Shown here: one piece after another, positions 1 to 64,000 of the stretch
Layout: each line of letters begins with the position of its first letter
How positions within the stretch are numbered: position 1 is the stretch's first letter
Assembly: GCF_000373925.1 (NCBI RefSeq)
Contig: NZ_KB892751.1
Coordinates: 1 to 64,000 of the forward strand
Direction of reading: 5' to 3'
DNA from: Actinopolymorpha alba DSM 45243
Lineage (GTDB): Bacteria > Actinomycetota > Actinomycetes > Propionibacteriales > Actinopolymorphaceae
DNA length: 64,000 nucleotides
The notes under the pieces: generated by a model
Told to the model about the DNA's origin: nothing
The model's database searches: none
Seen by the model: only the letters and a program-made list of their open reading frames with translations
Position numbers and translations under genes: made by a program

Positions 1-325
1 TACGTGGTCATTAGGGGCTTCACATGGCATGGACGCCATGCAAGGCAGGTGCTAGCCATGTGAAGTACCCGCCAGGTGTACGCAATGTGAGACAACCTCC
101 TGGATTGACCAGAAGGTGAGAGAAGGCGCTCGCCGACCAGCCACCTCACGCGGGATGCGTGCCGCTCGCTGACCGAGCCTGATCTACGGGACACGCCCTA
201 GGCGAGATGAGTACGACCTCCCCACCGGATTGGGTTGGCGTACTCATGCTCGCCGCCACGACCACGGCCGATGCTGGTTCGCGTGCGGAGCCTCCACCGG
301 ACAAGGTAAACGGAAGAGGTCACCG
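1..325. other. Intergenic left edge with nested inverted repeats
   Basis: No gene is supported here. Positions 18-28 (CTTCACATGGC) are the exact reverse complement of 55-65, and inside this pair lies GCATGG-acg-CCATGC (27-41). The nested arrangement could be a terminator of a gene left of the window or a protein-binding palindrome. The rest up to the ribosome-binding site at 312-320 shows nothing recognisable. Confidence 0.4.
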
Positions 326-1183
326 ATGCGGGGTGCGATTCTGGCCGCTGTCGCGTACTGCGGAGCGGTCGCGGTTGTGTCGTGCTGGTGGGCCGCGTTC
401 GAACGCGTCGCCGGCACCAACCGGTATGTCGCCGGGCTCGATCATGCGCTGGCCAGAGCTCTTCTGACTCCGCCCGCGAGGTGGCTGGCCGCCACGCTGA
501 TGTTGTGGTGGCTGCAGGAGCCGAGCCCCTGGCTTGCCCCGCTGCTGGCCGGTGTGACGCTGACCTTCGTCAACCTCCTGGCGGAGCGGCTGTTCTGGCT
601 GTCGGCGGCGATGACCGGCCTTTCGGAGTCGTTGGTCGCCCTCATCGCCGCGGCGGTGGCCGCCGGATGGTGGGCGTGCGCGACGGCGCCGGGGCAGTCC
701 TGGCGGCGCCGGCTCGCCGGCGTGGTGGTCCTGGTGTCCCTCGCTCTTGTGGAGCGGATCTTCGCCACCTCCCTGGACGTGGCCGTCAAGCACCGGGAGA
801 TTGTCTCGACCGGCCTGCGCCCGTTGCTGGTCGATGATCCGTCCTGGGAACTCGACTACGTCTACGTGTCACCCGACCGGCGCTCCATCAGCGTGGGTTA
901 TGAGAACGCGGCCGCCGACAACTCGCTGTCGGTCGACCTGCTCAGGGTCGACGGCGCCACGGCGGAGCGACTACCCAGACTGGGAACAGGGGAGACAAGG
1001 AGTTCGGAGGCATCGTCGCGTTATCTGGCCAGGGTCGACGACCAGGTGGTGCGCCTGGAGTTCGATCACGGAGGCCCCGATGACGTCAAGGCGGCGCAGA
1101 TCCTGGCGTCGCTGCGCCCGGTGGCTCCCAGAGAACTCGCCGAACGCGATGCGGGCCTCACTCGGGCGTGGAGCCATGCCTGA
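326..1183 (+). CDS. Hypothetical membrane protein with soluble C-terminal domain
   Basis: Protein of 285 residues not recognised as a named family. The N-terminal half has about five hydrophobic stretches (the first at residues 1-20, then others to about residue 150), so it is an integral membrane protein. The C-terminal 130 residues are hydrophilic and mixed alpha/beta in character, probably an exposed domain. The ATG at 326 is preferred because GGAAGAGGT lies six bases before it; an upstream in-frame ATG at 230 would add a non-hydrophobic Cys/His-rich stretch that looks non-coding. It stands alone, 123 bases before the GH31 gene on the same strand. Function unknown. Confidence 0.65.
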   Translation: MRGAILAAVAYCGAVAVVSCWWAAFERVAGTNRYVAGLDHALARALLTPPARWLAATLMLWWLQEPSPWLAPLLAGVTLTFVNLLAERLFWLSAAMTGLSESLVALIAAAVAAGWWACATAPGQSWRRRLAGVVVLVSLALVERIFATSLDVAVKHREIVSTGLRPLLVDDPSWELDYVYVSPDRRSISVGYENAAADNSLSVDLLRVDGATAERLPRLGTGETRSSEASSRYLARVDDQVVRLEFDHGGPDDVKAAQILASLRPVAPRELAERDAGLTRAWSHA

Positions 1184-1306
1184 TCGGCCCCTGATCATTA
1201 GGCTGACCTCCAGCCTGCGGCAGATGCCAGCAGGACGAGGGGGTTGGAAACTGTCCGGCACACACTCACGCCTCCGCCAGCCATTCTCGTCCGGAACGGA
1301 GAAGTC

Positions 1307-3763
1307 ATGCAGCCGAGCCGAGTGGAGTCAGAATCAGGCGACGCGGCGCCTTCGCTCCTCACCGGTTGGTGGCGGCACCTTCGCCTGCGTGCCCGCGAGA
1401 ACGTCTTCGACCGGATCCGGGCCCTCTACAAGTCGTTCCAACTGATCGGCTGGCGTAACAGCGTCCGCGCGATCTTGTACGCGCTCTATCGGGCGCGCAT
1501 CGACCGGCGGCTGCCGCAGCCCGGCGCACCCACCTCCCGTACCCCCGGCGATCTCCGGAACGCCGAGGAGATCCCGGGCGGGGCGCGGTTCTCGTTCGCG
1601 AACGCATCCCTCGACATCCGCTTCCTCGCCCATGGCGGCGTCTTTGTCGGCTGGGACGGCGCCCCTCCCACCCCGTCGTACGCCCTCGGAGCGTTCGGCG
1701 GGAACGCCGGCGGGGCGGAGCCTGACCCAGCGTCCGACAGCCGGCTCGCCCACGAGGGGGACAGTTGGTCGGTCAGCGCGGGTGATCTCACGGTGGTCGT
1801 CGACCGGAGCGGCGGCCTGACGTTTCGTACCCGCTCCGAGGAGGCCGGCCACGCCGACGGCTCGCTCGCGGAGGCAGGGGTGGCGGTCCGATACGACCCA
1901 CCGCCGCAGTGGGACGGCAGTGCCTGGGCCCATCGCAGCGTGCTCGACAGCGACGCCGCCGTCATGGGACTCGGTGGGCGGAGCACCCCGCTGGACCGCC
2001 GTGGCCATACGTACCACCTGTGGAACACCGACCCGGGTGGCACCTACACCGTGGGCGACGACCCGCTGTGCCTGTCGATCCCGGTTTACCTGGTGGTGTC
2101 AGACGCCGGCTGCCATCTGGCGTTCTATGACAACAGCCACGCCGGGACGGTCGAGGTCGGCGAGGAGGTTGTGGCGCGGCTGAACGACGGGGACCTGCGC
2201 TACTACGTCTTCACCGGCACGCCGGCGGCGGCGCTCGAGCAGTACACCACGCTCACCGGCCGGCCCGCCCTGCCGCCGCGGTGGGCGCTTGGCTACCAGC
2301 AGTGCCGCTGGGGGTACGGCAGTGAGGCTGCGGTCCGTCGGATCGTGGAGCAGTTCGCCGAGCACGACCTGCCGCTGTCGGCGATCTGGCTCGATATCGA
2401 CCACCTGGTCGAGCACCGCCCGTTCGCGGTCGATGAGGCGCGGTATCCCGACCTCGGTGGTCTCACGGCCGACCTCGCCGAGCGGAACGTCCACGTCGTA
2501 GTGATCGCGGACCCGGGCATCGGCAAGGTGCGGGGCGAACCAACGTACGAAAGCGGCCGCGCGGCCGACGCCTACTGCCGGGACGACCGCGGGCGGCCCG
2601 TGACCGGGGTGGTCTGGCCGGGCTGGACGGTGTTCCCCGATTTCACCGCCGAGCGCGCGCGTAGCTGGTGGAGCGGGCTCTACGAGGGATACGTCAAGCT
2701 CGGCGTCGCGGGGTTCTGGCACGACATGAACGAACCCTCCGTCTTCGCCGCCTGGGGTGACGGGACCTTGCCCCTCTCGACCCGGCACGACCTCGACGGC
2801 CGGGGCGGCGACCATCGCGAGGCGCACAACGTCTTCGCCCTGTTGCTCAACCACGCGGGGTTCGAGGGGGTCCGAAGGTTCCGCCCCGACGAGCGGCCGT
2901 TCCTGCTCTCGCGAGCCGGCTTCGCCGGTCTGCAGCGGTACGCCGGCACCTGGTCGGGTGACATTGGTACGTCCTGGGACGGACTGCGGATCAGCCTGAC
3001 CTTCACCCTGGGGCTCGGGACCTCCGGTGTGCCGTACTCCGGTCCTGACATCGGCGGCTTCGACGGGCACCCGTCTGATGAGCTGTACGTCCGGTGGTTC
3101 CAGCTGGGCGCGTACCTCCCGTTCTTCCGGGTCCACTGCGCCGCCGCCCTGCCCGCCCGCGAGCCGTGGGCGCTCGGGCCGGAGGTGCTGGAGCGGGTAC
3201 GCCCGGCTTTGCGTGAGCGGTACGAGCTGCTGCCGTACTGGTACACCCTCGCCTGGGAGGCGCACCGCACCGGCGCTCCCTACGTCCGTCCGCTGCTGTG
3301 GGCGGATCCGGCCGACGCGGCGCTGCGCTGGGTCGACGACGAGTTCCTCCTCGGGGACGCGCTCCTCATCGCGCCGGTGCTGGAGGAGGGCGCACGCGAA
3401 CGCATCGTCCGACTGCCGCAAGGGCGGTGGTACGACCGGCGTACCGGCGAGGTCTACGACGGACCGGGGCACGTGACCATCCCGGCACCGCTGGACGTGA
3501 CGCCGGTCCTGGTCCGGGCGGGCACCGTGCTCCCGGTCGAAAAGGACGGGCAGCTGTCGCTGGAGGCGTACCTCCCCGAGGACGCTTCGGAGGGCGAGCC
3601 CGGCACGGGCGGGGTCCTGGTGACAGACCGCGGCGACGGGTACGCCGAACCAGTCGAGGAGCGGTTCACCATCAGGTTCGGGCCAGACGGTGAGCCGGTC
3701 ATCGACTACACCGGTCCAGCGGAAACGCTGCCGTACCCCGTCCGCTGGTACCAGCCCCGGTGA
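1307..3763 (+). CDS. Glycoside hydrolase family 31 (alpha-glucosidase/alpha-xylosidase type)
   Basis: Protein of 818 residues that should hydrolyse alpha-glucosidic or alpha-xylosidic bonds by a retaining mechanism. The GH31 catalytic core is clear: HDMNEPSVF carries the nucleophile Asp near residue 473, and GTWSGDIGTSW carries the acid/base Asp near residue 552, followed by the usual GVPYSGPDIGGF stretch. An N-terminal beta-sandwich (about 90-300) precedes the barrel and a C-terminal beta domain (about 640-818) follows, as in the family. No signal peptide is seen, so the enzyme is probably cytoplasmic. ATG 1307 follows GGAACGGAGAAG; a start at 1244 would add 21 atypical residues. Exact substrate cannot be read from sequence. 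The gene converges on serA with 13 bases between stops. Confidence 0.93.
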   Translation: MQPSRVESESGDAAPSLLTGWWRHLRLRARENVFDRIRALYKSFQLIGWRNSVRAILYALYRARIDRRLPQPGAPTSRTPGDLRNAEEIPGGARFSFANASLDIRFLAHGGVFVGWDGAPPTPSYALGAFGGNAGGAEPDPASDSRLAHEGDSWSVSAGDLTVVVDRSGGLTFRTRSEEAGHADGSLAEAGVAVRYDPPPQWDGSAWAHRSVLDSDAAVMGLGGRSTPLDRRGHTYHLWNTDPGGTYTVGDDPLCLSIPVYLVVSDAGCHLAFYDNSHAGTVEVGEEVVARLNDGDLRYYVFTGTPAAALEQYTTLTGRPALPPRWALGYQQCRWGYGSEAAVRRIVEQFAEHDLPLSAIWLDIDHLVEHRPFAVDEARYPDLGGLTADLAERNVHVVVIADPGIGKVRGEPTYESGRAADAYCRDDRGRPVTGVVWPGWTVFPDFTAERARSWWSGLYEGYVKLGVAGFWHDMNEPSVFAAWGDGTLPLSTRHDLDGRGGDHREAHNVFALLLNHAGFEGVRRFRPDERPFLLSRAGFAGLQRYAGTWSGDIGTSWDGLRISLTFTLGLGTSGVPYSGPDIGGFDGHPSDELYVRWFQLGAYLPFFRVHCAAALPAREPWALGPEVLERVRPALRERYELLPYWYTLAWEAHRTGAPYVRPLLWADPADAALRWVDDEFLLGDALLIAPVLEEGARERIVRLPQGRWYDRRTGEVYDGPGHVTIPAPLDVTPVLVRAGTVLPVEKDGQLSLEAYLPEDASEGEPGTGGVLVTDRGDGYAEPVEERFTIRFGPDGEPVIDYTGPAETLPYPVRWYQPR

Positions 3764-3776
3764 TCAGGCGCGCAGG

Positions 3777-4997
3777 TCAGGAGAGCTGGCGGAGCCGGAT
3801 CGTCTCCGGCATGTCCAGGAGGACCCGCACCACGTCGGCCTCGGCCGGTGCGCCGATGTCGGTGATCACGTAGCCGACCTCGCCCCGGGTGCCGAGGAAC
3901 TGCCCCTCGATGTTGACCCCGTGCTCGGCGAGGACGCCGTTGATGGTGGCCAGCACGCCCGGGGTGTTGACGTGGGTGTGCGCCAGGCGGTGTGTCCCCG
4001 CCCGCTCCGGCAGGGCGAGCTCGGGCAGGTTGACGCTCAGCGAGGTGTTGCCGTCGTTGGCGTAGTGGCGCAGCTTGGAGGCGACGAAGCGCCCGATGTC
4101 CTGCTGTGCCTCCTCGGTCGAGCCACCGACGTGCGGCGTCAGGATGACGTTCGGGAGTCCGCGCAGCTCCGACTCGAACGGCTCGCCGCGGCGCTTCGGC
4201 TCCTGCGGGAACACGTCGACGGCGGCGCCGGCGACGTGGCCGGACTCGATGTGCTTGCGCAGCGCCACGTGGTCGACCAGGAATCCCCGGGAGAGGTTGA
4301 GGAAGATCGAACCCGGCCGCATCCGCCCGAACTCCGCCTCCCCGAACATCCCGCTGTTACCGGGCCGGCCGTCCACGTGCAAGGTGACGACGTCCACGCT
4401 CTCGAGCAGTTCCTCGATCGAGGAGCAGCGCACCGCGTTGCCGAGGGCGAGTTTGTCGGCGATGTCGAAGAAGTACACAGACATGCCGAGCGTCTCGGCC
4501 AGCACCGACAGCTGGCTCCCGATGTTGCCGTACCCCACGATGCCCAGCCGGCGTCCGCGTATCTCGTGACTGCCGGCGGCCGACTTGTCCCAGATCCCGG
4601 CATGCATGTCGCGGCTCTTGTCGGTGAGCCGGCGGGTCAGCGCGATGATCTCGGCGATCGCAAGCTCGACGACGCTGCGGGTGTTGGAGAACGGCGCGTT
4701 GAAGACCGCGATGCCGCGCTTGGTCGCCGCTTGCAGGTCGATCTGGTTGGTGCCGATGCAGAACGCACCGACGCTGACCAGGTCCGTGGCCTTGTCGAGG
4801 ACCGCCGCCGTGAGCTGGGTGGTCGATCGGATCCCGAGCAGGTGGACGCCGGGGATCCGCTCCGCCAGCTCCCCCTCACCGAGCGCGCCGTCGTACGTCT
4901 CGACCTTGAAGCCGGCGCTCGACAGCACATCGGTGGCGTCGGGGTGGATGTTCTCCAGCAACAGGACGTTGATCTTGTCGTCTCCGATCGGGGCCAT
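3777..4997 (-). CDS. serA: D-3-phosphoglycerate dehydrogenase
   Basis: Oxidises 3-phosphoglycerate to 3-phosphohydroxypyruvate with NAD, the first step of serine synthesis, in the cytoplasm. At 406 residues it matches the short, E. coli-like class (about 410) rather than the long actinobacterial class. Visible features: Rossmann loop GIVGYGNIG (153-160), catalytic Arg237 (NLSRGFLVD), Glu266 and His289 (TPHVGGS), and a C-terminal ACT domain (about 335-406) that normally binds serine for feedback inhibition. The ATG at 4997 gives the expected N-terminus; an in-frame ATG at 5069 overlaps the upstream gene by 11 bases and would add 24 unusual residues. It follows a small membrane-protein gene on the same strand. 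Confidence 0.93.
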   Translation of the reverse strand: MAPIGDDKINVLLLENIHPDATDVLSSAGFKVETYDGALGEGELAERIPGVHLLGIRSTTQLTAAVLDKATDLVSVGAFCIGTNQIDLQAATKRGIAVFNAPFSNTRSVVELAIAEIIALTRRLTDKSRDMHAGIWDKSAAGSHEIRGRRLGIVGYGNIGSQLSVLAETLGMSVYFFDIADKLALGNAVRCSSIEELLESVDVVTLHVDGRPGNSGMFGEAEFGRMRPGSIFLNLSRGFLVDHVALRKHIESGHVAGAAVDVFPQEPKRRGEPFESELRGLPNVILTPHVGGSTEEAQQDIGRFVASKLRHYANDGNTSLSVNLPELALPERAGTHRLAHTHVNTPGVLATINGVLAEHGVNIEGQFLGTRGEVGYVITDIGAPAEADVVRVLLDMPETIRLRQLS

Positions 4998-5058
4998 GCA
5001 CACGATGGTGCCCCCTCGTTCGCCGAACACCACACCCGGGTCGGGGTGCCGGGGCCCG

Positions 5059-5535
5059 TCACGGCTCATCCGCCGGGCGCGGACCGGCGGACGACGGCAC
5101 AGCGACGCGGCGGACGGCAGCGCGGCGGACAGCGACGCGGACGAGGACGGACCCGATCACCACGACCCCGATCCAGGCGAATGGACTGGGTACGTTGACA
5201 GCCGTCACCGCGGTGACGAAGGCAATGCAGGCGCCGCCCATCATCCCGACATGGCGGGTTGTTCCGCCGCCAATCCGGCCACGGATGGCGAGCCGGCCCG
5301 TTTCACCCAGACCTACTGAGAAGACCGCGACCAGCAGGAACGGCCACAACCGCCGCGGTTCGAGCAGCACCAGCCCGACAGCGGTCAGAGCCACGCCGCG
5401 GAGCGCGTAGACGAACGCACGTCCGGTCAGCACGTGTGCCCGGGTGCCCTTCTCCCGCAGCGCGATCACCGGGATAAGGAGCAGCCCGGCGGCCCCGCAG
5501 GCGATGTGCAGTGCCAGGAGAATGCCGCGCGCCAT
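5059..5535 (-). CDS. Small integral membrane protein, DUF2306-like
   Basis: Protein of 158 residues with about four hydrophobic segments (near 5-22, 42-60, 65-80 and 105-130) and a basic Arg/Ala tail. The spacing of helices and the early HIACG-type stretch resemble the DUF2306 membrane family, but this is a weak match by eye. ATG 5535 begins directly with a hydrophobic helix and is preferred over 5583. It lies 61 bases upstream of serA in the same direction and may be cotranscribed. It is divergent from the LysR gene, so both share a 124-base control region. Function unknown. Confidence 0.6.
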   Translation of the reverse strand: MARGILLALHIACGAAGLLLIPVIALREKGTRAHVLTGRAFVYALRGVALTAVGLVLLEPRRLWPFLLVAVFSVGLGETGRLAIRGRIGGGTTRHVGMMGGACIAFVTAVTAVNVPSPFAWIGVVVIGSVLVRVAVRRAAVRRVAVPSSAGPRPADEP

Positions 5536-5624
5536 GTCCGTACCCCATCCGCCGTGTCCATCGCAGAGCCCAGTCCAGGACATCGCGTACGTACCACCAC
5601 GTCCAACAGCGATCCGAACCCGAT

Positions 5625-5643
5625 TGACAACCGCTGGTTGTCA
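5625..5643. promoter_or_regulatory. Perfect inverted repeat in divergent control region
   Basis: TGACAACC-gct-GGTTGTCA is a perfect 8-bp inverted repeat with a 3-base spacer, 17 bases before the LysR start and 90 bases before the divergent membrane-protein start. It fits a T-N11-A LysR-type box and is a candidate autoregulatory operator. The site assignment is inference. Confidence 0.5.
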
Positions 5644-5659
5644 GTGAGGATGGACGGCG

Positions 5660-6706
5660 ATGGACGTCGACACCGCCCTGCTGCGCGCCTTCGTGACCAC
5701 CGCGGAGGAATGCCACTTCGGGCGGGCGGCGCACCGCCTGGTCCTGAGCCAGCAAGCCCTGTCCAAGCGGATCGCCCGGCTGGAGAGCCTGCTCGGCATC
5801 CGGTTGTTCGACCGTACGCGGCGGCGGGTCGAGCTGACGGCGGCCGGCATCCGCTTCCTGCCGTACGCGCGAGAAGCCGTCGACGCGGTCGACGCCGCTG
5901 CCGCCGCGCTGATCACGCCGGACCTCCCGCTCACCGTCGACGTCTTGGACGAACACCTGACCGCGCTCCAGCTCGTACGCCGGGCGCTCGAGCACGATCC
6001 AGAGCTGACCGTCCACGTCACCATGCGGGAGCACCGGCGCTCCGTCGTCGAGGGGTTGCGCGCGGGTGACTTCGACGTCGCCTTGGGGCGGGCCGGGGCG
6101 GTGGATCAGCCGTGGCCGGCCGACGTACGCCGGCGACCGCTCTTCCTCGAACGGGTCGCGCTGCTGCTCGCCGCCACCGACCCGCTGGCCGCGCGGGCGG
6201 AGATCCCGCTGGCCGAGCTGCGGGGCGTTCCCCTGTGGTTTCCGGCGATCGGGGCACCGGAGGAGTGGATCAGCTATCTCCGGGAGTTCGCCGGGGCGTT
6301 CGGGCTCGACATCGACTACTCCGGATCGACGATGGGCATGGAACTCTTCATCGATCGGATCCGTACCGGCGATCGCCGGGGGACCTTCTACGCGTCCGGC
6401 ATGCCGGCACCGCCGGACAGCCGGCTACGGGTCGTCCCGCTCGGCCCGCCGGCGCCGGTGTTCGCGTGGTGGGCGATGTGGCGCCGCCGCATCCCCGACC
6501 AGGTGATCGACCGGCTGGTGGCGAGCATGGTCGATGACCTGGCCGAGCAGTGGGCGTTCGCCGCCGACCCGGCGCGTGGCTGGCTGCCGGCTGCCGACCG
6601 GGCCTGCCTCGCCTCGGATCTCGACCGTGGCAACGCATCGGAACGCGCCAACTGGCCGCACCCGAAGAGCTCATCAGCACAGTGGGAGGGGCTCGACCGC
6701 CTGTGA
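5660..6706 (+). CDS. LysR-family transcriptional regulator
   Basis: Protein of 348 residues. Residues 1-60 are the LysR winged helix-turn-helix (FGRAAHRLVLSQQALSKRIA, then LGIRLFDRTRR), with a linker helix to about 85 and a periplasmic-binding-protein-like effector domain at about 90-290. The C-terminus is slightly longer than usual and ends in low-complexity residues. The stop codon overlaps the probable GTG start of the facilitator gene (6703), suggesting translational coupling and that the regulator and transporter act together. The ligand is unknown. A perfect palindrome at 5625-5643 is a likely autoregulatory site. Confidence 0.9.
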   Translation: MDVDTALLRAFVTTAEECHFGRAAHRLVLSQQALSKRIARLESLLGIRLFDRTRRRVELTAAGIRFLPYAREAVDAVDAAAAALITPDLPLTVDVLDEHLTALQLVRRALEHDPELTVHVTMREHRRSVVEGLRAGDFDVALGRAGAVDQPWPADVRRRPLFLERVALLLAATDPLAARAEIPLAELRGVPLWFPAIGAPEEWISYLREFAGAFGLDIDYSGSTMGMELFIDRIRTGDRRGTFYASGMPAPPDSRLRVVPLGPPAPVFAWWAMWRRRIPDQVIDRLVASMVDDLAEQWAFAADPARGWLPAADRACLASDLDRGNASERANWPHPKSSSAQWEGLDRL

Positions 6707-8310
6707 GAGGTTCATTGCCGCGCCCCAGGCGGATGTCGTACGGCTGGTGGATGGTGGCGGCGCTGGCGGTCACGACGACCGCGGGCTACGGCGTTCTGGC
6801 ATACGCGTTCGCGGTCTTCCTCGTCCCCCTGCAGCACGACCTCGGGGCGAGCCGGATGGCGGTCACCGCGGCACCGGCGGTGAGCCTGCTCACCTCCGCG
6901 GCCACTGCCGTACCAGTGGGGCGCTGGCTGGACCGGCACGGCGGCCGGGCACTGATGGTCGGGAGTTCGCTGCTGGCCACCCTCGGCCTGCTGGCGTGGT
7001 CACGCGTCGAGAACGTCATGCAGTTCTACGCCGTGTCGGTGCTCCTCGGCATCGCGGCCGCCGGGGTGCTCTACGAGGCGGCGTTCGCCGTGGTGGTGCT
7101 CTGGTTCCGGGACCCGCGCCCGGGGGAGGGCGGCCGGGCGGATCGGAGCCGGTTGGGGACCGCGATGCTGGCGATCACGATCGTCGGCGGCTTCGCGTCG
7201 ACGATCTTCCTGCCGCTCACCGCGGTGCTGGTGGAGACGTACGGCTGGCGCCTGGCGCTCGTCGTCCTCGCCCTGATCTACGGCCTCGTCACGGTTCCGC
7301 TGCACCTGCTCGTTCGGCGCCCTGCGGATGCCACCGGCAGGGAGGCTCAGGGGTCTGTTGGCGGGCACCGTCCAGAGGGGCGCAGTCCGGAGGCGCCACG
7401 GCCGGCGGCGCTGAGGGTGGGGGTGGGCCCAGGCGGGCGAAGCCCGCGTGGGGCTGGAAACCACACAGCGGCGTTCCGTGATCGGGCGTACTGGCTGATC
7501 GGCGCCGTCTTCGTCGCCCAGGGCATCGGCGTTTTCGTGATCGGCGTGCACCTGGTCGCCTACCTCGGCGAGCTTGGCCACCCGCCGACCACCGCCGCCA
7601 CCGTGGCCGGACTGCTGGGGGTCCTGTCGGTCACGGGCCGGATCGTGACCACGGCCGCGCAACGGCGGATCCGGGCCACCTCGGTGGTGGCCGCGGTCTT
7701 CGTCCTGCAGGCGGTGGGTGCGTTCCTGTTGCCGTTCGTCGGGGCCGGCCCGGTCGGCGCGGTCGCCTGCGTGCTTGCGTTCGGCCTCGGCTTCGGGGTC
7801 AGCACCATCGCCCGCCCGGCGATGCTGGCCGAGCGGTACGGCGTCGAGGGGTACGCGACGCTGGCCGGACTGCTCGCGGCGTTCCTCATGGTGGCCAAGG
7901 CGCTCAGCCCGCTCGGCGCGGCCTGGCTACGCACCGCTGCCGGCAGCTACACGCCCGTCATGTTCATCTGCGCCGCCGGAAGTCTGCTGGGTGCCGCCGG
8001 CCTGGTCGCCATCGGTCGGCTGCCGCGGCGCCAGGCGCAGGGAGAGCGCCGCGGCGAGGAAGCAGAGGAGCCCCGCGCCGGTGAACGCGACGGTGTAGCT
8101 GCCGAGGTTGTCGCGGAGCACTCCGGCCGCGGTGGCGGCGATGGCGGCTCCGATCTGGTGGGACGCGAAGACCCAGCCGAAGACGATCGGCCCGGACGCT
8201 CCGAAGTGCAACCGGCACAGGGCGATGGTCGGCGGGACCGTGGCCACCCAGTCCAGCCCGTAGAAGATGATGAAGATCAGCAGACTCGGATGCGCGGTCG
8301 CGTCCAGTAG
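6703..8310 (+). CDS. Major facilitator superfamily transporter, overrunning the converging gene
   Basis: A 12-helix MFS permease (MCT/OxlT-like character, starting near GWWMVAALAVTTTAGYGVLA) of about 535 residues. The hydrophobic core ends near position 8030; the remaining 90 or so codons are a hydrophilic Glu/Arg/Gly tail that is simply the antisense of the converging transporter gene, so the frame has lost its natural stop. The central loop (about 7340-7470) is enlarged and includes a dispersed palindromic element also present in the ABC ATPase gene. GTG 6703 overlaps the LysR stop with GGGAGGGG upstream; ATG 6733 is an alternative. The substrate is unknown; its regulator is probably the LysR protein just upstream. 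Confidence 0.82.
   Translation: MRGSLPRPRRMSYGWWMVAALAVTTTAGYGVLAYAFAVFLVPLQHDLGASRMAVTAAPAVSLLTSAATAVPVGRWLDRHGGRALMVGSSLLATLGLLAWSRVENVMQFYAVSVLLGIAAAGVLYEAAFAVVVLWFRDPRPGEGGRADRSRLGTAMLAITIVGGFASTIFLPLTAVLVETYGWRLALVVLALIYGLVTVPLHLLVRRPADATGREAQGSVGGHRPEGRSPEAPRPAALRVGVGPGGRSPRGAGNHTAAFRDRAYWLIGAVFVAQGIGVFVIGVHLVAYLGELGHPPTTAATVAGLLGVLSVTGRIVTTAAQRRIRATSVVAAVFVLQAVGAFLLPFVGAGPVGAVACVLAFGLGFGVSTIARPAMLAERYGVEGYATLAGLLAAFLMVAKALSPLGAAWLRTAAGSYTPVMFICAAGSLLGAAGLVAIGRLPRRQAQGERRGEEAEEPRAGERDGVAAEVVAEHSGRGGGDGGSDLVGREDPAEDDRPGRSEVQPAQGDGRRDRGHPVQPVEDDEDQQTRMRGRVQ
7417..7466. repeat. Dispersed palindromic element, copy 1
   Basis: About 50 bases with nested symmetry: outer GTGG/CCAC, middle GGGCCC/GGGGC and inner CGGGC-GAA-GCCCG. 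It matches 24017-24069 over nearly its full length with a few substitutions. It sits in frame in the central loop of the transporter at 6703-8310. Confidence 0.65.
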
Positions 8311-9297
8311 GTAGGGGAGCACCAGCAGCGACCCACCACGCAACGCGTAATACATGCCGAGGAGCGCCGGAGCGGAGAACCTGTCGGTGAGCCACCCGGA
8401 CGCGATCGTCCCCACCACGTCGAGGATCCCGATAACGGCGAGCAGGGAGGCCGCGATCGGCTCGGCCATGCCGTGGTCATGCGCGGCGGGGATGAAGTGG
8501 ATCTGGATCAGGCCGTTGGTCGAGATACCGCAGATCGCGAACCCGATCGCGAGCAGCCAGAACGCCCTGGTCCGGGCCGCGCTGGCGAGGACGCTGAGGG
8601 CTCGACCCGAACGCCGGGCCTGCGGTCCGGAGGGTGGGGTCGGCTCGCCGGGCGCGTCGGTTTCGTCGGCCTCGTCGTCGGTGGCGCCGTAGGGTCGGGT
8701 GCCGACGTCGCGCGGGTGGTTGCGGAGGAACGCCAGCACGAAGGGTATGACGAGCACCGCGGCCCCGGCGACCACCCAGGACGCCGTACGCCAACCCGTG
8801 CCGACCACCAGGGTGGCGAGGACCGGCAGGAACACCAACCGTCCGGCGGCTCCGCCCGCGGTCAGCACGCCGGTGACGAGGCCGCGGCGACTGGCGAACC
8901 ACCGGCCGGTGATGGTGGCGACGAACGCCAGCGCCATCGACCCGGTGCCGAGCCCGACCAGGATTCCCCAGAACAGCACCAGCTGCCAGCTCCGCGTCAT
9001 GAGAACTGTCAGACCGCTGCCGAGTGCGATGAGGGCGAGCGCGACGCTCAGGACCTGACGTATGCCGAACCGCTCCATGAGTGCGGCCGCGAACGGCGCG
9101 GTCACGCCGTACAACACCAGGTTGACCGAGATCGCCAGCGAGATCGTCCCGCGGGACCAGCCGAACTCCTCCTGCAGGGGTGTGACCATGACGCCAGGCG
9201 CCGCTCCGAACGCCGCGGCTCCGACCAGCGCGAGCAGAGCGACGCCGGCGACGATCCAGGCCCGGTGAATGGTGGGTATCCGCACTCGGACCAGCAT
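7927..9297 (-). CDS. Major facilitator superfamily transporter (MCT-like), converging overlap
   Basis: A 456-residue MFS permease with two six-helix halves separated by a hydrophilic Asp/Glu/Pro loop (about residues 205-235). The N-terminus starts with a helix at about 12-32 and the motif near GWSRGTISLAISVNLVLYG is typical of monocarboxylate-type facilitators. The last helix ends near 8025; about 32 further residues lie inside the oppositely oriented transporter gene. The two genes overlap by 384 bases tail to tail. ATG 9297 is 59 bases from the divergent GlxA-type regulator start, so the two probably share a control region. The substrate is unknown; regulation by that neighbour is inference. 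Confidence 0.87.
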   Translation of the reverse strand: MLVRVRIPTIHRAWIVAGVALLALVGAAAFGAAPGVMVTPLQEEFGWSRGTISLAISVNLVLYGVTAPFAAALMERFGIRQVLSVALALIALGSGLTVLMTRSWQLVLFWGILVGLGTGSMALAFVATITGRWFASRRGLVTGVLTAGGAAGRLVFLPVLATLVVGTGWRTASWVVAGAAVLVIPFVLAFLRNHPRDVGTRPYGATDDEADETDAPGEPTPPSGPQARRSGRALSVLASAARTRAFWLLAIGFAICGISTNGLIQIHFIPAAHDHGMAEPIAASLLAVIGILDVVGTIASGWLTDRFSAPALLGMYYALRGGSLLVLPYLLDATAHPSLLIFIIFYGLDWVATVPPTIALCRLHFGASGPIVFGWVFASHQIGAAIAATAAGVLRDNLGSYTVAFTGAGLLCFLAAALSLRLAPRQPTDGDQAGGTQQTSGGADEHDGRVAAGSGA

Positions 9298-9356
9298 TCC
9301 GTCTGGACGGTTCGGCGGCGAGTGGCCCGACGGCCATGGTGTGAAAGGATCCGGCC

Positions 9357-10340
9357 ATGGCTGCTCCCCTCGATACGCGGCATCGGGTGGCCGTCCTGGC
9401 GCTGGAGGACGCGGTGCCGTTCGACATCGGCACCGCGACCCAGGTCTTCAGGACCGCGCGCGACAGTGACGATCGTCGTTTGTACGCCGTCCAGGTCTGC
9501 ACGCCCGACGGTGCGCCTGTCCGTACGAGCGCCGGCTTCGAGTTGCGGCCCGAGCACGGTCTCGAGGCCCTCCATGCAGCGGACACGGTGGTCGTCGCGG
9601 GCGTCCACGGCGGTCCGGCGATGTACGAGGGCACGCTCGAACCAAAGATCGCCGAGGCTTTGCGAGAGGTGGCGGCGACCGGCACCCGTCTGATGTCGAT
9701 CTGCACGGGCGCGTTCGTGCTCGCCGCCATCGGCATCCTCGACGGCCGTCCGGCGACGACCCACTGGGCGCACGCCGCGCGGTTCCGCCAGCTGTATCCG
9801 CGGGTGCGGCTCGACCCGGACGTGCTGTTCGTCGACGACGGTGACGTCTTGACCTCAGCCGGCATCGGTGCCGGTATCGATCTCTGCCTTCACGTCGTAC
9901 GCCGCGACCACGGCAGCGAGATCGCCAACCAGACGGCCCGCCGTTGCGTGGTGCCGCCCTGGCGTGACGGCGGTCAGTCGCAGTACATCGAGCGGCCGCT
10001 GCCCTCGGTCACCGGCGCGACGACCGAGCCGACCCGCCGGTGGCTGCTGGAACGTCTGGATGAACGCCTGGACCTGGCGGAGATGGCGGCCCATGCGCGG
10101 ATGAGTGTCCGGTCGTTCACCCGCCGGTTCCGGGATGAGACGGGGATGAGTCCGGGTACCTGGCTGCTGAGGCAGCGCGTCGAACGCGCCCGTCACCTGC
10201 TCGAGGCGACGGACCTGCCGATTGACCGGGTGGCGCGAGACGCGGGCTTCGGTACGGCGGCGTCGATGCGCCAGCACCTTCGCGAGGCACTGGGCGTTGC
10301 ACCGCTGGCGTACCGGCGTACGTTCCGCGGCACGACCTGA
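9357..10340 (+). CDS. GlxA-family regulator: DJ-1/PfpI-like domain plus AraC DNA-binding domain
   Basis: Protein of 327 residues. Residues about 8-175 form a class I glutamine-amidotransferase-like (DJ-1/PfpI) domain, with the nucleophile-elbow-like MSICTGAFVLA around residue 120. Residues about 230-327 contain the two helix-turn-helix units of AraC (LAEMAAHARMSVRSFTRRF and then DAGFGTAASMRQHL). Such regulators usually sense small metabolites through the first domain, although the enzymatic activity is normally lost. AAAGGA lies upstream of ATG 9357. It is divergent from the 7927-9297 transporter, which is the most likely target. The stop codon falls in a short CCTGA tandem repeat. Confidence 0.92.
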   Translation: MAAPLDTRHRVAVLALEDAVPFDIGTATQVFRTARDSDDRRLYAVQVCTPDGAPVRTSAGFELRPEHGLEALHAADTVVVAGVHGGPAMYEGTLEPKIAEALREVAATGTRLMSICTGAFVLAAIGILDGRPATTHWAHAARFRQLYPRVRLDPDVLFVDDGDVLTSAGIGAGIDLCLHVVRRDHGSEIANQTARRCVVPPWRDGGQSQYIERPLPSVTGATTEPTRRWLLERLDERLDLAEMAAHARMSVRSFTRRFRDETGMSPGTWLLRQRVERARHLLEATDLPIDRVARDAGFGTAASMRQHLREALGVAPLAYRRTFRGTT

Positions 10341-10345
10341 CCCTG

Positions 10346-10367
10346 CCTGACCTGACCTGACCTGACC
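10346..10367. repeat. CCTGA pentanucleotide tandem repeat
   Basis: CCTGA is repeated four times in a row at 10346-10365 just after the GlxA-type gene stop, with another unit covering the stop at 10336-10340. The copy number may vary between strains and would lie in the 54-base gap before the DinB-fold gene. Confidence 0.6.
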
Positions 10368-10394
10368 GCCGCGCCGCTCCGGAATGATGGGGCG

Positions 10395-10913
10395 ATGACG
10401 TGGACCGCACCTGCGATCACCCGCATTGACGAGCCTTTCGTCGCGGACGAGCGCGCCATGCTCGAGGGCTTTCTCGAATGGGAACGCGCCACCCTCTTAC
10501 ACAAGTGCGCCGGGCTCACCGGCGAGCAACTCGCCCTGCGTCCAGTCGCGCCGTCGACGCTCTCCCTTCTCGGGCTGGTGCGCCATCTCGCCTCAGTGGA
10601 GCGGCATTGGTTCCGCCGCCGCTTCCGTGGTGAGGCGGTCGAGCCGCTGTTCTCGCGCGAAGGAGTGCCGGGTGTTGCCTTCAGCGAGGTCGATCCGAGC
10701 CGCGCCGAGGCCGACTTCGACTGCCTCATGGCCGAATGGTCGCTGTGTCGTCGCGCGGTAGCCGGCGCCGCACTCGACGAGACGTTCATCACCGAAGGTT
10801 GGGGCGAGATGTCGTTGCGCTGGCTCTACCAGCACATGATCAATGAGTACGCCCGGCACAACGGGCACGCGGACCTGTTGAGAGAACGCATCGACGGGCG
10901 GGTGGGCGCCTAG
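10395..10913 (+). CDS. DinB-fold protein (DUF664)
   Basis: Protein of 172 residues with the pattern of the DinB/DUF664 four-helix bundle: ERATLLHKCAGLT near residue 30, LVRHLASVERHWF near 60-72 and a C-terminal HMINEYARHNGHADLLRE segment. The His residues in these helices are the usual metal ligands. Relatives include mycothiol- and bacillithiol-dependent S-transferases, but many are uncharacterised, so only the fold is claimed. It lies 54 bases downstream of the GlxA-type regulator and converges on the LacI gene. Confidence 0.85.
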   Translation: MTWTAPAITRIDEPFVADERAMLEGFLEWERATLLHKCAGLTGEQLALRPVAPSTLSLLGLVRHLASVERHWFRRRFRGEAVEPLFSREGVPGVAFSEVDPSRAEADFDCLMAEWSLCRRAVAGAALDETFITEGWGEMSLRWLYQHMINEYARHNGHADLLRERIDGRVGA

Positions 10914-10960
10914 CTTCGCGTTTTGACGGTGCTGCGGAGCAGGGAGTGGAGTTTGGCTCG

Positions 10961-12001
10961 TCAATCTCGGCTTGACGTGTTGGCCCGGCGTTTGAGAGAG
11001 CTGGCCCGTACGTGCAACTCCGTCGGCAGGACTGCCCGCGACGGCGGCCGGGAGGGGTCCGCGATTCGTTGGAGGAGCAACTCCGCGGCCGTACGTCCGA
11101 TGTCATACGTCGGTTGGGTGATGGTGGACAGCGGCGGCCGGATGAGCGTCGCGGAGGGTACGTCGTCGAAGCCGAACACTCCGACGTCCGCGGGAATGCT
11201 GACGCCCCGGTCGACCAGGCATTCCAGGGCGCCGACGGTCATGAGGTTGTTGGTCGCGAAGACCGCGTCGGGCCTCGGGGTGTGGTCGAGCAGGTCACCC
11301 ATCGCGGCATGCCCGCCGGCCTCGCGGAAGTCGGCGTACCTGATCAGTCGGGAATCGACGTCGCGACCGCTCGCCCGCAGCGCGCGGCGGTAGCCTTCGA
11401 GCCGCTGCTGCGCAGTACTGATGTCGCGCGGCCCGGTGATGCACGCGATCCGGCTGAAGCCCTCGCTCACCAGATGGTCGGTCGCAAGCTGCGCGGCATG
11501 GGTGTTGTCGACCGTCACGATGTCGACCGTGGCGCCGCGCAACTGTCGGTCGATCGCCACCAGCGGGACTGATGCGGCGAGGAGCTGCCGCATGGGCGCG
11601 CTGCGGCTGCTGGAGGAGATGCTGCGATTGGTGGGGGAGATGATGACGCCGGCCATCTGCTCGGCAAGGATCGCGGCGATGTAGTCGGCTTCCTTGTCGG
11701 GATTCTCGTCGCTGTTGCAGAGCACCACGGAGTACTTCGCCTGTTGCGCGACATCCTCGACACCGCGTACGAGCGCGGTGAAGAACGGGTTGTTGATGTC
11801 GGAGACGAGGACCGCCCACAGGTTGGTCTGGCTGCGGCGCAGGCTGCGGGCCAGGGCGTTCGGGCGGTAGTCGAGGTCGCTGGCGGCCTTGCGGACGCGC
11901 TTGGCCAGGGCCTCGTCAACGGTCAGCTTGCCGTTGAGTACGCGGGAGACGGTCGAGGGCGACACCTTGGCCAGGCGGGCGACGTCATAGATCGTGGGCA
12001 T
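10961..12001 (-). CDS. LacI-family transcriptional repressor
   Basis: Protein of 346 residues. The DNA-binding headpiece is plain at residues 1-50 (MPTIYDVARLAKVSPSTVSR, with the hinge region after it), followed by a ribose-binding-protein-like sugar sensor domain (about 60-335). ATG 12001 gives the canonical LacI N-terminus; in-frame codons further upstream are not conserved. No sugar-metabolism gene is directly adjacent: an acyl-CoA dehydrogenase lies upstream in the same direction, separated by 243 bases containing a terminator hairpin, so the regulator is probably transcribed alone and may act on distant genes. A 32-bp palindrome 130 bases upstream is a candidate operator. Confidence 0.93.
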   Translation of the reverse strand: MPTIYDVARLAKVSPSTVSRVLNGKLTVDEALAKRVRKAASDLDYRPNALARSLRRSQTNLWAVLVSDINNPFFTALVRGVEDVAQQAKYSVVLCNSDENPDKEADYIAAILAEQMAGVIISPTNRSISSSSRSAPMRQLLAASVPLVAIDRQLRGATVDIVTVDNTHAAQLATDHLVSEGFSRIACITGPRDISTAQQRLEGYRRALRASGRDVDSRLIRYADFREAGGHAAMGDLLDHTPRPDAVFATNNLMTVGALECLVDRGVSIPADVGVFGFDDVPSATLIRPPLSTITQPTYDIGRTAAELLLQRIADPSRPPSRAVLPTELHVRASSLKRRANTSSRD

Positions 12002-12130
12002 GTTGATCCGCCAGCGTAGGCCATCAGGCCCCCGAACCCGCCCGAGCTTGGTACGGCTGGCCGCGTTGGGCCGGGGGCCTCCCACGCTCGGGCGCCCTGT
12101 CCCGGAAGATGCGCACGCCGACCGGTCCTG

Positions 12131-12162
12131 CCTCAATGACCACGTATACGTGATCATTGAGG
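12131..12162. promoter_or_regulatory. 32-bp composite palindrome upstream of lacI-type gene
   Basis: CCTCAATGA at 12131-12139 mirrors TCATTGAGG at 12154-12162, and the centre is the self-complementary ACGTATACGT (12142-12151); only the CC/GA pairs between arms and centre mismatch. It lies between the acyl-CoA dehydrogenase terminator and the LacI start. It could be an operator for the LacI-type repressor; this is inference. Confidence 0.5.
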
Positions 12163-12175
12163 GCACGCTCGGAGT

Positions 12176-12229
12176 TGGGTCGGGGGCACCCTTGGCCGAC
12201 AGATTCCGAACCAGGGTGCCCCCGACCCA
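12176..12229. terminator. Strong hairpin after the acyl-CoA dehydrogenase gene
   Basis: Arms 12176-12192 and 12213-12229 form a perfect 17-bp G/C-rich stem with a 20-base loop, starting 16 bases past the acyl-CoA dehydrogenase stop. No U-tract follows, which is common for actinobacterial terminators. Confidence 0.7.
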
Positions 12230-12244
12230 CAAAGCGGGGCGCGC

Positions 12245-14164
12245 TCAGATCATCCGGCGGGCCAGGTTGTCCTTCTGCGCCGGACCTGGCTCCCAGTGCG
12301 CGATCCACGGCGCCTCGGGGTAGAGGTGCAGCACGCCGTCCTCCAGCCAGACGTACTTACCGTCCAGGACTCGCCTGGCCATCGCGTCGTCGCTGGAGTC
12401 GGAGTTGTGCCACAGCCGGGTGAACTTGTCCTTGACGCGGACCCGCGACTGTTCGCAGAACGCCGCCGCGAGATCGTACGCCGCAGCACCACGCTCGGGG
12501 TCTTCCTGGCGCAGCCGCTCGGCGCGGACGCAGGCGGCCGTCATCGCGAAGAGCTCAGCCCCGATGTCGACGACCCGCGCAAGGAAGCCTTGACGGAACT
12601 CCAGCTTCGCCTGCCAGCGGGCCATTCCGTAGAAGGTGTTGCGGGCGAGCTTGCGCGAGGACCGCTCGACGAACCGCAGGTGCCGCGCGAGGTCGCCGAA
12701 TTCGGAGTACGACCGCGGTACCTGCCCCTTGCCCACGGCAAGGCGCGGCAGCCACGAGGCGTAGAAGTCGCTCGCCTTCACCGCGGACTTCGCCTTGGCG
12801 CCCATGCTCGCGTGCACGTTGGCGAGCTCACCCGCGGCCTGCAGGTGCGTGTCCACCGCCTCGCGCGCGATGAACAGATGCATGATCTCCGTCGATCCTT
12901 CGAAGATCCGGTTGATCCGCAGGTCCCGCAGCATCTGCTCGACGGGAACTCCCCGCTCGCCGCGGGCCGCCAGGGACTCGGCCGTTTCGTACCCTCGCCC
13001 ACCCCTGATCTGGACGAGTTCGTCGGCCATCTGCCAGGACATCTCGCTGGCGAACAGCTTCGCGATCGCCGCCTCCAGCCGGATGTCCAGCTCACCCTCG
13101 TCGGCTATGTTGGCGGATAGCTCGAGGATGCTTTCGAGCGCGTACGACGTCGCCGCGATGAACGAGATCTTGTGGGCGATCGCCGCGTGCCGGCCGATCG
13201 GTCGGCCCCATTGTTCGCGTTCCTTCGACCATTCGCGCGCGACCTTGAGGCACCACTTGCCGGCGCCGGCGCACATGGCCGGGATGGAGAGCCGTCCGGT
13301 GTTGAGGGTCGTCAGGGCGATCTTGAGTCCCTGGCCCTCTCTGCCGAGGCGGTTCGCGGCTGGCACCACCACCTGGTGGAAGCGGGTGACGCCGTTCTCG
13401 ATCCCGCGTAGACCCATGAAGCTGTTGCGGTTCTCGACGGTGATGCCGGGCGCGTCGGCTTCGACCACGAACGCGCTGACGCCGCCTCGGTGGCCCTCGC
13501 TTTCGGGCACCCGCGCCATCACGACGAGGAGTTCGGCCACGACGCCGTTCGTGGTCCAGAGTTTCACCCCGTCGAGGACGTACGCCGATCCGTCCTCAGT
13601 GGGGATGGCCGACATCGAAAGCCGCGCCGGGTCGGATCCGACGTCGGGCTCAGTGAGCAGGAACGCGCTGATCGCGCCGCGGGCGCAGCGAGGCAGGAAC
13701 TCCCGCTTCTGTTCTTCGGTGCCGAACATCTTGACGGGCTCGGGTACGCCGATCGACTGGTGCGCGGACAGGAGCGCACCGATGCTCGGGTGGACTGAGC
13801 CGGCGAGCATGAGCCCTCTGCCGTAGTCGACCATCGACAGGCCGAGGCCGCCGTACTCCTCGGGGATCTTCATGCCGAACGCCCCGAGGCTGGCGAAGCC
13901 TTTGACGTATTCGTCTGGAATGCGCGCCTCGCGCTCGATGACCTGGCCGTCGAGGGTTTCGCAGTAGGCCTTCAGGCGTTGGAGGAACGCGGCGCCCTTG
14001 GCCGCCTTCTCGTCCGGAACACGCGGATGCGGGTGGACGAGGTCGAGGCGGAACTTGCCGAGGTACAGGTCCTTGGCGAAGCTCGGCTTGGCCCAGGTGG
14101 TTTCCCGAGCAGCCTCGGCGACCGCGCGTGCTTCGACTTCGGTAACCGGTGCGGTCTTGCTCAT
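12245..14164 (-). CDS. Acyl-CoA dehydrogenase, long form (VLCAD-like)
   Basis: FAD-dependent oxidation of acyl-CoA to enoyl-CoA in beta-oxidation. At 639 residues it is much longer than the usual 380-residue enzyme and resembles the VLCAD/ACAD9 type with an extra C-terminal helical domain (about 470-639). N-terminal helical domain about 50-190 contains the EYGGLGLS stretch; the FAD/substrate segment FLLTEPDVGSDPARL follows; the catalytic Glu is expected in RINRIFEGSTEI near residue 421. The C-terminal sequence ends with a Trp-rich stretch. The gene stands alone, bounded downstream by a terminator hairpin; a perfect 12-bp palindrome TACTCGCGAGTA about 95 bases upstream of ATG 14164 may be a TetR-type operator. 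Confidence 0.92.
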   Translation of the reverse strand: MSKTAPVTEVEARAVAEAARETTWAKPSFAKDLYLGKFRLDLVHPHPRVPDEKAAKGAAFLQRLKAYCETLDGQVIEREARIPDEYVKGFASLGAFGMKIPEEYGGLGLSMVDYGRGLMLAGSVHPSIGALLSAHQSIGVPEPVKMFGTEEQKREFLPRCARGAISAFLLTEPDVGSDPARLSMSAIPTEDGSAYVLDGVKLWTTNGVVAELLVVMARVPESEGHRGGVSAFVVEADAPGITVENRNSFMGLRGIENGVTRFHQVVVPAANRLGREGQGLKIALTTLNTGRLSIPAMCAGAGKWCLKVAREWSKEREQWGRPIGRHAAIAHKISFIAATSYALESILELSANIADEGELDIRLEAAIAKLFASEMSWQMADELVQIRGGRGYETAESLAARGERGVPVEQMLRDLRINRIFEGSTEIMHLFIAREAVDTHLQAAGELANVHASMGAKAKSAVKASDFYASWLPRLAVGKGQVPRSYSEFGDLARHLRFVERSSRKLARNTFYGMARWQAKLEFRQGFLARVVDIGAELFAMTAACVRAERLRQEDPERGAAAYDLAAAFCEQSRVRVKDKFTRLWHNSDSSDDAMARRVLDGKYVWLEDGVLHLYPEAPWIAHWEPGPAQKDNLARRMI

Positions 14165-14259
14165 GGCTCAACCCTTTCGCCGTAAGCGCAGTGTGGTTCC
14201 GAACCTGATCAGGCTTCGCCCGCCCAGGCCCACTCCCACCGCCAGCTTCTCATCAGTGT

Positions 14260-14271
14260 TACTCGCGAGTA
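14260..14271. promoter_or_regulatory. TACTCGCGAGTA palindrome, candidate TetR-type operator
   Basis: A perfect 12-bp palindrome, extended by T/G at its ends, lies 95 bases before the acyl-CoA dehydrogenase start. Palindromes of this kind are typical of TetR-family repressors of fatty-acid genes; no such repressor is adjacent here. Assignment is inference. Confidence 0.45.
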
Positions 14272-14429
14272 GCCAGCTGCCAAGCCCTTTTGAAAATCGC
14301 ACCCACGGCCCTTTTCTGGCAGCAGAAGGGCAGGGTTGACAGAAAATCCGTGACGTACGGATTCGCGAATTGTTGGTGTTTTGCCGGTCCCGTACTGGAT
14401 GGAAATTGTCTGGCGTTCTGTCCCGGAAT

Positions 14430-15359
14430 TCAGCGCGGCCCGGTCGTCACCGGAATCCGGATCGGCGAATTGGGCCGCGGCGGCCCTCCCCAGCGCGGTA
14501 CCACACGGTGCACCGTTGCCAGGAACACCGTCATGACCAGGCAGGCCGTGCCCGCGATACCGGCCGCACCGCCGGCGTACGCGGCGAACAGCCGCCGACG
14601 ACTGACTCCCGTCAGGACCAGCTGCGGCGGGTCGGCGAGCCCGAGTCCGACCACCGCGATCACGAGGAGCCCCACTCCGATGAGCGCCAGCAGGGTGACG
14701 GCGTACGGATGCGCGTCCGCAGACGTGCTCGCCGCGTTCCGGCGCTGGGTGAGGACGAGGATCACGCCGGCCCCGGCTGCCCACGCGCCGACGACCAGGA
14801 GAGCCGCCAGCGAATCGCTGGGCCGATGCCATCCGGCGGCCAAAGTGGCGATGCCGGTGAGGCCGGCATAGCCCGCGCCAAGCATGGCGGCGAGCCCGCG
14901 CAGCCGCGGCGGGAGCACGAGGACCAGAGCAACGGCGACGGAAGCCGCCACGGTTGTGTGGCCGCTCGGCAGGCTGTTGACCTCGATCCGGGCTCCGGGG
15001 ATACCGAGGTCCGGGCGATGGATGACGTCAAATTTCAGGATCTGGGTGGTGACGTTGGCGCCGGCGACGAGCAGGGTCGCGACGACAGCGAGCACGATCC
15101 GCCGGCGGGCGAGGGCGATGAATCCGATCACCGCCGTGGCGACCGCCAAGGAGAGCACCGTGATCGCGTCGAGCACCCTGGTGACGAGTACGTGAACATG
15201 GCTCCGGCCGATGGCGTTGCCCTCGAGCGCGATCCCGTCGAGAACCTGTCCGTGCGCCGTACGGACAAAAATCCACCATACGGCGGCCAGCGCACCTACC
15301 TGGGCGAGAGCCAACACCAGCAGCCAAACCGCAGTCAAACCCCGTGTGCGACTAGGCAT
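14430..15359 (-). CDS. PAP2-superfamily membrane phosphatase
   Basis: Protein of 309 residues with about eight membrane segments. The three PAP2 phosphatase motifs are present: KFDVIHRPDLG (motif 1, KxxxxxxRP), SLPSGHTT (motif 2) and AGWHRPSD (motif 3), with active-site loops facing the outside. Such enzymes dephosphorylate lipid phosphates such as phosphatidic acid or undecaprenyl pyrophosphate. Between motif 3 and the C-terminus are three extra hydrophobic segments. ATG 15359 is preferred since it begins with a short basic stretch and a hydrophobic helix; codons upstream are not membrane-like. Divergent from the CBM2 lipoprotein gene. Substrate not identified. Confidence 0.88.
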   Translation of the reverse strand: MPSRTRGLTAVWLLVLALAQVGALAAVWWIFVRTAHGQVLDGIALEGNAIGRSHVHVLVTRVLDAITVLSLAVATAVIGFIALARRRIVLAVVATLLVAGANVTTQILKFDVIHRPDLGIPGARIEVNSLPSGHTTVAASVAVALVLVLPPRLRGLAAMLGAGYAGLTGIATLAAGWHRPSDSLAALLVVGAWAAGAGVILVLTQRRNAASTSADAHPYAVTLLALIGVGLLVIAVVGLGLADPPQLVLTGVSRRRLFAAYAGGAAGIAGTACLVMTVFLATVHRVVPRWGGPPRPNSPIRIPVTTGPR

Positions 15360-15441
15360 GTGCTCACCGTAGCCGGTGAGGGTGAAGTCGTCGCGAGTAC
15401 CTGCGGCCAGGGGTACGGGCTTCCTAGACTCATGGAAATCT

Positions 15442-15474
15442 GGGGGACCCCCGGGGGAGGCTGGGCGCGGGGGG
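15442..15474 (+). promoter_or_regulatory. G-run cluster over a ribosome-binding site (possible G-quadruplex)
   Basis: Four runs of three or more G (15442-15446, 15453-15457, 15463-15465, 15469-15474) with loops of 6, 5 and 3 bases precede ATG 15482; the last run is part of the Shine-Dalgarno GGGGAGG. If it folds in mRNA it would hide the ribosome-binding site of the CBM2 lipoprotein. Inference only. Confidence 0.4.
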
Positions 15475-15481
15475 AGGAAAC

Positions 15482-15970
15482 ATGGGCCGGCGCCTGACAT
15501 TCTTCGCTTCCGCGACGGCAACGCTCGCGACAATCCTGGTAGCCGCGGTTCTCCTCGTGGGCTGCCAGGAGCAGCGGCCTGGCCGTGACCCGCGGACCGC
15601 GAGTTCACCGTCGAAGTCCGCGTCCGCGCACGTCAGCGGCACACCGTCGGCGCGCGAGGCGATACCCGCCGTCGACTTCCGCTCGACCCGCCGCTGGCAG
15701 AACGGCTTCGTCACCATCGTCCGGATCACCAACCACACCGAAGAGCCGCTGCGGTGGACGCTGAGTTTCCGCCTGCCAGCGAAGGTCCATCTCGACCAGG
15801 TGTGGGGTGCCGCCATCCACCAGGCCGGCGGTGGCCGGATGGACGCGCGCGGGGAGGACTACAACAAGCGCATCAAGCCCGGCCAGCGGGTGGAGTTCGG
15901 ATTCCGGGCGACCGGCACCAACCAGGCATCTGTCGCGGAATGCAGCCTTAACGGTAAGCCCTGCCGGTGA
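15482..15970 (+). CDS. Lipoprotein with a cellulose-binding (CBM2-like) domain
   Basis: Secreted lipoprotein of 162 residues. A signal peptide ends in the lipobox LVGC with Cys28 as the lipidation site, followed by a Ser/Thr/Pro-rich linker (about 29-62). Residues 63-162 follow the CBM2 pattern: WQNGFVTIVRITN, RWTLSFRLP, conserved aromatic W in QVWGAA, YNKRIKPGQRVEFGFRATG, and a closing CSLNGKPC with the two Cys typical of the family. No catalytic domain is attached, so it would display a polysaccharide-binding module at the cell surface. It lies near the beta-galactosidase and ABC importer genes and may help capture plant polysaccharide. The start follows a G-rich leader. Confidence 0.8.
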   Translation: MGRRLTFFASATATLATILVAAVLLVGCQEQRPGRDPRTASSPSKSASAHVSGTPSAREAIPAVDFRSTRRWQNGFVTIVRITNHTEEPLRWTLSFRLPAKVHLDQVWGAAIHQAGGGRMDARGEDYNKRIKPGQRVEFGFRATGTNQASVAECSLNGKPCR

Positions 15971-16044
15971 CTGGCCCTGGAGGGATGTGAGGCGGCCGGG
16001 ACCTCGCGCGGAAGGTCGCCACCACGCAAGGCAGGGCCCCGAGT

Positions 16045-16086
16045 TGTCAGAAATTTCTCGGTCTCTTAGCCGAGAAACCTCTGACA
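16045..16086. terminator. Imperfect hairpin after the CBM2 lipoprotein
   Basis: TGTCAGA-aa-TTTCTCGG-tctcttag-CCGAGAAA-cc-TCTGACA: two perfect stem blocks separated by a symmetric internal loop, 75 bases after the lipoprotein stop. Probably a transcription terminator; a protein-binding palindrome is the alternative. Confidence 0.55.
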
Positions 16087-16252
16087 GCTTGCCGAGAGCC
16101 TTATTCATTACCTCTGGCAGTCGGATAGGGGAACGGGATCATGATCAACTTGCAGAAATCGCCCAGGATTCGCTCCCGGGTTCAAGGGGTCGTCGCAACA
16201 CCTGATCTGGTTCGAGAGCTGCTCACTATGCGAGATCGCCCACCGAGGTTGC

Positions 16253-16308
16253 GGTGACTTGGCGGAGGTGTGTCGGCAAAGAAGCCGACACACCTCCGCC
16301 AAGTCGCC
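16253..16308. terminator. Long perfect hairpin after the beta-galactosidase gene
   Basis: Arms 16253-16277 and 16284-16308 form a 25-bp stem with a single G-U pair and the 6-base loop AAAGAA, 8 bases beyond the beta-galactosidase stop. It should work as a terminator for that gene and possibly in both directions. Confidence 0.75.
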
Positions 16309-16316
16309 TCCGTCGT

Positions 16317-18752
16317 TCAGCTCCAGCGCACGGTGAGGTGTCCTCCATCCGGGCCGCCGGGTGCCCGCACCACCTGCAGGTCGTCAACCACGGAACGCTC
16401 GACGGGGAGGTCGGTCTGGAGCTCCCGGTCGGTCTCGAACGCCGCGACAAGAGCGCCTTGACACCAGCGGAACGTCACCGAGTCGCTGCCGAAGCTCGCT
16501 ATCTCGCCGGTCGCGTAGGCGAGCATGGCGCCGTCGAAGCGCAACCGCAATGGCAGCATGACACCGCGGCGGCCCGGCAGCACGATCTCGTGACCACCGA
16601 ACAGCGGTCCCACGTCGTCGCCCTCGTGGAGCCGGAACGCCGCGTCGTAGCCGGCGAGGTTCAGGGCGTGCACGAACCGCTCGCCGTCGGCGTTCGCCGT
16701 CGAGGTGATGAGCAGGCTGGAGCGGTCGGCGTCATGCCGCAAGCCTGCCTTGACGCCCAGGGTCTCCAGCGCCGAGCGGTAGAGGGCGACATCGCTGCCC
16801 GGGTAGTCGGTGGTGAGAACGACGGCCCGCCCGTTGCCCACGCGCAGGTCGAAGCCGCAGCCAGCGCCTGAGTCGTAGTCGTACAGCAGGAGATCGCCGG
16901 AGCCCGAGCCCGCGCCCGCGTCCAGGTCGAAGAGTTGCGCATAGCTCACGCGGGTTTCGGGTCGGGGCGCCGCCCAGCCGGCCGCGCATACCGACAGGAA
17001 GAAGGCGTGGTCGCCGTACCGCTCCCCGCGCGGGCGGAGGCCGAACGCGTCTCGCAGGACCGTGCATGGTCGCGCTTCCAGGTCGTACGCCGGGACCTCA
17101 CCGCACAGCAGCAGGCGACCACCGGCCCGCAGGTAGTCCGCAAGTCCGCCTTGCACACCGGCGTCCATGTACCGCGCGGAGGCGACGGCAAGCACCGGAA
17201 CGTCGCCGGGGTCGATCGGGCGGCGTTGCGGGTCGACGGCACCGAAGCGATAGCCGGCGAGCAGCATCGCGCGCGCCATCATCTGGCCGGGACCACCGAA
17301 CCGGTGGCGTTCGAGATTGTCGACGATCTCCCGCATGGTCGAGCTCGCGGGATAGACGGACTCGGTCATGAAATAGTCGGGCAGGAACGCGATCGCGAGA
17401 TCGTCGTGCTCCTCGTCCATGGTCGCGAGTTTCGCGCTGACGGCACGGACCGCGTGGACCACCTCGGACGTCCGCGGATAGGTGAGGTTGAGCTGGCCCT
17501 CGGGGCCGACCGGGGCGCCGACACCATGGCGTTCACCCGTGAAGCTGATCCGGTCGTTTCCGTCGCCGACCGGGGTGTCGAGCCGGGGATTGATGCCTCC
17601 GGTGAACAGGTAGTAGTTGAGTAGCCGATTGCCCTGCGCCACGCAGAGCCGGGTCTTGAGATCGATGGTCGACGGGTCGTGGACGTGGGTGAGGTCGCGG
17701 CCGTAGTCGCCGTCACCGGCCTCGAACTCCACCGAGGTGAGTGGCTGGTCGGCGTCCTGCACGGCATCCATGAACGCGTTCATCAGATACAGGTCGGCGG
17801 CGTTGCGGGTGGTGAGGTCGCCGAGATAGTGGTCGGAGCCGGCGAGCATGCCGGGGATGCCGGCGTAGCTGTCCATCAGTTGGCTGATCCCGATGGGGTA
17901 CGGCGTACCGCGGCCGTCGCTGGTGCCGTGGATGTTGACGACGAACGGAACGCCGGTCACGCCCTGCTCCTCGGCGTACTCCCGGAGTGCGCCGAAATAC
18001 CTGGCGAACCGGTCGCGCATGTAAGAGCCGAGGTCGTGCATCAGCGCGGGCGCGTACTCCTCACGGGGCGAGCGGATCCCTTCGGCGCGCGCCTGCGGGT
18101 CATCGAGTGAGAAGGGGTACCGCGCGGACAGCGCCGCTCCGGAGTGTTGGTGGGTCAACCACCGAGCGAAGTCGGCCAGGACGTTGTCGGTGAGGTCCGG
18201 GGAGTTGGAGACCCACGACAGCATGCCGACCTCGTTGTCGAGTTGGACGGCCAGCACGTTGCCACCACGGGTGATGAGGCGTTCGGCCAGAACCGGCATC
18301 ACCGCGGCGTACCACTTCCGGATCTCGGCGAGGAATGCCGGCGCGAGGTAGTCGACGGTACGCGTGGCGACGGTCGCGCCATCCCAGGTGACGGGGTGAA
18401 TCTCGGGGTGCTCGTCGTACAGGCGATAGGGCAGGCCTTCGTTCTTGAGCTCCGCCATGATGAAAGGTCCGGGTCTGGCGAGGAAATAGAGCCCACGCTC
18501 ACGGCAGGAGTCGATGAAGGCGCCCAGGTCGAGTTCTGGCCGGGTCCGGCCATCGAGGTCGAACGTCCCGTCCTTCTTCTCATGGCAGAGCCACGGGATA
18601 TAGGACGCGACCGTGTCACAGCCGGCGGCGAGGAGCTTGTCCAGCCGGTCAGGCCAGTCGTCGCGCTCGAGACGGAAGTAGTGGATCTCCCCGCTGAGCA
18701 GGATGCGGGGCGAACCATCCACGAGGATGCGCTTGCGACGGATTTCGATCAC
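16317..18752 (-). CDS. Glycoside hydrolase family 35 beta-galactosidase
   Basis: Protein of 811 residues predicted to release terminal beta-galactose. The GH35 start is clear (SGEIHYFRLERDDWPDRLDK, residues 20-39), with LARPGPFIMAE at 91-101. AVQLDNEVG carries the acid/base Glu174, and VEFEAGDG around Glu342/Glu344 probably carries the nucleophile. The C-terminal half includes a glutamine-amidotransferase-like flavodoxin fold (about 490-700) and a beta-sandwich end, as in long bacterial GH35 enzymes. No signal peptide, so it should be cytoplasmic and act on imported oligosaccharides. It is divergent from the LacI regulator at 18880 and the importer operon, with a LacI-type operator between them, which supports a joint role in galactoside uptake and breakdown. 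Confidence 0.9.
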   Translation of the reverse strand: MIEIRRKRILVDGSPRILLSGEIHYFRLERDDWPDRLDKLLAAGCDTVASYIPWLCHEKKDGTFDLDGRTRPELDLGAFIDSCRERGLYFLARPGPFIMAELKNEGLPYRLYDEHPEIHPVTWDGATVATRTVDYLAPAFLAEIRKWYAAVMPVLAERLITRGGNVLAVQLDNEVGMLSWVSNSPDLTDNVLADFARWLTHQHSGAALSARYPFSLDDPQARAEGIRSPREEYAPALMHDLGSYMRDRFARYFGALREYAEEQGVTGVPFVVNIHGTSDGRGTPYPIGISQLMDSYAGIPGMLAGSDHYLGDLTTRNAADLYLMNAFMDAVQDADQPLTSVEFEAGDGDYGRDLTHVHDPSTIDLKTRLCVAQGNRLLNYYLFTGGINPRLDTPVGDGNDRISFTGERHGVGAPVGPEGQLNLTYPRTSEVVHAVRAVSAKLATMDEEHDDLAIAFLPDYFMTESVYPASSTMREIVDNLERHRFGGPGQMMARAMLLAGYRFGAVDPQRRPIDPGDVPVLAVASARYMDAGVQGGLADYLRAGGRLLLCGEVPAYDLEARPCTVLRDAFGLRPRGERYGDHAFFLSVCAAGWAAPRPETRVSYAQLFDLDAGAGSGSGDLLLYDYDSGAGCGFDLRVGNGRAVVLTTDYPGSDVALYRSALETLGVKAGLRHDADRSSLLITSTANADGERFVHALNLAGYDAAFRLHEGDDVGPLFGGHEIVLPGRRGVMLPLRLRFDGAMLAYATGEIASFGSDSVTFRWCQGALVAAFETDRELQTDLPVERSVVDDLQVVRAPGGPDGGHLTVRWS

Positions 18753-18819
18753 GGGGACTCCCTCTTCATCGCCTCTTGCGAGCGGGTGCCGGCATCGTTA
18801 CGATCCTGAAAACTCGTTC

Positions 18820-18833
18820 TGCAAACGTTTACC
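18820..18833. promoter_or_regulatory. LacI-type operator in the divergent region
   Basis: TGCAAACGTTTACC has the central CG and near-palindromic arms (AAACGTTT exact at 18823-18830) typical of LacI/GalR operators. It lies 67 bases before the beta-galactosidase start and 47 before the LacI start. A weaker similar site, AACACGTTAC, begins near 18835. Most likely bound by the adjacent LacI protein. Confidence 0.65.
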
Positions 18834-18879
18834 GCAACACGTTACACCCTTCTCCAAACCCTTTGCCGACGGGAATTCG

Positions 18880-19938
18880 ATGAGCAAGCGAGGGCCGACT
18901 CTGCACGAGATCGCGCGCGACGCGGGCGTCTCCATCGCGACCGTGTCGCGGGTCGCGCGCGGTGTCGGTCAGGTCTCGGAAGAGACCCGGCGCAAGGTCC
19001 AGGAGGCGATCGACAAGCACAACTTCCGGCCGAGCCACTTCGGCCGGGCGCTCGTCGAGCGCCGGCACGCAGCGCTCGGCATCGTTTTCCCAGGCCTGTC
19101 TGGTCCCTATTACTCCGAAGTCATCAACGGCTTTGAGGAAGAGGCGGTGAACGCGCGGGTGAGCGTCCTCATCATGGGCACGCATCTGCTGCGGGAATCC
19201 GTTGATCTCGTGCTCGACATGGCAGACCGGGTTGACGGCATCGCCGTGATGGGAGGTGTCCTCCCTGACGACGCTGTTCGACGGCTGGAGGCCCGCGGCG
19301 ATCCCGTCATCCTGCTGGCGAGCCGGCCGCTCGTCGGCGTTCCGACGATGCGGACCGAAAACACCGCGGCGGTGGCGAAACTAACCACCCATCTGCTGCG
19401 TGACCACGGCTATGAGCGGCTGGAGTTCGTCGGCAATCCCGACGGGTCACCCGACGCGACGTACCGCTGGCGGGGCTTTCTGCGGGCACACCGGCAGGCA
19501 GGGGTCGAACCCCCCGCCGAGCCGATCAGGGTCGGACTCCAACAGTCCGACGGATTCATCGCGGCGGCACGGCTGCTGGAGTCCTCCGACCCACCCCGGG
19601 CGATTGTGTGTGCCAACGATGAAACGGCGCTGGGCGCGGTGGTCGCGCTCATGGACCGTGGTTATCGGGTTCCACAGGACATTGCTGTTACAGGTTTCGA
19701 CGATATTCCGATGGCCGGGCTCTTGGCGTCCGGCCTCACGACCGTTCACCAACCCATGCGGGAGCTTGGCGCCGAAACCGCGCGCCTCCTTCTTCGCCAC
19801 GTGGAGGGGCAGATCGATGCCTCACTCGACCGCGTTCTCGAAACGCAGGTCGTGATACGGGGGAGCTGCGGATGTGGAGATGTTGGGGAGCAAGACGCCG
19901 TCGTCAGCACCCACTCCTCACCAGGAGGTACGACGTGA
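18880..19938 (+). CDS. LacI-family repressor of the sugar importer locus
   Basis: Protein of 352 residues. Headpiece at residues 5-55 (TLHEIARDAGVSIATVSRVA), hinge, then a periplasmic-binding-protein-like sensor domain (about 65-330). ATG 18880 gives the standard LacI N-terminus. Its stop overlaps the GTG start of the substrate-binding lipoprotein gene (GTGA at 19935-19938), so regulator and importer are translationally coupled, and the gene is divergent from the GH35 beta-galactosidase. It therefore probably senses a sugar released from galactosides and controls both directions through the operator at 18820-18833. The C-terminal tail has three Cys within a short stretch (GSCGCGD), which is unusual and of unknown meaning. 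Confidence 0.93.
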   Translation: MSKRGPTLHEIARDAGVSIATVSRVARGVGQVSEETRRKVQEAIDKHNFRPSHFGRALVERRHAALGIVFPGLSGPYYSEVINGFEEEAVNARVSVLIMGTHLLRESVDLVLDMADRVDGIAVMGGVLPDDAVRRLEARGDPVILLASRPLVGVPTMRTENTAAVAKLTTHLLRDHGYERLEFVGNPDGSPDATYRWRGFLRAHRQAGVEPPAEPIRVGLQQSDGFIAAARLLESSDPPRAIVCANDETALGAVVALMDRGYRVPQDIAVTGFDDIPMAGLLASGLTTVHQPMRELGAETARLLLRHVEGQIDASLDRVLETQVVIRGSCGCGDVGEQDAVVSTHSSPGGTT

Positions 19939-21668
19939 AGATCGTCAAGGAAGTGCCCGTTCAGGCGGATGACCCCCTGAAGTCTCCGTGGCGCCGACGG
20001 ACCGTGGCACTCGCGTCCCTGTTGGTCCTCGCCACCGGTGCGGCCGCCTGTCAGAGCGGAAGCCCCACGGAGGAAGGCAACAAGGGGACGCCCAAGGCAC
20101 AGGGGATGGTCAGCCAGCTCAACATGGGCGACTTCGGCGGCGGAAACGCGCCGCAGCGCAACTTCAACCCGTTCTCACCGACCAGGCTGGTCACCGACTT
20201 CACCTTCGAGCCGTTGTTCGTCGTGAACGCTTACGACTGCACGGTCACGCCATGGCTGGGTACGTCGTACACCTGGGAGAATCCCGCGAAGCTGGTCGTC
20301 AAGACGCGCTCCGGGGTCACCTGGTCTGACGGAAAACCCTTCTCCGCCAAGGATGTCGCGTTCACCTACAACCTGCTCAAGACGGCTCCTGCCCTGGACA
20401 CGAACGGACTCTGGTCGAAGCTCACCAGTGTGACGGCCGAGGGTGCCGACCAGGTGACCTTCGCCTTCAAGGAGGCGTCGGTTCCGACGTTCACCCAGGT
20501 CTCCGACGTCCGGATGGTTCCGGAGCACATCTGGTCAGCGGTGACCGACGTCGCGAAGTTCACCAACAACGAAGCCGTGGGCACCGGGCCCTACACCGTC
20601 AAGAGCCAGAACACCCAGCAGCTGGTGCTCGAACGCAACCCGAAGTACTGGCAGGCGGACAAGATCAAGGTCCAGCGGATGATGTTCAAGAAGGCCACTG
20701 GTGGGGCCGAGGTCGACAAGCTCCGGCTGAGCCGGGGTGAGTACGACTGGAACGCGATGTTCGTGCCTGACATCGAGAAGACCTATGTGGCCAAGGATCC
20801 CGAGCACAACCACTACTGGTTCCCGCCCGGCGCGTCGATCAGCTTGTTCATGAATCTCACCAAGGCGCCGTTCAACGACGTGGAGTTCCGGCGCGCGATG
20901 ACCTTCGCGATCGACCGGGACGAGATCAAGAACAAAGCACAGTTCGGGTACGTCGAGACCGCGAGCCAGACCGGGCTCGTGATGCCCGGCCAGAAGGCGT
21001 GGCTGGCGCCCGGAATCGCCAACGACGGCAAGGTTCCCTACGACGCGGCGCAGGCGAAGAAGGTTCTCGCGGACGCCGGATACAAGACCGGCCCGGACGG
21101 CAAGCTGCTGGGCAAGGACGGCAAGCCACTGCCCGACTTCTCCTACAAGGTGCCCAACGGCTGGGTCGACTGGATCCAGGCCGCGCAGGTCATCCAGAAG
21201 AACCTCGCCGACCTCGGTATCACGGTCGACGTGCAGACGCCGTCGGCGGAGGTGCACGACAAGGACCGCGGCATCGGCAACTTCGACATGTTCTTCGGTG
21301 TGCATGGTGGCGGGTGCAACATCTACCAGGCGTTCCAACACCCGTTGGGTAGTAGCCAGACCGCACCGATCGGCAAGGTCGCCCCGACCAACTTCATCCG
21401 CTGGAAGGACGCCAAGACCGACGCCCTGCTGGAGGAGTTGGCCAAGGCGCCAGACGAGGCCGCCCAGAAGACGGTTGTCCACCAACTCGAGCAGATCATG
21501 GTCGACCAGGTCCCGGTGGTGCCGCTGTGGTACGGCGCGCAGTGGTTCGAGTACCGCAGCGAGAAGGCGATCGGTTGGCCCAACGCCAAGGACCCGTACG
21601 CCGGCCCGGGTAACCAGCTCATCATCATGACCAAGCTCCGGCCCAACCCGGACTACCGCGGCAAGTAA
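19935..21668 (+). CDS. ABC transporter substrate-binding lipoprotein (family 5)
   Basis: Extracytoplasmic solute receptor of 577 residues of the oligopeptide/oligosaccharide class (SBP_bac_5). The signal peptide ends in LATGAAAC with lipidated Cys39 and is followed by a flexible Gly/Ser/Lys-rich stretch. Family features: FNPFSP near the start of the mature protein, SGVTWSDGKPFSAKDVAFTY, and FRRAMTFAIDRDEI in the middle. GTG 19935 follows AGGAGG with good spacing and overlaps the LacI stop. Family-5 receptors in Actinobacteria and Thermotoga often bind oligosaccharides; the neighbouring beta-galactosidase and LacI gene support that here. The stop is followed by a hairpin that may reduce transcription of the downstream permeases. 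Confidence 0.92.
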   Translation: MKIVKEVPVQADDPLKSPWRRRTVALASLLVLATGAAACQSGSPTEEGNKGTPKAQGMVSQLNMGDFGGGNAPQRNFNPFSPTRLVTDFTFEPLFVVNAYDCTVTPWLGTSYTWENPAKLVVKTRSGVTWSDGKPFSAKDVAFTYNLLKTAPALDTNGLWSKLTSVTAEGADQVTFAFKEASVPTFTQVSDVRMVPEHIWSAVTDVAKFTNNEAVGTGPYTVKSQNTQQLVLERNPKYWQADKIKVQRMMFKKATGGAEVDKLRLSRGEYDWNAMFVPDIEKTYVAKDPEHNHYWFPPGASISLFMNLTKAPFNDVEFRRAMTFAIDRDEIKNKAQFGYVETASQTGLVMPGQKAWLAPGIANDGKVPYDAAQAKKVLADAGYKTGPDGKLLGKDGKPLPDFSYKVPNGWVDWIQAAQVIQKNLADLGITVDVQTPSAEVHDKDRGIGNFDMFFGVHGGGCNIYQAFQHPLGSSQTAPIGKVAPTNFIRWKDAKTDALLEELAKAPDEAAQKTVVHQLEQIMVDQVPVVPLWYGAQWFEYRSEKAIGWPNAKDPYAGPGNQLIIMTKLRPNPDYRGK

Positions 21669-21684
21669 TCCTAGCGATGCTCTG

Positions 21685-21717
21685 GGGGCCGCACGTGTGT
21701 GACAACCGTGCGGCCTC
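21685..21717 (+). terminator. Hairpin between receptor and permease genes (attenuator candidate)
   Basis: GGCCGCACG (21687-21695) pairs with CGTGCGGCC (21707-21715), extended by one or two pairs, with an 11-base loop, 16 bases after the receptor stop. In importer operons such hairpins often allow more receptor than permease to be made. Partial termination is inference. Confidence 0.6.
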
Positions 21718-21720
21718 CAG

Positions 21721-21830
21721 CCCCAAAGCACGCCCAGACAAATAGAACAGCCCAGAAGAAACGCCCCAGAAAATAGGGGTCCAGAAAACAGCCCAGAAAG
21801 ACATCCAGAACAGCCCCCAGAAACAGACGC
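21721..21830 (+). repeat. CCAGAA-rich low-complexity leader
   Basis: About nine loosely spaced copies of CCAGA(A) within 110 bases, in purine-rich, GC-poorer sequence than its surroundings, upstream of the permease start at 21848. No gene is seen in it. It may be an unstructured leader that keeps the permease ribosome-binding site accessible after the hairpin, or an expanded repeat. Confidence 0.55.
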
Positions 21831-21847
21831 CAAGGGAGCGCCGGATC

Positions 21848-22843
21848 ATGCGCTACTTCGTCAGCCGGGTGATGTTCTTCGTCCTGACGCTCTGGGCCGC
21901 GGTGACGTTGAACTTCATCATCCCGCGGCTGCAACCCGGTGACCCCGCACAGACCATGGTGCAACGCCTGGCGGGTCAGAGCGAGGCGATCGACCCGGCC
22001 GCCATCAGGGCGGTCCAGATCATGCTCGGCCTTCCGACGGGAAGTATCTTCGAGCAGTACGTCGACTATCTGCAGGCGGTCGTCCGCGGCGACTTCGGCA
22101 TTTCCTACACCTACTTCCCTTACACCGTCACGCACATGATCGCCGAGGCGCTGCCCTGGACGATCGTCCTCGTCGGTGTCACCCATGTGCTCGGCTTCGT
22201 GATCGGCACCCTGCTGGGTGCTGCCGCGGCGTGGAAGCGGAACGGGAAGTTCGACACGGTCGTCAGCCTGGGGTCGACGTTCATCGGCACCCTGCCGTTC
22301 TTCTGGATCGCGCTGATCCTCATCTACGTCCTGGCGTTCACGTTGCGGTGGTTTCCCGAGGCGGGCGGTTACAGCGGCGAGATCGACCCTGCGTGGTCGT
22401 GGGCGTTCTTCGGTGACGCCATCTATCACGGGATCCTGCCGGCGCTGTCCCTGCTCATCACCGCGCCGATCGGCTGGATCATGGGCATGCGTAACAACAT
22501 GGTGCACACGCTTGGCGAGGACTACACGCGTCTGGCCCTGGCCAAGGGTCTGCGTCAACGCCGGGTTGCGCTCACCTACAGCGCCCGGGTCGCGATCCTG
22601 CCGAACGTCACGGGATTCGCGCTGGGGCTCGGCACCATCCTCGGCGGCACGGTCATGGTCGAGATGATCTTCGGCTATCCCGGGATGGGCAAGCTGATGT
22701 TCGACGCGATCTCCAACCGCGACTATCCGCTGATGCAGACGATCTTCCTGTTCACCACGATCGGCGTCCTGCTGGCGAATCTCTGCGCGGACATCCTCTA
22801 CGGCGTTCTCGATCCCCGGGTGCGAAGGGAGGCGCAGACGTGA
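21848..22843 (+). CDS. ABC transporter permease, DppB type
   Basis: Integral membrane subunit of 331 residues with six transmembrane helices. The N-terminus (MRYFVSRVMFFVLTLWAAVT) and the inner-membrane coupling segment (EDYTRLALAKGLRQRRV, the EAA-like loop near 225-245) are typical of the DppB/OppB family. Transport role: forms the membrane channel with the DppC-type partner for the sugar or peptide delivered by the 19935 lipoprotein. Its stop overlaps the GTG start of the partner gene (22840). AAGGGAG lies before the start. Confidence 0.93.
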   Translation: MRYFVSRVMFFVLTLWAAVTLNFIIPRLQPGDPAQTMVQRLAGQSEAIDPAAIRAVQIMLGLPTGSIFEQYVDYLQAVVRGDFGISYTYFPYTVTHMIAEALPWTIVLVGVTHVLGFVIGTLLGAAAAWKRNGKFDTVVSLGSTFIGTLPFFWIALILIYVLAFTLRWFPEAGGYSGEIDPAWSWAFFGDAIYHGILPALSLLITAPIGWIMGMRNNMVHTLGEDYTRLALAKGLRQRRVALTYSARVAILPNVTGFALGLGTILGGTVMVEMIFGYPGMGKLMFDAISNRDYPLMQTIFLFTTIGVLLANLCADILYGVLDPRVRREAQT

Positions 22844-23766
22844 GCACACCGATCGGCCAGGTCGCCAAGCCAATCGACTCCGAGCCGGCGCCAGGCGACG
22901 TTGCGGCCGCGGTCAGGCGGTCCCGACTGCCTTCGTGGGTGGTGATCCTGTGGGCCAACCGCAAGAGCCGGATCGGCCTGATCATGCTCGGCCTCTTCAT
23001 CTTCGTCGCGGTGTTCGCGCCGCTGCTGGCCACGCACGATCCGAAGGTGACCGACTTCGCGCAGTCGCTCCCGCCGGGTGGGGCCCACCCGCTGGGTACG
23101 ACCGCCTCGGGACAGGACATCCTCTCCCAGCTCGTCTACGGCGCCCGGACCTCCATCGTGGTCGGCCTGGTGGCGGGCACAGTCGTGACGTTCATCGCCC
23201 TGCTCGTCGGGCTCACCGCGGGCTACCTGCAAGGCTGGGTTGACGAGGTGCTGTCGTTCCTCATCAACCTCGCCCTGGTGGTGCCGGTGCTGCCGCTGAT
23301 GATCACCATCGCGGCGTACTCCCCGGTGCGGGGACTGTTTCTGATCATCTTCGTCATCAGCATCACTGGGTGGGCCTGGGGCGCTCGCGTCAAACGCGCG
23401 CAGATCCTGACGCTGCGGTCCCGTGACTACATCACGGCGGCGAGGTTCGCCGGTGAAGGCAGGCTGCGGATCATCTTCGCGGAGATCATGCCCAACATGA
23501 TGTCGCTCGTGGTGGCGGGCTTCCTGGGCGCCGCGGCGGGTGCGATCGGTGCGGAGGCGGGCCTTGAGTTCCTCGGCCTCGGCGATCCGACGACCGTCAG
23601 TTGGGGGACGATGCTCTACTGGGCCAACAACAGCGGCGCGATGTTGACCGGCCAGTGGATCTGGCTCGGGGCGCCGGGTCTTGCCATCGCACTGCTTCTG
23701 AGTTCCCTGACCCTCATCAACTTCGGTGTCGACGCGTTGAGCAACCCGCACCTGCGGGAGAGGTGA
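22840..23766 (+). CDS. ABC transporter permease, DppC type
   Basis: Integral membrane subunit of 308 residues: a cytoplasmic N-terminal segment of about 40 residues, the DppC-type N-terminal helix (NRKSRIGLIMLGLFIFVAVF) and five more helices. The stretch HPLGTTASGQDILSQLVYGA is the family hallmark, and RSRDYITAARFAGE is the EAA-like coupling loop. Starts with GTG overlapping the DppB-type stop by 4 bases, and the ATPase gene begins 3 bases after its stop, so the permeases and ATPase are one translational block. Confidence 0.93.
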   Translation: MSTPIGQVAKPIDSEPAPGDVAAAVRRSRLPSWVVILWANRKSRIGLIMLGLFIFVAVFAPLLATHDPKVTDFAQSLPPGGAHPLGTTASGQDILSQLVYGARTSIVVGLVAGTVVTFIALLVGLTAGYLQGWVDEVLSFLINLALVVPVLPLMITIAAYSPVRGLFLIIFVISITGWAWGARVKRAQILTLRSRDYITAARFAGEGRLRIIFAEIMPNMMSLVVAGFLGAAAGAIGAEAGLEFLGLGDPTTVSWGTMLYWANNSGAMLTGQWIWLGAPGLAIALLLSSLTLINFGVDALSNPHLRER

Positions 23767-23769
23767 GCC

Positions 23770-25719
23770 ATGACAGAGCGAGCTTCGTTGGAGCCGGGCG
23801 CGGTTTCGCCCGAAGGCGCGGGCAGTCCCCTACTTTCGGTCGAGAACCTCTCGGTTTCCTACGCCGCGACGCGCGCCGTCCGCGACGTGTCGTTCCAGCT
23901 TCACGACGGCGAGTTCGTCGGCCTCCTTGGGGAGTCGGGGAGTGGCAAGACGACCCTCGGCAACGCACTCCTGCGGCTGCTTCCTCCGCCGGGCCGGATC
24001 AGCGAGGGACGGGTGATGTGGTGGGGGTCGGCCCGGACGGGCGAAGCCCGTGAGGGGCCGGAACCACACCGCGCCGGCAGGGATCTCACCACCATCGGCC
24101 AGGAGGACCTGCGCCGGCTCCGGTGGCGGGAGATGTCGACGGTGTTCCAGAGCAGCATGAACTCCCTCAATCCCGTTCTCACCATCGAGACGCAGTTCCG
24201 CGACGTGATCGAGGAGCACACCGCGATGCGTGGCGCGCCCGCCCGCCAGCGGATCGGGCAGCTCCTCGAGATGGTCATGCTCGACCCGTCGTACATGAGG
24301 TTCTATCCACACGAGCTTTCCGGCGGGATGAAGCAGCGCGTCGCGCTGGCGTTGGCGCTCGCGCTGCGGCCAAGGTTCGTCCTGCTCGACGAGCCGACGA
24401 CCGGGCTCGATGTGATCGTGCAGCGGTCGATCCTCGACAACGTGCGCGCCCTGCAACGCGAGCAGGGCTTCGCGGTCCTCCTCATCAGCCACGACCTGGG
24501 GACGGTGATGGAGGTCTCCGACCGGGTCATGGTGATGTACGCCGGAAAGATCGTCGAGGATCAGCGGGCGTCGACGATGATCGCGGAGCCGATGCATCCC
24601 TACACCCGTGGGTTGCTCGGGGCGTACGCCGATCCGCGCGCCCGAGAGGTCGAGATCGCCTACATTCCCGGCCGCCCGCCAGACCTTTCCCGTCCAGGGC
24701 AGCGTGGTTGCCTGTTCGCCCCGCGCTGTCAAGAAGCGATTGACGTCTGCCGGGCAGAGGAGCCGGTGCTTTCGGCCATGGGTCAGGGCGAGGCGGCGTG
24801 CCACGTCGCGGAAGCGGCGTACGCGGCTGGGGACGGGCGGCGGGATCAGTCGGCGCGCGCCGGTGAGGTCTTCACCGCGCCGGCCGGCCGCACCGACCGG
24901 GGACCGCGGGTCGAACGCCGTCAAGAGGTCCTTGCGGTCGCCGGCGTCCACAAGCGGTATCGCAGTCGGCGCGGCCTGAAGGTCACGGAGGTCGATGCCG
25001 TCCAGGACGTGTCATTCGTCCTCCGAGCCGGGACAGTCACGGCACTCGTGGGACAAAGTGGCAGCGGCAAGACCACCTTGGCGCGGATGGTGACCGGGGT
25101 CGAGCGACCCGACACCGGCTCGGTGACCTTCGGCGAGCTGCGGGTCGACCGGTTACGCGGGCGCGGGCTGAAGGCGTACCGCCGGCATGTCCAGCTGGTC
25201 TTCCAGGACCCCTTCGCGGCACTCAACCCGGCCCACACCATCGGCTACACGTTGAGCCGCCCGCTGATCAACCACCAGGACGTCACGGGTGCGGCACTGC
25301 GACCAGCGATCGAGGAGTTGCTGGAGCGGGTCGGGTTGTCGCCCGCGTCGACGTACATCGAGAAGTACCCACACCAGCTGTCCGGCGGCCAGCAGCAGCG
25401 GGTCGTGGTGGCGCGGGCGCTCGCCCCCGATCCGGAGATCATCGTGGCGGACGAGCCGATCTCGATGCTGGACGTCTCGATCCGCGCGGAGATCCTGGAG
25501 CTCCTCGACACGCTCGTACGCGAACGCGGGATCGCGATGCTCTACATCACCCACGACCTGTTGAGTGCGCGGGTGCTCGCCGACGAGGTTCTCGTGCTCC
25601 ACAACGGCAAGTTGGTGGAGTCTGGCGCGACTCTCGAGGTGATCCGGGGTGCGCGGGACGCCTACACCCGGCAGTTGCTGGACGCCATTCCCAATCCGTT
25701 CGCGACAAGGCGCGGATGA
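23770..25719 (+). CDS. Fused double ABC ATPase (DppD-DppF type)
   Basis: One 649-residue protein containing two complete nucleotide-binding domains that are usually separate genes. Domain 1: Walker A GESGSGKTT near residue 57, signature LSGGMKQRVALALAL, Walker B FVLLDEPTTGLD, then the oligopeptide-transporter C-terminal segment with Cys-rich GCLFAPRC. Domain 2: Walker A GQSGSGKTT near residue 427, signature LSGGQQQRVVVARAL, Walker B IIVADEPISMLD. An extra loop of about 20 residues after the first beta-hairpin (about 85-105) is encoded by a dispersed palindromic element, copy 2. Energises the importer formed by the two permeases upstream. Confidence 0.93.
   Translation: MTERASLEPGAVSPEGAGSPLLSVENLSVSYAATRAVRDVSFQLHDGEFVGLLGESGSGKTTLGNALLRLLPPPGRISEGRVMWWGSARTGEAREGPEPHRAGRDLTTIGQEDLRRLRWREMSTVFQSSMNSLNPVLTIETQFRDVIEEHTAMRGAPARQRIGQLLEMVMLDPSYMRFYPHELSGGMKQRVALALALALRPRFVLLDEPTTGLDVIVQRSILDNVRALQREQGFAVLLISHDLGTVMEVSDRVMVMYAGKIVEDQRASTMIAEPMHPYTRGLLGAYADPRAREVEIAYIPGRPPDLSRPGQRGCLFAPRCQEAIDVCRAEEPVLSAMGQGEAACHVAEAAYAAGDGRRDQSARAGEVFTAPAGRTDRGPRVERRQEVLAVAGVHKRYRSRRGLKVTEVDAVQDVSFVLRAGTVTALVGQSGSGKTTLARMVTGVERPDTGSVTFGELRVDRLRGRGLKAYRRHVQLVFQDPFAALNPAHTIGYTLSRPLINHQDVTGAALRPAIEELLERVGLSPASTYIEKYPHQLSGGQQQRVVVARALAPDPEIIVADEPISMLDVSIRAEILELLDTLVRERGIAMLYITHDLLSARVLADEVLVLHNGKLVESGATLEVIRGARDAYTRQLLDAIPNPFATRRG
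24017..24069. repeat. Dispersed palindromic element, copy 2
   Basis: Nested symmetry with outer TGTGG/CCACA, middle GGCCC/GGGGCC and inner CGGGC-GAA-GCCCG. Nearly identical to 7417-7466. It sits in frame inside the ATPase gene and adds an Arg/Gly/Glu/Pro-rich loop not found in ordinary DppD proteins. Confidence 0.65.
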
Positions 25720-25738
25720 GAGTCGACCGGAGGTCGCG

Positions 25739-26860
25739 GTGAAGTACGTCATGGAGCAACCCGTCAAGCTCGGCGTCATCGGCTGCGGCCGGGTGTTCCG
25801 CGGCCCTTACCTGTCGTTGATCCAGCCGTTGCGCACTCGCGGCCTGGTCGGTGACATCGTCGCGTGCGACTCCAACCCGGCGGTCGGTGGCGTGGTGGCT
25901 GGCGAGCCCGGCGTTGCCGCGTTCACGACCGATCACCGCGAGGTCCTCGACGACCCGGAGGTGGACGTCGTACTCGTCCTCACCTCGATGCCCGAGCATG
26001 GTTCGATCGCGAAGGACGCCCTGCTGGCCGGCAAGCACGTGCTGGTCGAAAAGCCGATGGCCATCACGCTTCCCGAGGCGGCCGAGCTGGTGGAGTTGGC
26101 GAGGACAAGTGCCGGGCATCTGGTGTGCGCGCCGTTCGTCATCCTCAGCCCGACGTTCCAGGCGATGTGGCGGCACGTGACGGCGGGCGACATCGGCCGG
26201 CCAACCCTCGCCCGTGGGCGCTACGGCTGGGCCGGACCGGACTGGGGGCCGTGGTTCTACCAGGCCGGCGGTGGCCCGCTGTTCGATCTCGGCGTCTACA
26301 ACGTCACCGCGCTCACCGGGCTGCTCGGGCCGGTACGTCGGGTGTCGGCGTTCGCTGGCCGGGTCCACCCGCAACGCGTCGTTGACGGCCAGCTGATCGA
26401 CGTCGAGACCGAGGACAACTTCCAGATCCTGCTCGATTTCGACAACTCCGTCTTCGCCACCGTGACGACCGGATTCTCGATGCAGAAGTACCGCTCGCCC
26501 GCGCTGGAGATCTACGGCACGGAAGGCACCATCCAGATGCTCGGCGACGACTGGGCGCCCGAAGGCCACGAGCTGTGGCAGAACTCCGAAGGAGCCTGGA
26601 AGCTCTACGGCAGCCCGAACCCCTCCTGGCCGTGGACCTCCGGGCTCGAGCACCTCATCGAGTCGATCGCCGCCGGAACCCGCCCGCTGGTCACCCCCGA
26701 GCACGCGTACCACGTCCTCGACATCATGCTGAACGCCATCGAGTCCGGCCGGGACGGCACCCACCACCTGGTGGAGAGCACCTTCGCCCCGCTTTCGTTC
26801 GCTGATGGCGATCCGGGCGAGGCGGCGCACCGCGTCCACGACCGTACCCACGCGAGCTGA
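25739..26860 (+). CDS. Gfo/Idh/MocA-family NAD(P)-dependent oxidoreductase
   Basis: Protein of 373 residues. Rossmann domain at the N-terminus with LGVIGCGRVFRGPY (nucleotide-binding GxGxxx) and the family signature GKHVLVEKPMAITLPEA (catalytic-type Lys in EKP), followed by the alpha/beta C-terminal domain (about 130-350; GGGPLFDLGVYN with the usual catalytic-site residues). Acts on sugars, inositols or related compounds; the exact substrate is not evident. GTG 25739 follows GGAGG; ATG 25751 is an alternative. It comes 19 bases after the ATPase gene and is probably the last member of the importer operon, so it likely processes the imported sugar. Confidence 0.9.
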   Translation: MKYVMEQPVKLGVIGCGRVFRGPYLSLIQPLRTRGLVGDIVACDSNPAVGGVVAGEPGVAAFTTDHREVLDDPEVDVVLVLTSMPEHGSIAKDALLAGKHVLVEKPMAITLPEAAELVELARTSAGHLVCAPFVILSPTFQAMWRHVTAGDIGRPTLARGRYGWAGPDWGPWFYQAGGGPLFDLGVYNVTALTGLLGPVRRVSAFAGRVHPQRVVDGQLIDVETEDNFQILLDFDNSVFATVTTGFSMQKYRSPALEIYGTEGTIQMLGDDWAPEGHELWQNSEGAWKLYGSPNPSWPWTSGLEHLIESIAAGTRPLVTPEHAYHVLDIMLNAIESGRDGTHHLVESTFAPLSFADGDPGEAAHRVHDRTHAS

Positions 26861-26893
26861 CGGAGCGCGCCGCCGGACCGAACCAACGTGCGG

Positions 26894-27667
26894 TCAGGGC
26901 TGGGCGACTATCGCGCCGCCGTCGAGGAAGTGCTCGAAGGATCCCCAGGGTTCCTTGCCGTCCTTGGACATGATGACCTCGCCGGAGTACTGCGCGAGGT
27001 AGACGCGGCGCAGCCGGTCGGTGAGGTTGGGCCCGCTGCGATGCATCACGACGCTGGAGAAGACCACGATCGTGCCGGCCGGACCGGTCATGGGCACGCC
27101 CGGGTCGGAGCCGAAGTAGCAGACCCGGTCGTTGACCTCCGGGTCCTCGATGTGCTTGACGTACGACCTGATGCCCGAGCGGGAGTACGGCAGCAGGTAG
27201 ACCGAACCGTTCTCCTCCGTGACATCGTCGAGCGCGATCCAGCAGGTGAGGTACGGCGTGTGGTCCTCGTGCACGTAGCCGGAGTCCTGGTGCCAGGCGA
27301 AGGAGGTGTCGGGGTCCGCCGCCTTGATGACGTACTGCTCCCAGAACAGGTAGGCGTCCTCGCCCAACGTCGCCTTGCAGATCTCGGCCATCAGGTCGCT
27401 GAAGAGGAACTGCCGCAGCTCCGGCCGATCCTTGTAGATCATGTTGCTGAAATAGCGCTTGCCGCGGGCGTTGATGCCGATCCGGTCGACTCCGCCGGCG
27501 TCGAACGCGGCATCCAACTTGTCCATCGAGAACTGCGCACCGCCGCGCAACAGCTCCAGCTGCTCGTCGGTGAGCGCACGCTCGAGAACGAAATAGCCCT
27601 CCGAGTGGTACTGCTCGCGCAGCTGCGCGGTGACCAGGCCGGTCGTGGGCTCGTCGGTCGAGGTCAT
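26894..27667 (-). CDS. Phytanoyl-CoA dioxygenase (PhyH) family protein
   Basis: Fe(II)/2-oxoglutarate-dependent hydroxylase-like protein of 257 residues. The double-stranded beta-helix is recognisable: WHQDSGY gives the iron-binding His-x-Asp, and VMHRSGPN the distal His, with a following Arg for 2-oxoglutarate (RLRRVYLAQYSG). Substrates in this family range from lipids to small natural products, so no substrate is assigned. ATG 27667 is preferred; upstream codons look non-coding. It converges on the importer operon (34 bases between stops) and is divergent from the AraC regulator, which probably controls it. Confidence 0.87.
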   Translation of the reverse strand: MTSTDEPTTGLVTAQLREQYHSEGYFVLERALTDEQLELLRGGAQFSMDKLDAAFDAGGVDRIGINARGKRYFSNMIYKDRPELRQFLFSDLMAEICKATLGEDAYLFWEQYVIKAADPDTSFAWHQDSGYVHEDHTPYLTCWIALDDVTEENGSVYLLPYSRSGIRSYVKHIEDPEVNDRVCYFGSDPGVPMTGPAGTIVVFSSVVMHRSGPNLTDRLRRVYLAQYSGEVIMSKDGKEPWGSFEHFLDGGAIVAQP

Positions 27668-27763
27668 GGGGGCCTGCCTCCCAGCGGGTGTTCCCAACGA
27701 TGAGTCCGCGGCGGATCCTCCGCCGTGCGTCACGACGCTAGAACGCCCACATCGTTGCCCGGA

Positions 27764-28603
27764 ATGGCTTTCCTGACCGGCACATGTACGTTCTGGCGAG
27801 TGGACGCCCGCACCCGGATCGTCGTGTCAGACGCGCCCGTGACCAGGCTCGGCCAGCTCGTACTCGCTGGCGAGGTGGTCGACGAGGAACCCGTCATGCC
27901 GTCGTCCCTCCGGGTGATGGACGCCTTCGTCATCTCGTTCGTCGTCGACGGGTACGGCAGCTACCGGCATGCCGACGGACACGAGCAGCCGATCACGCCG
28001 GGCGCGCTGACGGTGGTCGAACCCGGCCAGCCGCATTGGTACGGCACGGCACCGGGGGAGCGTTGGACCGAGTTGTTCGCGGTCTTCAGCGGACCGCTCT
28101 TCGACACTCTCGCCGAGGTCGGCGTGATCAAGGGGGTCGGGCCCCGGCACCCACGATCCGCTCCTTCGGCGGCCGCGCTGCGCACGGTGCTGAGCGCCAC
28201 GCCACGGTCTCAGCTGGCGGCAGAGCACCAGCTGCTGGCGTTGGCGGACTGGCTGGTCGACACCGCCGAGCCGGGCGGCGCCTCGGGCCTCAGCCCCGCC
28301 ATCGCGACCGCCGTCGACCGGCTGGCGGCCGACCTTGCCGCACCGATCTCCCTGCGTACAGTCGCGGCCGAGGTGGGCCTGCCCTATGACACGTTCCGTC
28401 GCCGCTTCACCGGCGAGGTCGGAACGTCTCCGCTCGCCTTCCGTAATGGCCGGCGGCTCCAGAGGGCGGCAACCCTGCTCCGCCTGACCGACATGACCAC
28501 CCGCGAGATCGCCCGGACGCTCGGATTCACCGACGAGTTTCACTTCTCCCGGAGGTTCCGCGCCCACTTTGGCCTGCCCCCGCGCGACTACCGACGGTCG
28601 TGA
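27764..28603 (+). CDS. AraC-family transcriptional regulator (cupin sensor)
   Basis: Protein of about 279 residues. N-terminal cupin-like ligand domain (about 20-110; ITPGALTVVEPGQPHWYG is a typical AraC cupin strand pair) and a C-terminal pair of helix-turn-helix units (SLRTVAAEVGLPYDTFRRRF and EIARTLGFTDEFHFSRRFR). Start uncertain: ATG 27764 is used; GTG 27725 and GTG 27800 are also in frame, with 27800 leaving the most conventional N-terminus. Divergent from the PhyH-type gene, so regulation of that gene is likely but inferred. Confidence 0.85.
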   Translation: MAFLTGTCTFWRVDARTRIVVSDAPVTRLGQLVLAGEVVDEEPVMPSSLRVMDAFVISFVVDGYGSYRHADGHEQPITPGALTVVEPGQPHWYGTAPGERWTELFAVFSGPLFDTLAEVGVIKGVGPRHPRSAPSAAALRTVLSATPRSQLAAEHQLLALADWLVDTAEPGGASGLSPAIATAVDRLAADLAAPISLRTVAAEVGLPYDTFRRRFTGEVGTSPLAFRNGRRLQRAATLLRLTDMTTREIARTLGFTDEFHFSRRFRAHFGLPPRDYRRS

Positions 28604-28727
28604 CACCCCCGGCCGTGACGAGCCGGCCTGGTCGAGGTTGGGCTGGCTCTTAAGTCCGTAGTGCGGGGATACGTGCCGGTTCAGGCGCCGTCGATCGCGC
28701 GCCCCGAGCCGGTGGCGGGGAATGCAG

Positions 28728-28756
28728 GTGACCTGCCATGGCGTTGGCAGTAGAGT
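28728..28756 (+). promoter_or_regulatory. Candidate promoter of ssrA
   Basis: GTGACC (28728-28733) and TAGAGT (28751-28756) with a 17-base spacer resemble a housekeeping sigma promoter, about 70 bases upstream of the tmRNA 5' end. Of the 220 bases between the AraC gene and ssrA nothing else stands out. Confidence 0.4.
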
Positions 28757-28823
28757 GGTGCGGGTCGGGCGGGTATGCCCGGCTCCGGGCGGTGAGCCCG
28801 GCGTACGTTTGACAACTCAACAT

Positions 28824-29192
28824 GGGGGTGATCGGTTTCGACTTCGGACGATCGCTTCAGGAGAAGCGGGCCGAGGACCCAGGGTTATCTCGTTAACGAT
28901 CCCTGGAAACCAATAAGTGCCAACTCTAAGCGCACTGACTTCGCTCTCGCCGCCTGAGGCGAGCTAAGCGAAGGGTCAGCCCGGGAGTTCCTCCGACCCG
29001 GATCCTGGCCTCATGAAGGAGGATCACCCGTACGGAACGGCCGCGGGGCCGTGCGGGAACACTAACTGCGGCTGGGCCTGTCGGCGACTTGCCTGTGAGA
29101 GCGCCGGGGCCGAGTAGAACGCCTAGCAGGCTGCGCCCGGAGAAGTCCTGAAACATCGACGAAGGACGCGGGTTCGATTCCCGCCACCTCCA
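28824..29192 (+). ncRNA. ssrA: Transfer-messenger RNA
   Basis: The tmRNA rescues stalled ribosomes by acting first as tRNA-Ala then as mRNA for a degradation tag. The 5' end GGGGGTGATCGGTTTCGACT is the bacterial signature. The acceptor stem pairs 28824-28830 with 29185-29191, followed by A29192; CCA is not encoded in full. The T-arm GGTTCGATTCC is at 29171-29181. The tag frame runs 28919-28957 and encodes ANSKRTDFALAA followed by TGA. A strong terminator hairpin follows at 29200-29237. Ends are inferred from pairing and may shift by one or two bases. Confidence 0.96.
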
Positions 29193-29199
29193 CGATCAA

Positions 29200-29237
29200 C
29201 GAAACCCCTGGTCAGAGCGGTCTGGCCAGGGGTTTCG
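29200..29237 (+). terminator. Terminator of ssrA
   Basis: A 17-bp stem (29200-29216 with 29221-29237, one G-U pair) closed by the tetraloop GCGG, seven bases after the tmRNA 3' end. No U-tract follows. Confidence 0.8.
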
Positions 29238-29555
29238 CATCGGTGCGACCACTTTATGCGGGCACGGTGCCGTCGGCGACGTCGGACCGCGGCGCCCGCA
29301 GGAAGAGGCGGTCTGGCCAGGTCTCCTCTCTCGCACGCGAGGACGCGTGTTTCCCGAGCCGAGCACATCGGGTTAGAACGCTCATGCTGCTCTTTCCCTT
29401 TTGTGCGAGGAGTTGTAAGCCTGCTCCAGCGCGATCCGACGACCCGTCAGTCCTAGGGGATCTGCTGTCGGCGGTGCCGCTCGATGCGGTGTGGGCGGCG
29501 GGCTGACATTGATCCGGCGCTGCCGAGAGGGAGGATTCGACCATACTGGTCCGCC
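29238..29555. other. Intergenic region, nothing recognised
   Basis: About 318 bases between the ssrA terminator and the MazG-type gene. Short open frames on both strands lack a plausible ribosome-binding site and domain character. GGGAGGA at 29529-29535 is the ribosome-binding region of the next gene. Confidence 0.4.
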
Positions 29556-29885
29556 ATGGACCTGAACGAGTACCAGCGCGGCGCCCTCCGTACCGCCGCT
29601 CCACGTGACAAGAGGAACGAGCTGCTCCACCTGGTGCTCGGGCTGGTTGGCGAGTCGGGTGAGATCGCCGAGAAGTTCAAGAAGTGGGTCCGCGACCTCG
29701 ACAGCGACGAGTCGCGGATCGACCGGGCCGACGTCGCCAAGGAACTCGGCGACGTGCTCTGGTACGTGGCGGTGCTCGCCGACTACCTCGACCTGTCGCT
29801 GGACGACATCGCGACGGCCAACCTCGCCAAGCTGGCCAGCCGCCAGGACCGTGGCGTGCTGGCGGGCAGCGGCGACAACCGCTGA
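29556..29885 (+). CDS. MazG-type nucleotide pyrophosphohydrolase
   Basis: Small all-alpha protein of 109 residues. The metal-binding pattern of the MazG/dUTPase-like superfamily is visible: GESGEIAEKFKKW near residues 35-47 (ExxE-type) and AKELGDVLWYVAVLADYLD near 65-83 (ExxD-type). Members hydrolyse nucleoside triphosphates to monophosphates and pyrophosphate, often in nucleotide sanitation or phage response. ATG 29556 gives the short typical form. Single gene, no operon partner. The preferred nucleotide is unknown. Confidence 0.88.
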   Translation: MDLNEYQRGALRTAAPRDKRNELLHLVLGLVGESGEIAEKFKKWVRDLDSDESRIDRADVAKELGDVLWYVAVLADYLDLSLDDIATANLAKLASRQDRGVLAGSGDNR

Positions 29886-30211
29886 GCCCGACGCCGGCCC
29901 TCGGTTCGACCCTGCCGGTGTAGCGTGCCGGTCAGTTGAGCGGCGGACGCTCGTAGATGATCTTCAGAGGCCTACGGATCAGAAGGCCGTGTCTCGATCC
30001 TCTTTGAGTTCCACGCCGAGGTCGCGGGCCAGTCGGGAGCGCACGGCTTGGACGAGTGCGGTTGGCCACTCGACGTCGTATTGCTGACTGATCCTCGGAC
30101 CGAACTATGCACCGCCCGAGCCGCGGCAGCTTACGGCCCCCCGGTCTCCGCGACCCGATGCAGGCCACCGGCCAAAGCCCGGTGCTCCTTCAACGCTCTG
30201 GTGGGGCGCCC
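29886..30211. other. Intergenic region with a possible minus-strand gene remnant
   Basis: A minus-strand frame from about 30115 to 29998 reads as a plausible protein C-terminus (QYDVEWPTALVQAVRSRLAR, ending about 14 residues later) but begins right after a stop with no start codon, so it may be a truncated gene. No family is recognised. No other feature seen. Confidence 0.3.
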
Positions 30212-30604
30212 CTACGGCGCGATTTGGTACACCCGACCAAGCTGGTTGAGATCGAGGTTGATCACTCTGTCCGGAATCGGGTGACCGGGCGATGCCGGCC
30301 CGGAGTGGCCACGGGCCTGGAATGCCGGCGTGACGTAGATCGCCAGCCAGGTGCCGCTTCGCTGGTCAGGCCTCCTAAGGAACTCACCTTCGACCACGAC
30401 GAGGTAAACCGGGCGAGGGTCGGGCGGCAACTCCGGAGCTCCGGGCATACGTTGGATGGCCGTCCTGGCGGCGTGGTAGGTGGTGAGGACCACGCGCATG
30501 CTGCGTAGGGAGCCGTCGAAGTACTGTCGAAAGTGCTCCTCGGCTGCTTGGCGAACGCGCTCGAGGTCGTCCGGAGAAATCTCCTCCCTTGGGACCCCGG
30601 TCAT
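30212..30604 (-). CDS. Hypothetical protein, tandem paralogue A
   Basis: Protein of 130 residues, not assigned to a family. An N-terminal charged helix (about 5-45; DDLERVRQAAEEHFRQYFDG) is followed by a domain with VYLVVVEGEFLRR, WLAIYVTPAFQARG and RVINLDLNQLGRVYQI. That domain repeats in the adjacent gene at 30601-30852, so the two arose by tandem duplication. ATG 30604 overlaps the neighbour's stop by 4 bases. Cytoplasmic by appearance; function unknown. Confidence 0.6.
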   Translation of the reverse strand: MTGVPREEISPDDLERVRQAAEEHFRQYFDGSLRSMRVVLTTYHAARTAIQRMPGAPELPPDPRPVYLVVVEGEFLRRPDQRSGTWLAIYVTPAFQARGHSGPASPGHPIPDRVINLDLNQLGRVYQIAP

Positions 30605-30852
30605 GTGTCCGACCTCCCACCGAGATCGATGCTGTGCACGCGACCAAGCTCGTTGAGGTCGAGGTTCACAATTCTTTTGGCCTCGGGTGGTGCGAGCCGA
30701 AACCCTCGTACGCCAAACGCGGGTGTGACGTCGATTGCTAGCCAGCATCCGCGTCGACCATAAGCCCGCGTCCGAAAGTCGCCTTCGAAGACGACCACGT
30801 AGACGGGGCGATTGTCGGGTGGGTCGAGATCCTTCCTCGGCACCTGGGCCAT
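30601..30852 (-). CDS. Hypothetical protein, tandem paralogue B (short)
   Basis: Protein of 83 residues consisting only of the domain shared with the next gene: VYVVVFEGDFRTR, WLAIDVTPAFGVRG and RIVNLDLNELGRVHSI. It lacks the N-terminal helical part of its paralogue, so it is either a minimal version or an N-terminally truncated copy. Its stop overlaps the start of the 30212-30604 gene by 4 bases. Function unknown. Confidence 0.55.
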   Translation of the reverse strand: MAQVPRKDLDPPDNRPVYVVVFEGDFRTRAYGRRGCWLAIDVTPAFGVRGFRLAPPEAKRIVNLDLNELGRVHSIDLGGRSDT

Positions 30853-30930
30853 GAGATGAACCTACCCAGCTGGGCGATGATGCCTTCTTGCTCGCGCTGC
30901 AGCTGCCGGTGGCCCGCTTAGCCTGGTCCT

Positions 30931-31281
30931 ATGGAGGTCAGACCAGTCGACCCGCGCGACACCATGTGGGAGTGGACTCCAACATTTCGGGTGTACTTCT
31001 ACAGAGCAATGTCGAGCAATGAGTACGTGATCACGGGTGCAACCCTCGACGAATGCCTGGAGTGGATCCGCGGGAACCGTGACGGGAGGGCCTACACGCT
31101 CTTCGTTGAGGTTCCAGTCTTCGACCACTCGCCCCATGAGCCAGGCCTCCTCCTCCTGGATGGTGTCGAGGGCGACCCGTTCGCGCTGGCCACCGGCGAC
31201 GACCGTGGCGAGCATCCAAGGCACGAATCGCACAGCGGCCCGTTCGCCGCCGACCGTCAGCGAGTCAGCCCAACCAGATAA
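30931..31281 (+). CDS. Conserved-looking small hypothetical protein
   Basis: Protein of 116 residues. The first 85 residues look folded (VDPRDTMWEWTPTFRVYFY, then ATLDECLEWIRGNRDGRAYT), resembling small actinobacterial proteins of unknown function in this length range; the last 30 are Arg/Ser/Pro-rich and may be read-through of a lost stop. Divergent from the duplicated pair at 30212-30852. No function assigned. Confidence 0.5.
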   Translation: MEVRPVDPRDTMWEWTPTFRVYFYRAMSSNEYVITGATLDECLEWIRGNRDGRAYTLFVEVPVFDHSPHEPGLLLLDGVEGDPFALATGDDRGEHPRHESHSGPFAADRQRVSPTR

Positions 31282-31387
31282 CGACTGTGCTATCTGTGTG
31301 CTATTCGCCACGGGCCCAAGGGGGCAGTCACGGGTACCCATGGACCACCGTCCTGAGCGTCCGACGGCTGGTTGAGCGTGTCCCGCA

Positions 31388-31921
31388 TCAGATTCCCAAG
31401 CTGATGAGGCGTCGGCGGGCGCGACGACCTGTCTTCCTGTGAAGAGCGAGATCGCGGGCCAGATGCGCGCGCCGCAGACCATGCGTGAACAGGTAGCGGA
31501 GGTCGTCGGCGTTGTCGTACATGAGCTGTGTGTGGAAGTAGTTCACATGCTCGAGGACGGCGAACACCGCGAACCCGAGACCTGGCAAACTGCCGGCGCC
31601 TGGGTCGATGACCACCGCCCAGATGATGAACAGCAAGCCCGCGATGAGTGCGGGCAGGTTGACCACGCGGGCAACCGCGAAAGCTCCGGCTCCGGGAAGG
31701 GGCGATCCAGGCACCGCGATCTGGCGAACCTTGGCCAGCCAGTATCCGGCGCCCTCCAGGAGAAGGAACGCGAACAACGCGAAGCCGATGACGTTCGTGG
31801 GGGTCACCGGGAAGCCGACGATGCCGAACCAGATCACGGCTTGTAGTGGGACGTTGAGGAGTTCCAGCGAAGCCAGCGATCGTAGCCGTCCCCGGATCCA
31901 GGTCCGGGAGCGATGATCCAT
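31388..31921 (-). CDS. Hypothetical four-helix membrane protein
   Basis: Protein of 177 residues with about four membrane segments (near 25-45, 47-65, 82-105 and 110-130) and a basic Arg/His-rich C-terminal tail of about 35 residues. Not recognised as a named family. Its start is 121 bases from the TetR gene on the opposite strand, so it could share the control region with the SMR operon. Confidence 0.6.
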   Translation of the reverse strand: MDHRSRTWIRGRLRSLASLELLNVPLQAVIWFGIVGFPVTPTNVIGFALFAFLLLEGAGYWLAKVRQIAVPGSPLPGAGAFAVARVVNLPALIAGLLFIIWAVVIDPGAGSLPGLGFAVFAVLEHVNYFHTQLMYDNADDLRYLFTHGLRRAHLARDLALHRKTGRRARRRLISLGI

Positions 31922-32012
31922 CCCAGAACTATCTCAGAGAGCTGAGCCTGGAAAGGTCCGCCGCCAGGTCAGTGGCAGCCGAAGCCGCGCGCCGCACCGG
32001 CGCCGCCTCGAA

Positions 32013-32036
32013 ACTTTGCCTTCCGGAAGGTAAAGT
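32013..32036. promoter_or_regulatory. 24-bp near-perfect palindrome, TetR operator candidate
   Basis: ACTTTGCCTTCC / GGAAGGTAAAGT is self-complementary except for one pair and ends 6 bases before the TetR start. The position would block transcription or ribosome access for the regulator and the SMR genes coupled to it. Confidence 0.7.
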
Positions 32037-32042
32037 AATGGC

Positions 32043-32624
32043 ATGCGTGCCAGTCAGAAGACCGCCATCCTCGACGCCGCCCTGGCCGTGGTCTCCGCCC
32101 AGGAAGGCGCCGATATCACCCTGGACGCGGTAGCCCGACGCGCCGGGATCACCAAGCCCGGGCTGATGTATCACTTCCCCACCCGTGAGGCCCTGCTGCT
32201 GGCGATCGTCGAGCACGCGGCCACCCGCGTCGAGGCCGCGATGCACGAGGCCCTCAGCGAAGACGGGCTAACCTTCGAGGCCGCGACTCCCGCCCAGCGC
32301 GTGCGCGCCTACGCCCGCGTGGCCGCCAGCGGGCACACCAGTCGCGCCGAGTACGCGGTGTTCACCGAAGCCGCCTACCGGCCCGCGCTCACCGCGCCGT
32401 GGACCGAATGCATGGCCGCGTGGTTCGACCTCCCCACCGCTCTGCCCGAGTCACAACGAGCCCGCTTGACGCTCGCCCGCCTTGCCGCCGACGGATTGTG
32501 GGCTGCCGAAGCCACCGGCGTGTTTCCCCCAGACCCCGCCGACCGGACGGCCGTACTGGCCCTCATCGACCAACTCACCGATGACCACAACAGGTCCACG
32601 CGGCAAGGAGGAGTTGCCCAGTGA
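32043..32624 (+). CDS. TetR-family repressor of the SMR pair
   Basis: Protein of 193 residues with the TetR DNA-binding domain at 1-50 (ITLDAVARRAGITKPGLMYHF, an exact family helix-turn-helix) and an all-helical ligand domain behind. Its stop overlaps the first SMR gene by 4 bases, so the regulator is coupled to the transporters it most likely controls. A near-perfect palindrome directly before the start is the probable operator. Ligands are probably cationic drugs, by analogy with other TetR/SMR pairs. Confidence 0.92.
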   Translation: MRASQKTAILDAALAVVSAQEGADITLDAVARRAGITKPGLMYHFPTREALLLAIVEHAATRVEAAMHEALSEDGLTFEAATPAQRVRAYARVAASGHTSRAEYAVFTEAAYRPALTAPWTECMAAWFDLPTALPESQRARLTLARLAADGLWAAEATGVFPPDPADRTAVLALIDQLTDDHNRSTRQGGVAQ

Positions 32625-32992
32625 CGTGGCTGTACCTGAGCGCCGCCATCGCCTCGGAAGTCAGTGCCAGCCTCGCCTTGCGTGCCGCCGTCGACGCACC
32701 CCTGTGGTACGCGCTGGTCGCGGTCGGCTACACCGCTTCCTTCATCCTCATCGCCGCCGTCCTGCGTCGGGGCATGCCCGTTGGTGTCGCGTACGGCGTC
32801 TGGGCCGCCTGCGGTGTCGCCACCACTGCCGTGGCCGCCGCCGCACTCTTCAGTGACCCCCTGACCTGGACGATGGGGGCCGGCTTCGCCGCCATCATCG
32901 CCGGCGTCCTACTGATCGAGCTTGGCTCCCACCCGCCCGAGCGCCGCACCTCTCACGCCGGCGGCGCCACCCACGCGGGAGTTACCCAATGA
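32621..32992 (+). CDS. Small multidrug resistance (SMR) transporter subunit 1
   Basis: Protein of 123 residues with four transmembrane helices and the essential membrane Glu13 (TWLYLSAAIASEVSAS). Belongs to the EmrE/SMR family that exchanges protons for lipophilic cations. A longer C-terminal tail (PERRTSHAGGATHAG) than the neighbour suggests it is one half of a two-component pump, like EbrAB or YkkCD. Overlaps both flanking genes by 4 bases. Confidence 0.9.
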   Translation: MTWLYLSAAIASEVSASLALRAAVDAPLWYALVAVGYTASFILIAAVLRRGMPVGVAYGVWAACGVATTAVAAAALFSDPLTWTMGAGFAAIIAGVLLIELGSHPPERRTSHAGGATHAGVTQ

Positions 32993-33309
32993 GCTGGACC
33001 TATCTAGTTCTGGCTATTGCCCTGGAAATCGGCGCCACCACAGCCCTTCGCGCGTCCGACGGACTGCGTCGCAGGGCGTGGATCCCCGCGGTGGTCGCCG
33101 GTTACGTCGTGTCCTTTGTGTGCCTGTCCTTCGCGTTGCGCGAGGGCATGGCCATCGGCGTGGCCTACGGCATCTGGGCGGCCACTGGCATCGCCGCCAC
33201 CGCCGTCATTGCCCGCGCCGCCTTCAAGGAACCGCTGACCAAGACCATGGGTCTGGGCATCGTCCTCATCGCCGGCGGCGTACTGCTCGTCGAACTCGGC
33301 GCCCACTGA
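32989..33309 (+). CDS. Small multidrug resistance (SMR) transporter subunit 2
   Basis: Protein of 106 residues, four transmembrane helices, Glu13 in SWTYLVLAIALEIGAT. About the standard SMR length, without the tail of its partner. Paired SMR genes normally form an antiparallel heterodimer, which is the likely arrangement here. Last gene of the TetR operon. Confidence 0.9.
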   Translation: MSWTYLVLAIALEIGATTALRASDGLRRRAWIPAVVAGYVVSFVCLSFALREGMAIGVAYGIWAATGIAATAVIARAAFKEPLTKTMGLGIVLIAGGVLLVELGAH

Positions 33310-33345
33310 GGATTCACCTATCGGGACTCGCATCTGCCGCCCGTC

Positions 33346-33371
33346 AGCTTTGACAGGTACCTGTCAAAGCT
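33346..33371. promoter_or_regulatory. 26-bp perfect palindrome, MarR operator candidate
   Basis: AGCTTTGACAGGT / ACCTGTCAAAGCT is perfectly self-complementary, followed by a third half-site TGACAGGT at 33371-33378, and ends 15 bases before the MarR GTG start. It also contains a TTGACA -35-like hexamer. Probably the autoregulatory operator of the MarR-VOC operon. Confidence 0.75.
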
Positions 33372-33386
33372 GACAGGTTTGTCGGT

Positions 33387-33830
33387 GTGACCGCGTTGAC
33401 TGAGCAGGGCCGGGAGTTTTCGACGCTGCTGGTGGAGGTGTTCCGTGTGAACGGCCTCCTGCTCGCCGCGGGCGACGAGCTCGCGCGGCCGGCGGGCCTC
33501 ACCAGTGCACGGTGGCAGGTGCTCGGCGTGGTCGACCACGGTCCGAGCACGGTGGCGCAGGTAGCGCGGGCGATGGGTCTGGCCCGCCAGACCGTACGAC
33601 AAACCGCGACCAGCCTGGTCCGCGACGGCATGCTGGCGTACCAGGACAACCCCGGCGACCTTCGCGCCCGCCTTCTGGTGCTCACCCCGCGCGGCCGGTC
33701 AGCGCTGCGTCAGGTCGAACGCCGCCAAGCGGCGTGGGCGAACGCGCTGGCCGCTCGCCTTCCGCTTGCCGAGCTCTGCGCGGTCAGCGGCACCCTGCGC
33801 GATCTCGGCGACCTTCTGGAGGGTTCATGA
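33387..33830 (+). CDS. MarR-family transcriptional regulator
   Basis: Protein of 147 residues with the winged helix-turn-helix of MarR (about 45-105; VDHGPSTVAQVARAMGLARQ and then the wing DNPGDLRARLLVLTPRG). It begins with GTG 33387 very close to the operator palindrome and has no clear Shine-Dalgarno, so translation may be leaderless. Coupled by ATGA to the VOC gene, which is its likely target. Confidence 0.92.
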   Translation: MTALTEQGREFSTLLVEVFRVNGLLLAAGDELARPAGLTSARWQVLGVVDHGPSTVAQVARAMGLARQTVRQTATSLVRDGMLAYQDNPGDLRARLLVLTPRGRSALRQVERRQAAWANALAARLPLAELCAVSGTLRDLGDLLEGS

Positions 33831-34546
33831 CAGTCATTCCGCTGCTTCCGTGCGCCTCGATCGACGACATGCTCGAGTTCTATTCGGCATTGGGCTTCGA
33901 ACGCACCTACCGGCAGGCGAAGCCGAATCCCTATCTCGCGATGCGCCGCCCCGAGGTCGAGCTGCACTTCTTCGGTATGCCCGGCTTCGATCCGCAGGAG
34001 TCCTACGGCAGCTGCATCGTCCGCGTACCAGATGTCGGGGCACTGCACCGCGCGTTCGCCGACGGGCTGCGGGCGGCCTACGGCAAGGTGCCGCTGGCCG
34101 GCATCCCGCGGATGACCCGCCCACGACCGCGCAAGAACGTCGGTGGCCTGTCAGGCTTCTCGGTGGTCGACCCGGGCGGGAACTGGATCCGGGTGTTTCC
34201 GGAGCCCCCTGGTCCTCCCGCGCAGGCGTCCACGCCTCCCGCGGCTACCGGACGGCTGGCCCGAACCCTCGAGAACGCCGTCGTGCAGGCCGACAGTCAC
34301 GGAGACCTCGAGCAGGCCGCCAAGATCCTCGATGGTGCCCTCGCCAGGGTCACCGATGCCAGCCCCGCGGAACGCGTGGAGGCGCTCGCCTACCGCGCCG
34401 AGCTGGCCCTCAGCCTTGAGGATCGGGGTCGGGCGGCCGAGGCGCTGGGGGAGCTGGCCGCGATCCCGTTGACTGACGACGATCGGGAACGCCTGGCGGA
34501 GACTCTGGCGACCGCCGAGGAGCTGCGCCGTCATGGTCTGACGTAG
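33827..34546 (+). CDS. VOC-superfamily (bleomycin-resistance-like) protein with helical tail
   Basis: Protein of 239 residues. Residues 1-125 are a vicinal-oxygen-chelate domain (MTVIPLLPCASIDDMLEFYS at the start and DPGGNWIRVFPEP at its end, which carries the last strand). Residues about 145-239 form a TPR-like helical extension (DLEQAAKILDGALARV). VOC proteins bind drugs or catalyse metal-dependent reactions; the role of the helical tail is not known. Translationally coupled to the MarR regulator, suggesting a resistance or stress function. Confidence 0.85.
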   Translation: MTVIPLLPCASIDDMLEFYSALGFERTYRQAKPNPYLAMRRPEVELHFFGMPGFDPQESYGSCIVRVPDVGALHRAFADGLRAAYGKVPLAGIPRMTRPRPRKNVGGLSGFSVVDPGGNWIRVFPEPPGPPAQASTPPAATGRLARTLENAVVQADSHGDLEQAAKILDGALARVTDASPAERVEALAYRAELALSLEDRGRAAEALGELAAIPLTDDDRERLAETLATAEELRRHGLT

Positions 34547-34765
34547 CCCGCGTGGTCGAAACGTACGGTCCGCCCGGCTCTCGGCTCATTTGTGGAGGGC
34601 CCTACGCACCGCCGGTGCCCGCCAAGGTGCCCACCACAATCACCCTTAGAGGGTGGTGCCGCCGTTGGCTTGGTCGGGTCACTCTGAGGTGATGCGGGTT
34701 CGCCTGCGGTCGTGCGGCTGTGGCCGGACCTGCTCCCAGCGCAGCGCGTGAAGGGGGCGAGAGGA

Positions 34766-35581
34766 ATGCCATCTGATCCGCTCGCGGCCGGCCCGGGTGG
34801 TGGCAAGCCACCGTCTGAGCAGGAGACCGCGTCGAGGGTTCCCCCGCAGGCCAAACCGCCAGTGGAGGGTGAGGCTCCGCCAGAAGCACCGGGCAAGGCT
34901 GAGGCCGAAGCCAGGATGCCTGCTCAGGCCCGGGAGGAGGCTGGCGCACCACCGCCGTCCGAACCGCCCCGGGAAGGCGCGATCAGTCGAGGCACCGCCT
35001 CGGTGCTCGTCGCGGCCGGGGACACGTGGGGTTCTGTCCTGGCGTTTGCCTGCGCGAGCATCGTGCTCGGCTTCGTCGTACTGGCGTGGCCGGCGGCGAC
35101 GCTGCAGGTCGTCGCGGTGGTGCTCGGGCTGCAGTTGCTCGTGTACGGGTTTTTCTCGTTCGTCCAGACCATCGCCTTCAGCGAGGCTGAGGGCGGGCGA
35201 CGGTTACTCCACGCCCTGCTCGGGGTCCTGGCCGTCATCGCCGGCGTTCTGGCTCTCCGGAACATCACCGGGACGATCATGGTGCTCGCCGTCATCCTGG
35301 GGTTGTTCTGGCTGGTCGGCGGGGCGATCGCGGTGATGTCGGCGTTCGTGGGGCGGGCTCGTACCGGCCGTGGGCTGACGGTCATCACCGGTCTGCTCGG
35401 GATGGCGGCCGGCATCGTCGTCCTCGTGTACCCGAGCATTTCTCTGGGCGTGCTTGTCACCGTCCTCGGGATCTGGCTGGTGGTGTTCGGAGCCCTGACC
35501 GCGGCTACGGCGTACCAGATGCGCAACGCCGTACGCCGTGAGAACAACCGGCGGAAGGCAGCACCGGCCGCGTCCGCGTGA
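34766..35581 (+). CDS. HdeD-like (DUF308) membrane protein with disordered N-terminus
   Basis: Protein of 271 residues. The first 85 residues are Pro/Ala/Glu-rich and probably disordered on the cytoplasmic side; the rest has about six membrane helices in pairs with repeated GLFWLVGGA/GIWLVVFGA-type segments of the HdeD/DUF308 family. ATG 34766 follows GAGAGGA. Its stop overlaps the GTG start of the next gene. Related in fold to the protein at 54833-55432. Function in Actinobacteria unknown. Confidence 0.8.
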   Translation: MPSDPLAAGPGGGKPPSEQETASRVPPQAKPPVEGEAPPEAPGKAEAEARMPAQAREEAGAPPPSEPPREGAISRGTASVLVAAGDTWGSVLAFACASIVLGFVVLAWPAATLQVVAVVLGLQLLVYGFFSFVQTIAFSEAEGGRRLLHALLGVLAVIAGVLALRNITGTIMVLAVILGLFWLVGGAIAVMSAFVGRARTGRGLTVITGLLGMAAGIVVLVYPSISLGVLVTVLGIWLVVFGALTAATAYQMRNAVRRENNRRKAAPAASA

Positions 35582-36057
35582 GAGACGAGCCGCGGCGCGA
35601 CTATGTAGGGGCGGTGTACGGTTCGCTGCTCGCGGCGTCCGTCGTGGCGGGCGCGAGCGCTGGTGGTACGCCGCATCCGCTGGATCTCGCCGCGGCGGTT
35701 CTCTCTACCGGGCTGATCTTCTGGGTCGCCCACGTCTATGCCCGGCTCGTGGGTGAGCGCGGTGCGACCGCTCATCCGTACCGAAGCAGGGTACGCGTGG
35801 TGGCGCGGCGCGAGTGGCCGTTGGTGGAGGCGGCCATCCCGCCAGCGTTCGCAGCGCTGGTTGGCTGGTCGGCCGGGCTGTCTCGCGACGGCGTCGCGTG
35901 GCTGGCGCTCGTCGTGGCCCTGGTGGGGCAGGTGAGCTGGGCCGTGGCCGCGACGGTGCGGGCGCGGGCTCCCCGCCCGACTGTCGTCGCCTCGGCGTTC
36001 ATAAATCTCGGTCTGGGCCTCTTGATCGTCCTGCTGGAAGTCATCTTCCTGCACTGA
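35578..36057 (+). CDS. Hypothetical membrane protein
   Basis: Protein of 159 residues with about four membrane segments (near 12-28, 34-52, 82-105 and 110-155) and a short charged loop in the middle. Starts with GTG overlapping the HdeD-like gene by 4 bases, so the two are coupled. Converges on the last gene of the injection-system operon (67 bases between stops). Not recognised. Confidence 0.65.
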   Translation: MRDEPRRDYVGAVYGSLLAASVVAGASAGGTPHPLDLAAAVLSTGLIFWVAHVYARLVGERGATAHPYRSRVRVVARREWPLVEAAIPPAFAALVGWSAGLSRDGVAWLALVVALVGQVSWAVAATVRARAPRPTVVASAFINLGLGLLIVLLEVIFLH

Positions 36058-36124
36058 TGCTCGCTCCCGCGCCGCGGCCGGGTCCATGTTGTGTAGAAGG
36101 ACACGGTCGCTGCGGTGGTACGGA

Positions 36125-36904
36125 TTAGCTTCGCGTCGTTGGTGCGCTAGCCGAACTGACGGTGGCGAGGGTGACGCGGGCGGCTTTGACGATCGCCGGG
36201 ATCGAGCCGATCAGGAGAACCAGCGCCCAGACGATCGCCACAACCGCGAGGACGGCGGCGGCCAGATCGTCGACGATGCTCACGACCACGATCGGGACGA
36301 AGCCATGCAGGAAGGCAACAATCACGTTGCACAGAAAGGATGTCAGCACCAGCAGGACGAGTCCCTTGTTCTGAAGGAATCGCTGGTGAGCGAGGACGAG
36401 CGCCAGGGCGAAGATCAGTTTCAACGCCATCAGCAGTGACAGCACGATGCTGGCATCGGAGCGCGGGAAGTAGCCCCAGACCGCGAGGTAGGCGATCGTC
36501 CCGAACGGCGTCGCGAGGAACAAGCTCACCATGATGGACAGCTCGACAATGGTGATGAGCAGCAGGACGATCGCGACGAGGATGAGCACGATCGAGCCAA
36601 CCAGCGTGAGAATTCCCTGCAGTCGACCGTGAAGCCGGTCAGGCACGACCAGACCGACGGCCATCAGTGCGATGCTGTAGAGCAGGATCACATCGACGAG
36701 GGCGAGGTAGCCGATCGCTCGTCCCGGCGGCTCACTTACACCGGAGACCTCAGAGAGCTCCAGATCGCGCCGGGCAGCCTCCTGCAGCAGCCCACCGGCA
36801 GCGGAGCGGCCGCCGAGCAGGAGGGGAGAGCCGAGCTCGACGAGCACGACCAGCCCGATCGCTACCAGACTGATGACGAAGAACGGGATGCGGAGGCGGG
36901 CCAT
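36125..36904 (-). CDS. Polytopic membrane protein at the end of the injection-system operon
   Basis: Protein of 259 residues. First helix at 7-27, then a polar loop of about 35 residues, then about six more helices, some very long and Ile/Leu/Val-rich (LVGSIVLILVAIVLLLITIV). Not recognised as a named family. It directly abuts the single-helix protein gene at 36905 (no gap) and ends the minus-strand series that begins with the tail terminator, so it probably belongs to the contractile injection system as a membrane partner. This role is inference from position only. Confidence 0.65.
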   Translation of the reverse strand: MARLRIPFFVISLVAIGLVVLVELGSPLLLGGRSAAGGLLQEAARRDLELSEVSGVSEPPGRAIGYLALVDVILLYSIALMAVGLVVPDRLHGRLQGILTLVGSIVLILVAIVLLLITIVELSIMVSLFLATPFGTIAYLAVWGYFPRSDASIVLSLLMALKLIFALALVLAHQRFLQNKGLVLLVLTSFLCNVIVAFLHGFVPIVVVSIVDDLAAAVLAVVAIVWALVLLIGSIPAIVKAARVTLATVSSASAPTTRS

Positions 36905-37378
36905 CTACGACCTCCCTGACAGCGTGATCAGACAGGTCTTTCCGAATCCGCAGACCAATGCGATGCTTTCCCGCTTGCCGTCGACCGCGATGGACACGTC
37001 CTTGTCCGCACCGATCTCGTCATCGACGACCACATCGCTCTGTGGCGCCCGGCTCGAGACTGTGATCGCGTTGTGGATGTGTAGACGTACCATCCGGATC
37101 CGCGTGTCGCTCGCCGCGACCCAGAGTGTGCATGATCCTCGGACCACCAGGCGGTCAGGCCGTTCGGCGGCGAAGCAGTCGGCGTCGAGTTGGCTCCGGT
37201 CGACGGTCGCCGGATCGTCCACCCACCGGTCAAAAGCCCGCTCTACAAGGCGTTGGACCTTGTCGACGTCAGGACCACTCGTATTACCAGCCATCCGTCG
37301 TTGGTTCGCGACGACAAGCCCGAACAGGACGACCAGCACCGCGAGGCCGAGCACGGCGGCTTTCTGACCGTTACCCAT
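36905..37378 (-). CDS. Single-helix membrane protein, injection-system operon
   Basis: Protein of 157 residues with one N-terminal membrane helix (about 7-25) and an extracytoplasmic domain that ends in a Cys pair (LVCGFGKTCLITL) near residue 145. Not assigned to a family. Sits 30 bases after the PASTA protein gene and directly before the polytopic membrane protein, so the three form a membrane sub-block at the end of the operon. Confidence 0.6.
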   Translation of the reverse strand: MGNGQKAAVLGLAVLVVLFGLVVANQRRMAGNTSGPDVDKVQRLVERAFDRWVDDPATVDRSQLDADCFAAERPDRLVVRGSCTLWVAASDTRIRMVRLHIHNAITVSSRAPQSDVVVDDEIGADKDVSIAVDGKRESIALVCGFGKTCLITLSGRS

Positions 37379-37408
37379 GCCGTCGCCTCCCTCATTGTTT
37401 GATGAGCG

Positions 37409-38419
37409 TCATTTGAGCAGCTTCTTGAAGGTGATGAACTCACTCGACGGTCCGGAGTTGCCGAACGCATCGACCGCCGTGACCCGCCACTGCACTCTGC
37501 CCGTGTCGTTGAAAAGCCGGAGGATCAACCGGTCGTTGATACCGCCGTTGAACGTCAACGCCGGGGTGAAGCTCGTCTCCTTCGTGGTCTGCGGTGCCGG
37601 CCCGCCGAAGTCGCAGCGGGTTTCGGCAGATCCTCTGACGACAAGCCGGAAGGTGCAGGATTCCTTGCGTACGTCCACCTGGTAGCTCGCGGCGTACTCG
37701 ACCTTCTGCCACGTAAGTGCCGGCACGTTGTCGGCCACCCCGATCGTGGTTCCAGATGCTGGCGACTCCAGGGCCGGGGCGGCCAACGTCACCGCGACGA
37801 TCAGGTCGACTCTCGTCCCTGGTGACACTTCGGTGTTGGGCGACACCGACTGTCGAACGACCGTGCCTGCCTCGCTGGGTTGGTGGCGGTACCGCACCGT
37901 GCCGACCTTGAGCCCGCGGGCCTCGAGGTCCTTCTTCGCCTGGGCAGGTGTCGTCTTTCCGGCAGCGAGGTCGGGCATGGTGACCTCGTCGGACCGGAGG
38001 AGGAGGAACGCGGCAACGGCGGCGACGACGATCACGAGGCCGGCGACCGCGAGCAACCACCATGGTTTCGGCTTGGGAGGGGTCGGCTTCACCTCGAACG
38101 TCACCCGGTTGCTCAGTGTCGAGCTCTCCTCGGGCGCGGTGTTGGCTGAATACACCCGGCCCTGCAGCCAGTACGTACCTGCTGGACTTCCCGGCGGAAT
38201 CTCCACGGTGAGGACGAACTCCACCGACGTGCCCGCGTCGACCCGCTTCTGTGGCGAAGGGACGGTGAACCAGGTCTTCACCGCGCCCTCGCCGGGTACG
38301 GCCTCGAAGACCGCATCGTCGGCGACGGGACCCTCGTTGGTCACCGGGAAACTCACCTCGCCGGAGCCGGACGGTCCCAGCTCCGTTCGCTCGGGTATCG
38401 GACTGATCACCCAGGTCAT
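37409..38419 (-). CDS. Ig-like / transmembrane / PASTA protein
   Basis: Protein of 336 residues. Order of parts: an Ig-like beta-sandwich (about 15-115) with no signal peptide, a single membrane helix (about 125-147), a PASTA domain (about 152-215; MPDLAAGKTTPAQAKKDLEA then VVRQSVSPNTEVSPGTRVDL), and a C-terminal fibronectin-like domain (about 225-336). With no signal sequence the N-terminal domain should be cytoplasmic and the PASTA part outside, where such domains bind peptidoglycan or its precursors. It follows the baseplate genes by 16 bases, so it may connect the injection machine to the cell wall. ATG 38419 follows AGAAGGGATTCC. That role is inference. Confidence 0.75.
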   Translation of the reverse strand: MTWVISPIPERTELGPSGSGEVSFPVTNEGPVADDAVFEAVPGEGAVKTWFTVPSPQKRVDAGTSVEFVLTVEIPPGSPAGTYWLQGRVYSANTAPEESSTLSNRVTFEVKPTPPKPKPWWLLAVAGLVIVVAAVAAFLLLRSDEVTMPDLAAGKTTPAQAKKDLEARGLKVGTVRYRHQPSEAGTVVRQSVSPNTEVSPGTRVDLIVAVTLAAPALESPASGTTIGVADNVPALTWQKVEYAASYQVDVRKESCTFRLVVRGSAETRCDFGGPAPQTTKETSFTPALTFNGGINDRLILRLFNDTGRVQWRVTAVDAFGNSGPSSEFITFKKLLK

Positions 38420-38435
38420 GACGGAATCCCTTCTC

Positions 38436-38969
38436 CTACTGGTGATCGGCAATCACGTCGAACGTCGTGGCGGCCGGTTTCTCGACCGCGATCAGTTGGC
38501 GGACCAGGTCGACCTGCGGAACAGCGGCTGCCGGAACCCTGACCACGAACGCGAACGGGCGGGGTTCCTCGATCACGAAGCCGGTCGCGCCGGTCGCGAT
38601 CTCCAGCAGTAGACAGAGCCCTCGCGAGGTGCCCCGCCACTGCGCCAGTTCCGCGCCGTGGGCGACCAGGTCACGCAGTCGGCCCACCGGGATACGCCCA
38701 GCAGGCGTACCGTCAACGGACGTACGGTCAGCGGGCGTACGGTCGAACCCAGGCACCAGGTGGTCCAGTCCAACCCAGTGGGCAAGGAACGGCACGAACC
38801 GGTCCGGTGCGCGGTATGCGGAGGAAATGTCCTCGATCCGCGCGAGGATCTCCTCTTCTGGTGCGTGCATTCCCTCCATCACGTCGAGGAGGGCGTCGAG
38901 AACGCTGCCGGGCACCACCGCTTGCTGGTAGGCCGAGGGCAGCAGCCGGTCAATCGCGGGGCGTCGCAT
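38436..38969 (-). CDS. Tail-protein-I-like baseplate component
   Basis: Protein of 177 residues resembling phage tail protein I (P2 gpI) and its counterpart downstream of baseplate J in contractile injection systems: RRPAIDRLLPSAYQ at the N-terminus, PDRFVPFLAHWVGLD in the middle and WRGTSRGLCLLLEIATGATG, the family hallmark near residue 115. It likely joins the baseplate wedge to outer parts. The start overlaps the baseplate J gene by 20 bases. Confidence 0.85.
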   Translation of the reverse strand: MRRPAIDRLLPSAYQQAVVPGSVLDALLDVMEGMHAPEEEILARIEDISSAYRAPDRFVPFLAHWVGLDHLVPGFDRTPADRTSVDGTPAGRIPVGRLRDLVAHGAELAQWRGTSRGLCLLLEIATGATGFVIEEPRPFAFVVRVPAAAVPQVDLVRQLIAVEKPAATTFDVIADHQ

Positions 38970-41568
38970 CGTGATACACCACCTCGATGTCGTGGTTTCC
39001 TGAGCAGAGCAACCAGGTGCCGGGAATCGTCACGACCTCCCGGGTCTCGCGGTTGGCGGCAGCAACCCACCGACTCGCGTCGTCGCTGCGGTGGACACCG
39101 CGGGTGCCACCCGCGAGGACCAGGCCCGCGCCGTCCGATGACGCGATGGCAGCGACCGCCGCCACCGGCTCGAATCGCAGCCGGTCTCGAAGAGGCAAGC
39201 CGCAGTTGACATCGGGCGCCTGCCAGTTCAGCCGACCAGACCTCGTGTCCGCGATGAGAACGCCACCGCTCTGGGTCGCGGCAAGGACCCGCCCAGCGGC
39301 GAACGCCACATCCCAGCAGGTGCCACCCACCCACCCCGCCCGGACCGCCTCCCAATGCACGCCGGTCTCGAACAGCCGGGCACGAAAGCAGCCGGGACCC
39401 GGGCGGTTCGGGTCGGGTTCACCAGCACCCACCCACAGCAGCGTCGCCGGCCCGTCGAACTGCACCGCGAGGGTGCGGATGTCGACGCCCTGCAAGCCAG
39501 CGTTGACGAAGGTTCCGGGCTGTCCACCGGCAGTGGAGATGTAGACGCCGTACTGTGCCTGCGCGGCCACCGCGACGCCGGGAACGCCACGCTCAGACAC
39601 GAACGTCGCGACAGCGGCGAAACCGCGATCGGGATCGGAGGGCTCGACGAGCACCTGGAGAGGGACCGAACCAGGGAGCAGCGGAAGTTCGTAGAGTCCG
39701 GCGTCGGTTGCCAGGAGGAGACCATCTGTGGCGTCCCGGTCGGTCCAGGCCAGGTCGGTGATCGCTGGTTCGAGTTCGGCCACCCGGTGCCAGGTCTCGC
39801 CGAGGTCGCTCGACACGTAGACACCGGACGCGGTCCCGTCCTGCCGCCTCGTCAGTGCCGCGACCCGGCCGGCCCTGGCGGTCATGCCCGGCCGGAGCGC
39901 CGCGGGCGCCGGCACGATCCGGCGTACCTCCTCGCCGGGGAATCGCCCGACGGGCTCCCAACCGCGTCCGCCATTGGTGGAGCGGCACAGCAACTCACCG
40001 CACCCGGCGTACCACGTCTCTGGTTGGAACTGGTCGGCCGCGACCGCCCGCACAGAGGCATCCGGTGCGTCCTCCACGACGAACCGCACGTCGTCGACGT
40101 ACCGGACGCCTGGCTCGGACTCTTCGAGCATCCGGTAGACGTTCGACGCCCGGAGTGGTTCACCGAACCGCCATCCGGTTGGGTTCCGCGGTGTCGGCAA
40201 TGGGCTGATCGCCTCGTAGAGCCGGTCGTGCAAGCGTCGCCGGACCGCGGCGAGGTCCTCGTCCCGGCGTACCACAACCCGGCCGATCACCGACACCGCC
40301 TTGCAACGGGCCCAGGCCGCCAGGCAGCTGGTCCCCAGCGCCTGACGGCGCCGCAGGTCGTCCTCGACCCGGGCCCGGGCCGCCTCGACCTGGTGGTCGA
40401 GCAGGACGCCGGCCGGAAGCCGCCAGCCCGGCCGGGCAGTGTCATCGACCGCGGGCACGAGGACAACTTCCACCTCACCTGGCGAGGCGAACGACCACAT
40501 CGCCGCCCGGGTGAACGCCTTGGCGCGGGCGACCGCGCCGGCGTTGGCCGTCGCGAGCAACTCGAAATCGCGGGCGGTCACAGCGCGCTGCTGGGAGAGC
40601 ACCTCGGCGGGACCACGCGCGAGGACCGAGTCGATCGACTCCAGCGCACACCCGCCGCGTGCTGGCGCCTGGTTGGTGACGCGTACGCCTGGCAGCGGAT
40701 CAAGCAGCCTCGTAAGGACTCCGGCCGCGACATTGCCGCTTGCCCCGCCGCCCGTGCGGTACCACAGACGTACCTCTGTGTTCGCCGGTGGAACAGCGGC
40801 GATGGTCGTCAGCACGCCCGATCCCGCATTCCCAGCAGACCGCAGATCGAGAGCGGGCGCGAACGTCACGGTCCCCGACGCCCGGTCGAGCAGGTAGACC
40901 CGCGCGCCCGGTTCGACTCCCGCGAAGGTCGCCACCGGCTGCCAGATCTCGAAGGTCTTACCGGCGAACTCCCGTACGACCGCCCCCTCGCCGGCCGTCC
41001 CTCGGCGGATCTCGACTCCGAGCATCAGGTCGTACGGCTCAGTGGTGGTCGTGAGTGGAGCCTTCGAGGCCCGCAGGCTCTGGCCCGGCAGGCCGGTCCC
41101 GATCCCGAGCAACTCGCCCTCGACCACAGTGCAGTGGTACGCGCGGACAGTGGTCTCGTCCTGCCCAGCGGGGATTTCGCCCGCCTCGGTGGTGACGAAC
41201 ACGATCGGCTCGTTGGCGTCACGCTCGGCGCGTACCTTGGTGCCGACAGGGATCGCGATCGGCGGCTTCGGTGCCGCCGCGCCCGCCCGCCCGTTGCGGC
41301 TGAAGGTGAGGTCGGCCCAGGCGGCGGCCGGCGGATGGCGAGGGACCCTGAGCAGGTTGAGGAACTCGACGTACGCCTTCTCTGGCACGCGGTTCAGCCG
41401 GTAGAGCATCACCTCCATGAGGTGCGCGAACACCTCGACCAACACCATGCCCGGGTCGTGGATCGACAGGTCGGTCCAGGTCGGACACGTCCGCGCGATC
41501 CGCTCGCGCGCCTCCAGCACGAGATCGACGAAGGTGCGGTCGTCGAGGTCGGGGACGGGCAGGGTCAT
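38950..41568 (-). CDS. Baseplate J-like wedge protein fused to a beta-propeller
   Basis: Protein of 872 residues. The first 505 or so are a baseplate J/T4 gp6-type protein (Afp11 counterpart): FVDLVLEARERIARTCPTWT at the start, LSIHDPGMVLVEVFAHLMEV, and the central RGPAEVLSQQRAVTARDFE. The remaining 365 residues are unusual: repeated strands with Asp-box motifs (STNGGRGW and SSDLGETW) and propeller-like GVYISTAGG, indicating a BNR/sortilin-like beta-propeller. Such a domain on the wedge could bind sugars or proteins on a target surface, or organise the baseplate. Its start overlaps the gp25-like gene by 4 bases. Confidence 0.88.
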   Translation of the reverse strand: MTLPVPDLDDRTFVDLVLEARERIARTCPTWTDLSIHDPGMVLVEVFAHLMEVMLYRLNRVPEKAYVEFLNLLRVPRHPPAAAWADLTFSRNGRAGAAAPKPPIAIPVGTKVRAERDANEPIVFVTTEAGEIPAGQDETTVRAYHCTVVEGELLGIGTGLPGQSLRASKAPLTTTTEPYDLMLGVEIRRGTAGEGAVVREFAGKTFEIWQPVATFAGVEPGARVYLLDRASGTVTFAPALDLRSAGNAGSGVLTTIAAVPPANTEVRLWYRTGGGASGNVAAGVLTRLLDPLPGVRVTNQAPARGGCALESIDSVLARGPAEVLSQQRAVTARDFELLATANAGAVARAKAFTRAAMWSFASPGEVEVVLVPAVDDTARPGWRLPAGVLLDHQVEAARARVEDDLRRRQALGTSCLAAWARCKAVSVIGRVVVRRDEDLAAVRRRLHDRLYEAISPLPTPRNPTGWRFGEPLRASNVYRMLEESEPGVRYVDDVRFVVEDAPDASVRAVAADQFQPETWYAGCGELLCRSTNGGRGWEPVGRFPGEEVRRIVPAPAALRPGMTARAGRVAALTRRQDGTASGVYVSSDLGETWHRVAELEPAITDLAWTDRDATDGLLLATDAGLYELPLLPGSVPLQVLVEPSDPDRGFAAVATFVSERGVPGVAVAAQAQYGVYISTAGGQPGTFVNAGLQGVDIRTLAVQFDGPATLLWVGAGEPDPNRPGPGCFRARLFETGVHWEAVRAGWVGGTCWDVAFAAGRVLAATQSGGVLIADTRSGRLNWQAPDVNCGLPLRDRLRFEPVAAVAAIASSDGAGLVLAGGTRGVHRSDDASRWVAAANRETREVVTIPGTWLLCSGNHDIEVVYHDATPRD

Positions 41569-42026
41569 GGCGCCACCTCACCGGGAACGGGCTCGAGGTC
41601 GAGCTGGAAATGGACGACATCGGTGGCCAGACTCGAGCGGACCAGGTAGTGCAGCTCGACATTGAGGCGTTCGGGTACCCGCGGGTCGGCGTCCGCGTCC
41701 ACGGTCAGAACGTCGACCCGGGGTTCCCATCGCTGGACCGCGTCGCGTACGTAGTGGATGGCAAGCCCAGCGGTGGTCTGGTCGTTCGGCGCGAAGACCA
41801 GGCGGTGGAGCTGAGAGCCGTAGGTCGGCCGCATCAGTCGCTCACCCGGACGCGTCGAGAGCAGCAGCAGGATCGCCTGGCGGATCGAGTCGTCGCCCTC
41901 GACCATCGCCAACCCGCCGGTGGCCGTGACGTTGAGGCCCATGGTCGTCCCGGCCGGCGAGGCAGTGCCGGCCGGCGCTCCGGCGCCGACGCCGGCGAAG
42001 TGGAGAGCACGGTAGGAGGCGGTCAT
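41565..42026 (-). CDS. gp25-like baseplate wedge protein
   Basis: Protein of 153 residues of the GPW/gp25 family (Afp9 counterpart): MVEGDDSIRQAILLLLSTRP then PGERLMRPTYGSQLHRLVFA is the family core, with a beta-rich C-terminus. In related machines gp25 nucleates the sheath at the baseplate. ATG 42026 follows GGCGGT-poor sequence but overlaps the upstream gene by 4 bases, implying coupled translation. Confidence 0.9.
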   Translation of the reverse strand: MTASYRALHFAGVGAGAPAGTASPAGTTMGLNVTATGGLAMVEGDDSIRQAILLLLSTRPGERLMRPTYGSQLHRLVFAPNDQTTAGLAIHYVRDAVQRWEPRVDVLTVDADADPRVPERLNVELHYLVRSSLATDVVHFQLDLEPVPGEVAP

Positions 42027-42361
42027 CGGTCCGCCCCCACATACGCCTGGCCCGACTGACGGACCTGGTAGTGGATGGTGCCGGGAACCGTGCCGTCGGT
42101 AAGTCCGTCGAGGTTGTCGAGAACGATGCGGTGCGTGCCAATCGTGAGCCAGGTGCTGTAACCCTTGGCCACCCGCAAAGTAGTGGCGCAGGGCTTCATC
42201 GTCGGGCCGGCGTTCGGGCACGCGGTGATGGTCCGGCCTTCAGGGTCAGCGGCGACGAGCACCGGAACCCCGCCGATGGTCACCCAGCCCTGCGACGGCT
42301 TGTTCTTGACCCGACCGTCATGCCCGCACGTGATGACCGCTGCGGCGGTTACCCATCTCAT
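42023..42361 (-). CDS. Small spike-tip candidate (PAAR-like position)
   Basis: Protein of 112 residues between the VgrG/gpD-like spike and the gp25-like wedge, the usual place of the PAAR-type tip (Afp10). No PAAR motif is clear by eye, but Cys and His residues (TCGHDG near residue 11 and CPNAGPTMKPC near 47-57) could bind a metal, as in spike tips, and the sequence is beta-rich (STWLTIGTHRIVLDN). Both neighbours overlap it by 4 bases. The assignment rests mainly on position and length. Confidence 0.65.
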   Translation of the reverse strand: MRWVTAAAVITCGHDGRVKNKPSQGWVTIGGVPVLVAADPEGRTITACPNAGPTMKPCATTLRVAKGYSTWLTIGTHRIVLDNLDGLTDGTVPGTIHYQVRQSGQAYVGADR

Positions 42362-43983
42362 GACCGCACCTCCTGGTCTTCCGGTTCGGGTGCGTGCGCG
42401 AAGTCGACGGTTGCGGCCCGGATGGTCAGCTTCCGACCAGGCGCTTCAACCACCAGGTCGGTCTGAGCATGCAGGCGCACCAGATCGGGTCCGAGTTCGA
42501 CGAAACTGCCGGAGCCGTCCGCGATTCGAATCCGGCGCTGGTCGTCGTCGAGCAGGATCGAATGGCCGGACGGTGTGGAGAACGACCAGCGGCGGACCGC
42601 GCCGTCGACGATTCCGTTGTCAGGTGGAGCGATCTGTCCGAAAATCGAGCCGATCACAATGCCGTCCGCTGATATCCCATGCGGCAAAGCCACGAGCACC
42701 GTGTCATCGACATCGGGGAGCGCCACGATTCCCTTGTCGCGGCCGGCTCCTGGGCAGAGCACCGCGAGCCAGCCGGCGTCAAGGTCGCCTTGCGCTGGAA
42801 GGTTCACGCGGACTCGGCCGAGACCTTCCGGGTCATCGACGTTCGTGACCCGACCGAGGGTGATCGTTGAGTCCGTTGGCGCGTGGGCTGGTGTGGGTGG
42901 TTCGGTCGAGAACGCCGTACGAAAGCCGGTGCCATCCAGCGTGTGGATTGCCTCGGTCAGGACGTACGTCCCTTGGAAAGCGGTGGCAACACCGCGCAGG
43001 TCGACGCGAGTGCCAGCGCGAAGCGATGTGTCCCCCTCGGCCACACCGTGAAGCGTCACGACCTGCCCGGCACTCGCGTCGAGTCGTGCCTGGGCGAACC
43101 CGGTGAGTTCGTCCACACCACGTCCCGTCAGGTCAGTGTCCGCCCACTCCTCGGCCACGCCGGCGGTCAAGGAGGCGACGTCGAGGCCGACCCGGGCTCC
43201 ACCTCGTGCGGTTGTTGCGCGTTCGTCCATCACCTCGGCCCGTTGGGCATGCCATCCCAACGCGCGGATGCGATGGCGTGCCCTGGAGGCGTTGACCGCG
43301 ATCCGGGCCTCGAGCAGGGAGGTACCGAGGTCGAGCGGCACGGGGTCGCCGTTTCCGGCAAGCGTGACGAGCCGGAGTTCGCCGTCGACCAGGACCAGGT
43401 GGAGTCCCGCGTGATTGGCGGTCGCGGCGAGCAGCTCGAAGTCGGACTGGCTGTGCTGGACAATCCGGTCGCTGCGCGGTCCTGGTTCGTCGGCGTTCAC
43501 CTGGATACCGAGGTCACTGGTCAGTGTGCTCGCGAGGTCGGCGACTGTGACGTCCTCGAACACCCGCAGCTGTTGCTGCCGGCGCAGCCGATGCAGAACG
43601 TCGTACGCCCGGATCCGGAGCAGGGCCTCGCCGTCAGGCCCATGGACCAGCTCGACCGCGCTCACCTCACCGTCGAAGCCCGCGGTCGTCGGAGTGGTGA
43701 CGCGCCCGGGCACTGACACTTCGATGCGCGCGCCGATCGGGATGCTGTCGTACTCGGCCGCTGATCCTTGCCAGGTCGCGAACGCGAGCTCGCACTGCGT
43801 CGGCAGCGACAGCCGGGACGCGATCCGCAGCGAGACAAGAGAACGGCGGACCGACTCCGCGACGGGACGGCCGTCCACCCGCAGATCGACGCTGGGTATG
43901 GCCGCGCTGGGCATGACCGCGCTGACCCCCACCGCGCTGGATCGGCTTCCTGCCGCGGGGAACGCTTCGTCGAGAGTGGTCAT
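42358..43983 (-). CDS. VgrG/gpD-like baseplate spike protein
   Basis: Protein of 541 residues that forms the central spike and hub (Afp8 counterpart, combining T4 gp27-like and gp5/gpV-like parts). Residues about 35-330 are the late-control-D-like hub domain (IGARIEVSVPGRVTT, then EDVTVADLASTLTSDLGIQV), and about 370-480 the OB-fold of baseplate protein V (GRVTNVDDPEGLGRVRVNLP and DTVLVALPHG). The C-terminal 60 residues look like a beta-helix start. No attached toxin domain is seen. The N-terminal 35 residues are low complexity. Confidence 0.92.
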   Translation of the reverse strand: MTTLDEAFPAAGSRSSAVGVSAVMPSAAIPSVDLRVDGRPVAESVRRSLVSLRIASRLSLPTQCELAFATWQGSAAEYDSIPIGARIEVSVPGRVTTPTTAGFDGEVSAVELVHGPDGEALLRIRAYDVLHRLRRQQQLRVFEDVTVADLASTLTSDLGIQVNADEPGPRSDRIVQHSQSDFELLAATANHAGLHLVLVDGELRLVTLAGNGDPVPLDLGTSLLEARIAVNASRARHRIRALGWHAQRAEVMDERATTARGGARVGLDVASLTAGVAEEWADTDLTGRGVDELTGFAQARLDASAGQVVTLHGVAEGDTSLRAGTRVDLRGVATAFQGTYVLTEAIHTLDGTGFRTAFSTEPPTPAHAPTDSTITLGRVTNVDDPEGLGRVRVNLPAQGDLDAGWLAVLCPGAGRDKGIVALPDVDDTVLVALPHGISADGIVIGSIFGQIAPPDNGIVDGAVRRWSFSTPSGHSILLDDDQRRIRIADGSGSFVELGPDLVRLHAQTDLVVEAPGRKLTIRAATVDFAHAPEPEDQEVRS

Positions 43984-44741
43984 GGTCGCCTCACTTCCGC
44001 GGTCGTCTCCAGCGGTGGAACGGCGAGGACGGTGCCCGGCAGGACCTCGAAGGGGTTGGCGATGTCGTTGTGCTTGGCGAGGAGACGCCACAGGAAGGGA
44101 TTGCCGAGCCCGTCAGTGGCCAGCAGGTCAAAGCGGACGCCGGAAAAGCCCGGCCCGGCCGAACCATCACCGACGGCTTTGACGGCGGCTGGGGTGGTCG
44201 TCTGGCCGGGCACCGCGCCGGCGACAGGAGCGGTTTGTCCCCGGGCGAGCTCTTCTTCGAAACTGTTGTGGGCAAGGGCTGCGGAGTCAGCGACCCTGAC
44301 CAGCTTCATCCGCAGCCACGAACGACGCGGACTTCCGTACCCATCGAAGGCGTCGAACCGTTCGGCGACCGAGGCGATGACTCCGGGGACGTTCCAGGTC
44401 TTGCCCCACACCAACCGCACCCGGGGAGGACGGACCGATCCGCGTTCCTCGGCGGAGTTCTCGGCGAGCAGCCACAGCCGGCGGGTCAGGGTACGCACGT
44501 CAGTGGGTGCGGCCTTCGTCTCGACGAAATCCACGTCGAAGAGCAGGTCGAGGCGGATCTCGGTACGGCCGCCGCCCGTGAACTGCAACGGATCATCGGC
44601 GAGGCCGGCGCCGACCAACTGGCCGCGCTCTGAGCCGCGAGGACGAATGCCGGCGAGCCGGGTGACCTCAACCGTCTCGGGGTTGAGCAGGCAGTCGATC
44701 CGTTCGCCGGTCTCGTCAACCAGGAAGGCAACGCGTTCCAT
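43980..44741 (-). CDS. LysM-type tube-baseplate adaptor (Afp7-like)
   Basis: Protein of 253 residues of the contractile injection system tube-adaptor family. N-terminal beta domain (about 1-150; LDLLFDVDFV and RVRLVWGKTW), then a Gly/Pro-rich linker, and a C-terminal LysM-like end (LWRLLAKHNDIANPFEVLPG then VLAVPP). It links the tube to the spike. ATG 44741 directly follows a GTG at 44744; the stop of the upstream gene overlaps the ATG by one base. Confidence 0.87.
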   Translation of the reverse strand: MERVAFLVDETGERIDCLLNPETVEVTRLAGIRPRGSERGQLVGAGLADDPLQFTGGGRTEIRLDLLFDVDFVETKAAPTDVRTLTRRLWLLAENSAEERGSVRPPRVRLVWGKTWNVPGVIASVAERFDAFDGYGSPRRSWLRMKLVRVADSAALAHNSFEEELARGQTAPVAGAVPGQTTTPAAVKAVGDGSAGPGFSGVRFDLLATDGLGNPFLWRLLAKHNDIANPFEVLPGTVLAVPPLETTAEVRRP

Positions 44742-45781
44742 CACGCACCTCGCTGCTCGTCGTCGAGGCGGCGGACGTGGTCAGGGTCGGTGAATGCCGG
44801 GTGGGGTGGGGTCCACAGCACGGAGTCATCCAGCAGTGCCGGCCACGGATCGAACGGCGAGGGATCGAACGGCGAGGGATCGAGTGGCGACGGATCGAGT
44901 GGCGACGGATCGAACGAAGACTGGCGGGACGGTTGCGGGTCCGATGCCCACGGGGCGGATGGCCATGGGGCCGATGGCCGTGGGTCGAATGGGCTCGGGA
45001 CGGATGGCGAGGTGTCGCGAAGCCGAGCTCCCAAAGCTGGATCGATCGGTGCGGTGGAGGACCACGCCGATGAGGCGGACCCGGGTGAGACGGACGTTGG
45101 TGGGCGCTCAGTTCGGTTCACGGAAAGGGCTCGTACCGACCTAGGTGCGTACGCGGGCTCTGCGACGGTGGGACGGGCGCGATGCACTGGCGACGGTGCG
45201 GCCGCTTCGGCGGGCGGTTCGGCAACCTCGACGGGCGGTTCGGCCACCTCGACCGGGGGCGCGGCCACCTCGACCGGGGGCGCGGCCACCTCGACCGGGG
45301 GCGCGGCCACCTCGACCGGCGGTATGTCGGAGGTGTCTCTGGTTGGCGTCGGTTGGACCGGGAGCTCTGTCGGACTCTGGCGCTCGAACGGTGCTGGCGA
45401 CCAGTGAGTCGGCGGATCCCTGCGGACAAGCGCTAACCAATGCGCCGGTGGCTGACGAACGGAATCCGCACCTTCGTTGACGTTTCCCGGGCCGTTGGTG
45501 CCCTGGACCTCGCTGTCCGGTACTCCGTCCTCAGCCCAGTCGCGGCTGTCTGCCCATTCGCCTTTCGCCCAGTTGTTTTCGGGGCAGTTGTTTTCCGCGG
45601 GTTCAGTTCGCACGGGGTCGCTTTCCGGCCGACCGGCTGCTGACCGGTCCGATGGCGGCTCCACGACCAGCGCGTGCTCGAGCCGGGAAGCGTGCTGGGC
45701 CAGGGTTTCCAGCCAGCGGGCGACCACGTTACGCAGCAGGCGTAGCACCACCGCCACCTTCTTCGCGAACAATCCCTTCAT
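44741..45781 (-). CDS. Disordered Pro-rich repeat protein of the injection-system operon
   Basis: Protein of 346 residues, mostly low complexity and probably unfolded. Only the first 40 residues (an amphipathic helix, LFAKKVAVVLRLLRNVVARW) and the last 35 (ending HVRRLDDEQRGA) look ordered. Between are five VEVAAPP/VEVAEPP repeats (about 152-186) and four FDPSP/LDPSP repeats (near 300). It overlaps the tube gene by 53 bases; GTG 45757 is a later possible start. The position matches the small variable Afp6-like slot between tube and adaptor. Role unknown: linker, scaffold or cargo are possibilities. Confidence 0.7.
   Translation of the reverse strand: MKGLFAKKVAVVLRLLRNVVARWLETLAQHASRLEHALVVEPPSDRSAAGRPESDPVRTEPAENNCPENNWAKGEWADSRDWAEDGVPDSEVQGTNGPGNVNEGADSVRQPPAHWLALVRRDPPTHWSPAPFERQSPTELPVQPTPTRDTSDIPPVEVAAPPVEVAAPPVEVAAPPVEVAEPPVEVAEPPAEAAAPSPVHRARPTVAEPAYAPRSVRALSVNRTERPPTSVSPGSASSAWSSTAPIDPALGARLRDTSPSVPSPFDPRPSAPWPSAPWASDPQPSRQSSFDPSPLDPSPLDPSPFDPSPFDPWPALLDDSVLWTPPHPAFTDPDHVRRLDDEQRGA
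44847..44906 (-). repeat. 15-bp tandem repeat
   Basis: Four units of GGATCGAACGGCGAG with small changes, encoding the five-residue FDPSP/LDPSP repeat of the disordered protein. Confidence 0.85.
45220..45324 (-). repeat. 21-bp tandem repeat
   Basis: Five units of about CGGCCACCTCGACCGGGGGC(G), the middle ones identical, encoding the seven-residue VEVAAPP repeat. The near identity suggests recent expansion. Confidence 0.9.
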
Positions 45782-46223
45782 GGGCGATGACGAGCGCCTC
45801 GATCGCGATGCCGTTGCCCATGGCGTCGAATGTGGGTGCCTTCCATGCCTGCGGCCAGGCGTTGCGCAGGTGCCAGCGCATCACTTCCTGCGAGCCGGAT
45901 GGATCGAGGACGAGGAGGTAGACGCTGCGTCGGAACTGCTGGTGGTTGACGGCGGACATCAGCCACTCCCACATCGCGCGTGAGGAAGTGAGGCCGGCTT
46001 CCAGGACGACGGGCCCGTAGGTCACCCGGCCGGGTATGGCGCGGACAACCGCGTTGTTGCCGGCCTCGCGATACGACAGCCGCTCGACGCGCGCCTCGAG
46101 GTCTATGATCCGGGTGAAATGGCCCACGGTAATGCCGTCGATGATGAGCTTGAAGTTGTAGTCGCGGTAGGGATCTATGGTGGTGCCCGGCGAAGCGGCC
46201 GGGCGGGCTGTGGTCTCGGCCAT
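45729..46223 (-). CDS. Contractile injection system tube protein
   Basis: Protein of 164 residues of the T4 gp19/Afp1 inner-tube family: DPYRDYNFKLIIDGITVGHF at the N-terminus and the strand pair YGPVVLEAG and YLLVLDPSGSQEVMRWHLRN are diagnostic. It stacks in rings to form the tube pushed out on sheath contraction. Only one tube gene is visible, whereas many injection systems have two or three. It starts 1 base after the sheath gene stop and its end overlaps the disordered-protein gene. Confidence 0.94.
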   Translation of the reverse strand: MAETTARPAASPGTTIDPYRDYNFKLIIDGITVGHFTRIIDLEARVERLSYREAGNNAVVRAIPGRVTYGPVVLEAGLTSSRAMWEWLMSAVNHQQFRRSVYLLVLDPSGSQEVMRWHLRNAWPQAWKAPTFDAMGNGIAIEALVIAHEGIVREEGGGGATPAA

Positions 46224-46224
46224 C

Positions 46225-47496
46225 TCAGGCTCCTTGGTTCTCGGATTCGGCTCCGGCCATCGACTGGCTGAGCTTGAACACCACGAATTCCGCGGGTTTG
46301 ACCGGCGCGACCCCGATCAGTGCCACCACCTGGCCCGCGTCCCGCACATGCGGGGGATTGGTTTCCTCGTCGCACTTGACGAAGAACGCCTCAGCCGGCG
46401 TACGACCAAACAACGCGCCGTCGTTCCAGACCCGGGTGAGGAAGGCCCTGATCTCACAGCGGATGGAGGTCCAGAGGGTGTGATCGTTGGGTTCGAAGAC
46501 GATCCAGTTGGTGCCCTCTTCGATTGACTCCTTCAGCATGTTGAACAATCTGCGTACGTTGAGATAGCGCCACTCGCTTGCTTCTGCCGCGAGGGTGCGA
46601 GCTCCCCAGATACGGATGCCTGAGTCGGCGAACGCCCGGATGCAGTTCACCCCCTTGGGGTTGAGCAGTTCCTGTTCCTGCCGCGTGACCTGGTAGGTGA
46701 GGTCGACAACCCCGCCGGCGATGGGTTCGTTCGCCGGTGCTTTGTGAACGCCGCGCTGGGTGTCGTTGCGTGCCCAGACGCCAGCGACGTGACCACTCGG
46801 CGGAGTGGGCACCGTCGTCCCGGTGACCGGGTCGTAGGCCACCAACCACGGAACATAGAGCGCGCCGTACGCCGACTGCCGCGGCCGAAGACCCGAGTTG
46901 TCGTCGCCTGGTGGAGTTTCGGTGCCGGCGTCGGTTTCCTCGTCCGAACCACTCGGCGCGCTCGATGCGCTTGTCGTGGTCGTACGCCGGACCGGGCGTG
47001 GATCGGAGCCCATGACTCTTGTCAGGCGTTCGACATCCTCGACTTCGGCCGGCCCGTCCAGGATCGCGACCCGGTCACCACGCGGCGGCTCGCAGTGGGT
47101 GAGCAGAGCCTCGTACGCCAGGGCATCGGTGTAGCCAGGTGCAGCCACGATGGCGATCTCGTCGATGGGTTCCAGCAGCTGGAGTCCCGAACGTTTCCGG
47201 CCGCCGCCAGCGATTGGTTCGCCTTCCTCGACGTTGACGATGTAGCAGCGACCACCACCGTTGGCGAAGAAGCCGTACACCGCCCGGACGAGCGGGGTGC
47301 TCATCGATTCGCCCTCGACAAGGAAGGTGGCGGCGAACTCCGTCCAGTTGTTCACCGGGACGGCCCGATCCCGGGCGACGGATCGGTTCGGTGCCGTACC
47401 AACAAAGCCGACCGTGCTGGTGCCGACCGCACCAATGGGGTGGGAACCGCCCGGCACCTCTTCGACATAAACACCGGGTGCGGCATAGGTGGGCAT
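46225..47496 (-). CDS. Contractile tail sheath protein
   Basis: Protein of 423 residues forming the contractile sheath. Hallmarks: MPTYAAPGVYVEEVPGGSHP with the usual GVYVEE start, GRCYIVNV, and the C-terminal handle region (NVRRLFNMLKESIEEGTNWI, then AEFVVFKLSQS). A Ser/Thr/Glu-rich insertion (about 168-202) is a likely surface loop. The length is in the range of short sheaths with a single extra domain. Only one sheath gene is present. Two bases separate it from the upstream terminator gene. Confidence 0.96.
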   Translation of the reverse strand: MPTYAAPGVYVEEVPGGSHPIGAVGTSTVGFVGTAPNRSVARDRAVPVNNWTEFAATFLVEGESMSTPLVRAVYGFFANGGGRCYIVNVEEGEPIAGGGRKRSGLQLLEPIDEIAIVAAPGYTDALAYEALLTHCEPPRGDRVAILDGPAEVEDVERLTRVMGSDPRPVRRTTTTSASSAPSGSDEETDAGTETPPGDDNSGLRPRQSAYGALYVPWLVAYDPVTGTTVPTPPSGHVAGVWARNDTQRGVHKAPANEPIAGGVVDLTYQVTRQEQELLNPKGVNCIRAFADSGIRIWGARTLAAEASEWRYLNVRRLFNMLKESIEEGTNWIVFEPNDHTLWTSIRCEIRAFLTRVWNDGALFGRTPAEAFFVKCDEETNPPHVRDAGQVVALIGVAPVKPAEFVVFKLSQSMAGAESENQGA

Positions 47497-47498
47497 AG

Positions 47499-48260
47499 TC
47501 AGTTCTCCTCGAGATCGCAGTGAATGACGACCGGATCGGTGTCGGTGCCCGGACTGGTTCCGGTGGCCTGGTCGGCCGGCTGGGTATCGACCTCCGCCAC
47601 CAGCCGGCGTCCCTTGACGGTGAGGCGGAGCTTCGACCGGTCCGCGGCAGGAATGCCAGCGATCGTGAACGTGCCGTCGTTTCGGGTGCGGGTCGTCTTG
47701 CCGGTCGCCAGGTCTTCGACGTCGACACCGGCCATCGGGACATCACCCGGACCGACGAGGCGCCCCCGTATCGACCGCATCGTGACCTCGCGCACCTGCA
47801 GCGGGGTACGAACGGCCGGCGCCTCGGCGGTGGTCCTTGCGACCTGGGCGGGTACGTCGAGGATGAGCGCGGTACGCGGCCGGGCCCGCAACGCCTGCCA
47901 CAGTGCGGGGACCAACGGATCGACCACGAGCGTGACCTCGCGCGCGGCCACGGCAGCGACCAGCACCGGGTCCAGGACGGGTGCGGCCTCGTCGGTGCCG
48001 GCGACCGTCACCAGGTACCGCACCCTGAACCTGAAGGGCTCCCGCTGCCAGACTCCCCGAAACTCCTGTTCTGGTTGGAGTTCCAGTGGCCAGACGCGCA
48101 GGCCTGCCGACTCCGAGGGATCGTCCACGGGCGGACCGAGGGTGACCGGCGTATCGGTGACCTGGGCAAGCCAGTCGAGGAGAAGCGCTGTCGCGCCGGC
48201 GAAAGGGCCGCCCGCGGATGCGGGCGGCGCCCCCGCAAGGCTCTGGCGGGAAGCACCCAT
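47499..48260 (-). CDS. Tail terminator (Pvc16/Afp16-like) with carboxypeptidase-regulatory-like domain
   Basis: Protein of 253 residues. The N-terminal 160 resemble the tube/sheath terminator of injection systems (ATALLLDWLAQVTDTPVTLG and FRFRVRYLVTVAGTDEAAPV). The last 90 form a carboxypeptidase-regulatory-like beta-sandwich: IRGRLVGPGDVPMAGVDVED followed by TRNDGTFTIAGIPA. A similar fold occurs in the small protein at 51377-51871 of the protease operon. Terminators cap the distal end and stop growth of tube and sheath. First structural gene of the operon. Confidence 0.8.
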   Translation of the reverse strand: MGASRQSLAGAPPASAGGPFAGATALLLDWLAQVTDTPVTLGPPVDDPSESAGLRVWPLELQPEQEFRGVWQREPFRFRVRYLVTVAGTDEAAPVLDPVLVAAVAAREVTLVVDPLVPALWQALRARPRTALILDVPAQVARTTAEAPAVRTPLQVREVTMRSIRGRLVGPGDVPMAGVDVEDLATGKTTRTRNDGTFTIAGIPAADRSKLRLTVKGRRLVAEVDTQPADQATGTSPGTDTDPVVIHCDLEEN

Positions 48261-48293
48261 GGTCAGTCGCCCTTCCTGGAATTATCAGGCCCG

Positions 48294-48635
48294 CTACGCC
48301 CAGGAGTTGATGAACCGCTGCTGGTTCTGCGCGACAGTGGTCTGGCTGGGCTGACGGTTCTGCGCCGGGAACTGGTTGATCCCCATCGCGGTCGCGAAGA
48401 TCAGCAGTCCGTTGATGGGGGCGATCACCCACGTCAGCACGTCCGAGTCAGGAACCAGCCCGGCCGCCAGGAAGGCCAGTCCCAGCGCGACGACGAGCGC
48501 GACCCACTTGCGTGCCTTGTCGAAACCGCTGCCGATCAGCCAGCCCAGCGTGTTCGGTACGAACCACGCGATCCCGGCCGCACCCTGCAACGTCACGAGG
48601 CTGGTGATCGTGAACAGAGAGTCGAGGTTGCCCAT
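48294..48635 (-). CDS. Small three-helix membrane protein heading the injection-system operon
   Basis: Protein of 113 residues with three hydrophobic segments (about 8-32, 40-58 and 64-85) and a Gln/Asn-rich polar tail. The size resembles a holin, but no holin family is recognised. ATG 48635 follows AAGGGGAAAG. It lies 33 bases before the terminator gene and 165 bases after the CHAT protease gene, so it may be the first gene of its own transcript. Role in release or membrane docking of the particle is possible but unproven. Confidence 0.65.
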   Translation of the reverse strand: MGNLDSLFTITSLVTLQGAAGIAWFVPNTLGWLIGSGFDKARKWVALVVALGLAFLAAGLVPDSDVLTWVIAPINGLLIFATAMGINQFPAQNRQPSQTTVAQNQQRFINSWA

Positions 48636-48800
48636 GGCTTTCCCCTTAGAAGACGTGTGCCGTGGGTACGGCTCCACGATGTGTTCTGTTGCTCGATAAG
48701 GGGCGCGACCTGCCGTCCAGATACGTCAATGGGCGGATTTGTTCGCGAGGTGTGGGCGCAATCGAATTCAGCCGGCGCGGAGCGCTCGGCCCCTTTGAAC

Positions 48801-51380
48801 TCAGCCGGCGCCGAAGCAGACGAACGAGGCGAGTGGCTGCTGCGCGGTGGCACTGGCCAGGGCACGGGCCGGCGATGTACCCGACGCGACCGCGCGATGG
48901 TAGGTACTCATGACCGCGACCGCGACCTCGTGGGTGACGCGGGCGACGCTGGCGACGACGCTCGACGTACCGCCATAGAGCAGGGCCGCGGTGAAGCCGA
49001 GGATCTCATCGCCCGCACTCACCGTCGTTCGACCCACATCGCAGGCCGAGAGGGTGACGTGTCGAGGCGGCCGGCGCAGACCGTGGATGTCGTACGCCAT
49101 CAGCGGACCATCCGCGAGGTCCAGCCGCGAAAAGAGCGCGCTCTCTGGTTCGTGGTGTCCGTGCGCGGCGAGGTGAGCCGTCGGCGTGCCGTCGATCGCC
49201 CGCAAGGTTGCCGACACGGTGGCGCGCTCACCAGACAGCAGAAGGCTGCCAGGGTAGACCTTCCCGATCTGTTCGATCTCGGCTTCGGCGTTGGCGATGT
49301 CTGGGCCAGCGACCAGCAGCGGCGGTCGCGATGGCGGTGGCGTCGCCGCCGTTGCCGCGGAATACCAGGCCGACGCGGACGCCGAAACCGTGACGGCGCG
49401 GCCATGGAAGTCTGGCAGCAGACTCCATGGCAGCGAGGAAAGCGCCTGGGTTGGTACGACAACCAGGTCAGCGTCACCGATCTCGGTTCGCAATCCCGCG
49501 ACAAGGTGCTCGGTAAGAACCTCCAGCTGCCGTTGAATGGAACCCCGGATAACGGTCGCGAGCCGCTCCGGGAGCCTGCGCCCAGCGAGTGCGTCGAGGT
49601 CGGCGAGCAACCGGTGCGTCGCTTCCTCGGCGAGCGCATGGTCGCCCAGACCATGCAGACGGATGCCGGTCGACCGGACGACAAGGGCATAGACCCGACC
49701 CCGCTGGACCAGATAGCAGAGCATGAGCCGGTCGGACTTGGCGAGCTCTTCCAGCACCGGCCCGGTCCCCACCACCGGTTTGCTCGCACCCGGACCGCGA
49801 AGCCTCCACCGTGCTTCGCGTACGGTCCGCTCCAGCTCGACGCACCGGTTGAGTAATCCTGGCTCGCGCCGTCCTTCCAACTCGGCGGTCCGCATCAGAT
49901 TCCTGAGTTGGCGTAGCTCGGCAAGACTTTCAGACAACTCCGGATCCTCCGGCGGTCGCACCGGCGGGATACGGAACGCCTGTGCGCGGGAGCGTTCTGA
50001 CCATGCGAACACCAGTCGCGGTGATCCGTCCGCAAGGGCCAGGTCGAGCCCGGCGAACGCCAGCTCGCGCCCCAGCGAGGCCGCGCCCACCTGCAGATCG
50101 GGACTGCCGAGGGTGCCGCGGTGTACGTGCAGTGCGGCCAGCCCTGCCCGGATCTCGGCGAACGCCGCGCCCCTTCGACCTGATCGCTCCGCGAGTTCGG
50201 CCCGGGTGATCCGGCGCATCAGCATCGTGTCGAGGGCCGCGCGAGTTCGACGTACGCTCGACAGGCGAGCGGTGGCCTGATCCACCCGCCCCGACGCCGC
50301 CAGCGCGCGGATCGCCAACAGGTCGGCCATCTCCGCATCTCGAGCAAGGCCAGCTTGACGAAGGTTGGCACCCACCTGGTTCGCGCGCTGGACGTACGTC
50401 GCCGCCGAGCGTCCAGCCAAGACCAGCGCGGGGAATTCGGCTCGCAGGCGCATCAACCCGGCGATCGCGGTCCAGGCCGGGTTACCCCGTTTCCGGAAGT
50501 GCCGTTGAGCAGTCGCTGACCAGAGCCGGGCCGCCGCCAGGTCGCCCGACTCCAGTGCGGCGTGCGCTCTCCATAGTTCGGCTTCGGCGACATCGTGTCC
50601 GAGGCGCTGCCGACCGAAGTCGGCGATCGCGGTGTCGAGGAGGCGGCCGGCCTCGGTGGCGAGTCCGGCGGCGAGCAGGGCGCGGGCCTTCGCCGCGGCG
50701 AGGACGGGAAGGAACCCTGGTCCGTGTTGGGTGTAGAGCTGTTCGGCCGTTGCGAATCCCGCCAGGGCCGCGGGGATGTCGCCGTTCAGCAGATCGCAGT
50801 AGCCAGCGTTGTGGGCGGCCTTGCCGGCGAGAAGGGGAAGGCTGAGGGAGCCAGCCAGGTCGGCACATTTCGCGGCGTCCTGGCGAGAGACACGGACCCG
50901 CCCGGTGTAGAGGTTGAGTGCCGCTCGGTTGAGCAGGGTGCGCGCCAGGATCACGTCGTGTCCGAACGCCGCCAGTTTCGGCTCGGCCCGGTTGAGGTAG
51001 CCGAGCGCCTCGTCCAGCCGGCCCGCCCGCAGCAGCAGGAGTCCCCGCTGCTGCAACAGGACACCCTCGTCGGGCGGGTCCACCACTGTCTCGGCGAGGT
51101 CGAGTAGCCGGAAGCCCAGCGACCCGCGTCCCTGTTCGGCTTCGGCATGGGCGAGGCTGATGAGCAGGCGCGCGGCGAGAGCGTCCTGCTCGGAGCCCAG
51201 CCGGGCAGGGGGCTGGACGTCGCCGGTCCTGCCGGCCGTCCAGCCGAGCAGGCGAAGGCCGGTACGCAGATCGCGTCCACCCACGTCAGGCCGACCGCCG
51301 GCAGTCGCCGCGACGCCGGCGGCATGCGACTCCCGGGCGCTGGCCTCGGCGTCCGAGGGCGTACCCCTGACCGCGTTCAC
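48801..51380 (-). CDS. TPR-CHAT protease (caspase-fold)
   Basis: Protein of 859 residues. Residues about 60-440 are helical TPR-like repeats (ALGYLNRAEPKLAAFGHDVI and similar) and about 560-859 are a CHAT domain, a caspase/separase-like cysteine peptidase. The catalytic dyad is intact: His740 in HLAAHGHHEP and Cys780 in HVTLSACDVG. No signal peptide. CHAT proteins with TPR sensors are known in other systems as activated proteases that cleave partner proteins (for example with type III-E CRISPR effectors). Here the gene overlaps the small regulator gene by 4 bases and precedes the injection system, so it may act on S8 protease, sigma factor or sheath components. Targets are unknown. Confidence 0.9.
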   Translation of the reverse strand: MNAVRGTPSDAEASARESHAAGVAATAGGRPDVGGRDLRTGLRLLGWTAGRTGDVQPPARLGSEQDALAARLLISLAHAEAEQGRGSLGFRLLDLAETVVDPPDEGVLLQQRGLLLLRAGRLDEALGYLNRAEPKLAAFGHDVILARTLLNRAALNLYTGRVRVSRQDAAKCADLAGSLSLPLLAGKAAHNAGYCDLLNGDIPAALAGFATAEQLYTQHGPGFLPVLAAAKARALLAAGLATEAGRLLDTAIADFGRQRLGHDVAEAELWRAHAALESGDLAAARLWSATAQRHFRKRGNPAWTAIAGLMRLRAEFPALVLAGRSAATYVQRANQVGANLRQAGLARDAEMADLLAIRALAASGRVDQATARLSSVRRTRAALDTMLMRRITRAELAERSGRRGAAFAEIRAGLAALHVHRGTLGSPDLQVGAASLGRELAFAGLDLALADGSPRLVFAWSERSRAQAFRIPPVRPPEDPELSESLAELRQLRNLMRTAELEGRREPGLLNRCVELERTVREARWRLRGPGASKPVVGTGPVLEELAKSDRLMLCYLVQRGRVYALVVRSTGIRLHGLGDHALAEEATHRLLADLDALAGRRLPERLATVIRGSIQRQLEVLTEHLVAGLRTEIGDADLVVVPTQALSSLPWSLLPDFHGRAVTVSASASAWYSAATAATPPPSRPPLLVAGPDIANAEAEIEQIGKVYPGSLLLSGERATVSATLRAIDGTPTAHLAAHGHHEPESALFSRLDLADGPLMAYDIHGLRRPPRHVTLSACDVGRTTVSAGDEILGFTAALLYGGTSSVVASVARVTHEVAVAVMSTYHRAVASGTSPARALASATAQQPLASFVCFGAG

Positions 51381-51871
51381 ACGACGATCGACGGCGTCAC
51401 GACCGACTCTGGGGAGCCAGAAGCGTTTCGTACGACCATCTGCATGAGCCCTCGAGGCACTCCTTCGAGCACGAAACGGCCCTGCTCGTCCGCGATCACC
51501 ACCCGCCGGTCACCCACGAGACGCAACTCCACCCGGTGCGGCGCGGCCGGGGCGATCCAACCGTCCAGACGGACGATGTCGTCGCCCGACGAGCGGATGC
51601 TGATCATGATGGTGAGGCTCTCGCTGTCGAACGTCACCGTGCGCGTGGGTTCGGCACCACGGACGCCGGCCAGCGCTGGCTCCTCCCGGAGTCGCATGAC
51701 CTCGGCGTCGAGGTCTTCCAGCGCAAGGGCGAACTGGATCCGGTCGACCAGCCCAGGTGGCACCGGATCGGCGGCGGTGACGAGCCGGCGCAGGCTGCCC
51801 AGGACCTCGGTGTCGAGTTCGTCGAGCGGCTCGGTGGAACGCGGCGGGGTGGACCGGTCTGGGTGGTTCAT
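51377..51871 (-). CDS. Small protein with carboxypeptidase-regulatory-like fold, anti-sigma position
   Basis: Protein of 164 residues. The N-terminal 55 are helical and charged (LDTEVLGSLRRLVTAADPVP, then LVDRIQFALALEDLDAEVMR); the last 80 form a beta-sandwich ending in ADEQGRFVLEGVPRG, like the carboxypeptidase-regulatory domain in the tail terminator. It lies between the sigma factor and the CHAT gene, overlapping each by 4 bases. The place directly after an ECF sigma gene suggests an anti-sigma or adaptor, but no zinc-binding anti-sigma motif or membrane helix is present. Confidence 0.7.
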   Translation of the reverse strand: MNHPDRSTPPRSTEPLDELDTEVLGSLRRLVTAADPVPPGLVDRIQFALALEDLDAEVMRLREEPALAGVRGAEPTRTVTFDSESLTIMISIRSSGDDIVRLDGWIAPAAPHRVELRLVGDRRVVIADEQGRFVLEGVPRGLMQMVVRNASGSPESVVTPSIVV

Positions 51872-52563
51872 CGTTCGCTCCAGGAAGGGTCCGCCAGCAG
51901 GAGGGTGCGTAGTTTGGCCAGGCAACGACCACGGGTGGGTCCGATACTTCCGCGGGGCATCCCCAAGGCTGTCGACACCACGTCGTAGTCGGGTCGATCG
52001 ACGAAGGCGACCACGCGGAGGAGTTCCCGGCACCTTTCTGGCAGGCGGGTGAATGCTGACCACAGTGTCCGATCGCGTTCGCCGCGGAGAACCTGATCAT
52101 CGGGCAGGGGCACGCTGTCGGACAGCCACTCGGGCGCGGGGTCGGCGCTCGTCTGCTCTCGACGCTGGCGATCGCGTACCCGTCGGGCTTCGCGCCGGGT
52201 CACCGTGACCAGCCAACCCACCAGTGCCTCCGGCGTACGAATCTCGTCGAGATGCCTGACCAACTGCAGCCAGGTTGTCTGGACAACATCCTCACTGGAC
52301 GTGGTGTCGAGCTGGTGCGACCTCGCGACCTGCCAGAGCACCGGTGTCAGGTCGGCGACGATGGCGCTCAGCGCCTCCCGTTCGCCCGCCTGCGCACGGG
52401 TCAGCAGGCCCGCCCACCGCACGGGACGGTTGTCGCCGGTCGCCGCCGGGCCACTCGGTGTGGCCTCGGTCGGGACCGGCTGCCCCACCTGGAGATTCGC
52501 GATCGGTGGAACTGAGGCAACGAGGGGGGCAGGGGAAGCTGGTGGGGCGGGTTCGGCGGTCAT
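51868..52563 (-). CDS. ECF-type RNA polymerase sigma factor
   Basis: Protein of 231 residues. Region 2 is recognised at about 75-135 (SHQLDTTSSEDVVQTTWLQL and ALVGWLVTVTRREARRVRDR) and region 4 at about 165-220 (FTRLPERCRELLRVVAFVDR followed by YDVVSTALGMPRGSIG, the -35-binding helix-turn-helix). The first 65 residues are Pro/Ala-rich and not part of the sigma domain. Overlaps the protease gene upstream and the small regulator gene downstream by 4 bases each. It likely directs transcription of this operon and of the injection system. Confidence 0.9.
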   Translation of the reverse strand: MTAEPAPPASPAPLVASVPPIANLQVGQPVPTEATPSGPAATGDNRPVRWAGLLTRAQAGEREALSAIVADLTPVLWQVARSHQLDTTSSEDVVQTTWLQLVRHLDEIRTPEALVGWLVTVTRREARRVRDRQRREQTSADPAPEWLSDSVPLPDDQVLRGERDRTLWSAFTRLPERCRELLRVVAFVDRPDYDVVSTALGMPRGSIGPTRGRCLAKLRTLLLADPSWSER

Positions 52564-54245
52564 GGTGTGCCTCCGTTGTGTGCCCGCACTGCGGCGATCA
52601 CCTTCTCCAGGACACCCGCGGGGTCGTGAACGTCGAGACCCACCGACGCATCGGCCACGCCATGCCGCAACGCCAAGGCCACCTTCGCCGCGACCAACGG
52701 TGCCGCGAACGACGTACCGCTCCACACCGCGAAGCCGCTGCTGAAATCGTCGGGGTCGACCGTCTGGCGTACCAGCCCGGCGCTGGCCTGCTCTGGCGTG
52801 GTGGCGGCCTGCTCTGATCCAGACCGGATGGTTGGAAAGGTGCTCACCACGCAGGAGCCGGTCGCCCAGCAGTTGACCCAGGGGCCGTCGTCACTGAACA
52901 ACGCCACCGTGCCGTTGGGGTTGAGCGCACCGACGCCGAGAATGGGCACCGCCCCGTCGATCGCGATGAGGTCGCTGAACGCCGCCGGATAGAAGCGCCG
53001 GCTGGTCGCGTAATTGCCGGCCGCGGCCACGACCGCGACACCCATGGCTGCGAGATCGCCAAGAATGCTTGCCAAAAGTGAGGTCACAGGGTCGGCGGGA
53101 CCTTCGTCGAAATAGCCGAGTGAGAGGGAGAGTACGTCGATGGGCCGGGGTTTCCCTGCCCGCAGGGCCTCTTCCACCTCGGCGGCCAGCAGATGGAGAG
53201 CGGCGAGCAACGTACTCTCTTCCACCACACCGTCACTGTGCATGACGCGGATCGAGCGTACCTCCGCGTCAGGTGCGACTTGACGGACGATGCCGGCGAT
53301 GAACGTGCCGTGCCCGAAGTGGGTCGTAAGCTCGCCGACAAGGGGTTCTTCGGTGTACGGACTGTCCCAAGGACTGTCGATGACAGGTACGCCCGCATCT
53401 GGGTCAGCCGCCGAAACCGCGGCGATCGCCTGCTGGAGCGGCGTGTCCACGGTCGCGAACTCGTCCTGAAACGCTGCGCGTTCCGCGATGTCGATCCAGT
53501 CGTCAAGGTGTGGTTGCAGGCCGCTGTCCAAGACGGCGACGACGATCCGTCGTCCGTCCGGGAGTTCCTTGCGGTCGCGTCGGGTCGGCGCGCGGAGGAC
53601 GACGTCCACTGGAATACGCCCGCCAAAGCCCGCGCGGGAGTACGAAACAATGCCGCCTGGCGGCGCACTGCCTTCGGTCGCGACGTTCACGCCACCGATC
53701 GGCACGCCGCCCGCGCCGACACAGGCCGAGCCGACCAGCAGGTGTTCGGGACCGACCCGGGCGACGATTTCGCCGGGTAGCTTGCCCTCAACAGCCGCGG
53801 CCCGCAATGCCTGGAGTGCGGTCCATGCGTCCAGCACCCTCGGCGGCCCACCGTCGAGCGGCCGCAGGCGTACGGGCCGAGGCACCGTCTTGAGGAAGCG
53901 GGAGTCAGACAGTTGGCGATCGAGAAGCCGTTCAACATCTGGCGCCGGGACCGCACGGAATCCGACGCCGGACAGAACCTGCTCGAACGCTCGCATGGTT
54001 TCGGCGTCCTCGAGGACGTCTCGTGGCACGAGTAGAACGTCGGACCGGTAGGCAGTCGACCGCGGCGCCTCCTGCCCGGGTGCGAGGGCGGCCTCGGTGG
54101 CGCGCAGAGTCCGGGCCCGGTGCCGGTCGAGCAGGGCCGGTGTAAACGGGATTGCGCCCGTCACCGTATTGGGCGGCAACGGGGCCGCCTGATCACGTGG
54201 TTGTTCGTCCCCCGAGGGGCCCTGAGTGCGGAACCGCACCTTCAT
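52560..54245 (-). CDS. Intracellular S8 (subtilisin-like) serine protease
   Basis: Protein of 561 residues with the full subtilase catalytic set: Asp240 (VAVLDSGLQPH), His312 (HFGHGTFIAGI), oxyanion Asn411 (VVAAAGN) and Ser512 (WSGTSFAAPLV). No signal peptide or membrane helix, so it should remain in the cytoplasm, unlike most subtilisins. The N-terminal 230 residues are a separate domain not recognised, with a Pro/Arg-rich beginning. ATG 54245 follows GGAGAG; ATG 54257 is an alternative. First gene of a four-gene operon with sigma factor, small regulator and CHAT protease, all coupled by 4-base overlaps. Two ATTGATTAAG repeats lie upstream. Confidence 0.9.
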   Translation of the reverse strand: MKVRFRTQGPSGDEQPRDQAAPLPPNTVTGAIPFTPALLDRHRARTLRATEAALAPGQEAPRSTAYRSDVLLVPRDVLEDAETMRAFEQVLSGVGFRAVPAPDVERLLDRQLSDSRFLKTVPRPVRLRPLDGGPPRVLDAWTALQALRAAAVEGKLPGEIVARVGPEHLLVGSACVGAGGVPIGGVNVATEGSAPPGGIVSYSRAGFGGRIPVDVVLRAPTRRDRKELPDGRRIVVAVLDSGLQPHLDDWIDIAERAAFQDEFATVDTPLQQAIAAVSAADPDAGVPVIDSPWDSPYTEEPLVGELTTHFGHGTFIAGIVRQVAPDAEVRSIRVMHSDGVVEESTLLAALHLLAAEVEEALRAGKPRPIDVLSLSLGYFDEGPADPVTSLLASILGDLAAMGVAVVAAAGNYATSRRFYPAAFSDLIAIDGAVPILGVGALNPNGTVALFSDDGPWVNCWATGSCVVSTFPTIRSGSEQAATTPEQASAGLVRQTVDPDDFSSGFAVWSGTSFAAPLVAAKVALALRHGVADASVGLDVHDPAGVLEKVIAAVRAHNGGTP

Positions 54246-54287
54246 GCCGCTCTCCATCCCGCCATGGCCGCCGATGCGCTGGCCCTC

Positions 54288-54347
54288 ATTGATTAAGGGA
54301 TCTCGTGGCCTCCGCAGATACATCGAGATGGTCACGAATTGATTAAG
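54288..54347 (-). promoter_or_regulatory. Paired CTTAATCAAT direct repeats upstream of the protease operon
   Basis: ATTGATTAAG occurs at 54288-54297 and 54338-54347, exactly 50 bases apart, in AT-rich sequence unusual for this genome. On the minus strand they read CTTAATCAAT and precede the S8 gene by 31 and 81 bases. Candidate binding sites of a regulator of the operon. Confidence 0.5.
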
Positions 54348-54399
54348 ATCTGGCTGGCTCGCGTCGCGCGACCTCTTAGCTGACTCTGGGCGTGGGGGG

Positions 54400-54573
54400 T
54401 TGCGCGCGGAGTGGGATGGCCCGGCGGTCCGCGCCGAGATCGACGCGTTCGTGGTGCTCGCGAACCTGGCCACCGCAGTCGGGCACACGTTGATCGATGT
54501 CGAGCTGTATCTCCCGCGATCCTGGACATCCGACCTGGACCGGCGGGCTGGAGCCGCAGGCTTATCCGGCGAA
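54400..54573 (+). pseudogene. IS701-type transposase remnant, internally deleted
   Basis: The frame reads WDGPAVRAEIDAFVV joined directly to ATAVGHTLIDVELYLPRSWT, two conserved segments of IS701-family transposases that are normally separated by about 55 residues, including the region around the first catalytic Asp. The frame has lost its beginning and end. A perfect 18-bp hairpin follows immediately. Inactive relic at the edge of the injection-system region. Confidence 0.6.
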
Positions 54574-54619
54574 GCAGTGGAGACTTTTCCGTGTCCTGAC
54601 CCGGAAAAGTCTCCACTGC
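54574..54619. terminator. Perfect 18-bp hairpin
   Basis: Arms 54574-54591 and 54602-54619 are exact complements with the 10-base loop TGTCCTGACC. It follows the transposase remnant and lies 214 bases past the end of the HdeD-like gene on the other strand. The remaining bases to 54832 show nothing recognisable. Confidence 0.65.
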
Positions 54620-54832
54620 CTCCCTCGGTTGTTGATTTGGGTATCAGTCCACCTGGGCGGCGGTCTATTCAATGGGACCGTGGATCGTTTAGTAAACCTT
54701 CACAAGGGGTCACAGAAGGCGATTCATGGCTACCCAAAATTACATTCCGGGGAGCCTTCGAATGGGCTCTTTCGGGCGGGGTTGTGTCGGATAACGACCG
54801 TCTTCCCCGACGTCCCCAGCGCAACGCGGTGG

Positions 54833-55432
54833 TTAGGCGTGCCGGGCGTGGATAGCTGGTAGGCGCGCGCGCAACGTGAACGCCGCGAAGATCTCGATGA
54901 TGCCGTAGAGCACCATGGCAATGCCGACCAGGTTGACGAGGAGCAGGAGTTCCCGGCCAGGCGAGCCGATGGCCCAGATCCCCAGCAGGAACTCCAGTAC
55001 GCCGATGATCAGACCGACCCACCACATGGGTTCCTTGGGCCCGGCCAGGGTGGCGATCACGAGGAAGATGCCGCTGATCGCGAGGTACCACGCGACGAAG
55101 ACCGCCAGGGCGAACAGCGTGATGCCCGGCCACACGAATGCGGCGATGCCGGCCGCGATCCCGAGGATCCCGCCGACGATCCACAGCCACCGCCAGTTCT
55201 CCGCCCGGCTCGCCATGGAGAACTGCGAGATCCCGCCGAGAATGAACGCCACACCAGCGAGGATCGCCAGCGAGGCGACGGTGGCCGGGCGCAGGCTGAG
55301 CACCAGCATCCCGTAGAGCAACCACACAATGCCGGCCAGCAGATAGACCCACCAGAGCCGGGGAGGAGCGAGGGCGACGCCCGTGACGGCCGGCTGCTCG
55401 CCAGGCGTGGCCGGCGAGATTCCGCTCGACAT
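54833..55432 (-). CDS. HdeD-like (DUF308) membrane protein
   Basis: Protein of 199 residues with six membrane helices in three pairs and the repeated Gly-rich segments of the HdeD/DUF308 family (LLAGIVWLLYGMLVLSL, GGILGIAAGIAAFVWPGI, LIIGVLEFLLGIWAIG). A hydrophilic N-terminus of about 25 residues precedes the first helix. In enteric bacteria HdeD is linked to acid stress; the role in Actinobacteria is unknown. Second such gene in the window (compare 34766-35581). Confidence 0.87.
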   Translation of the reverse strand: MSSGISPATPGEQPAVTGVALAPPRLWWVYLLAGIVWLLYGMLVLSLRPATVASLAILAGVAFILGGISQFSMASRAENWRWLWIVGGILGIAAGIAAFVWPGITLFALAVFVAWYLAISGIFLVIATLAGPKEPMWWVGLIIGVLEFLLGIWAIGSPGRELLLLVNLVGIAMVLYGIIEIFAAFTLRARLPAIHARHA

Positions 55433-55672
55433 CGGGCCTCCTTGTCACGACATGTCCACGCCGTCCGGCGAACGACAACGTCCTGCCGAGAAGACTGCGC
55501 CGCACCGGGCGGTTCGAAATCACCCGGTAGGCATGAAAGCCGCGGTTGTCAGGCGGCTGGGGCCCCGGGCCGCCGCTGGAGTGAATGACGCGGATGCACC
55601 AGGTGAACGCTCTGGCCTGTTTCTGGGCGGAAGGTGGTGGGACGTCCGGGCCGTCCGGTTGGATGGGCAACC

Positions 55673-56977
55673 ATGGGTGCTTCTACGCCATTTCCTGGTA
55701 CGCCGGTCGCCTCCCGCGGGTCGCGCAGATCCCGCCTTTCCCCAAGATCCCGCCTTTCCCCAAGATCCCGCCCTTCCCTGAGATCGGCCCTGTCCCCGAG
55801 ATCCCGCCTGAGCGCCCTCGCCGCGGCGCTCGTCGCCAGCGTGTGCGGTGTCGCGGCGTCACCAGCGACGGCAAGCGTCGACGACGCGGTGGCCCCGGGC
55901 TGCGGCGTCGGCTCAGGCGCCTGTGGCCTCCGGCAGGTACGGCTGCTCGGTGAGCAGGTCATCCCGAAGGGCCTGACGATGCGTGGCGTACCCGTCGGGG
56001 AGCTTTCGGGCATCGATTTTGACCGGCGTACCAACAAGTGGTTTCTCATTTCGGACGACTCCGAGGACGGACCGGCGCGCTTCTACACCGCCGACATCGG
56101 TCTCGACGGGACCGGCCTGACCGGTGTGACGTTCACTGGCTCGACGGACATCCTGCGCACGGACGGCACGATGTTCCCAAGGCTCGCGACCCGCGATCCC
56201 GAGGTCGCCGACCCCGAGTCGATCCGGCTCGATCCGGTCGACGGCACGGTGTACTGGTCCAGCGAGGGCAAGCGGGACGTGCCCGCCGATGGTTCGGCGC
56301 CGGCGCTCGTCGATCCGTGGGTACGCCAGATGACGGTGGATGGGACGCACCTTCGCGAGTTCCGCCAGCCCAGCCTCCTGCGGATGAGCGCCGGGGAGGT
56401 CGGGCCCCGCCGCAACGCGACGTTCGAGGGCCTCACGCTGACCACCGATGGTCGGGAACTCGTGACATCGATGGAAGGCCCGCTCTACCAGGACGGACCC
56501 CTGCCGACCACGAGCGCCGGGGCGATCACCAGGTTGACGTGGTACGACAAGCGCAGCGGCAGGCCCGTGCGCCAGTTCGCCTACCTGCTGGATCCGATTC
56601 CCGTGCCGCCCAACCCGCCAACAGCGGCGGCGGACAACGGCGTCAGCGAACTCCTCTCCCTCGACCGGCACCGCTACCTCGTGGTCGAGCGGTCCTTCGC
56701 GTCCGGGGTCGGCAACAGCATCCGGGTGTACGAGATCGACGTCCGCGGGGCGACCAACGTCCTGCAGGACCGCAGCCTCGCCGACGGCGGCGTCCGAGCA
56801 GTCCGGAAGCGGCTCGTCGTCGACTTCGCGACGCTGGGACTCTCGCACGTGGACAACGTCGAGGGCGTGAGCTGGGGCCCCACCCTGCCGACCGGCGAAC
56901 GCACGCTGGTCTTCGTCACCGACGACAACTTCAACCCCACGCAGGTGAACCAGCTCATCGCCGTGGCGGTCCGCTGA
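55673..56977 (+). CDS. Secreted esterase-like protein of the phytase superfamily
   Basis: Protein of 434 residues. The N-terminal 60 residues are an unusually long, Arg/Ser-rich region with a six-residue repeat (RSRLSP), leading to a hydrophobic core (LAAALVASVCGVAASPATAS) and probable signal cleavage, so it is exported. The mature part is the esterase-like activity domain of phytases, a beta-propeller: GELSGIDFDRRTNKWFLISD, FEGLTLTTDGRELVTSMEGP and LVVERSFA. Phosphate or ester substrates are possible; not determined. ATG 55673 is used, 55634 possible. Its end overlaps the converging DUF1275 gene by 23 bases. Confidence 0.87.
   Translation: MGASTPFPGTPVASRGSRRSRLSPRSRLSPRSRPSLRSALSPRSRLSALAAALVASVCGVAASPATASVDDAVAPGCGVGSGACGLRQVRLLGEQVIPKGLTMRGVPVGELSGIDFDRRTNKWFLISDDSEDGPARFYTADIGLDGTGLTGVTFTGSTDILRTDGTMFPRLATRDPEVADPESIRLDPVDGTVYWSSEGKRDVPADGSAPALVDPWVRQMTVDGTHLREFRQPSLLRMSAGEVGPRRNATFEGLTLTTDGRELVTSMEGPLYQDGPLPTTSAGAITRLTWYDKRSGRPVRQFAYLLDPIPVPPNPPTAAADNGVSELLSLDRHRYLVVERSFASGVGNSIRVYEIDVRGATNVLQDRSLADGGVRAVRKRLVVDFATLGLSHVDNVEGVSWGPTLPTGERTLVFVTDDNFNPTQVNQLIAVAVR
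55727..55816 (+). repeat. 18-bp tandem repeat in the signal-peptide n-region
   Basis: Five adjacent units starting AGATCCCGCC (55727, 55745, 55763, 55781, 55799), the first two identical, encode the RSRLSP-type hexapeptide repeat in the N-terminus of the phytase-like esterase. Confidence 0.9.
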
Positions 56978-57632
56978 CCGCCGTCACGACCGCCAGGACG
57001 GTGACGACGGGCAGCACGAGGGCGATGGGCCGGGCGTACGTAAGGAGCAGTGCGGCTGCCGCGGCCCCGATCCCGAGGGCGAGGATGACCGCGATCCTGC
57101 TCACCGCCCGGCCATCCCGATGCGCCGGAAGCATGAACTGCCCCATCAGGGCGGTGAGGGCCCCGGTGATGTAGCCGGTTGCGAGGCCGGCGGACAGCCG
57201 GTGGACTCCGGCGTTCTGCATGTCCATGGCCGCGGCCAGGACGGCGACAAAGAGGAACCGCCAGTCGCCAGCCGGCTCACCCCGGGTCACGATCCAACCG
57301 GACAGCGCCGCGACGAGTAGGAGGAGTTCAAGCCCCAGCAGGTACCTCACCCGCGCGGGCCAGATCGTGGTCTCGTCAGCAGGCTGTCGGACGAGCCGGA
57401 ATCCAGCCAGCTGGCCACCCACGAAACCCGCGAAGGCAACCGCGTGGCCCAGCGTCTCCACGCCACGCCCCTGCCCCGCAGCGAGTCCCAACAGGACGAA
57501 ATTGCCCGTCATATTGGCGAGGAACACCCCGCCGAGGGCGAGGAACCCGACCGCGTCGACGGCGCCCGAGGCGAAGCTGAGCGCGACGACGAGCGCGTCC
57601 CGGCGACGCGCGCCCGTCTCATCCCCCGTCAT
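56955..57632 (-). CDS. DUF1275 (YoaK-like) membrane protein
   Basis: Protein of 225 residues with about six membrane helices. Family signature SFASGAVDAVGFLALGGVFL and FLANMTGNFVLLGLA in the first third, and AMDMQNAGVHRLSAGLATGY in the middle (the aromatic-poor MQNA stretch is typical). Function unknown across the family. ATG 57632 follows GCGATG-poor sequence; an in-frame TTG two codons upstream is less likely. Confidence 0.9.
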   Translation of the reverse strand: MTGDETGARRRDALVVALSFASGAVDAVGFLALGGVFLANMTGNFVLLGLAAGQGRGVETLGHAVAFAGFVGGQLAGFRLVRQPADETTIWPARVRYLLGLELLLLVAALSGWIVTRGEPAGDWRFLFVAVLAAAMDMQNAGVHRLSAGLATGYITGALTALMGQFMLPAHRDGRAVSRIAVILALGIGAAAAALLLTYARPIALVLPVVTVLAVVTAVSGPPRR

Positions 57633-57687
57633 CGCCAACCCCGGTCAGTCACATCTGCACGTCAGAGCGGTCAGTCACAGCTGCCAG

Positions 57688-58422
57688 TCACATCTGGTCG
57701 GTGCGGTCGAGGGGTTCCCAGCCCAGGACCTCGCGCGCCTTCTGGAGCGGGACGAATCGCTCGGCACCGTCGCCGCTGATGGCGAACGCCTCGAACCCCC
57801 CGCCCTGGTAGGCGAGCCCGGCCAGCAGGGCGCGTGCGGTGTCGCGGGCCGACGTACAGATCGCCCGCGCCCGCGGAAAGTCGGTACGCGGGAACTCCGC
57901 GTCCGGCGTGGGGTGGCACAGCCGCAGCGCGACCACGCTCAGGTCCCAGGCGTCCACGGCGTTGCGGCAGACCTCCTCGCCGAGTCGCTTCGCCAGGCCG
58001 TAGAAGTTCGTAGCGTCGGGCGGCACCGACTCGGCGGGGTAGCGGTCGCGACCGGCGTCCGCGTCGCCGGGCTCGCGATAGACCGACATGCTGCTCGTGT
58101 AGACCGCGTGGGTGATGCCGGCGCGGTGGGCGGCCTCCAGCGCGACGTGCAACCCGGCGACCGCCACCTCGAGGTGCGCCCGCGCGTTGTCGGGGCTACC
58201 CCAGCCGGCCGTCGGGCCCATCGCCATGAACAACAGGGCGTCCATGCCGTCAACCGCACCTTGCACGGCGGCGACGTCGCGGAGGTCACCGGCAGCGTGA
58301 TCGACGGGTACGGCGGCGCGAGGCGGCTTGAGGTCGAACACCCGCAACTCGTGGTGCTCCGCGAGATAGGGGAGGACGAGGGTCCCGACCAGACCCGAAC
58401 CTCCGACGACGAGTACGCGCAC
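57688..58422 (-). CDS. NAD-dependent epimerase/dehydratase (extended SDR)
   Basis: Protein of 244 residues. Rossmann loop at the start (VLVVGGSGLVGTLV) and YGLAKRLGEE (YxxxK) in the middle mark an extended short-chain dehydrogenase of the sugar-epimerase class. Short for the class (usually 300-350), with the C-terminal substrate domain reduced. GTG 58422 follows AGGGGGCAC; the longer upstream reading begins without a Rossmann-like start. Acts on nucleotide sugars or related compounds; substrate unknown. 49 bases after the methyltransferase gene. Confidence 0.85.
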   Translation of the reverse strand: MRVLVVGGSGLVGTLVLPYLAEHHELRVFDLKPPRAAVPVDHAAGDLRDVAAVQGAVDGMDALLFMAMGPTAGWGSPDNARAHLEVAVAGLHVALEAAHRAGITHAVYTSSMSVYREPGDADAGRDRYPAESVPPDATNFYGLAKRLGEEVCRNAVDAWDLSVVALRLCHPTPDAEFPRTDFPRARAICTSARDTARALLAGLAYQGGGFEAFAISGDGAERFVPLQKAREVLGWEPLDRTDQM

Positions 58423-58471
58423 GTGTGCCCCCTGATGGAGTCGGAGGCCGAATCGACGCGACACGACCTCA

Positions 58472-59173
58472 CTAGGCCAGGTTGAAGAACGCCATCGGAT
58501 TGTCCTTGCCGCGATGGATGGGTTCAACCAGTCCGAGGTCCGTGCGTACCCGCATCAGCTCGCGGTACACCTCGGGTGACTTCGCGGGGGAGGCGGTGAG
58601 GTACGGAATCTGGCGGGAGCCCAGCCAGTCGAGCAGCACGGAACCCTCGGTGAAGGGCAGCGGAGACCGGCCGTGGAAGACGTCGTGCACGCTCACCGGA
58701 GTGCCGCTCGGGAGGGTGGGCAGCAGCGCCGCGAGATACCACCGCGCGAACCGCGCCGAGTGCGCCGCGTCGATGAAGAGGTAGTCGACAGTGGCGGGGA
58801 TGCGGGGGAGGTTCCGGCGTACGTCGCCGTGGACGAACGTCCACCGGCCGGCCGAGAGGTCCGGCGGGACGTACCTCGTGGCGTTGTTGATCCGGTCGAA
58901 CGTGTGGAGCTCCCCGCTCCCGTTGTCCCGGAGCGCCCGCAGGATCCAGCTGGTGGACCAGCCGTGCAGTGAGCCGATCTCGACCACGGTGTCGGGGCGG
59001 TACTCCCGCAGCAGTAGGTAGGTGATCTCGGCCTCGAGATCGTCCAGCTGCGCCTTCATACCGGCGTTGGCGTTGATCTCATGGAGTTCGCGCTGCTCCT
59101 TGCGGACCAGCTGGAGTTCGTCGAGGTACCTGTCGTACAGCTTCGTCACGAACGGCACGGTGAGGTCGCGCAC
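58472..59173 (-). CDS. Class I SAM-dependent methyltransferase (cephalosporin hydroxylase-like)
   Basis: Protein of 233 residues. The SAM-binding region VVEIGSLHGWSTSWILRAL (motif I E-x-G) and YLFIDAAHSARFARWYLAAL are clear, with VSVHDVFHG following, the pattern of the methyltransferase_24/cephalosporin-hydroxylase group that often modifies sugars or natural products. GTG 59173 follows AGGAGGAGCC; ATG 59206 is an alternative. Same strand as the epimerase gene, so both may modify a cell-surface or secondary metabolite. Confidence 0.85.
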   Translation of the reverse strand: MRDLTVPFVTKLYDRYLDELQLVRKEQRELHEINANAGMKAQLDDLEAEITYLLLREYRPDTVVEIGSLHGWSTSWILRALRDNGSGELHTFDRINNATRYVPPDLSAGRWTFVHGDVRRNLPRIPATVDYLFIDAAHSARFARWYLAALLPTLPSGTPVSVHDVFHGRSPLPFTEGSVLLDWLGSRQIPYLTASPAKSPEVYRELMRVRTDLGLVEPIHRGKDNPMAFFNLA

Positions 59174-59392
59174 GGCTCCTCCTGGAAGGCGTCGGGATGG
59201 CGTCATGCCGCTGGACGCTAGGTGGGAGGAAGGGCCGCGCACGTCGTACGACGGCGTGACATTCGGGGTCATACCGTGGAGCGACCCCGCCGGTATGACC
59301 CGCGCTGTCGTACCACAGAGCCAGCGAGCGACCGTGATCTCCGTCCCTGGGGTGACGGGTCGCGGCGCCCTCGGCGTCTAGGCTGAACGCCG

Positions 59393-60691
59393 ATGTGCCA
59401 GCAGGACACCGGCGCCGCCCGCGCCGAGACCAGACCCAGACCCAGGGCCAGGCCCAGGGCAAGGTGGCTCCTGATCGCGGGCGCGGTCGCTCTGACGCTG
59501 ATCCTCGGGGCCTCCGGCGCGGTGTTCACCAACACCAACTACCGGGTCGTCGGGTACGCACCGGAGTTCGCGCTGTGGTTCTCGGCCTGGCAGACCATCC
59601 CCCTTGTGATCGCGGTCTTCCGGCCGCTCACCGCCTGGTTGATCTACGCCCCGTCGTTACTGGTGCCACTCGTGGTGCGGCCGATCCACCCGTCAGAACC
59701 ATGGCCGCTACTTCCGACCGCCCTGATCGCCTACCTGGTCGTGCAGTTCGCCCTCGCGCGAAGCCGGCGGTTGTTGGTGGTGGTGCCGTGCTGGTTCGTG
59801 ATGGTCGTGGGCTACATGCTGGTCGCGGACACCGGCGAGCCCCGGTGGGACACCGGGCCGGACTTCACGCTGTTCGCGCTCCTGTCCGCGCTGGCGCTCG
59901 CGGTGGGCGCGGGCCTGCGGGTGTGGTCGCAGGCGCGGGCACGGCTGGCCGCTGAGGAGCGGCTGACCGCGGAGGAACGGTCCCGCCGGGAGCTGCTCGA
60001 GGAACGTGCCCGGATCGCCCGGGAGATGCACGACATCGTGGCCCACCACATGTCGATGATCGCCGTCCAGGCATCCACCGCCGCGTACCGTCTCCCGGAT
60101 CTCCCGCCGGCGGCCGTGGAGGAGTTCGCGGCGATCGGCGGCGCGGCCCGCGAGTCGCTCACCGAGATGCGGCGCCTGCTGAAGGTGCTGCGTAACGAGG
60201 TCGACGACGCGCCGCGGGCACCCCAGCCTGGACTGGAACGCCTCGCCTCCCTGGTGGATGGCACTGTGCGCGCGGGTACGCCGGTGACGCTCAGCACCGT
60301 CGACCTTCCCGATGAAGTGCCGGAACTCGTGGGGCTCACCGCGTTCCGGGTCGTGCAGGAGGCACTCAGCAACGTCGTACGCCACGCTTCTGGCGCGCAG
60401 ACCCGAGTCGAGGTGCGTGCTGACCGCACCGACCTTCGCATCGTCGTCGACAACGACCAGGCGCCCGGCTTCCGGGCACCGCTGGAGCCGACCGGTCCGG
60501 GGCACGGGCTCGCCGGCATGCGCGAGCGCGCGGCAATCGTCGGTGGCGAGGTGAGCGCCGGGCCGCGCGCTGATGGCGGCTTCACTGTCAAGGCACGCTT
60601 GCCGCTGCGGGCCGACGGGCCGGTGGAGGCCGGAGCGTCGGCCGGCCCTGCCGGTGCGGCGGCGGAGGCGGAAGAGGAGGAAGGCTCGTGA
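59393..60691 (+). CDS. Histidine kinase, NarL/DesK class
   Basis: Protein of 432 residues. Four to six N-terminal membrane helices (about 25-175) form a sensor with little outside the membrane; the HisKA_3 dimer domain carries phospho-acceptor His213 in EMHDIVAHHMSMIAVQA, and a HATPase domain with NVVRHASGA (N box) and GHGLAGMRERAAIVGG (G box) lies at about 300-400. The last 30 residues are Ala/Glu/Gly-rich. An Arg/Pro repeat (RPRPRARPRARW) opens the protein. Coupled by a 4-base overlap to its response regulator. Signal unknown. Confidence 0.93.
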   Translation: MCQQDTGAARAETRPRPRARPRARWLLIAGAVALTLILGASGAVFTNTNYRVVGYAPEFALWFSAWQTIPLVIAVFRPLTAWLIYAPSLLVPLVVRPIHPSEPWPLLPTALIAYLVVQFALARSRRLLVVVPCWFVMVVGYMLVADTGEPRWDTGPDFTLFALLSALALAVGAGLRVWSQARARLAAEERLTAEERSRRELLEERARIAREMHDIVAHHMSMIAVQASTAAYRLPDLPPAAVEEFAAIGGAARESLTEMRRLLKVLRNEVDDAPRAPQPGLERLASLVDGTVRAGTPVTLSTVDLPDEVPELVGLTAFRVVQEALSNVVRHASGAQTRVEVRADRTDLRIVVDNDQAPGFRAPLEPTGPGHGLAGMRERAAIVGGEVSAGPRADGGFTVKARLPLRADGPVEAGASAGPAGAAAEAEEEEGS

Positions 60692-61368
60692 GGATCCGGG
60701 TGCTCGTGGTCGATGACCAGGCGATGGTGCGGGCCGGGTTCGCCGCGTTGCTCGCCGCCCAGCCCGACATCGAGGTGGTCGGCGACGCGGACAACGGGCG
60801 CGCCGGGGTCGCCGCGTCCCGCCGGCTGCACCCCGACGTGGTCCTCATGGACGTACGCATGCCCGAGATGGACGGTCTGGAGGCGGCCCGGCAGCTTCTC
60901 CGCCCGCCACCCGGAGTGGAGCACCGGCCGCGGGTGCTCATGCTCACGACGTTCGACATCGACGACTACGTGTACGAAGCGCTGCGCGCGGGCGCGAGCG
61001 GGTTCCTCCTCAAGGACGCGCCGCCGGCTGACCTGATCGCGGCGGTCCGCGTCGTCGCCGCGGGGGACGCGTTGCTGGCGCCCTCGGTGACGAGGCGGCT
61101 CATCGAGGAGTTCGCGCGCGCCCGGCCGGCCGTGCGAGCCCGATCACCGAAGCTCAACGCCCTGACCGCCCGGGAGCTGGAGGTGCTCACCCTCATCGCC
61201 CGGGGACTGTCGAACGCCGAGATCGCCGACCAGCTCGTCGTCGCCGAGCAGACGGTCAAGACCCACATCGGGCGGATCTTCACCAAGGTGGACCTACGTG
61301 ACCGGGCGCAGGCGGTGGTTTTCGCGTACGAAAGCGGCCTGGTCACCGCGGGAGCCGACCAGCCCTGA
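60688..61368 (+). CDS. NarL/FixJ-type response regulator
   Basis: Protein of 226 residues. Receiver domain 1-120 with phospho-acceptor Asp55 (VVLMDVRMPEMDG) and conserved Lys in FLLKDAPP; LuxR-type helix-turn-helix at 155-215 (LTARELEVLTLIARGLSNAE and TVKTHIGRIFTKVDL). Partner of the adjacent kinase. Starts with GTG overlapping the kinase stop. Target genes not known; the secreted hydrolase downstream is a possibility. Confidence 0.95.
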   Translation: MRIRVLVVDDQAMVRAGFAALLAAQPDIEVVGDADNGRAGVAASRRLHPDVVLMDVRMPEMDGLEAARQLLRPPPGVEHRPRVLMLTTFDIDDYVYEALRAGASGFLLKDAPPADLIAAVRVVAAGDALLAPSVTRRLIEEFARARPAVRARSPKLNALTARELEVLTLIARGLSNAEIADQLVVAEQTVKTHIGRIFTKVDLRDRAQAVVFAYESGLVTAGADQP

Positions 61369-61613
61369 GCCTGCCTGAACGCCTCGCGTGATCGGGCCGG
61401 CCGGGACGTGCCGGTTACGGACGGCCTGGGGGCAGGTCCCTCTGGCGCCATCCTCGGCCAGGTCGCTTACTCTGGCGGACCAGGGCCTACCTGGGAGCCA
61501 GGCCCCATGACAGCACTGCAGGGGGACACGAAGGCGCCAGTCTCGTACGTACCGTTCCGCCCCGATGCGGGCCGTACTCGATGGCCGGCTCGGAGTGGAA
61601 GGACACGCAACGG

Positions 61614-62687
61614 ATGCCGCGTACCCCCCGAACGGTGCTCGCGTCGCTGGTGGCACTCCTCCTGGCGACCGGCGCAGCTCCCGCCGTCGAACCCTCGCTC
61701 GCGTCCACCGCGGTCGTCCATGACCTGCCCGGGTCGGCCGCCTGGCGCGCGGCCCGGTGGGAGGGCCTTCGGCTCCCGGACCCGGCGGCGACGCCCGAGA
61801 CGGTGGCGCGGTTCTTCACCCAGGTGCCACCCACCGGTCAGCAGAACCTGCTCCAGCGCTTCCCGGACGTCGTCGGAAACCTCGACGGCGCGCCGTTGCT
61901 GCTCCGGTACGCCGCGAACCAACTGGCAGCGGCCCGCTCTGGCCTCAGCGGCTCGGAACTCGGGCGCCGGCAGGTGCTGGCCCTGGATCCGCGTGATCGT
62001 GGCCTGGCCGTCGAGGTCTTCGGAGATCTGCGGACCGCCACCAGGGTCGCGGTGATCGTGCCCGGTGCCGGATCAGACCTGCATCACCTCGACGGTGAAG
62101 GGGGAGTGGCGGCTGGTGCCCAGGCACTTCTCGAGGAGGCCGGGCGCCAGTGGCCGGGGACCCGGCTCGCCGTGATCGCGTGGGCCGGCTACGCCACGCC
62201 GGTCGATCCCGGGCTGGCCGCGATGGAGGGAGGCCTCGCCCGCGCGGGGGCGGCGCGGCTGGAGCGGTTCCTGGCCGGGCTGTCTGGATACACGTCCGCG
62301 CCGATCAGCCTGTTCTGTCACAGTTACGGTTCTGTCGTCTGCGGTATGACTCCGCTGCCCAGGCAGGTGCGTGACATCGTGGTACTCGGCAGCCCTGGGG
62401 TCCGCGCGCGGAGCGCGAAGGAGCTGGCACCCTCGGCGCGGGTGTGGGCGGCGCTGGCCGACGGGGACCCGATCCGCTGGCTTCCGCCGATACGCCTCGG
62501 TGACTACGGGCATGGCACCAACCCGGTCGATCCGTCGTTCGGTGCCCGGGTTGTCGTGACCTCGGGGGCCAGCGGTCACAGTGCGTACTTCGCGCCGGGT
62601 ACGGAGTCGCTGCGCAACTTCGCCCGGATCGCGCTCGGTGACGCGCATGCCGTCACCCTGGCCGGCCCGTCCGATACACCGGTGTAA
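61614..62687 (+). CDS. Secreted alpha/beta hydrolase (DUF1023)
   Basis: Protein of 357 residues with a signal peptide (about 1-26, LASLVALLLATGAAPAVEPS) and a DUF1023-type alpha/beta hydrolase domain (about 110-340). The nucleophile elbow is CHSYGSVVCG with the Ser in the middle, VIVPGAGSDLHH gives the oxyanion region and SGHSAYF carries the catalytic His. Acts outside the membrane on an unknown ester. ATG 61614 lies after GGAAGGAC. It follows the two-component system by 245 bases. Confidence 0.87.
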   Translation: MPRTPRTVLASLVALLLATGAAPAVEPSLASTAVVHDLPGSAAWRAARWEGLRLPDPAATPETVARFFTQVPPTGQQNLLQRFPDVVGNLDGAPLLLRYAANQLAAARSGLSGSELGRRQVLALDPRDRGLAVEVFGDLRTATRVAVIVPGAGSDLHHLDGEGGVAAGAQALLEEAGRQWPGTRLAVIAWAGYATPVDPGLAAMEGGLARAGAARLERFLAGLSGYTSAPISLFCHSYGSVVCGMTPLPRQVRDIVVLGSPGVRARSAKELAPSARVWAALADGDPIRWLPPIRLGDYGHGTNPVDPSFGARVVVTSGASGHSAYFAPGTESLRNFARIALGDAHAVTLAGPSDTPV

Positions 62688-62770
62688 TTCGGGGCGCTCA
62701 GTTCCCATCGGGGATGGGCCAGGGTCTTACCCGATGGCCGGCGTGGCCCCGGGCGGGACAGGATCGGGAC

Positions 62771-63373
62771 ATGACCGGAGGACCAGGTTTTCCCGCACCG
62801 GGTGTGCCGCCAGCGACCGCGCTCCGGGTCTCGGACGCCGAACGCGAGCAGGCGGTCGAACTGCTCCAGAACGCCTTCGCGGAGGGGCGGATCGACCACA
62901 CCGAACTCGACCGCCGGATCGAAGGCGCCCTCGCCGCCCGCGATCGGGCCGACCTCTCCCATGCCTTGCGCGGTCTGCCGTTGTCCACGGGGATGCCGCA
63001 CAATGCGACCAGCGCTGTCCAGACGCCGGGTGCCGGTGGCCCGACGCCGTCCGCGGACGAGCGCACCTGGGCGCTCATTGCCCACTGGTCGGGGCTGTTC
63101 ACGCTGTTCGTCGTACCCGCACTGATCGCGGTGACGAAGGGCAAGGAGTCGGCGTTCGTCCGCGAGCAGGCGTGGGAGGCGGCGAACTTCAACCTCGCCT
63201 TCGTGGGTGCCAACATCGCGGTGGGGGTGGGCACCGCGATCACGTTCGGGATCGCCGGCCTGTTGTTCGTCCCGCTGCTGTTCGTGTGGCTGGTGCTGAT
63301 GGGGGTCGGGGGCTTGTCGGCCGCCGCCGGCAACCGCTGGCGCTATCCCTGGAACGTCCGCCTGCTCGGCTGA
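62771..63373 (+). CDS. DUF1707 / DUF4870 small membrane protein
   Basis: Protein of 200 residues combining two actinobacterial modules: an N-terminal DUF1707 helix pair (about 18-65; LRVSDAEREQAVELLQNAFA, then LDRRIEGALAARDRADL) and a C-terminal DUF4870 region (about 95-200) with three membrane segments (HWSGLFTLFVVPALIAVTKG, and later NFNLAFVGANIAVGVGTAI). Function unknown. ATG 62771 starts 10 bases after GGGACAGGATC; the upstream ATG 62714 is less likely. Confidence 0.82.
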   Translation: MTGGPGFPAPGVPPATALRVSDAEREQAVELLQNAFAEGRIDHTELDRRIEGALAARDRADLSHALRGLPLSTGMPHNATSAVQTPGAGGPTPSADERTWALIAHWSGLFTLFVVPALIAVTKGKESAFVREQAWEAANFNLAFVGANIAVGVGTAITFGIAGLLFVPLLFVWLVLMGVGGLSAAAGNRWRYPWNVRLLG

Positions 63374-63469
63374 GCGCGTCCGCTCCGCGCGACCTCTAAG
63401 TGGTCGCGGCGGCGAAACTCTGGACGCACGGTCGTACGAACACCGCGCACCCATTAGGGTCGCTGCGTG

Positions 63470-64000
63470 ATGCGCGTGATCCCTGTGACCCGACAACTCC
63501 GCCGGGCCCGGCTCGCGGTAAGTGTCACCTTCCTCGTGCACGCGGCGATCTTCGCCACCTGGGCGCCGCGGATCCCGTCGATCAAGCAGGCCCTCAACCT
63601 CGACCATGAGGACCTCGGCATCGCGCTCGGCGGGCTTGCGATCGGCCTGCTGGTGGGCACCCGCCTGACCGGCCGGATCGAGAAGCGGGGACGCACGGGC
63701 GTGGCGATCCGCATTCTCCTGCCGGTCCAGGCGGTCGCGCTGATCGGCCCGGCGTTCGCCACCGACCTCGTCACGCTCACCGCGGCACTGGCGTTCCTCG
63801 GACTGCTCGGCGGGATGCTCGATGTCGCGATGAACGCCCACGCGGTCGCGGTCGAGCGGTTGTACGGCCGGCCGATCATGTCCGGCTTCCACGGACTGTG
63901 GAGCATGGGCGCGATGGGCGGATCGGCGGTGGCCGCGCTCGTCGCCCGCGCCGGTGTCGACGTCCACATCCACTTCGTCGTGGCGGGGATCGTGTGCGCG
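63470..64000 (+). CDS. Major facilitator superfamily transporter, truncated by the window edge
   Basis: The first 177 residues of an MFS permease; the gene continues past the window. ATG 63470 directly follows a GTG at 63467, with AGGGT upstream. About five helices are visible, with HAAIFATWAPRIPSIKQALN as the first helix-loop of the FucP/YbjJ-like group and GTRLTGRIEKRGR as the cytoplasmic A-motif loop. A possible sugar or drug transporter; substrate cannot be judged from the fragment. Confidence 0.85.
   Translation, partial: MRVIPVTRQLRRARLAVSVTFLVHAAIFATWAPRIPSIKQALNLDHEDLGIALGGLAIGLLVGTRLTGRIEKRGRTGVAIRILLPVQAVALIGPAFATDLVTLTAALAFLGLLGGMLDVAMNAHAVAVERLYGRPIMSGFHGLWSMGAMGGSAVAALVARAGVDVHIHFVVAGIVCA

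What the first reader, a model, noticed from the sequence alone, without database searches (positions are those of the whole stretch)
36125..38419. Membrane block with an Ig-TM-PASTA protein as possible anchor to the cell wall
The protein at 37409-38419 has a predicted cytoplasmic Ig-like domain, one membrane helix and an external PASTA domain, which in other proteins binds peptidoglycan. It comes 16 bases after the tail-I-like gene and is followed by two further membrane proteins. Membrane partners that link cytoplasmic injection systems to the envelope are known in Streptomyces; this one has a different build, so it may be a new type of docking protein.
Basis: partly seen in the sequence, partly recalled or inferred. 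Interest (0 to 1): 0.68.

Follow-up and report, generated by a model that had tools for sequence, protein, structure and literature searches.

The report
Membrane module of an injection system
Next to a bacterial phage-tail-like syringe sit three membrane proteins that related bacteria keep together with this syringe, one of them with a part that may reach into the cell wall, and they probably form the spot on the cell's own membrane where the syringe docks and fires.

Summary
Window 37409-38419 (-) encodes a 336-residue protein: Ig-like domain, one helix (122-140), PASTA (146-209) and a further C-terminal domain. It starts 16 bases after tail-I and precedes two more membrane genes.

Relatives change the weighting. 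The six-helix protein (36125-36904) was found in 14 genomes (3/396, 8/293, 8/162 in overlapping samples): 13 times within 2.4 kb of the tail-I gene of a contractile injection system (CIS), once cut by a contig end. The four-cysteine protein (36905-37378) is in all 13 loci. An Ig-TM protein is in 10 of 13 (three contigs end early), with PASTA in 8 of 10. So the small neighbours are fixed and PASTA is exchangeable.

The Ig-TM protein is no detectable CisA homologue. Its Ig domain and build match CIS-locus proteins of the Sco4256-4258 kind, published as effectors or putative toxin. Against pure cargo: no cysteine before the helix, even numbers after it, and Sco4256 is listed as a membrane glycoprotein.

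Best reading: a wall-linked docking and firing site on the producer's membrane (0.5); main rival, a Sco4256-type effector (0.3). New variant of a known kind.

The parts
37409..38419 (-). Ig-TM-PASTA bitopic protein, 336 aa: Ig-like domain about 1-110 (inside), helix 122-140, PASTA 146-209 and a C-terminal domain 211-336 with two Cys (outside)
   Evidence: orthologue L010:10001-11077 at 54%; kin in 10 CIS loci
36905..37378 (-). small bitopic protein, 157 aa, N-terminal helix 7-25, outer domain with four Cys (68, 83, 143, 149), the only invariant columns of the 8-sequence alignment
   Evidence: family in 13 of 13 CIS loci that carry the six-helix protein
36125..36904 (-). six-helix membrane protein, 259 aa, most conserved of the block; its model resembles the membrane domain of cation diffusion facilitators
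38436..38969 (-). tail-I-like baseplate protein, directly upstream of the block
   Evidence: Tail_P2_I E 0.0012, just under cut-off; conserved in the related loci
38950..41568 (-). Baseplate_J protein, 872 aa, with a C-terminal extension (from about 533) that the Streptomyces-type counterpart lacks; speculative contact site
41565..42032 (-). gp25-like baseplate wedge
   Evidence: GPW_gp25 E 1.9e-25
42023..42361 (-). small conserved protein between spike and gp25
   Evidence: conserved in related loci; no Pfam match at 0.01
42358..43980 (-). spike/hub protein (Phage_GPD + Phage_base_V)
43980..44744 (-). CIS_tube-family hub protein
   Evidence: CIS_tube E 4.1e-13
45729..46223 (-). inner tube protein (gp19)
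   Evidence: E 4.9e-32
46225..47496 (-). short sheath, 423 aa; best PDB matches 8bky/8bl4 (534-539 aa; recalled as Streptomyces CIS sheaths, the call names only the molecule)
47499..48260 (-). protein upstream of the sheath, probably the cap by its place; in G289, G446 and G686 the Ig-TM genes lie just upstream of its counterpart

Best explanation
The block encodes the membrane partner of a short-sheath, presumably cytoplasmic, contractile injection system of Actinomycetota. The Ig-TM-PASTA protein has the build of Sco4256: its Ig-like domain faces the cytosol, one helix spans the membrane, and the disulphide-bonded outer part with PASTA reaches into the cell wall. Together with a small four-cysteine bitopic protein and a six-helix membrane protein, which are the fixed members, it most likely forms a membrane site that holds the particle by its baseplate and lets it fire outward through the producer's own membrane, with the outer domain as wall grip or sensor. 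Shown by computation: genes, domains, kinship of the Ig domains, linkage to the CIS. Strongly suggested: the topology. Inferred only: disulphides, assembly into one complex, contact with the baseplate, binding to peptidoglycan, docking and triggering.
For: Linkage: six-helix protein in 3 of 396, 8 of 293 and 8 of 162 sampled genomes (overlapping samples; 14 distinct); 13 of 14 within 2.4 kb of tail-I, one cut by a contig end. A full-length short sheath was seen in 10 of these 13; in G671, G701 and G706 the contigs end before it. None of the 32 phylum-sample genomes whose sheath match is only partial has the six-helix protein. Four-cysteine protein in 13 of 13 loci; Ig-TM protein in 10 of 13, the other three contigs ending before the sheath gene. 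Topology: 0 Cys before the helix in 14 of 14 Ig-TM proteins and an even number after it in all 13 that have an outer domain. Gene order: in the window the block sits where Streptomyces has cisA, which is needed for firing (PMC12237407, abstract and sections 3, 7, 9 read). Conservation: the six-helix protein (71% to A. pittospori) evolves like baseplate parts. Published: Sco4256 was detected in all three particle preparations (PMC10020575, passage) and is listed among membrane glycoproteins of S. coelicolor (PMC6593405, Table 1, passage), so part of it is probably outside the producer's membrane.
Against: Sco4256-4258 were published as effectors: toxic in E. coli, and the tube lumen is mostly empty in the triple mutant (PMC10066040, section 11), which docking does not explain. 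Several Ig-TM paralogues with a constant inside and a changing outside in one locus (G289, G446, G663, G720) also look like effectors with a loading domain. The Ig-TM gene lies upstream of the sheath in four genomes and in both places in a fifth, not always at the baseplate end. Basic residues before the helix outnumber those after it in only 9 of 12 proteins (equal in 3), and in the Streptomyces-type pair the balance is reversed, 2 before and 3 after. PMC6593405 itself notes three apparently cytosolic glycoproteins. Eight of the 14 genomes with the six-helix protein supplied its profile. No interaction was computed. G661 has a lone short sheath without the block.
Confidence: 0.5

Rival explanations
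1. The Ig-TM-PASTA protein is a payload of the Sco4256 kind: the constant Ig domain loads it into the particle, firing puts it into a membrane, and its outer domain acts at the wall. The other two membrane proteins protect the producer or place the payload.
For: Kinship and same build as two CIS-locus proteins of the Sco4256-4258 kind (HMM E 1e-8 and 7e-8; hhalign probability 94%, E 1.2e-7 over 93 columns); Sco4256-4258 were reported as effectors from toxicity and empty tubes (PMC10066040, section 11 read). Constant N-terminus with changing C-terminus and two copies in several loci.
Against: The very hydrophobic helix (mean 2.3-3.3 on the Kyte-Doolittle scale) with at least one basic residue in front of it in 11 of 12 proteins looks like ordinary membrane insertion; a cysteine-free inside and even cysteines outside fit export in the producer; Sco4256 is listed as a membrane glycoprotein (PMC6593405, passage).
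Confidence: 0.3
2. The four-cysteine and six-helix proteins are self-protection or membrane-repair partners that shield the producer from its own system, and the Ig-TM protein is the only active partner.
For: They are invariant companions of the baseplate end; the six-helix gene lies on the strand opposite to tail-I in G135, G289, G446, G675 and G686, as expected if it must be expressed separately.
Against: Immunity genes usually vary with the effector (general knowledge); here the six-helix protein stays while the outer domain of the Ig-TM protein changes.
Confidence: 0.12
3. The block is a holin-like lysis module that releases particles from the cell, with PASTA bringing it to the wall.
For: Membrane genes at the end of a phage-tail-like operon.
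Against: No wall hydrolase domain in the block by Pfam; a 259-residue six-helix protein with a CDF-like model rather than a small holin; not found in the genomes of the phylum sample with other sheaths.
Confidence: 0.05

Closest known systems
Sco4256, Sco4257 and Sco4258 of the Streptomyces coelicolor CIS (PMC10066040, PMC10020575)
   Same: CIS-locus protein with N-terminal Ig/chaperone-like domain, one helix, changeable C-terminal domain; detectable similarity of the Ig domain to a Streptomyces-type pair
   Different: Outer domain is PASTA in 8 of 10 loci instead of a ricin-type lectin; about 100 residues shorter before the helix than the G193 pair; in the window it follows tail-I instead of lying upstream of the sheath; toxicity and loading not known
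CisA (Sco4242), membrane protein needed for firing of the S. coelicolor CIS (PMC12237407)
   Same: Gene position after the baseplate genes, one helix, N-terminus inside and C-terminus outside (predicted here, shown there)
   Different: No detectable sequence kinship; Ig domain without Cys instead of a long mostly disordered region with a zinc ribbon; PASTA instead of the CisA C-terminal domain; the two small membrane families are not in the Streptomyces-type locus L103/L104
PASTA kinases and PBPs (PknB, PonA2)
   Same: PASTA outside, one helix, functional domain inside (general knowledge); solved PknB-type and PonA2 PASTA chains match the family profile
   Different: Ig-like domain instead of kinase or transpeptidase
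Membrane domain of cation diffusion facilitators (YiiP, ZnT)
   Same: Predicted fold of the 36125 protein (best row Z 17.2, rmsd 3.9, 202 aligned; first non-CDF row Z 6.0)
   Different: No sequence match in the PDB at E 1, Foldseek best E 0.45, no conserved metal-site residues in helix 2, no cytosolic CDF domain; for mostly helical models a best Z near 14 is usual (note)
T6SS membrane complex (TssJLM) and thylakoid-anchored CIS
   Same: Possible role: holding an injection system at a membrane (recalled, and PMC12237407)
   Different: Comparison of role only; no sequence test against them was made

Membership tests
Sco4256-type CIS-associated bitopic proteins | encoded in a CIS gene cluster | tested here: met
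   10 loci with Ig-TM proteins, all with CIS genes
Sco4256-type CIS-associated bitopic proteins | N-terminal conserved Ig/chaperone-like domain with sequence kinship | tested here: met
   HMM of the short-sheath clade hits the L104 pair at 1e-8 and 7e-8; they are the only G193 hits up to E 1e-3; hhalign 94%, E 1.2e-7. That the L104 pair is of the Sco4256 kind rests on its build, place and ricin lectin domain, not on an alignment with Sco4256 itself
Sco4256-type CIS-associated bitopic proteins | single helix and variable C-terminal domain | tested here: met
   PASTA one to three times, LamG, META, or no Pfam match (Cys-rich by eye)
Sco4256-type CIS-associated bitopic proteins | toxic on expression, needed for a filled tube lumen, present in particles | not testable with these tools
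   bench results of PMC10066040 and PMC10020575, for S. coelicolor only
CisA | sequence kinship | tested here: not met
   the CisA-like protein of G193 (L103:7480-8955) has no tblastn hit at E <= 1e-4 in 17 stretches of the related loci, while baseplate proteins of the same locus do hit; none in the own genome at 0.01 (an empty answer without a positive control)
CisA | gene directly downstream of the baseplate genes | tested here: met
   16 bases after tail-I
CisA | Cys-rich, perhaps zinc-binding stretch before the helix | tested here: not met
   no Cys before the helix in 14 of 14 proteins
PASTA domain (PF03793) | profile match over the curated cut-off | tested here: met
   window 49.8 against 23.2 bits; 8 of 8 proteins scanned; not met in the G663 and G720 pairs and in L084:3707-4318, which ends after the helix
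PASTA domain (PF03793) | binds peptidoglycan | not testable with these tools
   bench question; not all PASTA domains bind (recalled)
Cation diffusion facilitator | six-helix membrane fold | tested here: inconclusive
   28 CDF rows at Z 17.2 to 7.3 lead the second-look list, first other row 6.0, on a model of mean pLDDT 82.9 from 8 sequences; Foldseek alone not significant, helical models often reach Z 14
Cation diffusion facilitator | metal site (acidic/His pairs in helices 2 and 5; motif recalled) | tested here: not met
   alignment A1: no invariant D or H in helix 2, no conserved HxxxD in helix 5
Cation diffusion facilitator | sequence kinship | tested here: not met
   no CDF match in 8 of 8 members at Pfam E 1; no PDB sequence at E <= 1
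Class IId eCIS | published subtype assignment | not tested
   no subtype model on hand; the sheath's best PDB matches are 534-539 aa sheaths, about 110 residues longer

The most novel reading that the evidence does not exclude
Monoderm bacteria have built their own trans-envelope anchor for contractile injection systems, unrelated to the T6SS membrane complex: a cytosolic Ig hook on a wall-reaching protein with exchangeable outer domain (PASTA, LamG, META, lectin), plus a four-cysteine protein and a six-helix CDF-like protein. By kinship the Streptomyces Sco4256-4258 'effectors' would be parts of the same kind of dock, native membrane proteins of the producer and not cargo.
Probability: 0.33. 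Interest if true: 0.8.

Novelty: new variant of a known kind. Interest (0 to 1): 0.6.

Why it matters
How cytoplasmic injection systems of Gram-positive bacteria reach and fire at their own membrane is open; the membrane partner described in the papers read here is CisA, in Streptomyces-type systems. Here is a second, unrelated set of membrane genes that was found only with one CIS subclass, and a testable conflict in the literature: the Sco4256 kind is called an effector on the basis of toxicity and empty tubes, while an independent glycoproteome lists it as a membrane glycoprotein.

Tried and rejected
Tried: search of viral contigs with the six-helix family (24 pattern matches, none a relative) and with the Baseplate_J protein (no match); these need close matches, so weak negatives. 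One scan of genome contigs with the Ig-TM-PASTA protein gave one locus, A. pittospori. Phylum search with the Ig-TM-PASTA protein: of 5 genomes with hits among 396, own, G135 and G289 are in CIS loci; G381 and G303 match only over residues 110-210 and 85-215 inside longer frames (741 and 653 aa), without matches to window CIS genes in the fetched stretches, and were set aside as probable PASTA kinases, a label not tested.

Genome-wide search with the N-terminal Ig+TM profile in 52 genomes: at E 1e-3 it does not separate genomes with another CIS sheath (7 of 32) from listed genomes without a sheath match (5 of 20); only the four hits below 1e-4, in G113 and G193, fall in CIS genomes. So this profile is no general CIS marker. 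The G113 hits lie about 22-24 kb from its sheath; cluster membership was not checked.

Four-cysteine family: the model is poor (mean pLDDT 61), so no fold is claimed and no fold search was run. In L101 and L126 the profile match is weak (0.08 and 2.4e-4); membership there rests on position and on four cysteines (by script for L101; by eye for L126). Baseplate_J extension: no PDB relative (best E 0.41), Pfam BNR repeat only at 0.68, so a beta-propeller is untested. Foldseek gave no significant match for the six-helix model (best E 0.45).

Rejected: CisA homology; ordinary unlinked membrane genes; chance ORFs (dN/dS). The promoter and terminator scan was uninformative. Left unexplained: G661 has a short sheath alone among non-CIS genes on its contig and no six-helix protein; G671 has the block and baseplate genes but no sheath match anywhere at E 1e-20, its contig ending inside the tube gene; G708 has a partial six-helix match at a contig end and no other CIS match on the 11 kb visible.

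Papers: PMC12237407 abstract, sections 3, 7, 9 and passages; PMC10066040 and PMC10020575 section 11 and passages; PMC6593405, PMC13277306, PMC12998442, PMC2000904, PMC12402492 passages only; others only as search listings. No paper joining PASTA with CIS was found (no hits; 15 of 88 and 40 of 108 hits listed, none with both; open-licence library only).
Full report
1. What is in the sequence. The minus-strand operon of the window runs from sheath (46225-47496, 423 aa) and tube through hub, spike, gp25, Baseplate_J (38950-41568) and a tail-I-like gene (38436-38969) into the block. The ATG of the Ig-TM-PASTA gene lies at 38419, 16 bases after the tail-I stop and behind a good ribosome-binding site. 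Pfam finds PASTA at 146-209 with 49.8 bits against a cut-off of 23.2. The single helix is at 122-140. The next gene (36905-37378) has one N-terminal helix and four cysteines; the last (36125-36904) has seven hydrophobic stretches by a simple count. The own genome holds one copy of the Ig-TM-PASTA protein and a second sheath gene elsewhere. By its relation to G420, whose coordinates fit the A. pittospori record, the window probably comes from the genus Actinopolymorpha.

2. Are the genes tied to the injection system? A full-length match to the 423-residue sheath was found in 3 of 396 genomes of the phylum sample and 8 of 293 of the order sample, own genome included in both; the other sheath matches cover parts of the query only, most of them in open frames over 500 residues, some shorter. 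The six-helix family, searched as a profile, was found in 3 of 396, 8 of 293 and, in the family of G446, 8 of 162 genomes. The samples overlap; 14 genomes are distinct. In 13 of the 14 the gene lies 0.4 to 2.4 kb from tail-I; in G708 a partial match lies at a contig end and cannot be judged. A full-length short sheath was seen in 10 of the 13 genomes (in G663 on another contig; G720); in G671, G701 and G706 the contigs end before it, and G671 has no sheath match at all at E 1e-20. Eight of the 14 genomes supplied the profile, so the fair test is the other six, five of them beside tail-I, and the absence of further hits in the three samples. In the phylum sample the two sets of three coincide (Fisher p about 1e-7), but those three are profile members and genomes are related, so the number overstates the case. 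G661 has a lone short sheath without the block.

3. Which part is fixed? The four-cysteine protein is in all 13 loci; 11 matches have E 9e-37 or better (eight of these are the profile's own members), two are weak (2.4e-4 and 0.08) but have four cysteines in corresponding places. The four cysteines are the only invariant columns. An Ig-TM protein is found in 10 of the 13 loci; the other three contigs (G671, G701, G706) end before the sheath, and G595 of the same genus label carries the gene upstream of the sheath. It lies after tail-I in the window, A. pittospori, G135, G663 and G720, upstream of the sheath in G446, G595, G675 and G686, and in both places in G289, where the copy after tail-I looks frameshifted. 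PASTA passes the cut-off in the nine proteins with a full outer domain from eight loci, once or three times per protein, in one case with a LamG domain behind it; a second G446 copy (L084:3707-4318) ends after the helix. In G663 the outer part is a META domain in one copy and unmatched in the other; both G720 copies are unmatched, Cys-rich by eye, and have no PASTA at E 1. So the inside is constant and the outside is exchanged.

4. Topology. None of the 14 Ig-TM proteins of the clade has a cysteine before the helix; all 13 with an outer domain have an even number after it (2, 4 or 6). For the 12, that is 0 in 1615 residues before and 36 in 2434 after. At the cysteine rate of nine soluble CIS proteins of the window, none before the helix would have a chance of about 2e-6, though related proteins are not independent. 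Basic residues in the 15 positions before the helix outnumber those after it in 9 of 12 proteins and equal them in 3; in the Streptomyces-type pair it is 2 against 3, which does not help. On balance this fits a protein whose N-terminus stays in the reducing cytosol and whose C-terminus is folded outside the producer.

5. The nearest known things. The profile of the Ig+TM part hits two adjacent proteins in the CIS locus of a Streptomyces-like genome (G193; E 1e-8 and 7e-8 among the locus ORFs; the only G193 hits up to 1e-3; hhalign probability 94%, E 1.2e-7). One has a ricin lectin domain at its C-terminus, the other matches ChW. That is the published build of Sco4256-4258: similar N-terminus, one helix, ricin-type C-terminus in two of three, called CIS-associated effectors because they are toxic in E. 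coli, because tubes of the triple mutant are mostly empty and because it behaves like CIS mutants (PMC10066040, section 11 read). PMC10020575 (section 11 read) describes the first domain as like pilus chaperones and calls Sco4256 a putative toxin and particle component. Neither main text holds words beginning with glycosyl or glycoprotein, but the S. coelicolor glycoproteome lists SCO4256 as a membrane glycoprotein and cites coupling of this modification to export (PMC6593405, passages); the same text admits three apparently cytosolic exceptions. CisA, at the same gene position in Streptomyces, is bitopic and needed for firing (PMC12237407), but the CisA-like protein of G193 has no match in 17 stretches of the related loci. 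No paper joining PASTA with CIS was found.

6. The six-helix protein. The model (mean pLDDT 82.9, pTM 0.77) resembles the membrane domain of zinc transporters of the CDF family: 28 CDF chains lead the second-look list with Z from 17.2 to 7.3, the first other chain is at 6.0. Against it: mostly helical models often reach Z 14 (note), sequence searches find nothing, Foldseek alone is not significant, and the metal-site residues are not conserved. I take it as a possible fold resemblance without transport function.

7. Reading. The block is best seen as the membrane partner of a short-sheath CIS: two invariant membrane proteins and a Sco4256-like, wall-reaching partner. Docking and outward firing through the own membrane is the most likely role (0.5), a Sco4256-type effector the main rival (0.3). 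Gene identity, domains, linkage and kinship are computed here; topology is strongly suggested; complex formation, baseplate contact, wall binding and triggering are inferred.

Noticed in passing
38950-41568: The Baseplate_J protein is 831-872 aa in the eight related loci measured against 652 in the Streptomyces-type counterpart; in the alignment nothing of the latter pairs with the window protein beyond about residue 550. Candidate particle-side contact for the membrane block.
   Followed up: partly
48801-51380 and 52560-54488: A CHAT caspase-like protein and an S8 subtilase are encoded upstream of the CIS genes on the same strand; a CHAT-like match is also in the G135 locus (L011:16273-18621).
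   Followed up: no
34712-35581 (+) and 54833-55432 (-): Two DUF308 membrane proteins flank the CIS operon on both sides.
   Followed up: no
44741-45781: Proline-rich protein with tandem VEVAAPP-like repeats between tube and hub genes; in A. pittospori only 33 residues near its end matched.
   Followed up: no
48294-48677: Small membrane protein with two hydrophobic stretches in the same operon; no relative in the loci compared.
   Followed up: no
L017 (G000:C85): A second phage-tail-like cluster with a 552-aa sheath in the same genome, without significant matches to the three membrane families.
   Followed up: partly
L011:14916-15779: Membrane protein with a HEAGH motif (metallopeptidase-like by eye) beside the CIS of G135.
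   Followed up: no
L012:9085-10401: Ig-TM-PASTA paralogue of G289 carries a LamG (concanavalin-like) domain behind PASTA (E 3.6e-26).
   Followed up: no
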